From Tetracentron sinense (taxonomy: Eukaryota > Streptophyta > Magnoliopsida > Trochodendrales > Trochodendraceae): a DNA stretch of 64,000 nucleotides. Positions 1-64,000 of the stretch are shown here, one piece after another. The DNA lies in the NCBI GenBank assembly GCA_015143295.1, contig CM026552.1:61932944-61996943 (forward strand), read 5' to 3'. Both the position numbers and the translations under genes were made by a program. Within the stretch, counting starts at the first letter, position 1. Each line of letters begins with the position of its first letter. The notes beneath the pieces are model-generated. The model was not told the DNA's origin. It ran no database searches and worked only from the letters and a program-made list of their open reading frames with translations.

Positions 1-212
1 CAAGTCATAGAGCCTAGAGCACACAAAAGACTAAGAACATTGAAAGGAGATTCTATTTGATTCGAGACATTGTCAAGAGAGGAGACATTGTGTTATCCAA
101 GATTGCGTCAGTAGATAACATGGCGGACCCATTTACTAAAGCACTACCTCAGAAGGTGTTTGAGAAACATCTAGAGTCGATGGGTGTTAGACACATAGGA
201 GATTGGCTTTGA
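1..212 (+). pseudogene. Ty1/copia polyprotein, C-terminal RNase H end (partial)
   Basis: Reading toward the stop TGA at 210-212 gives a typical copia RNase H tail: the block NMADPFTKALP, then a segment ending HIGDWL-stop. This is the strand-transfer and RNase H end of a copia Pol, cut by the window edge. In the same frame a TAG occurs near position 15, while the expected EPRAHK-like residues are readable in another frame, so there is at least one frameshift and the copy is dead or damaged. A polypurine tract and the 3' LTR follow directly, the normal copia order. Confidence 0.85.
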
Positions 213-216
213 GTGC

Positions 217-227
217 AAGTGGGAGAT
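217..227 (+). other. Polypurine tract of copia element
   Basis: The sequence AAGTGGGAGAT sits directly before the LTR start TGTTAGACA, five bases after the polyprotein stop. It is the usual primer site for plus-strand DNA synthesis. The same motif precedes the LTRs at 5526 and, on the minus strand, 17719. Confidence 0.8.
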
Positions 228-2430
228 TGTTAGACATGTAAGCCCACAAAGCCATTCCGGAATTATATTTATCTATTTTTTAAATCAATAAATGCGTATT
301 TTACATTCACACATTGTCTTCTACATTGGATAATATATATATCGAAAGTATCTCATTGGATGAGACTACTTTGTCCCTTAGGTAACATTGTAGCAAAACC
401 ATCCAATTAGTTGATAACTGATTGCTAAGGAGATATGGTTTTTCCGGTTCCTTGTAGACCTAAAATTGTTCTAAGTTAATCAGGATACATTTGGACAATG
501 TATTCCTAGTAACTTACACATTGTTAGTTCCATATGATGGAGTGATGAATCTCAATCACTGAGAGAAGGGTCTCTTGACTAAGATGTAGATATAAGTAAG
601 AAGTACTTATATTGTAACTGGATCGCTCAATGGATACCCTTAGAAATATACTGTCTTTAAATTTAGGGTAGTCCATTTGACAGATTGTCCTTAACCTGAG
701 AGGTCGACATCTTCTCTAGTATCTGCCTATGTAGCTTTGATGTAGCCAATCATCAATGTCCAACACACCGGACTAAATACGGGCTCGTTGGGTTATGTAC
801 GCTGTACTGAAAGAAGTGTGTGTACGCTCGACAAGGATTCCACTACTCATAAAGAGTAAATAATATTGAGTTGATACTTGTCAAAACTGGACTTGAAAAA
901 CTCAGCGCTGGTATTTATCGATAAAATTATTTTATTGAGGAATTCATTTTCTGTATAAAAGAAATGTAATAATAATTATTATTTCTTTTAAAGAATTTTT
1001 AAAATGTTTTGCAAGTCCAAGTTTGACAAAAAGTATCAAAGAGAATGGGTTCTCAATATAAGCCAGGGATTAAAGACAGTATTAGACATTGTCCCGTAAG
1101 CTTATAACAATATTGGAAGTGGAGGGACTGATCTGTAAACAAATCTTGAGATAGAAATACCTGCAAGTAATTCTCTATTTTCTGGAGGTTAATCATATTG
1201 TGTTAATGGACATTAATTGTGATTGGTGGAAGTCCAGGGATTTAGATAAAATTCTATAATCCTAATGGAGTGTAGGAAAGGTGTTTCCTAGTAACAATAC
1301 TTTAACCAGAAGTTTGAGTACTTGGTCCCACAATCGGAAATAGAAGATCCCTTTAGATCCCACACATAATGACTTTCTTAAAGTATTTAATTTAATGATT
1401 TATTAAATTAATTAATTTCTTTAAGAAATCACTATATGGTATAGTGAAGCTCTAAAAGGTGGAATCACATTAAATGTGAAAAACCAAATGAGTAGGACCC
1501 ATTGGGGAATAGTTTAAAAGAATAATAAAGTGACCAAAATGGGTTTGGAACCCATGGGGGCGTGTTGGAGTGGGGTCCACCTAGGGTGGGACGCCCACTT
1601 CATGGAGGATATAATAATAATAATAATTATTGTTAGTCTTTAATTAGTTTCTAATAACTAATATCCTTATTGGATAAGGTTAGTTAGTTAGAGTTAGTTA
1701 CTAATTTAAAGATTCCTTGTTGGACAAGGATTCCATTAATTTGTTACTAATCATTAATTAGTTATTTAAACTAATTAAGATTCCTTATTGGATAAGGATA
1801 AGGTTAGTTGGACACTAATGGATAAGATTAGTTTCTATTTTGATTAATCCTAATTAATTATGGAGAAACCAAATCGGAAGCTAATTGAGTGAATCATAAT
1901 TGGATTATGATAAGGATAAGATCCATTATGGATCTATTTAAAGGGTGGACATCCGACATGGTACTTCACTTCAAAAATTCCAGATTTTTGGAAACTTCCC
2001 TCTCCCCTCAATCTCACGCCCTCCCCTCTCCTTTCTAGGGTGTACGGTCAGCCCCCTTCCCCCTTTATTCTTTGTGTTCTTGCTTTGAGTATCAAGAAGA
2101 GATCAAGAACCCATCTTGAAGGATAAAGTTTGGATCTTTTATTCAAGATTTTTAGAGCTAGATTTTTGGAAAGGGCCATTAGCTTCTATTAGAGAAAGCT
2201 TTAAAGAAAAAGAAGGTCCGTGTGGATTGCGAAGGAGACTTGACGCTTGTGAAGTTTTGCCGGTCTAGCATTCTATCGTAGAATTGACTTAACAATTTCA
2301 AAGTCGCAAAGGTGATTGTGATTTTTACTCTCATTGAATTAAAATCAATTAGAATCTTAGTCAGATCTTGGGATTCGATGTATGTCCCCCAAGAACTATT
2401 TTTCTAAAATTAAAAAGAGGCATACTTTCA
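228..2430 (+). mobile_element. Copia 3' LTR (2.2 kb)
   Basis: It begins TGTTAGACATGTA right after the polypurine tract and ends GGCATACTTTCA, so it has TG...CA ends. Both ends match the LTRs at 5526-10157 (plus) and at 11079-17719 and 32996-35173 (minus). It is non-coding, AT-rich, with several CCTTAT-TGG-ATAAGG hairpins and a TATA-like box near 1934. The 5' partner lies left of the window, so the target duplication (its right copy would be catag, 2431-2435) cannot be checked. Confidence 0.85.
1934..1943 (+). promoter_or_regulatory. TATA-like box of copia LTR
   Basis: CTATTTAAAG lies about 490 bp before the LTR end. The other three LTRs of this family have clearer TATA boxes at the equivalent place (7186, and minus-strand 11579 and 33494), followed by a pyrimidine-rich leader. 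Confidence 0.45.
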
Positions 2431-2803
2431 CATAGGATATTCTTGGATGCCCGAATTTGTTTTACTAAATTCTTAATTACTTTACTAATTTTGAATCAAG
2501 TGGGGGATTGGTGATTTTGATTTTAAATTAATAAAAACCGGATCATTAGGATCCGGGGTTTTAGTTTTAATTAAGGACTAAAACCCCCCATGATTTAATC
2601 TTTGTTTAGGATGTGTGTTTAATCTCCTAACAGAAAGAAAACACACTTTTAGTGGTTTTCCCTTAGTTCTTTAGTCCCACATCGAAAAAGTAGAGAATAG
2701 CTAATGGGTTTAATTACCCCCCCTTTGTTGCTTAGTTGTCAACAACTAAGCATGTGGTGTAGCATAGTATCCACCAATTCTTTTAGACAATATCTTGGGT
2801 GCG
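2431..2803 (+). other. Left half of a further LTR-like element
   Basis: AAGTGGGGGAT at 2498-2508 resembles a polypurine tract and is followed at 2509 by TGGTGATTTTG, a plausible LTR start of a different family. The LTR-like stretch continues to 2803, is split by the solo LTR at 2804-5175, and resumes at 5181. It contains an snRNA-type upstream element at 2674. No coding sequence was seen. The right end of this LTR could not be fixed. Confidence 0.4.
2674..2684 (+). promoter_or_regulatory. Match to plant snRNA upstream sequence element (USE)
   Basis: GTCCCACATCG matches the plant USE consensus RTCCCACATCG exactly. TTTAATTA, a weak TATA-like string, starts 24 bp downstream at 2709, close to the spacing of plant Pol III snRNA promoters. 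No snRNA gene body was recognised downstream, so this is a motif match in an LTR-like context rather than a proven promoter. Confidence 0.4.
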
Positions 2804-3500
2804 TGTCACGCCCCAAAATACCCCCTAGGAGTTAAGGGATACTTTAGAGGTGACTACGTGTACTTGTCAAACCATCCTGTAATGCAAGAGGCTAAACATA
2901 ATATAATTCAATGAAAATCAGAGCGCGGAAACTAAACATAAGTGTGGAAGCGTAAGCCAACTTTTCTTTTCTTCTATAACTCCAATTAGTATTCCAAGTT
3001 AACATATACCAAATACAATCAAAGTAAAGGTGGACATGCCCACCTATCAAAATACAAAAGGAACTCTCTAATCCTCTCCTCTCAACAGTAGTCGAGGTAT
3101 GGCCACACATCCAAGTCCCCATCCTCCTGAGACTGCCATGGGATAGGTGGCTCCCTCTCCTCTACATACTCCTCCTCGACCCAAGGCTCGGGGTCGAGGA
3201 CATCCACAGTACCTGCCGACATAAAAGTACGGCTGAGCATGGAATACTCAGCGAGTACAAACTACTAGCTAACCATAACAATAGCGAAAGCATAACAACA
3301 GTGAGCAATACAAGATACTAATTTAAAGCAATAGTGAAAGCATAAGATACATAGCCATATCTTGACATGCGTGTATGAATGCAAAAACCTCGGTAAAACT
3401 CATGTCTCGGAAACCCTTTTCGTGTCTCGGTCAAATCATGTATGTGTATCGTGTCTTGTCTTGTATTTCATGTCTTGCTTTGTTCTTGACTTGTATACTT

Positions 3501-3845
3501 GTGAGCCAGAGGCTAGCACCCTTCCTTGGGCTACCAACCTCCTTGTCATGTTCTTGTTCCATTTCTCTTGTGAGCCAGAGGCTAGCACCCTTCCTGGGGC
3601 TACCAACCTCCTTGTCATGTTCTTGTTTCATTTCACTTGTGAGCCAGAGGCTAGCACCCTTCCTGGGGCTACCAACCTCCTTGTCATGTTCTTGTTTCAT
3701 TTCACTTGTGAGCCAGAGGCTAGCACCCTTCCTTGGGCTACCAACCTCCTTGTCATGTTCTTGTTTCATTTCTCTTGTGAGCCAGAGGCTAGCACCCTTC
3801 CTTGGGCTACCAACCTCCTTGTCATGTTCTTGATTCATTTCATAT
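3501..3845. repeat. 69-bp tandem repeat, 5 copies
   Basis: Units beginning GTGAGCCAGAGGCTAGC start at 3501, 3570, 3639, 3708 and 3777. Since 69 is a multiple of three, long open frames appear on both strands. They are by-products of the repeat and not genes. Confidence 0.93.
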
Positions 3846-4778
3846 ACAAATACAATCTTGGAAAAACCCGGTTTCATGCATGCATGCGTGCTTGTGTGCT
3901 TGTCAATAGTAGTAATCATGATGACATACTTGAACGGGCGGATCACATGACTATGGCATTTCAATCCTTAACATAGTGGTATGAAAATTTAGGCAACATA
4001 TAGCACATTTGAGCAATTTATCATTTCTAAGAACAATTACACAATTTCTATTTCCATTTTCTTCATTAAGTCCATTTATCCCTTGTTTAGTCGTTTTATC
4101 AAACACATAGCATGCAAGGTTCCTTAATGGTTCATCTTCTTCTTTTTAGTGCCTACCTTCCATCCAAAAATCAAGGTATGTTCATTATTGGTAAAGTACC
4201 CATCCACCATTTCCATCACACACATCACCCAACATACACCTCGGCATCCAATCGCCACATCAACCCCCACACACATCCATACCTTTTTCTTATCTTGTTT
4301 AGGTTCATTGGAGATGATACATTTCATATGGGAGGCAAACATAATAGCAGATTTATTGCTAGGGTAAGTTAGTAGGGTGTACTAACCTTAGATCAAGGTT
4401 TGATCTTGAAGAAACCTTGATTGAAGCTCCAACTTGAAAGATGAAGCCTTTGCTTGAAAGAAGCTTGAGTTGGGGAAGAAACCCCTTTCGAAAACGTGCT
4501 TGGTTGCTGCCCTAGCTTGGAGAATGAGTCCCCACACGAGCTTGAGCCTTGAACTTGAAGCAACTCGAGTTGGGGTGAGCTAGGGTTCTTAAACCCCTTT
4601 GATTCCCTCTCCAAATGGAAAACCCTAGTTGCAAATCCCCTTCTCCTTTCTCTCTATCTCTCAAAATCCCTTAAGTTCTGTGAATGAAGCCCTAAAGGCT
4701 CGAGCAAGCCTTAAGGAGAAAGGGTTTAACCCCCAAAAGACGAAAAAGCCCTTAATGAAAATTCTGAAAAACACGAAG

Positions 4779-4964
4779 ACCGAGCGATCGGTGGTTATGA
4801 CCGATCGATCGGTTGCCTACCGAGCGATCGGTGTTTATGACCGATCGACCGGTCAAAAACTCACTCTCTGGAAAATTTCCCCATACAAAATTTCTGACCG
4901 TGCGATAGCTACCGATCGATCGGTTATGGACCGATCGATCGCTGACTGGACCGAGCGATCGGTC
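4779..4964. repeat. Cluster of CGATCG palindromes in gypsy LTR
   Basis: Seven 14-bp sites of the form ACCGAKCGATCGGT, including the perfect palindrome ACCGATCGATCGGT, lie here. The same type of cluster sits at the same LTR position in the copies at 21274 and 28715. Confidence 0.85.
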
Positions 4965-5180
4965 TTCTGTATGTCTGGACTGTTTTGACCATATCTTTTG
5001 ACTCGCTCGTCGGATTTTGACGATTCAACTTGCGTTGGGTTCGTCTTTCGAAAACGAACATTTCTGATGTTTCGGAATGTCCGATTTCTCCCTTATTTAT
5101 TAATTTGACTACAAAAACGGCCAATTAGCTACGAAGGTGCCATTCATTAAAGATGAAAAATTCCGGGGTGCTACAGTGCG

Positions 5181-5525
5181 CGAGCTGCACTCGCAACAAG
5201 CGCACACGCACGGGATATTTATCACATGTTGATGTGATAAGATATTGGTCAGATTAGTCCGGAGCATTGTACAATGACAAAGCACAAGCATGTTAACTTC
5301 TGAAAATGACTGTTGGACAGTATCATATTTGTTTAGTCTTTTAAGATTGTGGTTATTGATAATAAATTTGCAAGAGTTGCAAGTGTTATTGCATCACTAC
5401 AATAGTTGTGGTAAAGCAGACATGACAAACTCATGTATATTAATTTATGCTTCAGCTGGTGTTTGAGAAACATCACTGAGAAGATGGGCATTACATCTAA
5501 TTGGCTTAGAGTGCAAGTGGGAGAT
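5181..5525 (+). other. Right half of the LTR-like sequence and degenerate copia pol end
   Basis: Continues the sequence interrupted at 2803. At about 5446-5513 it holds a badly decayed copia Pol end (VFEKH- and MG-like residues), followed by the polypurine tract AAGTGGGAGAT (5515-5525) just before the LTR at 5526. No intact coding sequence. Confidence 0.5.
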
Positions 5526-7185
5526 TGTTGGACATATATGCCCTCGAAAGCCAATAAGAGACTTTTCTATGTTGATTAGACAAGCATCATATTCACACAA
5601 CCAACTATAAAGGGTATTTATATTAATTACTGTCTCATATGATGATGACATAAAGTTCCATAGGTAACATTGTAGGAAAATCGTGCAAAGGTTGCGAGGA
5701 GATATGATTTTCCGATTCCTTGTAAACCTAATATTGTTCGAAGCCTCTAGAGTACTGGTTGGGCGTCCTACTTCATCATGACTTGCACATGTGTAGTTCT
5801 ATGAGATAGTGTGATGAATCTCATTCACAGAGAGTGGTGACTCTTGACTAACATGTGAGTATATGTAGCAAGTACATAATACTAAACGGGGTCACTAGTG
5901 GATACCCTATGGAATACACTGTCAGATTGTATTAGGGTTATCCATTTGACAAATTTTCCTTAGACCTGAGAGGTTAACATCTTCTCAGACATCTGTCTAT
6001 ATGGCTTTGATGTGCCAATCAGCAAAGTCTAATACACAGGACTAACTCCGGATACGTTGGGTCATGTACACAATGTTTGGAGAAGTGTGTAAACATTCAA
6101 TAAGGAATCCACAACTCCTTAATTGGAGATAATGATATCAAGGTGATACTTGTTGAATTGAATTGTTAAATCCAGTACTGGTGCTTTTCGGTAAAATGGT
6201 TTTTATCGAAGTTGATATTTTTAATATGGAAAAGTATATATATATTTATATGTGTGTCAGCTCTTTTCTAATGTTTCTTCAAAAGTGTTTTGGAGGTTCA
6301 GTTCAATGAAAAAGGAATCATGAGAAAGGGTTCTATTCATAAGCTAGGGACTAAGACAGTGGAATTGTTCCAATCCCGGAAGCTTACAAGTGATATCGGA
6401 ATGTGGAAGGATTTATTTGTAAATATATTGTGAGATGGTACTTACAAGCAATTTTCTAATTTCTGGAGGTTAATCACATTGTGTTAATGGACATTATTTG
6501 TGATTGGTGGAAGTCCAGGGATATAGATAAAATTCTATAATCCTAATGGAGTGTAGGAAAGGTGTTTCCTAGTAACAATGCTTTAACCAAAAGGTTGAGT
6601 ACTTGGTCCCACAACCGGAAATATGGGATCCCTTTAGATCCCACACACAAGGACCTTCTTAAAGTATTTAATTTAATTTATAATTAAATTAATTAATTTC
6701 TCTAAGTAATCACTATATGGTATAGTGAAGCTCTAAAAGGTGGAATCACATTAGATGTGAAAAACCAAATGGGTAGGACCCATTGGGAATTATTATAAAA
6801 GAATAATTCAAGTGACCAAGAGGGTTTTGGAAACCCTTTGGGCGTGTGGAGTGGGACCCACCTAGGGTGGGACGCCCACTTCATGGAGGAAGTTTTTGTT
6901 TAATTAGTTTTTAATTAATTAACACCTTATTGGATAAGGTTAGTTAGTTACTAATTAAAGATTCCCTAATTGTTAGGGATTCCATTAGTTAGTTACTAAT
7001 TCAAGATTCCTTATTGGATAAGGATAAGATTAGTTACTAATGGATAAGGTTAGTTTCTTTTAAGATTAATCCTAATTGGATTAGGAGAATAATCAATAAA
7101 GGAAATTATTGAGGAATCCTAATTGGATTAGGATAAGGTTAATGAATTATAATTGGATTGCAATTCAAGCAACCAAGAGGGAACT

Positions 7186-7193
7186 TATATAAA
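7186..7193 (+). promoter_or_regulatory. TATA box of copia LTR
   Basis: TATATAAA followed by a C/T-rich leader with Pol II start-like context. It is positionally equivalent to boxes in the other copies of this LTR. Confidence 0.55.
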
Positions 7194-7395
7194 GGATTGG
7201 ATGCCCAGCCCTTTAAATAAGATAATTCTCCAGAATTTTTTCTTCTCTCCCTCTCCTCAAGTTCACGCCCAGCCCTCTCCCCCTTTGAGGGTGTACGGTC
7301 ACCCTTCCCCTTCTTCCTTTTTGTTTGGTTTTTGATCTTGATGATCAAGAATAAGTTCTTTGAAGATCAAGATTGGATCTTGTTTGATCAAGAAA

Positions 7396-9845
7396 TGTAG
7401 AGCCCCGGACCTTTTCACATTTAATGCATGACACTTTCGTTGCCATTTTGCCTTTAAAGAGGTATAATTAATAAATAAGGAATAAATTAGAAATTCCGAA
7501 ATGTCAGAAATGTTCCTTTTCGAAGTACGAACCCAACGCAAGTTGAATCGTCAAAATCGGACGAACGAGTCAAAAGATATGGCCAAAAAAGTCTGGACCT
7601 GCAGAAAATCGTAGCTCGGTTAGGCACTAAGGACGTAGCTCGGTTATGCACTAAGGACGTAGCTCGGAAGGCACTAAGGACGTAGCTCTGACAACGTGCT
7701 CTGATAAGGCACAGACAACGCATAGACAACGTACACTGATAACGTAGCTCTAGCTCTGATAGCGTATACGTTGTGCATCCGTTGTGCAACAGACAACGGG
7801 TACGTTGTACAGCAACAACGGGTACGTTGTACAGCAACAACGGGTACGTTGTACATAATACAACGGACAACGAGCTCAGCACTATGCATAAGACAACAGA
7901 CAACGTGTTCAGCACTGTTCACAGCACAACGTGTTCAGCACTGTTCACAACACAACGTGTTTGGCACTATTCACAGCTCAACGTGCTCGGTGCTCGCGTT
8001 TTGCAGAAATTTTAGTAAGGTTATTATGGTCTTTTGGTCGGTTCACTCTTACCTTAAGAATTTAACCCGAGCCTTTAGGGCTTCATTTCGACACTTAGAG
8101 AGATTGGGAGATAAGAAGAGAGGAGAGGGCGATTCCTAAACCTAGGGTTTCCAGTTTGGAGAGAAATCAAGGGGTTTGTGAACCCACGCTCAACTCAAGC
8201 CCATTTTTCTTCAAGATCAAGGCACAAACTCGTGAGGAGCATCTCCTCAGGCTAGGGCAGCAACTCACGGTCGTTTTTGGAATGGGATTTCTTCCTCACT
8301 TGATCAAGGTCGGTACTTCTTGCTACCCTCCTAGTTGTAGTTCCTCTTTTCCCCTTTATTTCTTTTGATTTTCTTTCATTTACACATGTGCTATGAGATG
8401 GATGGTTGTGAATGGTGAATGGTGAATGGAGATGGAATGGGCGATTGGATGCCAATGGTTGTGTTGTGATGATTAAAATGGGGAGGGCATTGTTCCAATA
8501 ATGAACATACTTGTATGATCTGAGTAAAACCCATCTAGAAAAGCATGTTGTAGAGTAAATGAATAATGAACACACCATGTTTGATGAAATGCCAAGGTGA
8601 ATAAAGTGAGTTGTAAATTAGGAAATGCATGCCTAATAAATTACGGATATTGTTAGGGTCTATGATAGTGTGTTTCTTGCTTTCCCTAAATGATGTGAAT
8701 ATTACATTGCTCAATCATTGATGTTATCTGTGTTGTGAAATTACCCAAATGTCATATTTAAATTTAAATGCAAGTATGTACACGGTTCCCACGAGCACGG
8801 CATGCATGACATGATTTATCAAGGTTTTCAAGAACATGGTTAGAGGTGGGACATATCCTACGATATGTTTTACCTCGCTTTTCACAAGAAGACAAGAACC
8901 AACATTCCACGAGGGGTCTCCCCTCACTCACAAGTGCATATCATGAAGAAGGGCCTCCCTTCCCTCGCAAGTACATACATATCATGAAGAAGGGTCTCCC
9001 TTCCCTCGCAAGTGCATTGCATAAAGAAGGGTCTCCCTTCCCTCTCAAGGCATCTCACAAGCGCATCTCACAAGTACATCTTACAAGTGTATCTCACAAG
9101 TTACATGATCACAAGCAAGCACGCATGACATGCATGACATGACACGACATACAAGAATCAAGAAAGATAGACAAGATGAGTTTTCAAGCACGAACATGGT
9201 ACCTTAAGTCAAGTCAAGTGCACGATGTTTTCAAGAGGTTTTATTGGCTTTCTACGAAATACAAGCATGATTATAAATTACTTTACTTCCTTGTATGATA
9301 TGAATTGTTTCCATCTAACATATATGAATTGCTCCTGATTTATGTATTGTCATTTTTATGCTATGACTATTGGTTAGTATTTGGTACCCGCTGAGTATTC
9401 CATGCTCAGTCGTACTTCTTATGTCGGCAGGTTCTGAGGGAGCTGCTGCTCCATTTGATGTTTGTGCTCCTGGTCCATGGTGGAGGAGGAGTACATCGAG
9501 GAACCTTTGGAGGAACCTCCAGTAGATGGTTACCATTAGGTGGTTGTAGATTCTGAGTGGATTAGCTGTGGGTGAGATGAGAGATATAACTTCATGTATT
9601 TTGGCGGGTCTGTCCGCACTTTCTTTTGGATTCCTTTTGTGTAAACTTGGATTCGTATATATATATATATAGAGCTTTGCTTAGACTTCCGTTGTGCTAT
9701 GTTAGAGTATGTTTCCGCTGTTTATATCCCCTATTGTATATGCTCTATGGGTTTTTACAGGTTGGTTTGTCAAGCAAGTCATGTAAGCCATGATTAGTCG
9801 TCCAAAGTTCACTCTAACTCCTAGGGTGGGTTTTGGGTCGCGACA
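7396..9845 (+). mobile_element. Solo LTR, Ty3/gypsy family
   Basis: Runs TGTAGAGCCCCGG...GGGTCGCGACA (2450 bp), with the 5-bp duplication agaaa at 7391-7395 and 9846-9850. It is the reverse complement counterpart of the LTRs at 19353-21631 and 26667-29111. It is inserted in a copia LTR. Where its relatives carry CGATCG palindromes it has an unrelated repeat module (7613-8003). Confidence 0.95.
7613..8003. repeat. Degenerate short-repeat module inside gypsy LTR
   Basis: Begins with GTAGCTCGG / GCACTAAGGAC repeats and changes into repeats of ACAACGGGTACGTTGTAC and ACAACGTGTTCAGCACTGTTC type, some of them inverted. It is bounded by CTGCAG and GCGTTTTGCAGAAA, the same borders that enclose the palindrome clusters in the other copies. 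Confidence 0.8.
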
Positions 9846-10157
9846 AGAAAGGTTCTTGGATCAAAGAAAAGAAGAAAAGATAAAAGAGCATGAAATTTGG
9901 AAGGGCCATTAGCTTCCATTAGAGAAAGCTTTAAAGGAAAAAGAAGGTTCGTGTGAATCGACAGGAGACTTGACACTTGTGAAGTTTTGCGAGTACTATT
10001 CTAACGTGGATTTGACTTAACAATTTCAAAGTCGCAAAGGTGAATGTTATTCTAACCTTCATTGAATAAAATCAATTAGAATCTTAGTCAGATCTTGGGA
10101 TTCGATGTATGCCCCCCAAGATCTGTGTTTCTAAAATTAAAAAGAGGCATACTTTCA

Positions 10158-11073
10158 CGTACCATATCCACATGATGGATCCTATAAGGACCATTATACC
10201 CAAATAGGGGTATCTTGTGGAATGGGTTAATCAAGACAAGCCTAATCTTGTAACCAAACGAATCGGAACGTGATAAAATCGGATTAACCAGAATCTTGTG
10301 ACCAAACAGACTCAGATTAAGTCTTAATGGATTAACTTAAAAACTATAACCAAATAGGACCTAAGACAGAATCTATTATGGCCAAACCAAAAAACAGATT
10401 TTGTGCAGAATTGATTCTGGACAAAACCAGAAGCTGTAACCAAACAGAAAAGGAGTAAACCTAATCTGGAAGGTTAAAACAGGATTAGACCAAAACCGGA
10501 GTGGACCTAACCCTGTAACCAAACAAACCCTTAAACCCTAAGGGGTAAAATGGTAATTTTTAGAAAATTGTCTAATAAATTAGATAATCTCTTACTGTAA
10601 ATCCGAAGGGACTTTAAGACACTTGGATTAATGGCAAGCCCTAATTAAATAAAATATATATGAACATATTTAATTTTAAAGGGTATCCTAAAGGAAGATC
10701 AATATCCCATCTTCTACCCAGTAGTTTAAACTCATTGGGAAGACCAGAGAGAATCTGAGCTGAGTTGTATCCTAGAGATAGAGCTACCACATCCCTTGCA
10801 CATGGGAGGCTTCAACTATCTTCAAGAAAGACTTAATTGTAACGCCTTTCAGTGAAGAGATTCTCTACCTTAATTAATTAAATAATTAATTACTTTATTA
10901 AATGTCATTATTATCTGTTTGTATTTGCTAAGTGGCTATGTGTGCAGGGATTTAACCCAATTACACCAACACTATAGTAGGAAAGGTATTTGAAAATAGT
11001 CATAAACCTAATGTGGGAAAGGTTTTAAAAGTTGGATAGTTTGAGAACAAACCCAAACTTGAGGGGTAATCAA
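10158..11073. other. Intergenic, transposon-derived, no gene seen
   Basis: Contains at least five spaced copies of a TAACCAAAC-like motif (rc GTTTGGTTA), a hallmark of small plant DNA-transposon remnants, between 10240 and 10530. The rest is AT-rich. It is the left flank of the copia element at 11079, ending in that element's target duplication gggaa (11074-11078). Confidence 0.5.
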
Positions 11074-11571
11074 GGGAATGAAAGTATGCCTCTTTTTAAT
11101 TTTAGAAAAACAGTTCTTGGGGGTCATACATAAAATCCCAATAACTGACTAAGATTCTAATTGATTTTATTCAATGAAGGATAAAACAACAATCACCTTT
11201 GCAACTTTGAAATTGTTAAGTCAAATCCACGATAAAACAATAGACCGGTAAAACTTCACAAACGTCAAGTCTCCTTTGCAATCCACACGAACCGTCTTCT
11301 TTTTCTTTAAAGTTTTCTCTAATGGAAGCTAATGGCCCTTCCAAAAATTCCAACTATTGGATCTTGAACTAAAGATCTTTTCTTGATGAACAAGATTGCT
11401 TGATCTTCTTCTTCTTGATAATCAAAATAGACAACAATAGAGAAGAAAGGTGGGAGAGGTGTGACCATACACTTCAAGAGAAGAGAGAGATAGACGTGAG
11501 ATTTGAGGAAGGAGAGAGAGAGAGAGCAAACCGTGAGGTAGAGTTGTCTATACAAGGTGGGCGTCCACCTA

Positions 11572-11579
11572 TATTTATA
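11572..11579 (-). promoter_or_regulatory. TATA box of copia 3' LTR
   Basis: TATAAATA on the minus strand, equivalent in position to 7186 and 33494. Confidence 0.5.
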
Positions 11580-13955
11580 GGATTGTCTTGGATTGCTTGC
11601 AATCCAAGACCCCTAATCCAATTAGGTTTCCTCAATTGTTTCCTTTCTTGATTTTTCCTAATTAATTAGGATTAATCTTTAAAAGAAACTAACCTTATCC
11701 ATTAGTAAACAACTAACTTATCCTTATCCAATAAGGAATCTTGATTAGTAACAAACTAATAGAATCTCATTTAATTAGGGAATCTTTAATTAGAAACTAA
11801 CTAACCTTATCCAATAAGGAGTTTAATTAATTAGAAACTAATTAAATAAAGGTTCTTCCTTGAAGTGGGCATCCCACCCTAGGTGGGCCGCACTTCCACA
11901 CGCCCTTTAGGGTTTCACAAACCCTTAGGTCATATTTGATCTTTTATCAAAATAACCAATGGGTCCTACCCATTTGGTTTATCACATCCAATGTGATTTT
12001 ACCTTTTAGAGCTTCACTATACCATATAGCGATTACTTAGAGAAATTAATTAATTTAATTAATAATTAAATTAAAAGCTTTAAGAAGGTCCTAGTGTGTG
12101 GGATCTAAAGTGATCTCCTATTTCCGGTTGTCGGATCAAGTGCTTAACTTTTTGGTTGAAGCATTTTTACTAGGAAACACCTTTCCTATCACTCGATTAG
12201 GATTATAGAATTTTATCCATATCTCTGGACTTCCACTAATCACAATAAAGTCCATTAACATAATGTGATTAACCACCAAAAAATAGAGAATTACTTACAG
12301 GTATTTCTATCACAAGATTTGTTTACAAATGCATCCCTCCACTTCCAATATTGTTATAAGCTTACGGGACAATATCTAATAATGTCTTTAATCCCTGGCT
12401 TATATTGAGAACCTATTCTTTTTTATACTTTTAGTCAAACTTGGACTTTCAAAAACATTTTTAGATATTCTTTAAAAGAAATAATTATTATTATTATATT
12501 CCTTTTATATAGAAAATAAACTTCTCGATAAAACCATTTATCGATAAATATCAGCGTTGGGTTTTTCAAGTCCAATTTTGACAAGTATCAACTCAATATT
12601 AATTACTCTGTAAGAGTAGTGGAATCCTTGTTGAGCATACACACACTTCTTCTAATATAGCGTACATAACTCAACGAACCTGTATTTAGTCCAGTGTGTT
12701 GGACATTGACGATTGGCTATATCAAAGTTATATAGGCAAATACTAGAGAAGCTGTCGACCTTTCAGGTTAAGGACAATCTGTCAAATAGACTACCCTAAC
12801 TATAAAGACAGTATATTTCTAAGGGTATCCACTGAGCGATCTAATTGCAATATAAGTAGTTCTTAGTCAAGAGACCCTTCTCTCGGTGATTGAGATTCAT
12901 TACTCTATCATATAGAACTAACAATGTGCAAGTTAATAAGAATACGTTGTCCAGATGTATCCTAAATAACTTAGAACAATTCTAGGTCTATAAGGAACCG
13001 TAAAACCATATCTCTTTAGCAATTAGTTAATAACTAATTTGATGGTTTTCGTATAATGTTACCTAAGGGACAAAGTAGTCTCATCCAATGAGATACTTTT
13101 AATATGTTACCCAATGTAGAAGACAATGTATGAATGTAAAAATATGCTTTTATTGATTAAGTAGAGTAATACAATATTGGAATGGCTTTCGTGGGCATAT
13201 ATGTGACGTCTCGAACCCGCGCCTAGGAAATCAAGTTCCAAGACGCGTGCTCGTTCGTCATAACCATGCATGCGGAATACTTTACCCACGAAAATGCGGG
13301 GATTTTTCAACTTTTCTGATGAGCTTACATAAGCAAGAACAACTGGTCATCACAATACCCCATCATAAACAAATACGTTACCTCACTGGCTACAATAGCC
13401 GTTACTTTTAACGCCACAACTATGCTGATACACTTTCAGAATCCATCAAGTATAACTCCTTACCAATCGGCAACTGCTTCCAAATTTGAAGACATAAAAT
13501 GAGAGGAGTGAGCCATAGAGCCTAGCAAAATCCACAATCCATCTAGGCTATTTTCCACCTAGTAACAATCATCATCATCAATAACGATATAGTGTTGCAA
13601 TATAATTCTCATATTATAATAATATATAATATCGTAAATCTATGACCCGAGGTCACTTAAGGCTATTTCACCCTATTTCGAGGTTCTAAACCTCAATTTT
13701 CAAGTTCATCCAATCATCGTTTACACCACTAGGTTACCCTTCTAGACAACCGCTCACACTCTATCCTTGAGTCCGCAGACTCAATCAACTGGCCCTCGCC
13801 CGTATTCAACCTGAGTCCGTAGATTCAATATCCAAGTTAGAGTTCATAGACTTGTTATCCATTTCCAAATCAGTTAACATTAATTTTGTTACCATGGCGT
13901 CCCATACTTCCATGAAAACTATCGAGATCAAACCGGGCTTACACCCAATGAAATC

Positions 13956-14080
13956 AAACCTTGAGTCCTTAGACTCCGTACAACCTTGAGTCTTTAGACT
14001 CTGTACAACCTTGAGTCCTTAGACTCCGTACAACCTTGAGTCCATAAACTCCGTACAACCTTGAGTCCATAAACTTCGTA
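13956..14080. repeat. 25-bp tandem repeat, 5 copies
   Basis: Units beginning CAACCTTGAGTC start at 13956, 13981, 14006, 14031 and 14056, with a few substitutions. Confidence 0.85.
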
Positions 14081-14104
14081 CATAATCCGGGCCTTCACCC
14101 GCTA

Positions 14105-16977
14105 GAACCAACACAATCGTTTAATCTCAGCCACGGTAAGGAACTCTAGCCTCACGGCATCTCTATCAAACAACACAACCATCTGACTCAACCACGGTGG
14201 AGAATTCTATCCTCACGGCATATCTCTCAGATCACAAACAACACAACCATCTGACTCAGCCACGGTGGGAACCTCTATCCTCACGGCATATCTATCAGAT
14301 AACACAACCATCTGACAAAGCCACAGTACGGACGGCATATCTATCAGAGGCACCACAACCTACTGACTCCGCCTCGGTACGGCATATCTATCAGATAACA
14401 CAACCATCTGACTCAACCACGGTGGGGACCTCTATCCTCACGGCATATCTATCAGATAACATAACCATCTGACTCAGCTACAGTGGGGACTTTTATCCTC
14501 ACGGCATATCTATCAGATCACACAACCATCTGACTCAGCCACGGTACAGACGGCATATCTATCAGAGGCATCACAACCTATTGACTCAGCCTCGGTACGG
14601 CATATCTATCAGATAACACAACCATCTGACTCAGCCACGGTACGGACGGCATATCTATTAGAGGCATCACAACCTACTGACTCAGTCTCGATACGGCATA
14701 TATATCAGATAACACAACCATCTGACTCAATCACAGTACGGACGGCATATCTACCAAAGGCATCACTGTTAGACATGTATACCCACAAAGTCATTCCAGA
14801 ATTGTATTTCTCTATTTCTAAATCAATAAGTTCATATTTTACATTCACACATTGTCTTCTACATTGGGTAATATATCAAAAGTATCTCATTGGATGAGAT
14901 TACTTTGTCCCTTAGGTAACATTGTAGGAAAACCATCCACTTAGTTGATAACTGATTGCTAAGGACATATGGTTTTCCCGGTTCCTTGTAGACCTAAAAT
15001 TGTTCTAAGTTAATCAGGATGCATCTGGACAATGTATTCCTAATAACTTACACATTGTTAGTTCCATATGATGGAGTGATGAATCTCAATCATTGAGAGA
15101 AGGGTCTCTTGACTAAGATGTAGATATAAGTAAGAAGTACTTATATTGCAACTGGATCACTCAGTGGATACCCTTAGAAATATACTGTCTTTATATTTAG
15201 GGTAGTCCATTTGACAGATTGTCCTTAACCTGAGAAGTCGACATCTTCTCTAGTATTTGCCTATGTTACTTTGATGTAGCCAATTGTCAATGTCCAACAC
15301 ACCGGACTAAATACGGGCTCGTTGGGTTATATACGCTGTACTGGAAGAAGTGTGTGTACGCTTGATAAGGATTCCACTACTCTTACAGAGTAAATAATAT
15401 TGAGATGATACTTGTCAAAACCGGACTTGAAAACCCAGTGCTGGTATTTATCGATGAAATGGTTTTATCGAGGAATTTATTTTCTGTATAAAAGAAATGT
15501 AATAATAATTATTATTTCTTTTAAACAATTTTTAAAAATGTTTTGCAAGTCCAAGTTTAACTAAAAGTATCAAAGAGAATGGGTTCTCAATATTAACCAG
15601 GGATTAAAGACAGTATTAGATATTGTCCCGTAAGCTTATAACAATATTGGAAGTGGAGGGAGTGATCTGTAAACAAATCTTGAGATAGAAATACCTGCAA
15701 GTAATTCTCTATTTTCTGGAGGTTAATCATATTGTGTTAATGGCATTAATTGTGATTGGTGGAAGTCCAAGGATATAGATAAATTTCTATAATCCTAATG
15801 GAGTATAGGAAATGTGTTTCCTAGTAACAATGCTTTAACCGAAAGGTTGAGTACTTGGTCCCACAACTGGAAATCAGAGATCCTTTTAGATCCCACACAC
15901 AAGGACTTTCTTAAAGTGTTTAATTTAATTAAATAATTAAATTAATTTATTTCTCTAAGAAATCACTATATGATAAAGTGAAGCTCTAAAAGATGGAATT
16001 ACATTAAATGTGAAAAACCATTTGACTCAGCCACGGTGGGGACCTCTATCCTCACGGCATATATCAGATAACACAACCATCTGACTTAGCCACGGTATGG
16101 ATGGCATATCTATTAGAGGTATCACAACCTACTGACTCGGCCTCGGTACGGCATATATATCAGATAACACAACCATCTGACTCAACCACGGTACGGATGG
16201 CATATCTATCAGAGGCATCACAACCTACTGACTCGGCCTCGGTACGGCATATCTATCAGATAACACAACTATCTGACTCAGCCACGGTATGGACGTTATA
16301 TCTATCAGAGGCATCACAACCTACTGACTCATCCTCGGTATGGCATATCTATCAGATAACACAACCATCTAACTTAGCCACGGTAAGGACTTCTATCCTC
16401 ACGGCATATCTATCAAATAACGCAACCATCTGACTCAACCACGGTGGGGACTTCTATCCTCACGGCATATCTATCAGATAACACAACCATCTGACTCAGC
16501 CACGGTGAGGACTTCTATCCTCACGGTATATCTATCAAATAACACAACCATCTGACTCAGCCACAGTGGGGACTTCTATACTCACGGCATATCTATCAGA
16601 TAACCCAACCATCTGACTCAGCCACGGTGGGGACTTCTATCCTCACGGTATATCTATCAAATAACACAACTATCTGACTCAGCCACGGTGGGGACTTCTA
16701 TCCTCACGGCATATCTATCAGATAACACAATCATCTGACTCAGCCACGGTGGGGACTTCTATCCTCACGGCATATCTATCAGATCACACAACCATCTGAC
16801 TCAGCCACGGTATGGATGGCATATCTATCAGAGGCATCACAACCTACTAACTCAACCTCGATACGGCATATCTATCAGATAATACAACCATCTGACTCAG
16901 CCACGGTGAGGACTTGTATCCTCACAGCATATCTATCAGATAACACAACCATCTGTTCTCCCCTGACTTAGTCAAAA
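14105..16977. repeat. Two-unit satellite array (61 and 96 bp)
   Basis: One unit of about 61 bp alternates CACGGTGGGGACTTCTATC with CACGGCATATCTATCAGAT and CAACCATCTGACTCAG. A second composite unit of about 96 bp adds GAGGCATCACAACCTACTG and CCTCGGTACGG. The two types are mixed in irregular order over 2.9 kb, interrupted at 14767-16020. The first unit's share is higher on the right (16380-16790), suggesting local amplification there. Confidence 0.9.
14767..16020 (+). mobile_element. 5' part of a copia LTR inside the satellite
   Basis: Begins exactly at the LTR end TGTTAGACATGTA after CATCAC of a satellite unit. It matches LTR 228-2430 through the GAAAAACCA block, then switches to satellite at AACCA, a short stretch shared by both partners. 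The remaining roughly 0.9 kb of LTR is missing. An inserted element later truncated by recombination at microhomology is the simplest explanation. Confidence 0.85.
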
Positions 16978-17720
16978 AGGATCTATGGATATCAAATCCA
17001 CCCACTCCCGACTATCAGTCACGGAGGATTATATTTTAACCCTGGTTAGGTTTTCTAATAACAGGTTAACCTCAGTTAACCCAAGTCTCGCTTGGTTAAC
17101 TGAAATACTCGAGCCTCGCGCTTGTGAACCAAATCTGGTAACACACCGTCCCGTTAGGGAACGCTTCCAGGCTAATGGATGTGTCCATAGCCTTATACGA
17201 CCTGCAAAATAACTTTTCGACACCCCAGGGTGACGATACAATTTACCCAAGACCCAATCTGGGTTCCCCGAAGGTCCACAGAAAATCACATCACATAGGA
17301 GTTTCCGACCCTTTTTCCATCCACGTCTTTTACACAGTGAGTCTAAATCCGTGGTTTTGAGACCCGAGACTAAGGGCTACACCCCTCTACTCATTTTCCA
17401 CGCACAACCACCTTCCCATAATACATCCACGGGGTCTCAGACCCTTTTTCATCAACGCACATACATTCCATATAAAGAATATAACAAATAACAGGAAAAA
17501 GAGAAGAGATGGAAGGGGTTTTTACCTCTTTCACGCTTTTTGAGACATCTAGGGACAAAACGGGCACTGCCAACGCGTTCGGGAAGGTGAAGCTCCTCGC
17601 CTTCAAACCTACTTTCCACAAATTTATCAAACACTTAACTAATTAACCTCAGTTAAAGACCCATAAACACATAATTTTATTCTATTAAAATTCCGGGTCG
17701 TTACAATATATGTCTAACAA

Positions 17721-17732
17721 TCTCCCACTTGC
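17721..17732 (-). other. Polypurine tract of the minus-strand copia element
   Basis: On the minus strand GCAAGTGGGAGA precedes the LTR start TGTTAGACA. Confidence 0.75.
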
Positions 17733-19352
17733 ACTCAAAGTCAATCTCCTATGTATCTAACACCCATCGACTCTAGATGTTTCTCAAACACCTTCTGAGG
17801 AAGTGCTTTAGTAAATGGGTCTACCATGTTGTTCACTGCGCACTCTTGGATAACTCGATGTTTCCACTCTTGACAATCTAATTGTCTTGAATCAAATGAA
17901 ATCTCTTTTCATTGTGCTTAGTCCTCTGATTTGCTCTAGGCTTAAGCAATTGCACTACTATTATCACTATAAAGTATGATAAGAGATTCTATCTAGGAAA
18001 CAACACCAAGTGCTTGGATAAACTATTTATCCATACTATGTTTAGATAAACTCTTTTATCCATACTGAAAGCTAGAAAATTTAATCCATTTCTAATACTT
18101 GAAAATGTGCTTAATTGTTGTCCAATGCTTAGGACCCGGGTTTGATTGATATCTACTCACGATACTCACTACGTGACAAATATCAGGTCTTGTACATAAC
18201 ATAGCATACATGAGACTTCCCACTGCAGATGCATATATGATATGGCTCATCTGTTCTCTTTCATCATCAGTCTTTGGAGACTTTGATTTGGAGAGACTAA
18301 TTCCATGCCTAAAGGGTAACATCCCTTTCTTGAAATTTTTCATGCTATATTTGCGCAAGAGCTTATCAATCTAATTGACTTGGGTTCCCAACATCCTTTT
18401 TCTTTCAATCTCTAAACAATTTAAGACCAAGAATATAGGAGGCTTCACCAAGGTCCTTCATAGCAAAGTTACATGACAACCAGATTTTAACAGTAGATAA
18501 CATTCCTACATCATTCCCAATGAGCAGAATATCATCTACATAAAGAACTAGGAAAGTTATTGCACTCCTACTGAACTTCTTGTACACACATGTCTCATCT
18601 ATGTTTTGTTGAAAACCAAATGATTTGATTGATTCATCAAAACGGATGTTCCAACTCCAAGAAGTTTGTTTAAGACCATAAATGGATTTTATCAATTTGC
18701 ATAATTTATTATTTTGGCCATGGAGTTCAAAACCTTCGGGCTGGTCCATATAAATATCCTCTTGAATGTTTCCATTTAAGAAAGCGGTTTTGACATCCAT
18801 CTGCCAAATTTCATAATCACAATAAGCTGCAATTGATAACCGAATTCTAATGGACTTTAGCATTGCTACTGGTGAAAAGGTTTCCTCATAGTCGATACCA
18901 TCTCTTTGACTATTCCCTTTCACCACAAGCCTTGCTTTAAAGGTAGACATTTCCATCGGATCCACGTTTCCTCTTGTAGATCCATTTGCACCCAATGGGT
19001 CTAATTCCCTCAAGTTTTTCAACCAGAGTCCAAACACCATTCGAGTATATGGAGTTCATTTCAGATTCCATGGCCTTATTCCAATTATCAATATCAATAT
19101 CACATATTGCTTCTTGATAAGTGTAAGGATTATCATCTAAGGAATCTGATTCCATAGAATATACCTCATGCTGATAAGACAATCTATCTGGAGATCGATT
19201 AATCCTTCTACTTCTCCTAGGCTGTTGTGCATTTAAAGGTTCAATTAAGATGGGTTTAACCATGGTCATGTTATTCTGATTTTGCTCCTCAAGATCTATT
19301 CTAAATTCATATTCTCTATTCAGGATCATATCTTCTTCTAAAAAATGGCATT
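17733..19352 (-). pseudogene. Copia pol: integrase end, RT and RNase H (broken)
   Basis: Read leftward from 19352: an integrase C-terminal/linker region with a basic RRSRRI stretch, then reverse transcriptase with FKARLVVKG, the QMDVKTAFLNG block, IYGLKQ and the catalytic YVDDILL motif (about 18530), then the connection region with SAVGSLMYAM and RPDI, and a decayed RNase H ending near the HIGDWL equivalent. The open frames 19365-18937, 19040-18405 and 18358-18092 are in different frames, so at least two frameshifts separate them. The left 350 bp is further decayed. The gypsy insertion at 19353 removed contact with the rest of integrase. Confidence 0.88.
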
Positions 19353-20104
19353 TGTCGCGACCCAAAACCCACCCTAGGAGTTAGAGTGAACTTTGGACGA
19401 CTAAACATGGCTTACATGACTTGCTTGACAAACCAACCTGCAAAAACCCACAGAGCATATACAATAGAGGACATTATAGCAGAAACATAACTATAAAACA
19501 CAGCGGAAGTCTAACAAACCTCTAAGTATATACATATGGTCCAAGTTTATACAAAAAGTAACCAGAAGAAAGTGCGGACAGACCCGCCAAAATACATGGA
19601 TATAATCTCTCATCTCACCCACAGCTAATCCACTCAGAATCTACAACCACCTAATGGTAACCCTCTACTGGAGGTTCCTCAAAAGGCTCCTCGACGTACT
19701 CCTCCTCCACCCATGGACCAGGAGCACAAACATCAAATGGAGCAGCAGCTCCTTCAGAACCTGCCGACATAAGAAGTACGGCTGAGCATGGAATACTCAA
19801 CGGGTACTAAATACTAACCAACAGTCATAGTATACAGATAGCATACATAAAGTAGGAAACAAATTGCATATATAGAACAGGAACAATTTATATCATACAA
19901 GGAAGTAAAGCAATTTATATTCATGCTTGCATTCAAAAGACTGATAAAACCCTTGAAAACATCGTGCACTTGACTTGACTTGAAATACCCTTTGCGTGAT
20001 TGGGAACTTGTTAACCGTGTCATGCTTGTCATGCTTGCATCATGCGTGCCATGTCATGTCATGCGAGTATCATGCTTGCTTATTCATAATTTAAACATGT
20101 TCAC

Positions 20105-20309
20105 ATGCCTAGTTACCGTTCATAGTCCGTCACAACTAGTACCCTATATGCGGAATGACATGCCTAGTTGCCGTTCATAGTCCGTCACAACTAGTACCCT
20201 ATATGCAGATGGGTATGCCTAGTTGCCGTTCATAGCCCGTCGCAACTAGCATCCATGCGTGTAATGTCATGCAGAGTTATGCGTGTCATGTCATGTCATG
20301 TCATGTCAT
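20105..20309. repeat. 55-bp tandem repeat (3 copies) and short GTCAT repeat
   Basis: ATGCCTAGTTGCCGTTCATAG units start at 20105, 20160 and 20215. Five GTCAT units follow at 20285-20309. Confidence 0.88.
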
Positions 20310-21273
20310 GCGTGTCATGCGATGCTATGCATGTCATGCGAGGGGATGGGAGACCTTTCCCTATGCAATGCATGATTGTCTTGCCCTTGTCAAAAACGAA
20401 GTGAAACATATCTTAGGATATGCCCCACCTCTACGTCCCATACTTAAGACATCGGTAAATCACGTCATTTCATGCGTGCTCGTGAGATCGTGTGCATACT
20501 TGCATTTGGAATTAAATATGGCAATTTGGGGTGATTCACAAGGCATAGCATATAACAATTTAAGTGAGTAATAATCTACACATTTTAAGAAATGTAAGAA
20601 ACACACTATCATGAACCCTAACAAATTTCAAGAGCAATTAAGCATGGGTTCTCTTAATTTATCATTTATTTTATTCACCTTGGCATTTCATCAAACATGG
20701 GGTGTGTTCATTATTCACTTAAACCTAGATCATGCTTTTCTAGGTGGGTTATGCTCACATCACACTTGTATGTTCATTATTAGTACAATGCCGTTTCCCA
20801 TTCGTTCATCACATCATCCACACGGCATCCATTCGCCAACATCCATCTCCATTCACCATTCATACCACCAATCTCATAACACATATATAAGTGAAGGAAA
20901 ACAAGGAGAAACAAAGGAAAAAGGGAAGCTATAACTAGGAGGGTAGTAAGAAGTACCGACCTTGACAAATGGGGGAAGAAATCCTCCACCAAACGCACGT
21001 GAGTTGCTGCCCTAACTTGAGGAGAGTGCCCCACACGAGCTTGAGCCGAGATCTTGAAGAAAATGGACTTGAGGTGAGTGTGGGTTCACACCCCTTTGAT
21101 TTCTCCTCCAAAATCAAACCCTAGGTTAGGGATCGCCTTCTCCTCCTCTCCTTAGCTCCCAATCTTCTAAGTATTGTAAATAAGCCCTAAAGGCTCGGGC
21201 AAGACTCTTAAGGTAAGAGTAAACCGCCCAAAAGACTAAAACACCCTTACTAAATTTTCTGCAAAAACGCGAG

Positions 21274-21420
21274 TACCGAGCGATCGGTGTTAATGACCGA
21301 TCGATCGGTTAAAATTTCACTCTCTGGAAAATTTCCCCATACAAAAATCTTGACCAGTCGATAGCCTCCGAGCGATCGGTTTTGGACCGATCGATCGCTC
21401 CATGGACCGAGCGATCGGTT
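21274..21420. repeat. CGATCG palindrome cluster, 3' LTR
   Basis: Five sites of the ACCGAKCGATCGGT type between GCAAAAACGCGAGT and CTGCAGG. One pair fewer than the 5' LTR. Confidence 0.8.
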
Positions 21421-21631
21421 GCCTGCAGGTCCAGACTGTTTTGGTCATATCTTTTGACTCGCTCGTCGGATTTTGACGATTCAACTTGTGTTGGGTTCGT
21501 ACTTCGAAAAGGAACATTTCTGACGTTTCGGAATTTCCAATTTCTTCCTTATTTATTAATTATACCTCTTTAAAGGCAAAATGGCAACGAAAGTGTTATA
21601 CATTAAATGTGAAAAGGTCCGGGGCTCTACA

Positions 21632-21644
21632 TCCTCCCCCCCTT
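21632..21644 (-). other. Polypurine tract of the gypsy element
   Basis: Minus strand AAGGGGGGGAGGA directly abuts the 3' LTR start TGTAGAGCC. Confidence 0.85.
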
Positions 21645-21732
21645 ACAAAAATTTCGTCCTCGAAATTTAGACGCTACTTGCATTACAAACCAAAAAGAAA
21701 TTTACAAGTCATATACAAACTTATGCAAAAAC

Positions 21733-24700
21733 TCATTCAAATAATTCTGGGTACTTCGCTTTGACTTCGGCTTCACGCTCCCATGTAGCTTCTTCCCGAG
21801 CATGGTGTTGCCATTGCACAAGAACCAAAGGGATTGTCTTGTTGCGAAGCACTTGATCTCTTCGATCCAAAATCTGAACGGGCTTTTCAATCAAGGTGAG
21901 GTCCTCTCGAATCTCCAACGGGTCCAAGTCTATGACATGCGAAGGATCCGCAATGTACTTCCGAAGCATAAACACATGGAAAACGTTGTGAACTGCGGCC
22001 ATGTGAGGTGGGAGAGCTACCCTGTAAGCAACCTCACCAACTCGCGTGATAATCTCAAAAGGCCCAACATACCGAGGACTGAGCTTGCCTCGCTTTCCAA
22101 ATCTCATGATCCCTTTGCTAGGAGATACTTTCCTTTCTCCTACCTCATCCCAATAGAGAGGAGACCTACAACTTCGCCCATACAAGGCCTCAAATGGTGC
22201 CATTTGGATACTCGCCTGATAGCTGTTATTATAGGCGAATTCAACCAAAGGCAAGTGCTCTTCCCAACTACCTCTGAAATCCAACATACAAGCCCGAAGC
22301 ATGTCTTCAATGACTTGGTTCACTGTCTCGGTTTGTCCATCCGTCTGTGGATGAAAAGCGGTGCTGAAATCAAGTCGGGAACCCATAGCCTCTTGGAAGC
22401 TTTTCCAGAATCGTGATGTGAATCTTGGATCCCGATCTGACACAATACTAACGGGCACTCCGTGCAACCTCACCACTTCCTTGATGTACAAAGCGGCTAA
22501 CTGACTAGAGTTGAAAGTAGTTCGGTAAGGCAAGAAGTGAGCGGACTTCGTCAAACGATCCACTACTACCCATATCGCATCTGAGCCCCTTGCCGTCTTT
22601 GGCAAGCCAACTATGAAATCCATGGATATGTTCTCCCATTTCCACTCGGGAATCGGAAGGGACTGTAATAGACCTGCGGGCCGCATGTGTTCTGCTTTCA
22701 CCTGTTGACACACCAAGCACCGTGCTACATATTCCGCAACCTCCCTCTTCATATTCCGCCACCAAAAGTGACTCTTGAGGTTCCGGTACATCTTTGTACC
22801 CCCTAGATGCACTATGTACTTCGAACGGTGTGCTTCATCCAAAATCTCTCTTCGAAGATCTGCATTGGCTGGGACGCACAGCCTTCCCTTGAATGTGATA
22901 GCACCCCGACTAGTGAGAGAAAAGTCTTCACTGCCCTTGGCAACTTCCTTGTCCCGGAAAGCCAACAATTCCGCATCCATGGCTTGATATTCTTGGATCA
23001 AATCTATAATGTACGGCCGAACCGTAACATTTGCCAAGGTAGGACCACGGACAGAGTTATTCACACTGATGTCCAGATTTGCCAAATCTTCTAGTAGCTT
23101 CCATTCTTGAACTAACATGTGTGCTAACAACCCCTGAGGTCTTCTACTCAAAGCATCAGCCACTACATTTGCTTTACCCGGGTGGTATTGAATGGTACAA
23201 TCATAGTCCTTCAGAAATTTCATCCAACGCCGTTGCCTTAGATTCAATTCCTTTTGGGAAAAGAGGTACTTGAGGCTCTTGTGGTCCATATACACATAGA
23301 ATTCCACCCCGTATAAGTAATGTCGCCAGATCTTGAGTGCAAACATGACTGTGGCAAGCTCTAAGTCGTGCGTGGGGTAATTCTTCTCATGCTCCTTCAA
23401 TTGCCTCGATGCATAGGCAATGACCTTCTTGTGTTGCATAAGCACACATCCAAGTCCAACGTGTGAGGCATCACTGTACACCTCATACCCAAGAGGTCCG
23501 GATGGCACTGTAAGGACAGGAGCTGTAGTAAGCCTCTTCTTCAGTTCCGTGAAACTGATCTCACACTTGTCGCTCCATACAAACTTCGCATTCTTCCTTG
23601 TCAGGTAAGTAAGCGGTACTGCAAGGCTAGAGAAACCCTCTACGAATCTCCTGTAGTAGCCTGCCAACCCAAGGAAGCTGCGTATCTCCGTAACACTCTT
23701 GGGCTTCGCCCAACTCATAACTGCTTCGATCTTCTTCGGATCTACCGAGATACCTTCTGCAGAAACAACGTGGCCTAGGAATGCCACCTCTTCCAACCAA
23801 AACTCACACTTGCTAAGTTTGGCGTATAGCTTGTGCTCTCTTAGCATTTCCAAAGCAAGACGTAGGTCGCGTGTGTGATCTTCCCTTGTCTGGGAATAGA
23901 CCAAAATGTCATCAACAAATACAATCACACACCTATCGAGATATGGCCGGAACACCCGGTTCATCAAATCCATAAAGGCTATCGGCGCGTTCGTGAGTCC
24001 AAAAGGCATCACCAAGAACTCGTAGTGTCCATACCGAGTCCTAAAAGCAGTTTTGGGAACATCTTCTGCCTTAATCTTCAACTGGTGATAACCCGATCGA
24101 AGATCTATCTTTGAGAAAAATCTCGCTCCTTTCAACTGATCGAACAAGTCATCAATTCTAGGCAATGGGTACCTATTCTTTATAGTGACTTTGTTCAGTT
24201 GCCGATAATCAATGCACATCCGCATCGAGCCATCCTTCTTCTTAACAAATAACACCGGGGCACCCCACGGTGAGTCACTTGGTCGAATGAAACCAAGGCC
24301 TTGTAATTCCTCCAATTGAGTCTTCAACTCCTTAAGTTCAACCGGGGCCATTCTATACGGAGCCCGAAAGATGGGAGCTGTGCCTGGTGCAAGCTCGATC
24401 ACAAACTCAATCTCCCTGTCTGGAGGTAATCCTGGCAACTCCTCTGGAAACACATCCAGGAATTCACTCACGACTGGAATTGTCGATGAGTCCTTTGCCT
24501 CGGGGTTAGCTAGGCTCAACGCCGCAAAACGAGCGATATCTCTACCTTTCAACCCCCGAAAGTGAAATGGTTTTCCTTCTACCGGCTTGAAGAGTACCAT
24601 CTTCTCAAAGCAAGCTACATGCCCATGATGCGCTGCTAACCAATCCATTCCCAATATAACATCAAAGTCTTGGAATCCAAGGACGATGAGATCAACTGCC

Positions 24701-24908
24701 AACTCGTGGCTTCCAACTTGGACCACACTATTTCTATACACTTTATCTGCCAATACTGTTTTGCCGAGGGGAGTCGAAATGGCTAACTCCTGTTTTAGCT
24801 GTCTAGGCTCCTCAGAAAAGCCTTCTGAAAAACTCGGCGAGACAAACGAATGAGTAGACCCGGTATCAATCAACACTCGAGCCAAATACTCATTGACTAG
24901 TAGGGTTC
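21733..24908 (-). CDS. Gypsy pol: protease, RT, RNase H, integrase, chromodomain-like tail
   Basis: An open frame runs from 25023 to the TGA at 21733; the part after the proposed intron (24908 down) is the real coding segment. Counting residues of that frame: aspartic protease LIDTGS near 51-56; RT with YRQLNK near 273 and VFVDDIL at 368-374; RNase H YSDAS near 516; zinc-binding HHCC region 732-772; DD35E integrase with D802, D863 and E899; a GPF motif (VGPFEI) and a chromodomain-like end (VLVQW, ATWE). All catalytic residues are present. Between residues 965 and 966 about 50 residues usual in this clade are absent, an in-frame deletion of the integrase C-terminal domain. Pol should be read through splicing to gag as one polyprotein, which here would be stopped in gag. 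Confidence 0.92.
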
Positions 24909-25056
24909 CTGAAATTTTAGCTAGCGGAGTTAATCCATGCATCAACAGCGTATTCGTGTAGGTATATATACATATAGAACATGCCGAGTACGTACACAAA
25001 GAATATAGCATAAAACATAACAATCACGAATAAAGAAAATAACTCCAAACGCGTAC
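24909..25056 (-). other. Predicted 148-bp intron between gag and protease
   Basis: On the minus strand the segment starts GTACGCGTTTGG and ends GCTAAAATTTCAG. It is T-rich, with TTAAC as a possible branch site about 30 bases before the acceptor. Its length is 3n+1, and gag and pol are in different frames that it separates. Removing it joins CAA-G to GA-ACC, giving the GTLL motif before the protease that Tekay-type elements have in a continuous frame. Without splicing gag ends at the TAA at 24919-24917. Confidence 0.75.
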
Positions 25057-26305
25057 CTTGCACCACATCATCAGATGCAAGTGCATCACCCTCTGTCAAA
25101 GCAAACACACGTCCCTGGTTCGCCTGGCGAGACTGAGGTGTAGACCGGGTAGTCTGAGATGACGCCTGATATGATCCTGCTGGGCGTGCTGGTGGCCTAA
25201 TCCCCTGAGACTGGCCTGGTAAATGCCGGGTAGGGCAATCCCTGATCACGTGGCCCTGGCGACCACAGTGAAAACATCCACCCGATGCTCTTAGGCAATC
25301 CCCTGCTGGGTGCCTTCGGCCGCATGAAGGGTAGGCCTCGTGCGTGCGGGTAGGAGGAGCCTGAGGTGGAGCATATCTCACCACCTGAGGTGCAACTGGC
25401 TGTGGAGCCGGGAGAGCCTGAGGTCGAGGTGCCTGTGGCACGTACTGCCGCGGTGCTGGGGCCGCATAAGTCGGCCTCATCGGTGGTGCTGACCATGTAT
25501 ACTGGTAAGGGCCGGTACGAGCCCGCCTCTCTGGAGGTGCTGAACTACTGGCTTGGCCTCTCGCCAACTCTCTCTTCTTAGACACCGCTTCAGAATTGGC
25601 CTCGACCAATAAGACCTTGTCTACCACTTCAGGGTAGGTAGCATGCCTGAAAACGGAAACCTTCTCCATAATAACATCCTTGAGCCCTTGCTCAAATCTT
25701 CTCGCCTTCATTGCCTCAGTAGCAACCATATGAGGCGCAAATCTCGACAATTCTGAGAACTTGGCCTCATAAGCGGCCACGGACATCGAACCTTACTCAA
25801 GGTTGATGAATTCTCTCTCTTTCTTTTCCCGTGCACCGATTGGAAAATACTTCTTGTAAAACGTATCCTTGAACTCCTCCCAAGTCCAAGGTTGACCCTG
25901 CATGGTCAAGTCTCGCGTCCTCAATGCGGACAACTACCAATGATGGGCTTCACCCTCTAGCATGAAAACTGCCCATGCTACTCTATCCTCCTCTGTAGGC
26001 GAGAGGACCGCAAAAATCTTCTCCATCTGGAGGATCCACGCCTCCGCAGCAAGAGGGTCCACACTCCCATGGAAGGATGGAGGCCTCAATCTCCTGAATG
26101 CCTCAACTCCAGCTGTACGATGTACTGGAGCTGCAGGCGGTGGAGTAGGTGCCGCCGACGATGGTATAGCTTGCCGAGCCGCCAGTATGGCGAGTGTCTC
26201 AGCAATAGAGCCTAAGACCTGGGAGAGGTCCGGCTGCTCATCCTCATTTCTGGAAGAAGATGAAGCACTGGTGTGTGGTCCACGACCCCGTGTGCCCCGC
26301 CTCAT
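25057..26305 (-). pseudogene. Gypsy gag with two nonsense codons
   Basis: Starts ATG at 26305-26303 and stays in one frame to the proposed donor at 25056. The N-terminal half contains FRRLRPPSFHG and a capsid core (AEAWILQMEKIF); the C-terminal part contains FSELSRFAPHMV, a proline/alanine-rich stretch, and a CCHC zinc knuckle CFHCGRQGHVIRDC. TAG at 25936-25934 follows EAHHW, and TAA at 25795-25793 follows INLE. Both are single-base changes in an otherwise conserved frame with no frameshift, so the inactivation looks recent. Gag would form the particle and bind RNA. Confidence 0.88.
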
Positions 26306-26650
26306 GACTAAAGTCCTGAGAACAATAGCACCACATGAGTCTCACTTGAAACCACAGTTTATTTCAATGTCATTTCACAATAATTCAATTTGTATTAGTT
26401 ATATAATACTAATATACATCACATCAAGTCATCAGAGTATTCATCACATTATACTTATACTTTAGTGTTCTAGCGTACCTAGGACCCGTACTTGGTTAAA
26501 GCAACCATTTTAGACTAAGACTAAAGTTTAGTCTTAAACTTGGAACCAGACTCGTTCCCGACTCACTTCCTTCCTAACTTGTTTCCTAACATATGCTCTT
26601 GTCAAGCCGTGGTATAAGATTCTAAGTGACCCTAGAGACCTAAAGCCTAA
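26306..26650 (-). other. Gypsy 5' leader, no coding sequence
   Basis: Untranslated stretch between the primer site and gag ATG. AT-rich, no motif recognised. Confidence 0.6.
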
Positions 26651-26662
26651 GCTCTGATACCA
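26651..26662 (-). other. Primer binding site, initiator Met tRNA (gypsy)
   Basis: Minus strand TGGTATCAGAGC, four bases inside the 5' LTR, complementary to the 3' end of plant initiator methionine tRNA. Confidence 0.9.
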
Positions 26663-27427
26663 CTTCTGTCGCGACCCAAAACCCACCCTAGGAGTTAGAG
26701 TGAACTTTGGACGACTAAACATGGCTTACATGACTTGCTTGACAAACCAACCTGCAAAAACCCACAGAGCATATACAATAGAGGACATTATAGCTGAAAC
26801 ATAACTATAAAATACAGCGGAAGTCTAACAAACCTCTAAGTATATACATATGGTCCAAGTTTATACAAAAAGTAACCAGAAGAAAGTGCGGACAGACCCG
26901 CCAAAATACATGGATATAATCTCTCATCTCACCCACAGCTAATCCACTCAGAATCTACAACCACCTAATGGTAACCCTCTACTGGAGGTTCCTCAAAAGG
27001 CTCCTCGACGTACTCCTCCTCCACCCATGGACCAGGAGCACAAACATCAAATGGAGCAGTAGCTCCTTCAGAACCTGCCGACATAAGAAGTACGGCTGAG
27101 CATAGAATACTCAACGGGTACTAAATACTAACCAACAGTCATAGTATACAAATAGCATACATAAAGTAGGAAACAAATTGCATATATAGAACAGGAACAA
27201 TTTATATCATACAAGGAAGTAAAGCAATTTATATTCATGCTTGCATTCAGAAGACTGATAAAACCCTTGAAAACATCGTGCACTTGACTTGACTTGAAAT
27301 ACCCTTTGCGTGATTGGGAACTTGTTAACCGTGTCATGCTTGTCATGCTTGCATCATGCGTGCCATGTCATGTCATGCGTGTCATGCGAGTATCATGCTT
27401 GCTTATTCATAATTTAAACATGTTCAC

Positions 27428-27645
27428 ATGCCTAGTTGCCGTTCATAGTCCGTCACAACTAGTACCCTATATGCGGAATGACATGCCTAGTTGCCGTTCA
27501 TAGTCCGTCACAACTAGTACCTTATATGCAGATGGGTATGCCTAGTTGCCGTTCATAGCCCGTCTCAACTAGCATCCATGCGGAATGTGGATGCCTATTT
27601 GCCGTTCATAGCCCGTCGCAACTAGCATCCATGCGTGTAATGCCA
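27428..27645. repeat. 53-55-bp tandem repeat, 4 copies
   Basis: ATGCCTAGTTGCCGTTCATAG units start at 27428, 27483, 27538 and 27591; one more than in the 3' LTR. Confidence 0.88.
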
Positions 27646-27660
27646 TGCAGAGTTATGCGT

Positions 27661-27750
27661 GTCATGTCATGTCATGTCATGTCATGTCATGTCATGTCAT
27701 GTCATGTCATGTCATGTCATGTCATGTCATGTCATGTCATGTCATGTCAT
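27661..27750. repeat. (GTCAT)18 microsatellite
   Basis: Eighteen perfect GTCAT units; the 3' LTR has five at the same place. Open frames across it are artefacts. Confidence 0.97.
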
Positions 27751-28714
27751 GCGTGTCATGCGATGCTATGCATGTCATGCGAGGGGATGGGAGACCTTTC
27801 CCTATGCAATGCATGATTGTCTTGCCCTTGTCAAAAACGAAGTGAAACATATCTTAGGATATGCCCCACCTCTACGTCCCATACTTAAGACATCGGTAAA
27901 TCACGTCATTTCATGCGTGCTCGTGAGATCGTGTGCATACTTGCATTTGGAATTAAATATGGCAATTTGGGGTGATTCACAAGGCATAGCATATAACAAT
28001 TTAAGTGAGTAATAATCTACACATTTTAAGAAATGTAAGAAACACACTATCATGAACCCTAACAAATTTCAAGAGCAATTAAGCATGGGTTCCCTTAATT
28101 TATCATTTATTTTATTCACCTTGGCATTTCATCAAACATGGGGTGTGTTCATTATTCACTTAAACCTAGATCATGCTTTTCTAGGTGGGTTATGCTCACA
28201 TCACACTTGTATGTTCATTATTAGTACAATGCCCTTTCCCATTCGTTCATCACATCATCCACACGGCATCCATTTGCCAACATCCATCTCCATTCACCAT
28301 TCATACCACCAATCTCATAACACATATATAAGTGAAGGAAAACAAGGAGAAACAAAGGAAAAAGGGAAGCTATAACTAGGAGGGTAGTAAGAAGTACCGA
28401 CCTTGACAAATGGGGGAAGAAATCCTCCACCAAATGCACGTGAGTTGCTGCCCTAGCTTGAGGAGAGTGCCCCACACGAGCTTGAGCCGAGATCTTGAAG
28501 AAAATGGACTTGAGGTGAGTGTGGGTTCACACCCCTTTGATTTCTCCTCCAAAATCAAACCCTAGGTTAGGGATCGCCTTCTCCTCCTCTCCTTAGCTCC
28601 CAATCTTCTAAGTATTGTAAATAAGCCCTAAAGGCTCGGGCAAGACTCTTAAGGTAAGAGTAAACCGCCCAAAAGACTAAAACACCCTTACTAAATTTTC
28701 TGCAAAAATGCGAG

Positions 28715-28900
28715 TACCGAGCGATCGGTGTTAATGACCGATCGATCAGTTGCCTACCGATCGATCGGTTTCATAACCGAGCGATCGGTTAAAATTTCAC
28801 TCTCTGGAAAATTTCCCTATACAAAAATCTTGACCAGGCGATAGCCTCCGAGCGATCGGTTTTGGACCGATCGATCGCTCCATGGACCGAGCGATCGGTT
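28715..28900. repeat. CGATCG palindrome cluster, 5' LTR
   Basis: Seven sites of the ACCGAKCGATCGGT type, lying 210-400 bp inside the LTR in transcription sense. Confidence 0.85.
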
Positions 28901-29116
28901 GCCTGCAGGTCCAGACTGTTTTGGCCATATCTTTTGACTCGCTCGTCGGATTTTGACGATTCAACTTGCGTTGGGTTCGTACTTCGAAAAGGAACATTTC
29001 TGACATTTCAGAATTTCCAATTTCTTCCTTATTTATTAATTATACCTCTTTAAAGGCAAAATGGCAACGAAAGTGTTATACATTAAATGTGAAAAGGTCC
29101 AGGGCTCTACAGCATT

Positions 29117-30126
29117 CCTGCTTACAAACAACTTTTGTTCGCTAGGATTATAGAAATAATATTCATAAGTTTCTTTTAAGTATCTTATAAATAGGCACTT
29201 CTCAGTCCTACTTTCTAACTTGTTAAAGTTCTGCTTTCGCACATGAACTGGACAACCCCATACTCTGACATGTTTTAGACTAGGCTTTCGCCTCATCCAT
29301 AGTTCAATTGGAGTCTTGGAAACAGACTTAGAAGGTACCCTATTCAATAAATAGATTGCAGTCTCTAATGTATATCCCTAAAAAGAAATTGGCAAATCAG
29401 TATTATTCATCATTGAACGAACCATATCCAATAGGGTTCGATTTCTTCTTTCTAAAACACCATTAAGCTGGGGTGTTCCTGGGGGTGTTCCTGGGGGAGT
29501 CCATTGGGATAAAATTCCATTATCTCTAAGATAATTCATGAACTCATTCGAGAGATACTCTCTTCCTCAATCGGATCTGAGAGTTTTAATACATTTACCT
29601 AATTGCTTTTCTACTTCATTTCGGAATTCTTTGAACTTTTCAAAAGATTCTGACTTTTGTTTCATTAGATATATATAACCATATCTTAAAAAATCATCTG
29701 TGAATGTAATAAAGTAGATAAAGTCACCTCTGGCTGAATGATTCATCCACATACATTAATGTGAATTAATTCCAATATACTTGTAGCTCTCATAGATTTG
29801 CCTGTAAATGGCATTTCGGTCATTTTACCTTTCAAACAAAGTTCATAAGTTGGATAAGGTTCAACATGTAAATGGTTTAAAGGACCATCATTTACCAATC
29901 TGTTGAGCCTATCCAAATTGATATGGCCTAATCTGAGATGCCATAAGTATGTTGGATTCACAGACTCTCTACCTCTTTTCTGAGGTGTCACACTGGTGAA
30001 CTCTTTATCCTCAATGTTATTAACAGAATTGCTTATAGGATCAAGATAATAAAGACCATTAGACAATGTGCCGGAAACAATACAACTATTATTGTATTTA
30101 ATAACAACATTACTATCAAAATGCAC
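29117..30126 (-). pseudogene. Copia integrase region (broken)
   Basis: Separate frames on the minus strand show a GAG-pre-integrase domain (LWHLRLGHIN, then the CLKGK block), the integrase core start (YFITFTDDF, GYIYLM, LRSD) and the late core (PIELWMRRKPSLKHVRVWGCP). Frame changes near 29745 and between 29567 and 29347 break it. The rest of the polyprotein continues left of the gypsy insertion at 19352. Confidence 0.85.
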
Positions 30127-30772
30127 TGAATAACCAATTAAAGATTAAACTAGAAACAGAAATTATATTTATGCGCATGTCTGACACATATAAACAGTCT
30201 TTTAAAACTAAAATCTTATCTAAAGCAAATTCTAAAACATAAATCCCAATGGCGATCGCAGCAACACTTGCTTCCGTTCCCATCCTCTTCTTGACTTCCC
30301 CATCATTGAGCTTTCTGCTCTCCTGAAACCCATGTAACATATTACAAATATGTGAGGTAGTTCCACTATGTACATACCAAGAGTTAGAGGAACCAACAAT
30401 GAAGTTGGATTCAATGATGAAAGATTCGAATATACCTTCCAAAGGCTTGTCCTTGAGAGATGCTAAGTAAACTTTGCAATTCCTCTTCCAGTGACCTGGT
30501 TTCTTACAATAGAAACAGACATTCTGATTCGTTTCCTTGTCCTTCTTCTCAGAAGCTTTCTTACTCTTACCCTTCTTGCCTTTGAGGAACTTGGAGAAAT
30601 TGGACTTCTTCTTTTTTTTGTCTTTGCCCTTAGGCCTAGGCCTTGAAAGTCCAACTCCCTCTACCACATTTGCATAGAGCTTAATACGCTTCATAAGGTC
30701 ATCAGCTCCTTGTGACATGTTTAGGAGCTCTGGCAGAGCAGTCTCCAATTTGTTCATATTGCAATTCAACAC
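30116..30772 (-). pseudogene. Copia gag end and protease region (broken)
   Basis: Contains a lysine-rich segment, a CCHC knuckle CFYCKKPGHWKRNC near 30500 and a protease-like region around 30380 where the expected D-S-G reads HSGTTSHIC, so the catalytic aspartate is changed. The frame then shifts into the integrase part. Confidence 0.8.
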
Positions 30773-30946
30773 AAAAGTAGAAAAAGGATTCCAAGAGAGA
30801 GTTCAGGATCGCATTCATTTGACTCTATTCATCAAGATCCGCTCCAAGAGTCAAAGAGTTCATTAATGAACTCCCATCATCTTGACAACATGCTCCCAGA
30901 CTAGGCTACCATCAGACATCCTGGTTCCCATCAGTCCTTTCATAGC

Positions 30947-31279
30947 CTACTGCCTAACAGTTCTGTTCTGTTCCCCAAACATCTCTCTGAGATTAGTCAA
31001 TATGTGCTTAGCTGAAGCAAAACTCTCGTGCTGTTGCTGAAGGACATTCGACATAGATGCAGGCATGTAGCATTTGGCCAAACTATTTGACTCATGCCAC
31101 TTTAAGGCTTTCTCAACCAGCTTCGGGGTCTGAATTATCTCATCAAATTCTGGATAGTCGGAAGTAAGAACATAAGCTATCTTCTGAGAGATAAGCACAA
31201 TGTCAAGGTTTCTTTTCCAGTCCACAAATTTTGGACCAGTCAAATGATTCTCTTCTAGAATCTTGGAAAGGTGATTCAT
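30947..31279 (-). pseudogene. Copia gag N-terminal part
   Basis: Begins MNHLSKILEENHLTG, with FVDWKRNLDIVL and HILTNLREMFG, the usual N-terminal gag signature of copia elements. The frame ends near 30947 and does not join cleanly to the frame at 30772, so gag is interrupted. Confidence 0.85.
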
Positions 31280-32981
31280 GGCTATCTACACAATAAAATA
31301 AGCATAAATTATTACATTATTTTTCACACATATATTCATCGGATTTTTTGGATTTTAAAATCTACGATGATTCTCTCATCTTTCTTCAAATTTCATAATT
31401 CCCTTCTTTATATGAAATTATGAAATAAATTTTTTATTTCAGATGAGTATTAGGATCCTCATAATACACATATAATCTTCCATTTTAGGATAGTACCATA
31501 CATGCACTACAAGGTGGATAATAATCATCCATCACTGAGCATCTCATGCATAACTCCTTATGTAAATCAGTGATTCTCAATTTTCTTGCGACCTTCAAAG
31601 ATAACATGACTATCACTGTTTCAGCCACCATGTTTCCTTGTTTAAGTGAAACTCATTCTACTAGTTCATCATATGATCAAGTAAAGTTGTGCCCCCATTC
31701 AGTTAACACTCCTTATCAGGTCATACACAAACTAATCTACAATAGAAATAAAGCTCTAGGAGTTTAATTCAGACTAAATTATGTCAATACATTTTGATAA
31801 GACAAGACTCAGGCTAATTAATTTCTAATCTTATTGATAATGGAAAGCCTTAGGATTAATAATCTCATTTATTATCACTTAATATTTTTCTTGAATAGAA
31901 CAATATTAAACAGGCATGATCATATCATTATTCATCATATGTTATGAAAATTTTCGATAACAGGATTATTAAAGGAATGATAAACTCCCACTAGCCCTCA
32001 CAGGGAGTTTTGATCATTAGGTTTTTCACCTTATGATAAAAACCTACTCATCCCTATAACCTTAGGATATTTGGATGTCAGTTTAGTGATCCATCAACCT
32101 TTCATAACGATTAATGTCTTTTCAGACACGATTATCCAATAATCTCGTAAGCAAAGGTTTTACGTAAAAATTTACGCATAGGTCACAAACTTCACGTCCA
32201 AAAGAGTACTAGTAATGTGTTGTTTAAATATAAACAATTTACAATTAAACACAATCCATTATTCAGCGTATAATCCAATTATCATAAAAAGCGATAATCA
32301 CAATTATCAAAGCTTCCGGACTAAAAGAAATACTATTAATCATCACATGAATAATAATATTATAATTATAATCCCACAATGGGTTCACAAAAATCATACG
32401 ACCTTATTTAATTACAAAAGGGGAATTAAATAAATCCCTACAACTATCTGCTATCTTGGAATGGTTCTCCGGGCATCTCCTTCAATTAATTTAGTCCATC
32501 ATAAATCAGCAACTCTATTCTAAAAATAGAAAAAGGGGAGGGGAGGGAAAGAGAATGAGGTATGATTTATGGAACCCATCCAGCACATAAAATACTAATT
32601 ATTTATCATGATAAATATAATATATATTATTTATGCTAGCTTGGGGCTCTCAGAATAAATTAAACAATTTAATTTAATATGCTACAAAGAATCTTTAAAT
32701 CCTTAAAGGCTTTAACCAAATTTATATATCTATATACCTATCCCTATTTAAATTTCGAGAAGTTTTGGAATCATCCAAAATTAAAATTAGTATCACACTA
32801 ATTTGTAAGGGATTGATTACTCCCTCAATAACTAGAGGGAGATCCCTTAACCCTAACAATGATTATCTAATCATCAAGAATCAAAAAGATTCTTTCCATA
32901 GGGTAGCCAAAATTCAAAGGGGAGGTATGATTTTTATACAAGTCTTGATTAAACAATAAAATCAAAGAGAAGCATAGCCAA
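31280..32981 (-). other. Copia leader between primer site and gag, no gene
   Basis: About 1.7 kb of AT-rich untranslated sequence with no credible reading frame. A long leader of this kind is common in large plant copia elements. Confidence 0.6.
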
Positions 32982-32994
32982 GGCTCTGATACCA
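32982..32994 (-). other. Primer binding site, initiator Met tRNA (copia)
   Basis: Minus strand TGGTATCAGAGCC, one base inside the 5' LTR. Confidence 0.9.
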
Positions 32995-32995
32995 C

Positions 32996-35173
32996 TGAAA
33001 GTATGCCTCTTTTTAATTTTAGAAAAACAGTTTTTAGGGGCATACATCGAATCTCAAGATCTGACTAAGAATCTAAATTGATTTTATTCAATGAAGGATA
33101 AAACAACAATCACTTTTGCGACTTTGAAATTGTTAAGTCAAATCCACGATAAAACAATAGACCGGCAAGACTTCACAAGGGTCAAGTCTCCTTCGCAATC
33201 CACATGAACCTTCTTCTTTTTCTTTAAAGCTTTCTCTAATAGAAGCTAATGGCCCTTCCAAAAATTTCAGCTCTTGGATCTTGAACTAAAGATCCTTTCT
33301 TGATGAACAAGATTGTTTGATCTTCTTCTTCTCGATAATCAAAATAGAAAATAAGAGAAAAGAAAGGTGGGAGAGGTGTGACCGTTCATTTCAAGAGAAG
33401 AGAGAGAGATGGGCATGAGATTTGAGGAAGGAGAGAGAGAGCAAACCATGAGGTAGAGTTGTCTCTCCAAGGTGGGCGTCCACCTATATTTATAGGATTG
33501 ACTCGGATTGCTTGCAATCCAAGACTCCTAATCCTAATCCAATTAGGTTTCCTCAATTGTTTCCTTTCTTGATTTCTCCTAATTAATTAGGATTAATCTT
33601 TAAAAGAAACTAACCTTATCTATTAGTAACCAACTAACCTTATCCTTATCCAATAAAGAATCTTGATTAGCAACAAACTAATTAAATCCCTAAAACTAAC
33701 TAACCTTATCCTTATCCAATAAAGAATCTTGATTAGCAACAAACTAATTAAATCCCTAAAACTAACTAACCTTATCCAATAAGGAGTTTAGTTAATTAGA
33801 AACTAATTAAATAAAGGTTCCTCCTTGAAGTGGGCGATCCACCCTAGGTGGGCCCCTTCCACACGCCCCTTAGGGTTTCACAAACCCTTAGGTCATATTT
33901 GATCTTTTATCAAAATCCCCAATGGGTCCTACCCATTTGGTTTATTACATCAAATGTGACTTTATCTTTTAGAGCTTCACTATACCATATAGTGATTACT
34001 TAGAGAAATTAATTAATTTTATTAATAATTAAATTAAAAGCTTTAAGAAGGTCCTACTGTGTGGGATCTAAAGGGATCTCCTATTTCCGGTTGTCGGACC
34101 AAGTGCTTAACCTTTTGGTTGAAGCATTATTACTAGGAAACACATTTCCTATTACTCCATTAAGCTTATAGAATTTTATCTATATCCTTAGACTTCCACT
34201 AATCACAATAATATCCATTAACACAATGTAATTAACCTCCAGAAAATAAAGAATTACTTGCAGGTATTTATAACACAAGATTTGTTTACAGATGCGTCCC
34301 TCCACTTTCAATATTGTTATAAGCTTATGGGACAATATCTAATACTATCTTTAATTCCTAGCTTATATTGAGAACTTATTCTCTTTAATACTTTTAGTCA
34401 AACTTGGACTTTCAAAAACATTTTTAGAAATTCTTTAAAATAAATTATTATTATTATTATATTCCTTTTATATAGAAAATAAACTTCTCGATAAAATTAT
34501 TTATCGATACATATCAGCGTTGGGTTTTTAAAGTCCAGTTTTGACAAGTATCAACTCAATATTAATTACTCAGTAAGAGTAGTGGAATCCTTGTTAAGCG
34601 TACACACACTTCTTCTAATATAGCGTACATAACTCAACGAGCCCGTATTTAGTCCGATGTGTTGGACATTGACGATTAGCTATATCAAAGCTATATAGGC
34701 AAATACTAGAGAAGTTGTCGACCTTTCAGGTCAAGGACAATCTGTCAAAAGGACTACCCTAAATATAAAGACAGTATATTTCTAAAGGTATCCACTAAGC
34801 GATCCAGTTGCAATATAAGTACTTTTTAGTCAAAAGACCCTTCTCTCAGTGATTGAGATTCATCACTCCATCATATGAAACTAACAATATGTAAGTTAAT
34901 AAGAATACATTGTCCAGATGTATCCTGAATAACTTAAAACAATTCTACGTCTACAAGGAACCGGAAAACCATATCTCCTTAGCAATTAGTTAATAACTAA
35001 TTGGATGATTTTCTTACAATGTTATCTAAGGGACAAAATAGTCTCATCTAATGAGATATTTTTAATATGTTACTAAATGCAGAAGACAATGTGTGAATAT
35101 AAAAATATGATTTTATTGATTAAGTAGACTAATGCAATACATGAATGGCTTTCGTGGGCATATATCTCTAATA
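32996..35173 (-). repeat. 5' LTR of the copia element
   Basis: TGAAAGTATGCC...ATCTCTAATA. The last bases differ from the expected TCTAACA by a C-to-T change, so the terminus is mutated, but the duplication gggaa directly follows. Confidence 0.9.
33487..33494 (-). promoter_or_regulatory. TATA box of copia 5' LTR
   Basis: Minus strand TATAAATA at the position conserved in the family. It would drive the genomic transcript of this element. Confidence 0.55.
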
Positions 35174-35178
35174 GGGAA

Positions 35179-36014
35179 AACCCCCCTTTTCTAACCCTCT
35201 GTTTTCCTATCTTGCAATTCTGCACTAAATTAAATTAAAAGAAAAATGAATACAATGACAATAATTTGACAAGGCATAAAGTCTCACATTTTTTTTTACT
35301 TAAGCATAATACCTCTTAAATCTGAATGTGATTTAACAGAACTTTATTTGAAGAAATTGATACTGTTATGATATATTTAACTGGGAATCTTCCTTGGGTC
35401 TAATTATAGTCAATGACAAGAAAAAATGTCATTTTCTCTTGACACCCCGAATGTTGTGCTAGGATTGCATCTAATAGGGTAGAGCACAGACAAGACTTAA
35501 AAAGGTGACGAAGATTCATACCTAACAAAACCATCTGCCAATTACATGGTCTGACCATATTCAATACGTCAACAAAAGGTAGAGGTTACCATCCAAAAAC
35601 AAAAGGTAGAGGTACTCATGCATTATCGGAAATAATATTTTATTCTGAAATATAAGAATTTGGGGAGTGCTAGCACAAATCCATCCCCCATTAATCGCCC
35701 CATAAAAAATAAAATAAAATAGTCCCTCAGTCTTGCAGCCCTGCAGTTGTAAATCAGTAAATGCATAATTCCTTTCACGATGGAAAGCAGCAAAACCAGT
35801 CAAACAAACTATGAATACAAATAGTTGTGAGATCTATGTGATCTTGCACAATTTGGTGCCAGTCCTGAGTTACGACTACAGGGTTGATGGGGGCATCCTT
35901 CCTTGGACTCATGTAATCACTAATGTAATCAGCAAAGGACTACTCCTGTACAAACATAAGACTGAATTAAGAAGCAAGTACATTTGACTGACACCGTTGC
36001 CATTCTCGCCAATC
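35179..36014 (-). other. Downstream flank / probable 3' UTR of the release-factor gene
   Basis: Directly follows the stop at 36017-36015 on the minus strand. AATAAA-like strings occur near 35640 and 35710. No other coding sequence seen. Confidence 0.4.
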
Positions 36015-39000
36015 TTACTTGAGAGGCTTCATTCCCTGCACAGAATCCATGAATGTTTATTTTGTAGGTTCCCAATCAAATAATTAAGGCCATATACAAT
36101 TTAGAAATTTTGGCATTTATTAGAATGTAGAACAAATATAAGGGTGCTAACAAATATAATGGTGCATAGCACAATTGTGTGATTGTACATCCATGGCTTG
36201 GAAAAGTATTAACAAATTAGGTCATATGGGAGAGTCATGAAACTTGAATAATGATGAGCAACAGTGCCCGCTGTTGTGCTGTGGCCTGGATATGGCAGAA
36301 GTGGTGTCACGTCAGTCAACATATCTGCATCAAGTCTTGATGCGATAATGGATGCAGATACATTAGCTGATGTGGCACTGTTTCCTCCACATTCGAGCCG
36401 CAGCACAACAACAGGTGCAGTTTGGTCATCCTTTCTTGTGAAACTTCCATTGAGAACTGATATAGGATTCGACCTTAAATTGCATTGTACCACTAGGGAT
36501 AGATTGGAATCAGTGAGTATCTACTTGTCGAGTTTCTATCCATTTATTAGTTTTGTACTTTTGGAAGAAACCCAGTAACTTACCAAGAGAAAAACAAATA
36601 CATCAAAAACATACAAGGGAACGAAACATTGGTCAGTGAAGAGGATACTGAGAAGCAGGAACCAAATATTTCCAATGGTCAAGAAAATCAGAAAACATGA
36701 AAGAATGGCATAAGTAACATTGTGACATCAATAACAAACATCTTTCCATTTCACTAACCATAACTTTTTCCTGTGTCGCACATTAGGTATAACATGAAAG
36801 ACATACATATGTATGTCTTTGTCATTCCTATTTTAAAAAGCTGGCTACATAATTTGGAAGGCATGTAAGTATCCATAGTTTGATCTGTTCTTTTGGTTTC
36901 AATCTGCTTGTTAAGATTTGAATGGCAGTGGTATAAATTAGAAAATGAAATGAACATCTAGTTGTATTGCCTAGTGTTTTGCTTACTTCACAAGTTTGAA
37001 CATTTAACCAATATCTTTAATTTTCGGAGTTGCGGAATCTAGATATTTTACTAATGCGAATAATGTGAAATGCACTGTATAATGTAAGAAAATAAAGAGA
37101 AATCTAGGGAATGGAATCTGTTATACATGGAGAAAGATAAATAACTCAGCGCTTTGTACAAAGTGTTAGTTTAAGAGTGGCTTAATCTCTTCAATGCATG
37201 AGATTATATTTGCTAGTTTCCAAGGACCCGCAACAAAAATGGACTCTAGAAATTCACTCCTGAGGTATTGATGTAGTAACGATTTTGAATATTGGGTGTT
37301 GTCCAACTGGAAGATCAAAATCAGATATCAAAGGAATTGGTGCATTTACAAAAATGCACATGCTCGACACTATACTGGCGGAAAAAAATCAAATGCCCCA
37401 TCCTCATGACTAAGATCCACAGGCTCAAGAGGTTCAGGCTAGTGATAGAGTGGAAGAGGCTGCAGAGTTCAATAACTTTGTAATACTACCTAGGTTCAGT
37501 GGAACCAAATTTGTTGTCCACTTAGCGATGGGGGTCTAAACATTGCCCCGCTCATCTTGGTAAACAAGGCCCTCCTAGGAAAATGGGCCCGGAGGTTTGG
37601 CGAAGAGCGAGGGAGTTTGTGGAGGAAGGTGATTGTTGCAAAATATGATATGTTCTCTCCCTGGTTGCCAAAGCGAGTGAGTGGTCCCCATGGGGTCGGT
37701 CTTTGGAAAGACATTGTGGTTGTTGCCCTTTTGCTTTCCCCATTCTTTAGGTTCAAGTTAGGAAATGGGTCCGACATTCAGTTCTGGTCAGATATGTGGT
37801 GTGGTCAAGAAAGGCTCATGGAGGACTTTGGAAACATTTTCGCTCTAACCCTCAACAAAAAAGCCTTCGTAGTTGATTGCCTTGAAATGGTGGGTAGGGA
37901 GTTTGTCTGGTGCCCTAGGTTTCGGAGAAATCTAAATTGATTGGGAGGTCGAGGATATGCATCGTCTTCTAGCTCAGTTGAATTCCTCCTCTCATCCCCA
38001 GGTTTGTGATCTTAGGATTTGGTCCAGAAGGAACTCCTGTCGATTTTCAGTGTGAACACTATTACAGTCATTTGCTATTGATCCTCGGCATCCATTTCCT
38101 TATCAGGATGTGTGGGCTAACCATGTCCCCATAAAGGTATCTTTTTTTCCTCTGGTGCGCTGGCCTTAATAAAATTCTTACTTCGGATCATCTTAAGAGC
38201 AGAAGGTGGAGTTTGGCTAATTGTTGCTATATGTGCCTAAACGAGGAAGAGTTTGTGCCGCATTTGCTCCTGCATTGCCCAATTGCATGTGGGTTGTGGG
38301 TCACGTTCTTATCTCGACTAAGAGTGGAGTGGGTCTTCCCCCTCTCCTTTTAGAGTTTATTATTGGGTTGGCACTTGATGCCGTTAGTGGGAGCCATGGA
38401 AGAGATTCAGACTCTTTTGTCAGGTGCTATATCATGGTCTATTTGAAAAGAACGGAATAGTCGTGTTTTTGACAATTCACCTTCAACTTTCTCTTGAATT
38501 TTAGGCCGATTCCACCGTTTGATTGTAGATTGGAGTTCCCTTAGTTGTCAAGGTGACCAAGCGACTTGAGGCGACAAACCCCATGGACGCCTGAGTCGGT
38601 AGCCTAAGGTGCTCGAGGCGTCGCCTGATGAACTTTTTGTTGCAGAAATTGCCCCTAATATGAGATCTATGTATGATGCATTTTCTTTTATAAGAGACTC
38701 TACATTCATATAAATTACACCATTATCAAGACGTACTTTGATAGAACCATCGCTAGAGATAGTTCTAAGAATAATAAAGGGGGATTTCAAGTGTTGGAAA
38801 AAATGGAATAAAAATTAAGTCTGTAATGACTACTGAAAGAGGGGAGAGAGAGATTGTGAGTGATAAAAAATAGACAGCCCAACAAGAAAGAGAGGTGAGA
38901 GGAGGGAGAAGAATATAAGACTGAATAAAAACCAGAAAATAGCTCGACAGTAAAATGTGACACTGAACAGGCGAGAAAAAAGAGGGGGGAGAGGGAGATG

Positions 39001-42000
39001 TCGTACTGCTTACTCTCATTTATTTATTTTTATCGATTATACTTAAGATAAGTAATAAAAATAATATTGATAAGTAAAATATATAATTAGAGGGTCTACA
39101 CTTATTTAAATTATAAAAGACTTCTTTAAATATGAGTTTAAGAGAGTTTGGGGGGGAGGGGGCTAGAAGGAATTTGGGGCATTTAAAGGCTCTTAATTAT
39201 TTACTAGGCCATCTGGGTTAGTTGTAATTTAACTATGAAAAAAAAAAAACAAATGGGGACCAAATGGTCCACCCATAAACAGAAGAAGAGAAACCATTTG
39301 GTCCACCCATTAAGAGAGAGAACAAGTTAACATGATAGAAACATACTCGACACCGTTCGTCTTTTTTTTCTTCTTCTAGCTGCAAACTTTTTTTATAAGA
39401 CATACAAATACTAACATATTATATTGTAAAAGACATGAGAAGTATATAAAATACTATATTTTTTTGTTACCAAACAATCATATTCAAATAAAATAATTTT
39501 TTATATCCTTAAACAATAATAATATTATATATATTAGATTTTTAATAATGACCGGTTAAGGCGGCCATCGCCTGAGCCTAATAGAGCGCCTGGTCGCCTA
39601 GGCGACGCCTTTAACAACTATGGGAGCTCCATATCTCAGCAGTACACAAAAAAGTTTACTGAGCACTAAACTCTAGTGTTACCTAGGCACTTCAATTTTC
39701 CCAACTTTTGCCGTGTCAACACCTTGACATGACACAACACTCCGTGGCACGACCCAACACTCCTTGGTACATGCTTATACAATGACATGACGACGTCAGC
39801 ATTATGGTTAGGCACGTAACGCTTAAAGTATGTCGTGTCATTCAAAAAATACAATATATATATATATATATATAAGTTTTGTAGCATTTTTGACAACATA
39901 GAGAGGTTAAATTACTAGGAGCGGCGGCACCAACGACGATCAATATGTATATCTCTCTTGTTTTCTACTCTTTATTCTCTATATGAGTATTTTCTTAGAA
40001 CTCTAGTATATAATTTTTTAATAAAATTGGGGACACGTGGTCTTCCCTATCTCTATTATTATTATTTTTTCTATATTTTTGAGTTATAATATTTTCATAT
40101 ATATATATATAATCATTTTCAGAAATCTATACGGCTGTCACCGTATTGGGATTTTCAGAGCTTGCCGTACCTAATTCCTTTAGAGACCTGCACACTTGGC
40201 ACCCGTACCACATGCATAGGTAACACTACTAAACTCACATAAAAAGCAAAATAAAACAATAAACTTTATCAGTTCAGAATCCCAAACTATCCACCATCAT
40301 GAACAAGACTAATACCAAGAATAGGGGACAAAGGATCAATCTCACCCAAGATACCCTCTCAAGTCCATGTCTCCTTAACAGATCGAGCACCAGTATAAGA
40401 TAATTTACCTGAACGGTAATCAAACCCAAGATAGCAATTTCTTTTATTAATGAGTAGATTTTGGTTGTATGTTGGTTCAAGATGCACTGAATTGTTTATT
40501 TTATTAGTGACGTATACGTTGGTCCTTCATGCTTGCTTATAACTTGATCTGTTTTGTTCTCCAACCACCAACTTAAGAGAATCAAGTATATGGGAAGTGC
40601 TTATTCGACAATCCTATAACCTCTCCTAAGTCCTAAGTAATGGTATGAGATTCTCTTAATAGGAAAAATGAGGAAAGCTAAAGGGAGCATTCCATGTACA
40701 AAGCATGCCTACATTATGGCCTAAAATTTCAGTCTTGGTGTAAACTTAGGTCATTATGGAAACGGCAATATTTCATGGAAGTTTATAGAAATGCTGTAAA
40801 AAGTATGGAAGCGTATGTGTAACGACCCGGAATTTTAATATAATAAAATTATGTGTTTATGGGTCCTTAATGGAGGTTAATTAGTTAATTATTTGTTAAA
40901 TTAATAAAAAGTGGATTTTGCTCGGGATTGAAGTGCACCGAGGAAATCTCAGTATCTTTTGGCGAAAATCGCACACAGTGTGCCGGTCGACTGCCGGGAC
41001 ACACTCCTCCGTATCAGTTCCGTCATGTACCATTTCGCGAGACCGTGGGGCCATTATGTGTGATAAAATTGAGAAAAACAGGAAATTTTCATATGTCCAG
41101 AAATTAAGTGGGACCCAATATCTAGTGGAGATCCTAATAGAAATCCGTGCGGTTGACACTAATGCGTGTCGGTCGGCCGTGGGGACTAATGTCTGTCGTC
41201 TCGGCAGTTAGTTAGCTCGAACGAAGAAACATGTTTTGTGTCCGAAATCAGAAAATTAGTGGGTTTTGCAATTTTCTTCAGGACTAAAGTGTAGCTGTAA
41301 AAACTCAGTATTTTTCTCCGAAATTTTTACAGTAGGTGTCGGACTGCCCCAAGTCCGATCACCTAAAGTTTCGTCAAAATTGGACTCTATGTAGTAAGGT
41401 TTCGGATACCGTAAATACAAAAAAAATTCAGACATTGGTCAAACAGTCAACCAGTCAAACGAGTTGACCGATCAACTCCACACCTTATTGATCATGTGGT
41501 TTTGCACATGATCCCATCTCATTACTTATATAAAGAGGGTTAAAACCCTCATTCTCCCATAAATTCTGCAGAGCCAGATTGCTACCCGAACTATTTTAGA
41601 GAGAGGAGAGAGAAAGGAAGAGAGAAAGAGGAGAGAGAAAGGAAGAGAGAAAGGGAAAGGGAGATCCCCTTGGGGTTTTTCGACATCCCCGACGCGTTGG
41701 CGGCGTCTGATTTTCTCTCCAGTATCTCGTTTTGCGTGTAAAGAGAGAGAAAAAGGTAGAGAGAGAGTGGAGAGAGAAAGTTGCATGCGCTCTACCTTGG
41801 GGTTGATCATCCTTCCGAGCGCGTTGGCGGTGTCCGTTTCGACTCTAGACGCCTTGAAACGCGTGAAGCAGGTAAAACCCATCTTTTCTTCTCTTTTTCC
41901 CCTTATTTTGCTATATTATTTTATCTGAAGTATATGCATGTCTTTTGGCGTGAATGAAAAAGGGTCAGAGACCCCTATGTGATGTTGTGATTTTATGTGG

Positions 42001-45000
42001 TCTATCGAGGAGCCCAGATCGGGTCCCGGGTAAATTGTATCGCCACTCTAGGGTGACAAAAAATTGTTTTGCATGTCGTGTAAGGCTATGGAGACATCCA
42101 TTAGCCTGGAAACGCTCCCTAACGGGACGGTGTGTTACCAGAGTTGGTTCACGGACGCGAGGCCCAAGTAATTCAGTTAATCAAACGAGGTTTGGGTTAA
42201 CCTGTGGTTAGAAAATCTAACCAGGGTTAAGTATAATCCGTGGTTCCTCTTTGACTAGGTCAGGAGAGATGGTATCCAGTAAGGCCCAAGGTTCCTCCGT
42301 GACTAATAGTCGGGAGATGTCGGTCTATTTGTCTAGGTCGTTTATGGTGCCTCTTGGACTAGGTCAAGAGTGGCGGTGTCCTGCATGGCCCGTGCTTTCT
42401 TCGTGACTGATAGTCAGGAGATGTCGGAGTCCTAGGGAGTTTAAAGCAGCTGAACATCAGATAGTGTATAGTCTGGGGTTCCTCTCTGGGTGGGTTAGAA
42501 GATGTCGGCACCGTGTCTATCGGGGTCCCTTCTTGGTAGAACGTCAGAAGATGTCGGCATTGGTATAGATGTCGGGGTTCCTCCGTAGACTAGCCAGAAA
42601 ATGACGGTAGGCAGGTTGGTCGGGGTTCCTTCATGACTAATACCCAGGGCGATGGCGGCGAATACATGGTAAATGTGGCCAGTCAATTGAATGAAAAAGT
42701 ATGTCCTTATTGGGTGAAGCCCATGTTGTGTGTGTAAGCTTCGGATACGAAGTGGTCTGAGTTGGTATACTCAGGGTTGGTGTTTTTGTTTGAGTTGGTG
42801 GACACATGGTTCGGTATGGAATTGTCGGATTCCAGGCGAGTTGGGTTGGTATACCCAAGGTTTGGTCGTGTTCAGGTGAAAGCCAGAACAGTGTGTGTGA
42901 GTCAAAATGACTCAATGTATTATGGTTAGGATTTAGAGACTTTAAGCTGAACATTTGTGGGCTGTGGCCAATTAATAGAGTCTCAGGACTCGAAATGAAA
43001 CATGATTGATTATCGAAACGATAACTTGGTAATATAATACATTCATAACTGAACCTCATAATTGGAAAGTAATGTGAGGTCGGGAACCTCGGTTAGGGTG
43101 ACGTAACCTTAAGTAACTTGGGTCACAGTTTATTATATACTGTTCTATTTTACTGTAACATGCAAATTGAATTGTTTATTATATCATTATTGATGCATGT
43201 TATTATGCGGAAAATAGTTTAGAAGGATTGTGGTTTTATTGGGCTTCATAGCTCACTGACTTTTTGTGTCAGCAGATCTTGGAGCTGCTGACCAATAAGT
43301 GAAAAGTCCAACTGGACATTTTGGAAGCTTGTACAAGTTGTACCCGGCGTGATAGAGGTGCCTACTTTTGTAAAACAAATTTGATGTAAATAATACAGGT
43401 ATACGGTTTGTATGATGGTTATTGTGATGACAGGTGTTATTTGCTTTTTAGAAGCATCTATATATGTTTAAATTTCCCGCATTTTCGCGGGTAAAGTCTT
43501 CCGCTTGCATGATTTGACGAACGGACGCGCGTCTCGGAACTTGATTCCCTAGGCGCGGGTTCGGGGCGTCACAGTATGAAACATTAGGAAAACTTTAGCA
43601 ATCTAAGATGAAACTTTGGGAAATGATTAACTAAGCATAAATATACACCGAAAACACATTAAAAGATAAAAACACAAGCATATAGAGTAGTAAATATAGC
43701 ATTCAAATCAAGTGACGCGCATTCATTTCATGATATAAATAACATGGGACACAAGTTGTTGTATGTCTGAAACTTTAAAGTCAAAGGTAGATATAATAAA
43801 CGGTGTATGGTCATGGTCACAAAATAATACATCCTTGAAAGAATATAATACAAGCACATCGCATGGATCATAAGACTTATGTCCACATAGAGTAACGATG
43901 CGAAGCAAAATATTATTTTTTAACTAAGAAATTATTATTTAAAATGCAGGTTCCTTAATTTGTTTTAATTATTTTTCAAAATCTGTAAATCCTAATCAAA
44001 AAAACATTTTTTTCAAATAATAATAGAAATGCTTTGACATTCAACAATAAAAAGAGGAGTGCTAGCCCTACAGTCGGGCTATTTCTACTCTCAACCTTAG
44101 CCAACCAAATGTCCCAAAAGCAACATGTTAAAACACTTTTTTTAAGGTAAAGCACACACTTTTTAAAAAGTTGGGACCCTTAGTTGGCTGAGGCTGAGAG
44201 TAGAAAAGGTCATAGAGTAGGGCTCACTCTAATAAAAATAATTTAATAGTTGCAACTATCTCATTGGAGTCCCTAGTCACTAATTATTGACAATAATAAA
44301 TGTAATGGGTTACGCATTACATTTTTTATTTATTAATAACTAAAACATTATGCATAATCTCAAATTTTTGTATTAAAAAACTAAACACAAAAGAGTTGTC
44401 GGTTTTCACCATAAAAACTCAAAGATGAAAAAACAGGAAAAATCAAAAGTTTCATACTTGGATATCAAAAGGTTATCGTCTGATTGACATTTCCATAGAG
44501 TTGACCAAAATTTTTATTTATATAGCTAAGAAACTAAGATTTCAGTATAAATGGAAAAAAATGTACCAAAAAGTTAGGAAATATGTCGCGAAATATAGTA
44601 ATTTTGTCGCAGGTAGATTTTGTGTCAGCACTTATAGAAATGGAAGTGTTTCGCTGGAAAAATTAGGAAACGTGTCAATGTTTCAAAACATGTTTAGCAG
44701 CACTTCCTAACTTCTAAATTCATCTCCTTGACTCCCTCCAATGCAAGTCGAGTTTATAGGATTATCCCTTTTACTAAATATCAGCTAACTCTGTTGATTC
44801 CCCATTTCCCCTGTCAATTGATATGATCAGCGATGACATTTAACTCCCTACGAGTCAATCATCATTTGAACCTAGACTAGGAAAAAGAAAAGCACAATTC
44901 GAGAGAGAACCCCGCTCAACCTTTAGGAGATTCAAACATTCATCCACCTCTTCTTCTCTAAGGATCCTGTGAAAAAACGGATCCTCCATTATTATTCCCT

Positions 45001-45096
45001 ACTTTTCTCCTTATTACTATATTTTACTCCCCACAATGAGCTTTTTGCCACACGCATGCACACACACTCACGCACGCATGCACACACGCACACACA

Positions 45097-45134
<38 letters not shown>

Positions 45135-45553
45135 CTCATCTCTTATTTTATAACACAAACACGAACATATGATCATACATACCCACTTACTTTTTTCGCT
45201 CTCACATGGTGACACGGGTTTTCATCCCTTACATATGAACAAGTGGGACCCACCCGCAATGCAAACCATTTGAAATAAAGGGGTCTCTTTTGAAGGGAAT
45301 CCATATAAAAAAAAATTATACGAAATACAGGATTCCTAAGATCTTTACACCATAGAAAACAAATAATATTAACTATATGTTAGAAGATTACCTCGGTGAA
45401 TGATGGTCACCGGTGAAGCACAAAAACGATGAAGCTTCGGAAGTCTTCGTAGCAGTGTTACCTAGGCACGTGGTACAGGTGCCAAGTGTCCAGGTGTCTA
45501 GGAGTGTTCGGCACGACAAGCTCAGAAAATCCCAATACGGTGGCACGGATGTT

Positions 45554-45586
<33 letters not shown>

Positions 45587-48500
45587 TTATAACTCAAAAT
45601 TTTTAAATAACAATAATAATAAAAAGAGTAGGATCACCAGTTCCCAATGTTTTAAAAAAGTATATACATAAGTTATAAAAAATACTTATATAAGGAGTAG
45701 AAATGAGCAATAAGAGAGAAGAGAAGAGAGAGATGTACATATTGATCATTGTTGTCGCTGTTCTCCTAATAAAATTTTGTCTATGTTTCCAAAAAAACAA
45801 CACAAATTGACAAAAAATTCCTTACAATTGTATTTTTTAAATGGCATGATATACTTGAAGCACCATGTGCCTAATCATAATGTTAATGTCACCATGATAT
45901 GGTATAAGCACGTATCAAGCAGTGTCGTGTCGTGTCATGGAGTGTCATGTCCAAGTGTCGGCACGACAAAATTTGGGAAAACTGAAGTGCCTAGGTAACA
46001 CTGCTTCGTAGAGATTTCTCAAAGAGATATCTCAAGTTCGATTTTTGCTCTTCGCTATCTCCGCGAAGCTTTCGAATCTTTCCTTGACTTTTGAATAACA
46101 AAGAGATGAAGGAGATAATGGAGTAGACTTTCTATCTCACAAAAACCTTAGGGTTCAAAACCCTAGCCTTCGAAAATCCTAGAGGATCTTCTCTTTCTCC
46201 CACACGAAAATCCCTTGGGGTTTTTCTCTTGTAGCTCACAAAAAACTTGGGCTCTCCTCTTTGTAGCTCACGAAATTATAAGGAATAAAATAATGAATCA
46301 TCTCCCTTCACGGTTTGGGTGTTGGGGTATATATAGATGTGGATCTTATCCACATCTTTATCATTATCTAATAATGATAATTATCCCTAAAAGTTTCTAA
46401 ATAATGATAACTTTTATCATTAATTAAACTCCTAGTTTATCTATAAGAAGTTCGTTATAACAAACCTTCTAATTTAGGTTTCCTTTTCATAAAAGGACTC
46501 CTTAATTAAAAGGATGTAACTAACTCCCTAAAGTTTAGGAAATCTAATCAAATTAGAAACACCACAAGAGGGGGGCATGAGCTAGAGGGGGGCGTGAGCA
46601 TCTTTGTAGGGGATAAGGATTAATCTTATCCTTATCTCTTTGTTTCTTGACTTCCAAGTTAAGTATCTAATCTCATTAGATAAGGATTAATTAATAATTA
46701 TCTAATAACCAAAATCCCTTATTAATAGGGAAGATAAAGTGGGCGCCCACCTAGAGATTTTATTCCATGTGCTTGGGCCCACCAATAAGGTCTATTTTGA
46801 TTGGGTTTTTATAAATATGGGTCCAACCTATATTCCCTTATTTTTGATTAATTAAATAATTATTATTATTACCCTTTAAATTAGATTAACATTTAATCTA
46901 AACTATAGATTAACATTTAATCTATTTAATGTAAATTAACATTTAATCTATTAAATATAGATTAACATTTAATCTAGTATTTCGAGCTTATATTTCTTTA
47001 TGAGCATCTCCACAGATTGCTCTGGGATATTCTAACCCTGACTTACCCGATGTTATCCCATTGACCCTTTAATAGGAATAACACCGGAATTGCAAGTGAC
47101 GTGAGATATCCATGTTGCAATTGAATCTCAGTGTAAGAACATAAACCAATAAAGGATCTGCCACATGAACTTTTCAATTCGATTGATCCTTCCAATAACA
47201 TTATCCCTAATAGGCCTTCAAGATTAATATAATATCTAACTCATAGCCTAGTGTAGATCATCCGGGTTTCCAAGACATTTGATTAAGCCCTGAGAAACTA
47301 TTTCTCATGTTAAAACATTTTGAAAAACTCTTTTATTAAGTATAATATATTTTATTAAAAAATATATTTCAAACATATTTGATTTCAAAATCACCTGCGC
47401 AGGCTTTAAGCTTAATGTACTGTCTTACCCGGAACTTGGATAATCTCTCAATTTAATGAGCATGGATTTCTTGTTTGAAATTCATCATGACTCGAACAGC
47501 TATCTGATTATCCAACTGTCACCATATCGTAGTCCCTCAGGTAAAGAGTACTTAAGTGCAATCAAAACAGTCAGATCACTGCTCAGTTATAAATGAACTC
47601 ATCAGATCTAAGGATCATCAAAACTGTTCATTGTGAATGAGAGACCAACTATCTGATAATATGTTTATGCAAGATGTCTCTCATTGCATGCAATTAGTCA
47701 GTGTATATTTAAGCACTCATATACTGATGTGTATTCTCCACTACAATAGTTTGAGATAAAACTACATCTCAACCATTGAGAACATCTTAACATTGTGGCA
47801 GCCATATAAGTGAAGTGCCCAGCTTCACCCATAGCTGTGACTCTATAACGTATAAGGAACTAAAAAGTCATATCTACCTGTGTCAGTCCATAACCAATCA
47901 CATAGCTTTCCTATAATATATCCTTGGGACCTTGTTCGATATCTCATATCGTATAGATCATCTCATGATCTTGGTCAATTACTCATAATGAATTCACAAT
48001 AGATAAAGAAGATGTCTTTATTAATCTAATCAATAAGAATCTTACAATCTAAATGACTTTTCAGGGCATAATGTCCAACATTATTTTGTGTACAAATTGC
48101 GGACATGGATCCTTGATTTTAGATATTTATAGAAAAAATTGATCACATGCCAAAATACTTGTAGTTTAGTCATGGTTGTTAAATCTTTGCGATTTGCGAT
48201 TCAAATCCTACGATTTGAATCGAATCTCATGCAAAACGATTCAAATTGCAGGTTAAAATCTTAATTGAGTAAATCTCATTTGATTTACGATTTACGATTT
48301 ACGATTTAAATCGTTTGACTTATACGATTCAACCGATTCGAGCACGAAATCCTTGTTACGGACCAATACTTAAAAAAGATTTTAAAAAAATGTGTTTATT
48401 CTTTCAATTTTGTAATGTACTTTATGTCTTTTAATAAGAGAGAAAACCCCTGTTACAGATCTCTCTATTGCTGTGAAACAAGAAAAAAAAAGGAGGAAAA

Positions 48501-51500
48501 AGAAAAATGATAGAGTTGGAGGGTTAGACTCTGGGAGAAAGTTATTAATATTTTTAATTGTACAAGTATTTTGATACTTGATCTCGTACTACATGATTAT
48601 ATGATTTCACTTTTGTTGATTTATCGTTGATGATATTGTGGGTAATGTTTTGTTTTATGGAGTTCATTCGCGTTTTGTATAGTGTATGTAATGAAATATC
48701 ATTACTCTCTTTTATCAATAGATATAATTGAAATCTTTTATTCCATTTTTTGATTCATTAAGTATTTTTTAAACACTTTTTTAAAAATGGATTGAATCTT
48801 ACGATTTACGATTTGAATCCCGATTTGAATCGAATCCGTCTTAAAACGATTTTACGATTCGATTACGATTTAACAACCTTGAGTTTAGTGACTTAATAAT
48901 TAATTCCGCCAGCTCAAGTTGAAAAATCAGAGGTTCAAAATCTGGCATTAGGCCACACCAACTTGCTGTCTAGAGCAGGCTGATGGTCGTTGATCTATCA
49001 TTGTTGCTCAGTTGCTAATCTCATAATATTTGCGTGTTCTTACATTAGATCCAATCGGTGACCGTTAAGTCAATAAGTAGCTCCCTGACTTAAAGAACTC
49101 AAAAGTGTTTCTTTATTGTAAGACACATTCCAACAATGTGTTTCAATAGTGTAGAACCCTAGAATTCTGTACTTTAAAAAAAGGTTCCTACACACTTTTA
49201 AAATTGTAAAAGGGTCCCTAAGACCGTAAAAAGGCCCTACATATTTAAATTGAGCCCAATGGCAAGAAATGGGGCTTTTACAGCCCAAGTCTGGCCACAA
49301 AGTAGAAAGCCCATAAATCTGAACCCAAATCCGAGGCTATAATTGGTCATATACCCACCAAATGGGTCGATCCATAAACAGTCCATACAACCACAAAAAT
49401 GGGTTGGACTGTCTATAAATGGGTCAAACCACCAATACAAAAACCTTAGATGTGGACTCAATGCCCCAAGAGAATGGGTGGGGCCCACCAAAATTTCCTA
49501 ACCCCCTTAAATCACTAAATGGAGTGGGACCTACAAAATCCTTCTCTCAATAAGTCTATAAGTAAAACTCCAAAGTCAGATAAGAGAATCATCAAAAAAA
49601 TGATTAACAAAAGTCAAGAACAACACCAGTGAAGATCAACACAAGTGAAGTCAGAGAACCCTTATTGGTAATAGCAGCACTAAGAATACAGCTAAATGTT
49701 AAGAACAGTATTTCCAACAATGTTTTCTTGAATTCCGGGCCAAAAGCACTCTGGTTTGGATTATTGCAACATGTTCGGTTCTCAATATTTTGTTTTATCC
49801 TATTGACTGCACTAGTATGCTTTGGGAGATTGATTTAAGCTTGCTATTCTCTATACCAGCACAAGCATAAACTGCTTTGGACCCAAAAAAATCCAAAAAT
49901 TTTAATTTTAAAAAAAAACACAAAACACCCAAACGAATGAGTTGAGCATGCTTTGGAACTACGGGTGGCTTGATTCTACTTTGGTTGATACGTAGTCGTA
50001 GGCAACCCTAATCAAGTTCAACTACTCTAAGTAGAAACTTTTCAATTTCCTTATTGTAATTTATTACTATTTTGTGGTGATTGTAATTTTTAGATAGTTT
50101 TCATTTTTGGTTTTAGCATATTTTTATCCTTGATAGCATGTTACTATTCTGGGTGAAAATGCTAAAAATTGCCTTAGCTTGTTTTCTAATTTTGGTGTGA
50201 TCTTATAATTAGCATATTTCCATTTTAATGCATGATATCTAGCATGTTCTAAATTAAGAATTATAATTCAGGTTTCAAATTAGTCAAAAGTGGGTTTAGG
50301 AAATATGTAATTGCTTTTAGCAGGTGTCTAAGGGTGCCTAACACCTTCGGTTAGCTTAACCAGATCTCATCTCTTACCCAAATCACTATCTTAGACCACT
50401 TGCCTTAATCATTGATAAATTAGGGTTCCTATTCTCCCCTAAAATTAAATAGACAACAACTCCATATTTAGTGTTTTTTTTTTTTATGATTCCTTATTAG
50501 AGTTTCCCAATCTGGAATGGTGTTAAATCCATGTCCGCACCAGTAACTAGTTTATGAATGAGTGCTCTAAGAGTAGTCGGTATAGCTCTAAACCTAGGTG
50601 CTTATGACTTTGTTTCCAAAGAAATCCATCAACAGAAGATCCAGAATTTGAGATTTTCTACACTGGTATTGACACTTGGATGGCACCGACATCCACACTT
50701 TTCAGTCATCTCCTGAGAAAATTAGAACTGGGGCCCACCCAAAGGAGGGTCAAAATTAGATCAGACCTCTCCACCAAGCTTTATAATTGGCTTCCAAGAC
50801 CTTGAACCATCAGTTCGACGCCAGACCTACAAACTTGATGCTCCATTGCTGAAAGGTGTATTCTTATAACTGTTTGTTTTTTAAGCTTAACAGTATGTCA
50901 ATCAACTTAGATTTTAGTATGTTGTATTTTCGGCCAATCTATCGATTGGTTGAAAAGTTCTAATTTTTTACATGGAAAATATTTTCCGAAAGCATACTTT
51001 TAATTACTTTGGCACATAGTTAGCAGAGCGAAAAGCATAAAAGAGAAAGCAGGAAGCGAGAAGAGCGCTCAAAAAAATCATTAGGAAGCGAGAAATGAGA
51101 TAAGGCATCTCATTCTCATTATTTTAGTATGGACAGTAATACCTTAGATTTTATCTTAAATGAGATATTTATAGAGAAGTAGGTGCCTTTGGTTCATGCA
51201 ACACCCATTTTAGTTGGGTGTTACATGAACCCAAGGAACCTACTTCTCCACGCTTTATAATTGGCTTCCAAGACCTTGACCCATTAGGTCTATATCCTAG
51301 GTTTTAGACTCGGGTCTATCTCATCACTTCCCACATACATGGCCCCCTCTGGCCACTCAATGGGATGTGATGGAAGCGAGCTTCCTAGGAAGTAAATCTA
51401 GGAAGCAAGCAGCCCAGCGGTCCATATCTTCCCTACAACTATGGCTTTGGCATAATAGTATGAACCATACAGATATGGCTATTGAATTATATCCTCACAT

Positions 51501-53917
51501 GACAGTGAAGATTCATTACCAATAATATCCACCGATGGGAGTGCTGGTACATCGTAAAAGAGGAAGAGTACTCTCGTTATGTTTGTGACTTGTGAGTATA
51601 TAACATCGTATCATCATCTAATGAGCAAAGAACATCATTGTAATCACATATGAACATATGAAAGTAATAGTAATATCAAACTATTATACATTGTCGTTAG
51701 TATGTATCTCTTGAATTATAAGAGTGAATTAATGTTTATTTTAACGTTTCCTAAAATATTCTATGTATTTTCCTTAATGTTTCCCTCAAACGACAAAAAA
51801 TCCGTCATTTCGAGACATATTGCGATAATTTCCGGCGATATATCTCATTTTCAAGCTGTGACATCTCCCACAATATCGACATCTGATACCATGGGTGCAG
51901 GAGCACTAACAATGTTATTTATCTTCTCACCTAACACTATTTTGAATGACACCACCTATAGCGTATATTTTAACCCCTCAATGTTAATGTTCTATGTTAT
52001 TATCTTCTAATTTGTACCTGTCACCAATCTCCTCAGCTTCTCCCACAGGACCAACTTCAGAGATTACATCAGCCTATTCTAGGTAACTTTCATCTTCTTG
52101 ACAATATTAGTACGGAGCTCCTACAGGAAGCTATAGGAAAAGGTTTGATGAATTGAGATTCCTGTGACTATTTGATTGTTGAAGGTGCCCAAGCTTGCAC
52201 ATGATGATGTGGACTGTGACGACGGAGGTCTTGAATTTCATGCTGAATTGAAGGTGTAACACATAACAGAATCTGGTTCCTTTCTTTTTTAATTCCTAGT
52301 AATTATTTGATTTTCACATGTCCCATAGAAAATATATTGGGGCATTCAATGCTCCCCAACCCTATGATACATAGAGATACACAATCATGCAGACAAATTT
52401 AAGTTACACAATATGAAACGTGAGATATAAAAATGAACCATTGCACTAATATGTAGATATGGGAACTATACATAACTGCAATTATGTATGTCTATTATAT
52501 GTAGCGAATTGAAGTTACCAAGTAATATTATTTAGATGTTTCTACCTTAGATATCCTCAACTCATTTACTGCCATTCGAAGAGAATCATCTGATAATATC
52601 AATCGTGATAGAGCACCAGTGCTTAACCTGCAATATTCAAAGGATGTGAAAATTCATTATATCTGAGACTTTTTAAGGTAAACATAAAAAAAGCGAGTAT
52701 TTTGGTCCATTAGCATTCATGCGTTTATTATATGTGCATTCTGGGAAAATTCACTTATTGATCCTGATGTTTCATACTGTTTGGGACAACACCATTAGCC
52801 AAACATTTCTTGTAGTAACATAAACATGTTGCAACAGAAAAGGCCGATGTCTATTGCAAAGGTCAAAGCATTTGACAGGCCAAATATAGATAGTAGGAAA
52901 AAATAACTCGGCCATATATATTATGTACCCCAACAACTTTGCTGCCTCTGCTACAGAACCATCAACTGCAAAAACTAGATCCAATAATGCTTTCATTCCC
53001 TGTGAGAGAAAGAAATGATAATAAGTATTATGATCTGGAATAATTAATCGAAATCCAAGGGAAGCACTCTCAAATTTTACAGAGAAACGCAAGATACAAG
53101 ATATGGGGAGTGCATACCAAGACAAATTTTGAGTTATTTGGTCCAATTTGTGAACCGCAATCTGATCCTCTGATTGTCGACTTCAAAGGAAGAATCTGAA
53201 GAAGCTCTGGGGGTGGTGTGTATCCATCAAGGTCTAATGTGTTCCTGACTAGGCAAAAGAAGAAAATGCTACCTATCAGCCAAGATATACATTTCCATTC
53301 CACATAGCGTAACTTAGAAGTCCTTGCGAAAACAAGAGTTGTAAAGAAAGAAAGAAAGAAAAAAGCATCTGAATGGCATTGAGCAATAATAGTTCATGGG
53401 TGCATTCATACAAGTATCTTCTGCAGAAAAAACAAAATGTAAACAGTGCAGAGAAACCAAGAATGAACCACAATTTCGATATGTTACATGAAAACTAATT
53501 AATGGCCTCAGTAATAGGAGGGAGTGGTCACTTGTCCATTCTTTAGAGGTTATGCGGAGCAACAATTGCTGCAATAAAAATATATTCTTTCTAGGATTAG
53601 CAATCAAGCGTAAAAGAGCATTCTTTATAAAGTTTCAGTATGAGAGAATCCCCAAGGATCCATTGAAAGATATGACCTGCTTAGATTATTTACATCACAT
53701 AATCAAGCAAGACTAAAATGATCACACGCACTGCATATAATTTCAAACCACCTTGGTCTCACACCAGGCTTTCCTTCAAACAAAGTAGCCAGCTTAAATT
53801 TGCTTGTAACAATTGAGCAAACAGGCCATGCTGAAGGTAACCTTTAAGTGCTAATAGAGTGCGCAAACGAGCTAACGCTGATGCACGATTCATATGCTGC
53901 GATCGGTCCTCAACAGC
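36015..53917 (-). CDS. Class I peptide chain release factor-like protein, C-terminal exons
   Basis: Five exons read right to left: 53917-53842, 53248-53118, 52999-52929, 52627-52546 and 36035-36015. All junctions are GT-AG and the frame is continuous: 126 residues, then TAA at 36017-36015. Peptide landmarks are [19 protein letters not shown], then [52 protein letters not shown] and the terminal GMKPLK. These match, as I recall it, a conserved plant family of RF-1-domain proteins that resemble ribosome-rescue hydrolases (ICT1/ArfB type), probably organellar. The upstream exon with the catalytic GGQ and the targeting peptide was not found between 53918 and 64000. The fourth intron is 16,510 bp, full of transposons. 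If the last splice fails, the frame stops at 52528 after five extra codons. Confidence 0.8.
36209..36493 (-). other. Unassigned open frame inside the long intron
   Basis: A 94-residue minus-strand frame contains residues such as [15 protein letters not shown] and [12 protein letters not shown]. The opposite strand is open as well (36264-36578). No domain recognised and no splice context seen; it could be a fragment of a captured gene or chance. Confidence 0.2.
37508..38539 (+). pseudogene. LINE (non-LTR) 3' end with zf-RVT domain
   Basis: Translates in shifting frames as the end of a plant LINE ORF2: [26 protein letters not shown]-like and [13 protein letters not shown] blocks, then the zinc-binding [18 protein letters not shown] followed by LW, and KERNSRVFD. 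At least three frameshifts or stops. It lies antisense to the release-factor gene within its long intron. The hAT element at 38540 is inserted in it, and the tail may continue at 39631. Confidence 0.82.
38540..39622. mobile_element. Non-autonomous hAT element A
   Basis: Inverted ends CTTAGTTGTCAAGG... and ...CCTTTAACAACTATG with 8-bp target copies ggagttcc (38532-38539) and ggagctcc (39623-39630), one mismatch. Subterminal GGCGACC/GCCTAGGCG repeats are typical. A second, truncated copy in the opposite orientation begins at 59387. No transposase. Confidence 0.88.
39674..40228. mobile_element. hAT MITE B, copy 1
   Basis: Ends TAGTGTTACCTAGGCA... and ...CATAGGTAACACTA, flanked by 8-bp direct copies of ctaaactc (39666-39673 and 40229-40236). 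Contains an (AT)n tract. Same family as 45453-46003, in inverse orientation. Confidence 0.92.
40237..40812. other. Intronic stretch, nothing recognised
   Basis: AT-rich DNA between a MITE and a solo LTR. One 68-residue frame on the minus strand has no recognisable domain. Confidence 0.4.
40818..43573 (+). mobile_element. Solo LTR of the second family (2.76 kb)
   Basis: TGTAACGACCCGG...GGGGCGTCACA with 5-bp duplication gtatg (40813-40817 and 43574-43578). Same family as 13202-17705. It has a degenerate repeat of roughly 60 bp at 42240-42660 (GGTTCCTCCGTGACTAATAG / GGAGATGTCGG), different in sequence from the satellite of the other copy. Confidence 0.94.
43579..44052. other. Intronic stretch, nothing recognised
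   Basis: AT-rich sequence of the release-factor intron; no coding or repeat signal seen. Confidence 0.4.
44053..44231. mobile_element. Fold-back MITE with ~60-bp inverted repeats
   Basis: The left arm AGAGGAGTGCTAGCCCTAC... and the right arm GTAGGGCTCACTCTA are inverted copies extending through TACTCTCA and GCCAAC. Flanks are similar AATAAAA strings. Superfamily not determined. Confidence 0.7.
45100..45131. repeat. (CA)n/(AT)n microsatellite
   Basis: A run of about 15 AT units, preceded from 45060 by CACACGCA-type repeats. Confidence 0.9.
45453..46003. mobile_element. hAT MITE B, copy 2
   Basis: Ends CAGTGTTACCTAGGCAC... and ...GTGCCTAGGTAACACTG are inverted repeats of at least 17 bp. Perfect 8-bp target copies cttcgtag at 45445-45452 and 46004-46011. 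An (AT)n run is at 45555-45580. Confidence 0.95.
46883..46976. repeat. AGATTAACATTTAATCT tandem repeat, 4 copies
   Basis: Four units of about 24-29 bp, each with an AGATTAA/TTAATCT dyad, in the LTR at 45378-48079. Confidence 0.8.
48171..48881. mobile_element. hAT-like MITE C
   Basis: Ends CATGGTTGTTAAATC... and ...GATTTAACAACCTTG, with perfect 8-bp target copies agtttagt (48163-48170 and 48882-48889). Subterminal regions are made of many TTTACGATT / GATTTGAATCG repeats in both orientations. Confidence 0.92.
48890..51173. other. Intronic DNA, no gene recognised
   Basis: AT-rich. The stretch 49960-50560 (TTGATACGTAGTCGTAGG, then a GTGTCTAAGGGTGCCTAACACC block) looks like an old LTR-element remnant, but no ends were found. 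Confidence 0.4.
51174..51249. repeat. 35-bp hairpin (inverted repeat)
   Basis: GAGAAGTAGGTGCCTTTGG...CAACACCCA, a six-base loop, then TTGGGTGTT...CCTACTTCTCC. About four mismatches in the stem. Confidence 0.85.
51250..51699. other. Intronic DNA, no gene recognised
   Basis: Starts with a roughly 35-bp copy of 50780-50815 (CTTTATAATTGGCTTCCAAG). Nothing else seen. Confidence 0.4.
51700..51895 (-). mobile_element. Old end fragment related to the BED-hAT transposon
   Basis: Read on the minus strand it has ATGTCGATATTG, GAGATATATCG and, further on, AGGAAACGTTAAAAT. The corresponding end at 60140-60310 has ATGTCGATATCG, GAGATATATCGG and AGGAAATGTTAAAAT in the same order and similar spacing. Terminal repeats could not be confirmed. 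Confidence 0.5.
51896..52527. other. Intronic DNA, no gene recognised
   Basis: No motif supported. A short plus-strand frame near 52180-52260 has an acidic DDVDCDDGG stretch but no other support. Confidence 0.3.
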
Positions 53918-54180
53918 CTGCAAACAATGAAGAACCAATTGAACTAAGAGAAAGTAGATGGATGGGTCCCTGTCCAGAACAAAGCAAAAAGGTTATACTC
54001 TAAATCAATTGAGAGATCAGCTGGGCTCAGGAACATGTGCAGTGTGAACACAAGCTGAGTGTGCATCAAGTGGGGCCCAGAACCAGCACTACTCCACAGA
54101 CTCAATAACAAAGTATATTGAGTTTTTATACCAAGGATTACTGACTTCAAGCAGCTTCTACAAGCCTACGACACTCCATA

Positions 54181-54332
54181 TTTAGATCAATGCCAAGTGT
54201 ACTCAATTCTTTGCATGCTAAGTCTGTTTTACCAAGCTTAATCTTATATTGACTTATTTAGATCAATGCCAAGTGTACTCAATTATTTGCATGCCAAGTC
54301 TGTTTTACCAAGCTTAATTTTATAGTGACTTA
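54181..54332. repeat. 76-bp tandem duplication
   Basis: TTTAGATCAATGCCAAGTG starts at 54181 and again at 54257, with only a few differences over 76 bp. Confidence 0.92.
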
Positions 54333-55373
54333 GCTAAGTCGCCCGTCGTGCTAATAAATACATACAAAAACCAAGCAATTTAATAGCACTGGTATGGTGA
54401 TTCACGTAAGACATAGCCCTGGTAAGAGCCTAAGTGCCCAGGGGAATTTCCTCAATCGCTCGTAAGCCCCTAGCAAGCACATATGATGTTTTAGCCTTTC
54501 CTATGAAACCTTATCATTGTTCAGCCTTTGCTTGGGGAACAGCATCTGGAGCAAAAGGGGAAGGTCTATTAAGTCAGTAGGGAATGATAGTGGGAGTCAG
54601 GACGGGAGCGGTAGCGCGGGAGCATCAAATTAGAAATACCCTATTTTCTAGAGTGCCTCTAGAGTATCTGTTTACATAAATGAAGATGATGCTTCACCCG
54701 TTTATATGATAATTTGCAGAAGCTCAAGTATATAATAATTATTTTATTTACTCATACTATTTAGCTTATTTATTTATTTGCAGTAACTCACTTTCATTAA
54801 TTTATTTTTCTAGCAATAGCTCTATATTGAAAACATGTCTTTACTTTTTTCTATGCTCAAAGTTGATCTAAGCTATGATTTTACATATACTTTCAACTTT
54901 ATAATATTTTTTCTTTCCCTATCTCATCATATCTATATTTTAGCGGTATCATGTATATAATACCAACCTCACTTCATAATGTCCTCTATAATCCACATTT
55001 AGGGACTCAAGAAGGATGTCTAACATATTCATCTTGTTTAAAATAAATAAATAAAAATACTTGGACACGGAAAGAATTTTGCTCTACAATGTGGAAGCGT
55101 GAAGTAAATTGAAATATCACTCTATAACTTAAGGAAGCGAGGTTCAGAGAAGGATTAGTGCTTGAACCGCCGAATCAAGGTTTTGAAACGGGACAAACAC
55201 CCTATATAGAAAGTCCGAGAACTAAAGTAGGAGTATTCTGGCGATTTGATTTCAGAGCTAACATGATCCACACTCAGGATCAAAATTCTTATCAAGACCT
55301 TACACTGCAACACAAGAGAGCTTTCTTAAAACTAAATTATTTCCTTCTTTTCTTTTCTCTAGACTTTATCTTT
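54333..55373. other. Non-coding host DNA, nothing recognised
   Basis: Checked on the minus strand for the missing GGQ exon of the release-factor gene; not found. Confidence 0.4.
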
Positions 55374-55609
55374 CTTGGTTTTTCAAGTCATCCCTCTCAA
55401 ATCAAACTATCCAAGGCATGGAAATAAAAATCTCCAAAACCTATACGAAACGGATGATACGTATAGGTTTCGGTAGCCCCCCGTAAGATATCTTGGTTTT
55501 TCAAGTCATCCCTCTCAAATCAAACTATCGAAGGCATCGAAATAAAAATCGCCGAAACCTATACGAAACGGATGATACATATAGGTTTCGGTAGCCCCCC
55601 GTACGATAT
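55374..55609. repeat. 118-bp tandem duplication with CGTATAGG palindromes
   Basis: CTTGGTTTTTCAAGTCATCC starts at 55374 and 55492. Each unit holds an inverted pair CCTATACGAAACGG / CGTATAGGTTTCGG, also seen near 55845. Probably part of a degraded MITE extending to about 55900. Confidence 0.85.
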
Positions 55610-56006
55610 TTATTCTGATACGAAACGACTGATACGTATTGTTTTTTAGTTATCTATGTTTCCATTCATTGTCAAATTGTAATTGTGTTTACTACTTTGT
55701 CTTTGAGTCGCTTCCATGACTTTATATTTAAAAAATTTGGTTCATATAACTCATTTGATTTTTCTTTTAATTTAAATTGATTTTTTAAAGAAAAAGAAAA
55801 CATTATATGTATCGCCTGAAACCGATACCGAAACCGATACGTATAGGTTTCGGTTGAGACCGATACATCCCCTGAAACCATATTTTTAATCCTTGATCCA
55901 AGGAGGGCATTCTTGTCATATACAAGAGATTTTGGTCAAGTCGATAACATGAACCGCTATGTTAAGTTAGAGGAAGTCTGTGTGTGAGTGTAACGTTCTA
56001 GAGGGC

Positions 56007-56385
56007 GCCGCTCACTAGAACTTGTAGTGCGCCCCATAAGAAAAGGACACGTGGCATGTTGTTTTTGAATCCAACTACTGGATATCAAGGAGGAGCCTTT
56101 GGGAGACACGTGGTAAAAAATCAGGAGGATCGAACATTTCTAGACCATTCGATTGAAGGTCAAAAAATAAGGTACTCTATAGCCTTAGATAGGCTGTAGT
56201 GAACCTTGGGAGGTTAATGCTGCCAAACTAGGGTCTAATCGAACGGTTTAGTCATTCGATCGGCCTATTTTTTGCCACATGCCTCTCATGGGACCTACCT
56301 TGACATCAAACCATCAGATCCCCAAAAGATATGTCATGTGTTGAGACTCTAGAGGGTCACTCATAGAACTTCTAGTGAGCAATGC
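56007..56385. mobile_element. Probable MITE with inverted ends
   Basis: GCTCACTAGAACTTGTAGTG at the left pairs with minus-strand GCTCACTAGAAGTTCTATGAG at the right. The interior (CACGTGGCATG, GGTTAATGCTGCCAAACTAG) is related to the element at 57527-57915. Confidence 0.5.
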
Positions 56386-57234
56386 TAATGGGAATCCTTC
56401 CCTATGCATCACATGTTTGAGCAAAACGAGGCACTCCTTTTGACAGAAAAACAAATGATGCAGGTCTCCCTTTCCTAACACGTGACAAAACATCCACCCC
56501 GCCAAAGATGTCTAGAGCGTCTAATTTGGATGGCGGAAACTATAACTTCGGTTGGATCACAACAACCCCAAGGGTTAATGTTAATACTGACCAGATAGGG
56601 TTAATGGGGGATGTTTAGTATCATGTCATTGGATTAGCCTTTTTGATTGATGAATTGTATTTCTTTTGTTCCAATATTTGGTAGGCAAAGCGATTTAATT
56701 AGGTTGTACAGCAACCTATAGGCAGTAGTATAGACCGCTTTGTCGTTAGATGGGGATATAAAATGCCAGTCGATCTTCGACTCCATTCATCATTGTTAGT
56801 AAAGGAATTACAAAATTTATCAGCTACCTGTTCACCTAATGTGGGGCGCACGATTGATAAAAGAATTACAAAATTAGCTAATTAACTAATTAAAAGTTCT
56901 TTATAAAAAAGGTACTTATATCTAAATGTTTTATGTATTTATAAAACTTTAAACTCTATAAATTTCACTTTAGAGTTAGCATATAGTTAAGTATTAACAA
57001 ATTTTAATTTAAAGTAAAAATTTAAGTATTTTACAAGTTTTGGTTTATTCATACTTATCTATTCATAAAAAAAAAATCTAGATAATATAATGGATAAATA
57101 TCTACTAAGAGTTTAAGACCAAGTAATTTAAAAAAATTAAGAACAATCAAAATCAATCTGTTTTATGTCATAATAGTATAATTTAATTATAAAAATATAT
57201 CATACGCAATCACATGCACAAATGCACTTTTACT
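56386..57234. other. Non-coding host DNA, nothing recognised
   Basis: AT-rich, no gene or clear repeat border. Confidence 0.4.
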
Positions 57235-57235
57235 A

Positions 57236-57267
<32 letters not shown>

Positions 57268-57309
57268 GGGTGTGTGGGTGTGCGCGTGTGTGTGAGTGTG
57301 TGTGTGTAT
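57235..57309. repeat. (GT)n/(AT)n microsatellite
   Basis: Compound GT and AT repeats. A CA/AT partner lies at 57924-57955. Confidence 0.9.
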
Positions 57310-57310
57310 A

Positions 57311-57438
57311 GGGTGCTACTAATATTCACTATGCTAGTGAACTTGGTAACCTTCACCAAGACATATAATACAAGAAAATGCCTTGGTGAAAGTTAACAAG
57401 TAAACGAGCATATTGAAATTTAGCAATTAGCAGCACCC
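57311..57438. mobile_element. Small MITE with TA flanks
   Basis: GGGTGCTACTAAT... and ...ATTAGCAGCACCC are inverted ends, with TA directly on both sides. The interior also folds (CTTGGTAACCTTCACCAAG with CTTGGTGAAAGTTAACAAG). Confidence 0.7.
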
Positions 57439-57526
57439 TACATATATATTATATATAAGAGGAGGTGGCTAGTTAGTCCACCTAACTATAAGTTATAGTC
57501 ATGTATATATAAGATGAGGTGGGTAG

Positions 57527-57915
57527 TTAGTACGCCCAACTATAAGTTATAGTCAACCCAACCCCACATCGGTTGAGGGACACATGGCAAGTGTTTTTCG
57601 AATCCAAGCCTTAGATGTCAATGTAGGTCTCTTAAGAGAACAAAAGATCAACCTGATCAGAGGTGTCTAAATCATCCAATTAGACGTCAAAAAATCATAG
57701 ATTTCTATAGCTTAGATGAGGTCTAGTGGGGTTAATGTTGACCAACTAGGGTCTAATCAGATGGTCTAAAAATGCTAATCTGGCTAATTTTGTTTTATTA
57801 AATGTTTATCAAATGATCACCTTAGAATCCGAAGGTCAAATTCAAAAAAAACACTCGACGTGTCCCTCAATCAACAATGGAGTTGAATATAACTTATAGT
57901 GAGGTAGATTGCGGT
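57527..57915. mobile_element. MITE with ~75-bp inverted repeats
   Basis: The left arm carries AACTATAAGTTATAGTC and GAGGGACACATGGC. The right arm, read on the minus strand, carries CACTATAAGTTATATTC and GAGGGACACGTCG at equivalent places. The left end is partly duplicated at 57461-57511. Confidence 0.7.
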
Positions 57916-57955
57916 GCCACACTCACACACACACACACACACACGTATATATATG

Positions 57956-58565
57956 GTGTTGCTACATACACACCAACAAGTGCTGACTACAAACCCCGGC
58001 CACAATTAGCTTGGTGCTCAGAAAACCTCTCCCACCAGCAAAACCACTAAAGTTGTCACTTCCCTAAGTCTAGTGACATAATCTCCATTGATCAAGTTCC
58101 TTGATTAGGTGTTGTTGGTACGGATTATTTAAGCTATTAAATCAGCTAAAATCAATTTTACTGATTTTGTCTTGAAAACTTTGTTTGACTCACAAAAAAA
58201 TCAATTCTAGTGAAATCGGTTTTTGAAAAACTGGTGATTTGGGAATCGTGAAGGGGGTGATTTTGGGTATGAAATCGATTTTGCACGTTTTGACGAGTTC
58301 CGTCTATTACGAACTTTTTTAGGGGGTGAGGAAAGGAAGTTGGAGACAAAACACCCCATTCTTCCCTAACATAACTCCCTTTCTTCTTCTCCATCAAACA
58401 TTAAGGTTTCGCAACCAGAGACCCCATTTCTTCTTCTCCATCAAACGGCAAAAGGTTTAGTGATTGGCAAAAGACATTCTGTAATGGTGGGAAGATTTCA
58501 TGGTTGGAGTTGGGTTCGATCATGGGGAAGCTTAGGAAATCTCTATCGGAAGATGATTGCATAGG
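57956..58565. other. Non-coding DNA upstream of the EF-hand fragment
   Basis: No supported feature. Confidence 0.3.
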
Positions 58566-58830
58566 ATGGTCAAGGAGGTTGATTTAGACGGAGATGGGTT
58601 CATTGATTTGAATGAGTTATTGATTTGAACACAAAAAGGGTTGATTCGGTGAAGGTTTTGGAGAATTTGAGGAATGTGTTCTTAATTTTTGATGCTGATG
58701 GAAATAGGTCGATATCACCGGAGGAGTTGCAAAAGGTGTTAAAGGTGTTTGGGGGACGAGAGTTCAATTGCAAAATGTAAGATGATTAGTCGGGTTGATT
58801 GTGATGATGGGTTATGGTTCAAATGAAAAA
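58566..58830 (+). pseudogene. EF-hand (calmodulin-like) gene fragment
   Basis: Two clear EF-hand calcium loops: DLDGDGFIDLNE (58581-58616) and DADGNRSISPEE (58691-58726), the latter followed by LQKVLKVFGG. A third, decayed loop start (CKMMISRVDCDDG) follows in another frame. A TGA at 58626-58628 and a frameshift separate the first two loops. The spacing and sequence are those of plant CML calcium sensors. The N-terminal first EF-hand is not recognisable. Confidence 0.8.
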
Positions 58831-59386
58831 AAATTATGATGTAGAGGCATCACCTTGTTTAAAGCAAAGCACGCTCAATGGGTCGAGGGTTGGAGGCCAG
58901 GGGCTTTCTTGCCTCCATTCCATTTAATATAGCCTCAATTTTTTGAACAAATTCTTGTTAGAGGGATAAACCCTGTTTTAGTTTATTTCAATATTTTAGT
59001 TTCTTTGTATTAGGACATATGTCCCCCTTAGTCCCTAGTAGAGTGGGTATTTCTAGAAAGGACAATCTTGTCTTTTCAGCAAGAGCAACATTTAAACAGT
59101 GTGAGGCCCTAGTTGTAAGTTGTAACCCCCCTTCTCATAATTTGTTAAGACTTTTGTGGGAGTTGAAGCACTCCACCACAGATTCCAAGTGTGGGGGCCT
59201 AGTTTGCTGCAATTTTCAGCCCTTCTCTAGTACGTGAGGTCTCCTCGGAGAACTGTTCTAGAGTTGTTTGTTTTTGTTTCTCCTTGGTCTCGCATTAATT
59301 TTGGTATCAAAGCAGATAGATCTAATCAGATTTCGTTCGAACATAGCAAGGCCGAGGAATGATGATATGGCAGATATTATGAGATC
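58831..59386 (+). other. Possible LTR remnant with primer-site-like motif
   Basis: TGGTATCAAAGC at 59302-59313 differs from the initiator-Met primer site by one base and follows a TTTGTTTCTCC-rich stretch that could be an LTR end. No LTR start or partner was found. Confidence 0.3.
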
Positions 59387-60135
59387 CATAGTTGTTAAAC
59401 GCCGCCTTAGGCGGTCACCTAGGCGACCAAGCGCTCTGTTGGGCTCAAGCGATTAGTCGCCTCAGGCAGTCATTATTAAAAATTTTGGTATATGTAATAT
59501 TATTATTGTTTAAAGATATAAAAATCTATTTTATTTGAATATGATTGTTTGGTAAACAAAAAAATATGTTATTTTATATATTTTTCATGTCTTTTACAAT
59601 ATAATATGTTAGAATTTGTATGTCCAACAAAAAAAGTTTACAGATAGAATAAGAAATAAGAGACTAACGGTGTCAAGTATGTTTCTCTCATGTTAACTTG
59701 TTCTCTCTCTCATGGGTAGATCAATTGGTCTCTCTCCCTCTGTTTATGGGTGGACCATATGTCCCCATTTTTTTTTTTCATGGTTAAATTACAACTAGTT
59801 AGGTGGCCCAATAACAAATTAGGTGCCTTTAAATACCCCAAATTCCTTTTAGGACCCCAAAAACTCTCATAAACTCATATTTAAAAGTGTCTTTTATAAT
59901 TTAAATAAGTACAGACCCTATAATTATATATTTTACTTATCAATATTATTTTTATTACTTATCTTGAATATAATCGAGAAAAAAAATAAATGAGAGTAAG
60001 TGGTATACATCTCCTTCTCCTCTTCTCTCTCCCATGTTCAGCATCACATTTGACTGTCGAGCTATTTTTTTACTTTTTATTCAGTCTTATATTCTCTCTC
60101 ATCTCTTCTCCCCTATCCTTCCTCTCTCTCTCTCT
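59387..60135. mobile_element. hAT element A, truncated copy
   Basis: CATAGTTGTTAAACGCCGCC at the left end, GCCTAGGCG-type subterminal repeats, then sequence matching the reverse complement of 39622-38820. It stops at a CT-rich stretch where the BED-hAT transposon begins. The expected left target copy is atgagatc (59379-59386). Confidence 0.8.
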
Positions 60136-63100
60136 CAAGGTTCTAAATGTCGATATCGCTCGACATGTCGGAACCGCGGAAAAAAGATATATCGGAGATA
60201 TATCGGAAGATATATCGTTTATCGGTGATTTTTGGAAAAAATGACAAAAAATAGGGCAAAATATGGAATTTTGTAGTGAAAATTCAGGAAATGTTAAAAT
60301 AGATGTTAATACACCTTTTAGAATAAAAACATTTAAAAAAACAACAATGTATACAAGAGATGCAATAAGAAGAGAGCAAAGATGTGCGTGAACGAGTGAT
60401 AATAATGTATGATTGATTCATGTTTCATTCATTTCTCATATCAATCATAAATTCATAATTTATAAGATTCATAATAATACAAAAAAACATAATACAACCC
60501 ACCAAAAAACCTACAATCACCACCAGAAGGAGTTACGCGGAGGTTCGATGTCATCATCTCTGTCTTGACTTGGCTGGCTAGAGTGCTGATTCTCCACATA
60601 CGTACAATACTGTGCCCAACTCATCACATTATGGTACATGGATGTATACTCATGTACATAATGTTGGTAGTAATCTGGGCTAAGATGTAGTAACACGCCA
60701 ATTGGTGGATACTGTGGGTGATTGGGCACAACTGCCACAGGCACTGGGATTTGGAAATTGTCTCCTCCATACTCATATGGAGGTGGCTCATATCCTGAGA
60801 CATATCCATAAGGATATTGATCCTGTGTGGAATGTGAATAACTATGTTCTTGAGAGCCTGATGCCTGTGACTGTGTATCCTGGTCATGGCTGGAGAACCA
60901 TGTATGTTGAGACCCTCTGGAACTAGAGCCCGAATGTTCCGTGCCCCCAAACCAAGCATCGTGTCCCACATCTCGTTCTTTGCCCTTGCCCTTGCCCTGA
61001 CCCCTGCCCCTGCCCCTGCCCTGGCTTCCTCGAAGAGGGACGTAATGAATCGGTTGGCTTTCTGCTGGATGTGAAAGTGGGGCACCATGATCTTGGTCCT
61101 GTGTGGCATGGTCAAAGTCAGCCTCTGCGGTGAATGGGCTCAGAGGCCTCTGCTCTGGCTCAACTCCGATGTTACCTCCATCCCCAGGACTGTCGCCGCC
61201 TCCGTCACTCTCATCATGGTCATCAGACTCATCACCACCCTCACTATTACTATTGGACAATCTACTTGTCCCAGCGGTTCTTGCACTTGAAGTCTCAGGA
61301 CCTTTTGGACTTCTGATCATCTCATCAAATGATTCTGTGCTAAAGCTGCTCCTGCTGCCGCTAGTGCTAGACCCCACTTCTGTAGCAATAACCCTTTCTA
61401 CATCGATGCCCATCTCAATGGCCGCGCTAGCTATAACTGCGTTTGGACGCCCATCATCTTCATCAAGTGATGAAACCTTAACCCACTCAGAAAGTGGATT
61501 ATCTTGATCCTCAGTGGCACCGATTAACATCAGGTCTAAAGGATCCTGCTCAGGTTGCTTCCCAGTGTCAATCTGCAGTTGCCTGAGTCGCAGCTTCATA
61601 TTATAGTGACAGAAGACCAGTTTTTGCAGCTTTTTGTAGCCAAGTCGGTTCCGCTGCTTTGTGTGGATGAGGGCAAATGTACTCCAGTTTCGCTCACATG
61701 CTGAAGATGAAGCAGTCTGTGCTAACACGCGAGCCGCCAATTTTCTGAGGGTCGGACAGTCGGTTCCGTACATTTGCCACCAATCAGCTGACAATTAAAT
61801 GATGTTATCCATTAGTTTCATATATATTTTGATGTAGAGAAAATAACATATAATTACTTTATTGAGAAGAAATTACTCACATGGCGTCATCCTAGACCTT
61901 CCTTCCTTAGCAGCAGTTCTTCCAAAGCTCCCTCGCGCATCCCTGAAGCATACTAGCTATAGATTTTGAGAAAACATGTTCCAATTAGATAAAATATATT
62001 AGAATGCAATAATGCACATAAATATGCTATAGTTAATGAGATAAAGACATTTCACCTCATTCCCGAAGTCTCCCTTTCTCTTACACTTCGGGTCCAACGT
62101 CTCGAAGACGTCGTGAACAGCCTTCATTAAGTCATCCCGATTCCCCAATTTGTGGTTATAGTGATACTTTGGGTTCAAATAATATGCTGAAATGTGAAAA
62201 TTATACGACATGCAATTAGTATTACAAGCATGCAATAACTTTAATGTAAACATCTAATAAACATCAAACTTACCAGCAGCATGAAGGGGATGCTCCATTG
62301 TCTTATCCCAACGAGCATCGATAATCTTGTGGACCCACTTGTATCCACGAGGGGACACATTCTTTATCGACAACTTCATTACCCGCATTAATTCGTACAC
62401 AGAACCCATAGTCGGCCACTTATCTGCATCTATCACCCTTAAGACACAGTAAATAGGCTCTAGTATGGCAGCCGTATCATTCACTTTGTCCCAAAATTTG
62501 TTATTAAGGACAATGTCCTCAACTTTTTTTGCCAAAATAGTGCGCCTTTGTCCATATTCTGCCCAATCAGTCCCAGTGAATAATGCCTTTAGTCCAATTT
62601 TATGTTTGGACAAACTCTCTAAGGCAATAAAATTCGTGGCGAAGCGCGTCGCCCCTGGCCGTACTATTTCACCACCACACAAAGCCCTCATCTTTGCTAG
62701 AACCCAACTGTGGTTGTATATGAAGTTGGTTACCGTTCTTGCCTCGTCAATAACCTCCTTCACAGATTTCCTTTCTCCTATTGCCTGTAACATCAGGTCT
62801 ATGCAATGGGCTGCGCAAGAGGTCCAGTATAAGGGATACTTTTTCATAAGCATCTTCTCAGCCTTCACGAAGGCACTCCCATTATCAGTCACCACCTGGA
62901 CTACATTTTTCTTTCCCACTTCCTCTACAACACCCTTCATTAAGTCATATATATATTTTGCATCCTTTATATTATCAGATGCATCAATGGACTTTAAAAA
63001 TATTGTCCTTCCCTGACTGTACACCATAAAGTTGATGATCGAAAGCCTAGTGGGTCCTGTCCAACCATCACACATAATAGTGACACCAAAGTTTTCCCAC

Positions 63101-64000
63101 GTTGGTTTTAGAGTGTCAATATAGTCTTTCATCTCCTTCTCCTCTGCGTCTAAGTATTTTCCTGTAATCTCATATGGAGAAGGAGGCTCTACCCCCGGCC
63201 CAACCCGTTCTGCCTCGTGAATCATGTTTTTAAACTGTGGGGTTGAGGCTGCATTAGCAGGCACATGACTATGTATGAAAAACTTGGATACAGCTGTTCC
63301 AAGCGCTTCCACCAGACTTCCTCCACTCCACATTTCCTTCAGCCGCTTCTGTTTTGCATTTCGACTTTTGTACAGAGATGAATCATGTGGCAGATCCGGG
63401 ACTTTCATGCTTTGGCTGCGGCCAAACATACCATGTGGTTGTGTCCCAGTCCCATAATCAGATGTCCTACCAGTCGAACCAGATGGTCCTGCTCCGACAC
63501 TGCCTCTGAAATCGGCAGACCGCATGCGAGCTGCAAATGAACGCTCCTGATCTCTGTCCCACTGCTGGCGCATAGATTGACGATAGCCCTGTCGATATGC
63601 TAGCATTTCGTCATCTCCAATACAGTCGATTGGGTATAAAGTATCATCTTCGTCGTCATCATCCACATCTACTGGTGGCTGTAGACCACGCCTTATTTCT
63701 TGACGGATTGCCTTTTGCTCTGCGACATGCTCCAGTCTCTGCTTAGCCCCAATGGTAAGGTTAACCTTCATAGCTTGTCTGACCTCCATCGGACAACTTG
63801 GACAGTCTGCCACATTCGAATCACCCCCGGCAAGATGCCACTTTAACCGGGTAATTTCACCGCTCCTTATTTTTTTGCCACAATAATTACATATTGCTCC
63901 ATTCTTGTTCCCTTCTATTTGTTTGCCATGCGACCAACCTATGTCCCGTACCATCTCCTAGTGGATCACCAATAAATATTAATGTCAAACACATAATATA
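60136..64000 (-). mobile_element. BED-hAT DNA transposon, one end plus transposase gene (partial)
   Basis: The presumed terminal repeat CAAGGTTCTAAATGTCG starts at 60136, where similarity to hAT element A breaks off. Subterminal GATATATCGG repeats (60185-60230) follow. The transposase gene is transcribed toward this end. The other terminus and the 8-bp target copy lie right of the window. Confidence 0.75.
60517..63954 (-). CDS. hAT transposase with BED zinc finger and RG-rich tail, 4 exons
   Basis: Exons are 63954-62274, 62186-62056, 61956-61881 and 61787-60517. All introns are GT-AG, the first with a perfect GTAAGT donor. The spliced frame is 1052 codons with no stop. The start is the first ATG after an in-frame TAG two codons upstream. 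Domains in order: BED finger (C22, C25, H40, C51), a long acidic linker (DVDDDDEDD), the DUF659 core with CDGWTG near residue 300 and the TDNGS and AAHCIDLML blocks, and the exon-2 LNPKYHY block. Exon 4 holds the hAT dimerisation region with SSSACERNWS, whose E completes the D-D-E set. A tail of about 300 residues follows, with GRGRGRGQGKGKGKERD and Q/Y/S-rich sequence. Key residues look intact, so it may be active or domesticated. Confidence 0.9.

What the first reader, a model, noticed from the sequence alone, without database searches (positions are those of the whole stretch)
24909..25056. Spliceosomal intron between gag and protease of a Ty3/gypsy chromovirus
The gag frame runs off into a 148-bp T-rich segment with GTACGC at its start and TTTCAG at its end. 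Removing it restores one gag-pol frame exactly at the motif that joins gag to protease in this clade. Introns at a gag-pro border are known from Ogre/Tat elements, but I know of none in Tekay-like chromoviruses. Retention would end translation after gag, so splicing could set the Gag to Gag-Pol ratio, replacing frameshifting.
Basis: partly seen in the sequence, partly recalled or inferred. Interest (0 to 1): 0.8.

Follow-up and report, generated by a model that had tools for sequence, protein, structure and literature searches.

The report
Intron splitting retrotransposon's gag from protease
A very common jumping element in this plant genome carries a small intron between its two main genes, and rare copies in which exactly that intron is missing suggest that the host cell splices it out of some of the element's RNA, which would let the element make coat protein and enzymes in different amounts.

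Summary
On the minus strand, 25056-24909 is a 148-bp T-rich GT...AG segment at the gag-protease joint of a Ty3/gypsy chromovirus (19353-29111). It is fixed in the family: a pattern over its 5' edge finds 2373 places, and 40 of 40 nearest loci keep GT...AG. Lengths of 137-168 bp in all three frame classes, and more indels than the adjoining exons, exclude a frameshift overlap. A YTRAY branch-point-like motif persists in 35 of 35 copies through four spellings. Forty-seven places lack the segment, with a base-exact join in 30 of 30 fetched. One such copy matches an intron-bearing one over 521 bp around the joint, with LTRs free of substitutions and a perfect TSD, as expected of reverse-transcribed spliced RNA. 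Related families have uninterrupted gag-pro, so the intron was probably gained. Retention ends translation inside the intron in 34 of 35 copies. Best reading: a partially spliced intron separating Gag from Gag-Pol. No RNA was examined; about half of the empties share a haplotype and may be one lineage. The Ogre intron lies elsewhere (PROT-RT), and related families use one frame, not frameshifting.

The parts
19353..29111 (-). whole Ty3/gypsy chromovirus carrying the intron (9759 bp), inserted in a Ty1/copia element
   Evidence: LTR ends TG...CA and TSD GCATT at 19348-19352 and 29112-29116
26667..29111 (-). 5' LTR (2445 bp)
   Evidence: 22 substitutions in 2279 aligned sites against the 3' LTR
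19353..21631 (-). 3' LTR (2279 bp)
26651..26662 (-). primer-binding site TGGTATCAGAGC, the initiator tRNA-Met type (recalled)
   Evidence: sequence next to the 5' LTR
25057..26305 (-). gag exon (CCHC zinc knuckle); stops at 25936 and 25795 in this copy
   Evidence: zf-CCHC E 3.5e-5; Retrotrans_gag 20.3 bits, below its cut-off
24909..25056 (-). intron, 148 bp, AAG|GTACGC ... TTTCAG|GAA, phase 1
   Evidence: empty sites at 47 places; 40 of 40 nearest loci GT...AG
24929..24933 (-). branch-point-like TTAAC (YTRAY), A at 24930, 21 nt before the intron's last base
   Evidence: YTRAY kept in 35 of 35 introns as TTAAC 19, TTGAC 14, CTGAC 1, TTAAT 1
24917..24919 (-). gag-frame stop TAA met when the intron is retained
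21733..24908 (-). pol exon: protease, RT, RNase H, integrase, chromodomain-like end
   Evidence: Pfam RVP_2 6e-28, RVT_1 9.6e-38, RT_RNaseH 2.3e-32, Integrase_H2C2 3.9e-18, rve 8.5e-5, Chromo 1.5e-4 (the last two under their cut-offs)
21632..21646 (-). polypurine tract next to the 3' LTR
   Evidence: sequence read directly

Best explanation
The segment is a spliceosomal GT-AG intron that this chromovirus family gained at the gag-protease joint, splitting what was a single gag-pol frame. Unspliced RNA would be translated as Gag with a short tail of no conserved length, and would be the RNA that is packaged and reverse-transcribed, which is why nearly all copies keep the intron. A fraction of RNA spliced by the host would encode Gag-Pol. 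Now and then spliced RNA is itself reverse-transcribed and integrated, leaving copies that lack exactly the intron. Shown: the segment, its fixation, free length, kept splice-like signals, precise absence in rare copies, absence from related families, stop on retention. Inferred: that the spliceosome removes it, that both RNAs coexist, and that this sets the Gag to Gag-Pol ratio. The confidence given is for 'an intron spliced from some of the RNA'; the rivals about where the empties come from and about the role overlap with it. For the ratio role alone I would say 0.6.
For: Empty sites: 47 places with at most 3 mismatches, 13 exact, reversed-pattern control 0. Allowing 1 to 31 bases between exact flanks, all 13 matches have the precise join and none keeps residual bases. 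In 30 of 30 fetched empties (of 47) the gap between exon ends is 0. L044 (empty) and L088 (145-bp intron) are identical over the 306 bp before and 215 bp after the joint. L044 has 0 substitutions in 2303 LTR sites and TSD GAGGT, so it was inserted very recently and whole. In a tree of +-200 bp around the joint (93 rows, 27 empty) the state changes 10 times and well-supported branches force at least 5. Fixed intron: 2373 places; GT...AG in 40 of 40 nearest loci; AATTTCAG at the 3' edge in 30 of 30 loci chosen by the 5' edge alone (one of these, L087, is also L040). Non-coding behaviour: 14 gap runs against 1 and 0 in the adjacent 150-bp exons, diversity 0.102 against 0.054 and 0.043; lengths in all three frame classes, 14, 12 and 9 of 35. 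YTRAY kept in 35 of 35, its A 21 nt from the end in 33. Retention meets a stop inside the intron in 34 of 35; L071 (168 bp) stays open. No intron at the homologous site in 6 of 6 stretches from other families. The young intron-bearing L088 (0 LTR substitutions in 2306) shows that intron-bearing elements moved recently.
Against: No RNA evidence was available. 25 of the 47 empties carry A in the codon where bearers almost always have GTG (GTA in 24, CTA in 1): with otherwise exact flanks 12 empties have GTA and 13 GTG, while among bearers 10 exact places have GTA against 560 with the GTG pattern. These empties are scattered in the long-flank trees, so recombination or one old intronless lineage probably explains part of the empties, and the 15 and 17 changes of those trees overstate independent losses. 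The empty state is strongly clustered on the local tree (10 changes against 23 to 24 for shuffled labels, 0 of 500 as low). Within +-150 bp, 19 of 30 empties lie closest to another empty, 10 to a held bearer, 1 tied (66 bearers held of 2373). The ends share AGG, so a microhomology deletion would give the same product. The 5' site matches the plant consensus (recalled) only in part: AG|GTA and G at +5, but C at +4 and +6. A test for extra constraint on GT was uninformative: 560 places with NN at GT against 561 with NN at a neighbouring dinucleotide. Conservation of the first intron bases in L071-L100 is by selection, since the 5' pattern fetched them. The exon stretch 151-300 bp upstream is as diverse (0.098, 5 gap runs) as the segment.
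Confidence: 0.87

Rival explanations
1. The intron is real, but the empties are not spliced retrocopies: they are an ancestral intronless lineage whose joint was spread by template switching during reverse transcription.
For: Other families lack the intron. 25 of 47 empties share the A variant before the joint, rare among bearers. 19 of 30 empties lie closest to another empty within +-150 bp, for example L041/L051 and L057/L064. Empties are clustered on the local tree and mosaic on the long-flank trees.
Against: L044 is identical to bearer L088 over 521 bp around the joint, while each of the 29 other fetched empties differs from it by 12 or more in 300, and all 13 exact empties were fetched. 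L070 matches bearers over +-100 bp in a different (GAGCCC) background. The +-200 tree still forces at least 5 changes.
Confidence: 0.12
2. Empties arise by DNA deletion between the AGG repeats at the two ends, not by splicing.
For: AAGG at the 5' edge and CAGG at the 3' edge share AGG.
Against: 3423 repeat pairs of 3 nt or more at 100-200 nt spacing lie in the same 2.7 kb, yet 68 loci show only 6 other gaps of 20 bp or more in their 2.6 kb of exon flank, none of them of 100-200 bp; three lie close together at 941-955 of the upstream flank. No residual-length variants of the empty site exist with exact flanks.
Confidence: 0.03
3. Overlapping gag and pol frames with +1 ribosomal frameshifting, as in Ty3 (recalled).
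For: In the window copy the gag and pol frames overlap by about 100 nt and pol lies in the +1 frame.
Against: Segment lengths fall in all three frame classes (14, 12 and 9 of 35), so the relative frame is not kept; the segment is indel-rich and absent at 47 places.
Confidence: 0.02
4. The intron is spliced but has no regulatory role: a neutral passenger removed from most mRNA, while genomic RNA escapes splicing for other reasons and unspliced RNA yields little Gag (nuclear retention or decay).
For: Related families do without it, with one frame. Tail sequence and length after retention are not conserved.
Against: Inheritance of the intron requires unspliced RNA, and Pol requires removal in 34 of 35 copies, so any self-sufficient lineage must make both forms; empties are only about 2% of matches (47 against 2373).
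Confidence: 0.25
5. A private or non-functional insertion in one copy.
For: The window copy is degenerate (gag stops).
Against: 2373 genome-wide matches of the 5' edge.
Confidence: 0.01

Closest known systems
[quoted passage not shown]
   Same: Small intron inside the coding region of a plant Ty3/gypsy element, spliced from a subset of transcripts; retention gives the upstream product, splicing the full polyprotein (PMC6317226 section 13 read).
   Different: Ogre's inter-ORF region separates PROT from RT and averages 274 bp (same section); here the intron separates GAG from PROT in a chromodomain element, with precise intronless genomic copies.
BARE1 and EVD (Ty1/copia) facultative introns
   Same: Splicing divides RNA into pools for Gag and for Gag-Pol; the BARE1 intron is short (104 nt) and U-rich (PMC3735527 passages; PMC12786077 and PMC8892269 passages).
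   Different: There the spliced RNA makes Gag only and the unspliced makes Gag-Pol; here the logic is reversed. DNA copies of spliced BARE RNA could not be amplified from barley DNA; here 47 empty sites exist, at least some of them of that kind.
CRR centromeric retrotransposons of rice, and Tf2 of fission yeast
   Same: Splicing of Ty3/gypsy chromoviruses: one sentence on CRR in PMC3735527 (chromovirus status recalled) and one on a cryptic Tf2 intron in PMC7175516.
   Different: [quoted passage not shown] the Tf2 intron is called cryptic and tied to silencing. Neither is said to join gag to protease.
Foamy retroviruses, Pol from a spliced RNA
   Same: Pol expression depends on splicing (one sentence in PMC5014426).
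   Different: Recalled: Pol is made separately from Gag there; here splicing would fuse Gag to Pol.
Marked-Ty experiment with an added artificial intron (1985)
   Same: Precise intron loss as proof of an RNA intermediate (described in PMC12786077, passage).
   Different: Here the intron is natural and most copies keep it.

Membership tests
Spliceosomal (U2-type) GT-AG intron | GT...AG ends kept across copies | tested here: met
   40 of 40 nearest loci; 3' AG in 30 of 30 loci chosen by the 5' edge
Spliceosomal (U2-type) GT-AG intron | branch-point motif YTRAY about 20-40 nt from the 3' end (recalled) | tested here: met
   35 of 35; A at 21 nt in 33, 22 in L079, 19 in L092
Spliceosomal (U2-type) GT-AG intron | T-rich relative to exons (plant introns) | tested here: met
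   41.9% against 21.6% and 29.7%
Spliceosomal (U2-type) GT-AG intron | length not tied to reading frame | tested here: met
   all three frame classes, 14, 12 and 9 of 35
Spliceosomal (U2-type) GT-AG intron | removed from RNA | not testable with these tools
   no RNA; indirect only: precise empty genomic copies
Spliceosomal (U2-type) GT-AG intron | selective constraint on GT above neighbouring bases | tested here: inconclusive
   560 against 561 places with the dinucleotide freed
Tekay-clade chromovirus | order PR-RT-RH-INT with chromodomain at the C-terminus, upstream of the polypurine tract (this excludes CRM, not Reina or Galadriel) | tested here: met
   the Chromo match (22.1 bits) and rve are below Pfam cut-offs; ORF ends at 21733, polypurine tract at 21632-21646
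Tekay-clade chromovirus | long LTRs and 5-bp TSD, as in the beet Tekay elements of PMC3605345 (passages); the 5-bp TSD is shared by other chromoviruses there | tested here: met
   5-bp TSDs, LTRs of 2.3-2.4 kb
Tekay-clade chromovirus | groups with Tekay reference elements in an RT tree | not tested
   no reference sequences of plant elements were on hand
Ogre (Tat lineage) | intron between PROT and RT | tested here: not met
   protease lies downstream of the intron
Ogre (Tat lineage) | additional RNase H domain between RH and INT | tested here: not met
   the two RNase H models match overlapping stretches directly behind RT; no second RNase H match at E <= 0.001
BARE/EVD-type Gag-only splicing | spliced RNA encodes Gag alone | tested here: not met
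   retention, not splicing, meets a stop (34 of 35)

The most novel reading that the evidence does not exclude
A chromovirus family turned its single gag-pol frame into a splicing switch by gaining an intron: unspliced RNA is both genome and Gag message, spliced RNA is the Gag-Pol message. Leakage of spliced RNA into reverse transcription repeatedly founds intronless copies that lack free Gag and rarely multiply, which keeps the intron in about 98% of copies. The genome then holds a natural record of how often the translation pool invades the replication pool.
Probability: 0.5. Interest if true: 0.8.

Novelty: new variant of a known kind. Interest (0 to 1): 0.68.

Why it matters
How plant retrotransposons with one gag-pol frame make more Gag than Pol is largely open. 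This family offers a direct handle: an intron exactly at the gag-protease joint, found at more than two thousand places, with rare precise intronless copies that can be dated. It lets one ask, from genome sequence alone, how strictly a retrotransposon keeps its spliced (translated) RNA out of reverse transcription; for BARE such DNA copies could not be amplified (PMC3735527 passage). It also places an intron gain inside a mobile element between related families of one genome.

Tried and rejected
Frameshift overlap: rejected by intron lengths in all frame classes. Private insertion: rejected. Origin of the intron by tandem duplication of an AGGT-bearing exon stretch: other families read GAAGGTACACT or GATGGTACACT at this site, which resembles the 5' splice site, but beyond that no similarity of the intron to its own or to five of these families' exons clearly exceeded shuffles (best: L111, 26 of 300 shuffles as high), so not supported. 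Known RNA family, self-splicing introns included: 0 Rfam matches at gathering score in 19300-29150. Relatives elsewhere: a pol-fragment scan of viral contigs matched patterns at 5 stretches but none encodes a relative; exact junction patterns found 0 in viral contigs and 0 in genome contigs. No collection on hand holds other plant genomes, so spread among species is unknown. The GT-constraint test was uninformative. Counting independent losses on 1.3-kb flank trees was downgraded after the A-variant haplotype was seen. Literature: ten searches showed no title or abstract opening on a gag-protease intron in a Tekay-like element; six of the lists were capped (20 of 60, 20 of 38, 20 of 28, 20 of 22, 15 of 44 and 12 of 17), one search found 0 papers, most subscription papers are not held, and the Ogre splicing paper PMC2596294 was not held.

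Full report
What is there. The element lies on the minus strand at 19353-29111, with LTRs of 2445 and 2279 bp, a 5-bp target-site duplication GCATT on both sides, a tRNA-Met-type primer-binding site (type recalled) and a polypurine tract. Pfam finds a zinc knuckle in gag, and protease, reverse transcriptase, RNase H, integrase zinc finger and core, a Tf2-1-like SH3 domain and a weak chromodomain match in pol; the integrase core, chromodomain and Retrotrans_gag matches are below Pfam's cut-offs. Its LTRs differ at 22 of 2279 aligned sites. This copy is degenerate, with two stops in gag. It sits inside a Ty1/copia element on the same strand.

The segment. From 25056 down to 24909 runs a 148-bp stretch that begins GTACGC, ends TTTCAG and is 41.9% T, against 21.6% and 29.7% T in equal lengths on either side; 0.9% of 148-nt windows of gag-pol are as T-rich. 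Read through, the gag frame stops at 24919-24917 within the segment; the pol frame is open only after the stop at 25026.

Fixation. A DNA search of the window's own 1.16-Gb genome had 2746 candidates and scored 40, all holding the segment. The window locus and 39 others, 40 of 40, keep GT...AG at lengths 145, 146, 148 or 151 (the window appears twice there, as window and L001). A 27-base pattern over the 5' edge finds 2373 places with up to 3 mismatches and none with the reversed control. The first thirty listed (all exact, all on contigs C1 and C2) keep the 3' edge AATTTCAG in 30 of 30, with lengths from 137 to 168 bp in the 28 where the joint could be measured (L040 and L087 are one locus).

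It behaves like an intron, not like coding DNA. In 35 aligned copies (of 38 with long flanks; L008, L087 and L098 dropped because the joint could not be measured) pairwise diversity is 0.102 in the segment against 0.054 and 0.043 in the adjacent 150-bp exons, and 14 distinct gap runs fall in it against 1 and 0. The exon stretch 151-300 bp upstream is as diverse (0.098, 5 gap runs) as the segment, so the contrast holds for the near exons and the pol side (0.041, 2 gap runs at 151-300 downstream). Lengths fall in all three frame classes: 14, 12 and 9 of 35. Codon-position differences among 33 bearers show third-position excess: 0.130 against 0.048 and 0.047 in the last 144 nt of the gag exon, 0.063 against 0.036 and 0.041 in the first 200 nt of the pol exon. 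A YTRAY motif at one alignment position is kept in 35 of 35 as TTAAC, TTGAC, CTGAC or TTAAT, its A 21 nt before the last base in 33, 22 in L079 and 19 in L092. Retention meets a stop inside the segment in 34 of 35, at many different codons; in L071 (168 bp) the frame stays open into pol (the script's label for L071 was wrong; its printed row shows no stop).

Empty sites. A 27-base pattern that joins the two flanks exactly at GT and AG finds 47 places with up to 3 mismatches, 13 of them exact, none with the reversed control. In the 30 of 47 fetched, the gap between the exon ends is 0 in 30 of 30. Letting 1 to 31 bases stand between exact flanks finds the same 13 and no imprecise residue. Against the intron-side count this is about 2%, a rough figure since the two patterns differ in reach.

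Are the empties products of spliced RNA? The clearest case is L044. Against L088, which has a 145-bp intron, it is identical over the 306 bp before and the 215 bp after the joint except for the intron. Its two LTRs show 0 substitutions in 2303 aligned sites (one is a base longer) and it has TSD GAGGT; L088 has 0 substitutions in 2306 and TSD CAAGT. So a complete, very young insertion lacks exactly the intron. Another empty (L046) has 24 substitutions in 1564 sites of partial LTRs, so empties differ in age. Trees of the flanks alone, upstream (61 rows, 26 empty) and downstream (65 rows, 29 empty), need 15 and 17 state changes, with at least 11 and 7 forced by well-supported branches (loci with under 1000 bp of the flank left out, so L009-L040 are not in them). 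Those counts are inflated. 25 of the 47 empties carry A in the codon just before the last Val codon (GTA in 24, CTA in 1). With otherwise exact flanks, 12 empties have GTA and 13 GTG, while bearers have 10 exact GTA places against 560 for the GTG pattern. The GTA empties are scattered in the flank trees, the mark of recombination or of one older intronless lineage. Within +-150 bp, 19 of 30 empties are closest to another empty, 10 to a held bearer and 1 is tied. A tree of +-200 bp only (93 rows, 27 empty; L047, L068 and L069 left out as indel-broken, and four loci without a measured joint left out) needs 10 changes, at least 5 forced, and 8 without the GTA empties; shuffled labels would need 23 to 24, so empties are also strongly clustered. 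L044, and on a second background L070 (identical to bearers over +-100 bp), are the firm cases. Deletion between the AGG repeats at the ends would look the same, but 68 loci show only 6 other gaps of 20 bp or more in 2.6 kb, none of 100-200 bp, although 3423 repeat pairs with that spacing exist there.

Origin. Six stretches from other families of this genome, taken from 60 places found by a different protease motif, have no intron at the homologous VVEGTL site; three read gag into protease in one frame (L107 and L111 without a stop, L108 with one stop), and three (L106, L109, L110) are degenerate but contiguous there. Four of the six show 39-44% tblastx identity to this family's protease region; their exact kinship was not tested. 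The intron was therefore most simply gained in this family, and the ancestral arrangement was a single frame, not a frameshift. No source of the intron sequence was found.

How it most likely works. Any self-sufficient lineage of this family must make both RNAs: the intron is inherited only through unspliced RNA, and Pol can be made only after removal (34 of 35). Unspliced RNA ends after Gag, so partial splicing would give more Gag than Gag-Pol. That ratio, and translation of unspliced RNA (which may instead be retained in the nucleus or decayed), are inferred.

Comparison. [quoted passage not shown] In BARE and EVD splicing yields Gag-only RNA (passages of PMC3735527, PMC12786077 and PMC8892269), the reverse logic. 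PMC12786077 states that plant LTR elements generally lack introns, naming Ogre and EVD among the exceptions (passage). PMC3735527 also mentions Bagy2 and CRR, and reports that DNA copies of spliced BARE RNA could not be amplified (passages). Passages of PMC7730604 report splicing of expressed sunflower elements, with Tekay members absent from the expressed set. Passages asked for introns and splicing in PMC3485330, PMC3059260 and PMC3605345 showed none for gag-protease joints. Ten searches of the held library showed no title or abstract opening on a gag-protease intron in a Tekay-like element (several lists capped); the library lacks most subscription papers. I file this as a new variant of a known kind.

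Noticed in passing
18405-19365 and 29036-31279 (minus strand): The chromovirus is nested in a Ty1/copia element: copia RT (RVT_2) lies on one side, and SH3_retrovirus, gag_pre-integrase, Pol_BBD and CCHC domains on the other, with TSD GCATT at the break.
   Followed up: partly
27659-27720: The 5' LTR holds an expanded run that translates as repeated MSCHV on the + strand; the 3' LTR (20269 on) has fewer units. This may explain part of the LTR length difference.
   Followed up: no
14110-14766 and 16016-16955: Tandem arrays in two nearby, mutually similar blocks; the second has units of 61 and 96 bp.
   Followed up: no
L071 intron: An AT-repeat expansion makes the intron 168 bp and leaves gag open into pol without splicing.
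   Followed up: no
G000, 25 of the 47 empty sites: Empties with A in the codon before the last Val codon share a variant rare among intron-bearing copies (10 exact matches), suggesting an intronless lineage or recombination tract that has itself spread.
   Followed up: partly
4472-5176 and 7395-9846: Stretches 75-94% alike to this element's LTRs lie elsewhere in the window, possibly older LTRs of related elements.
   Followed up: no
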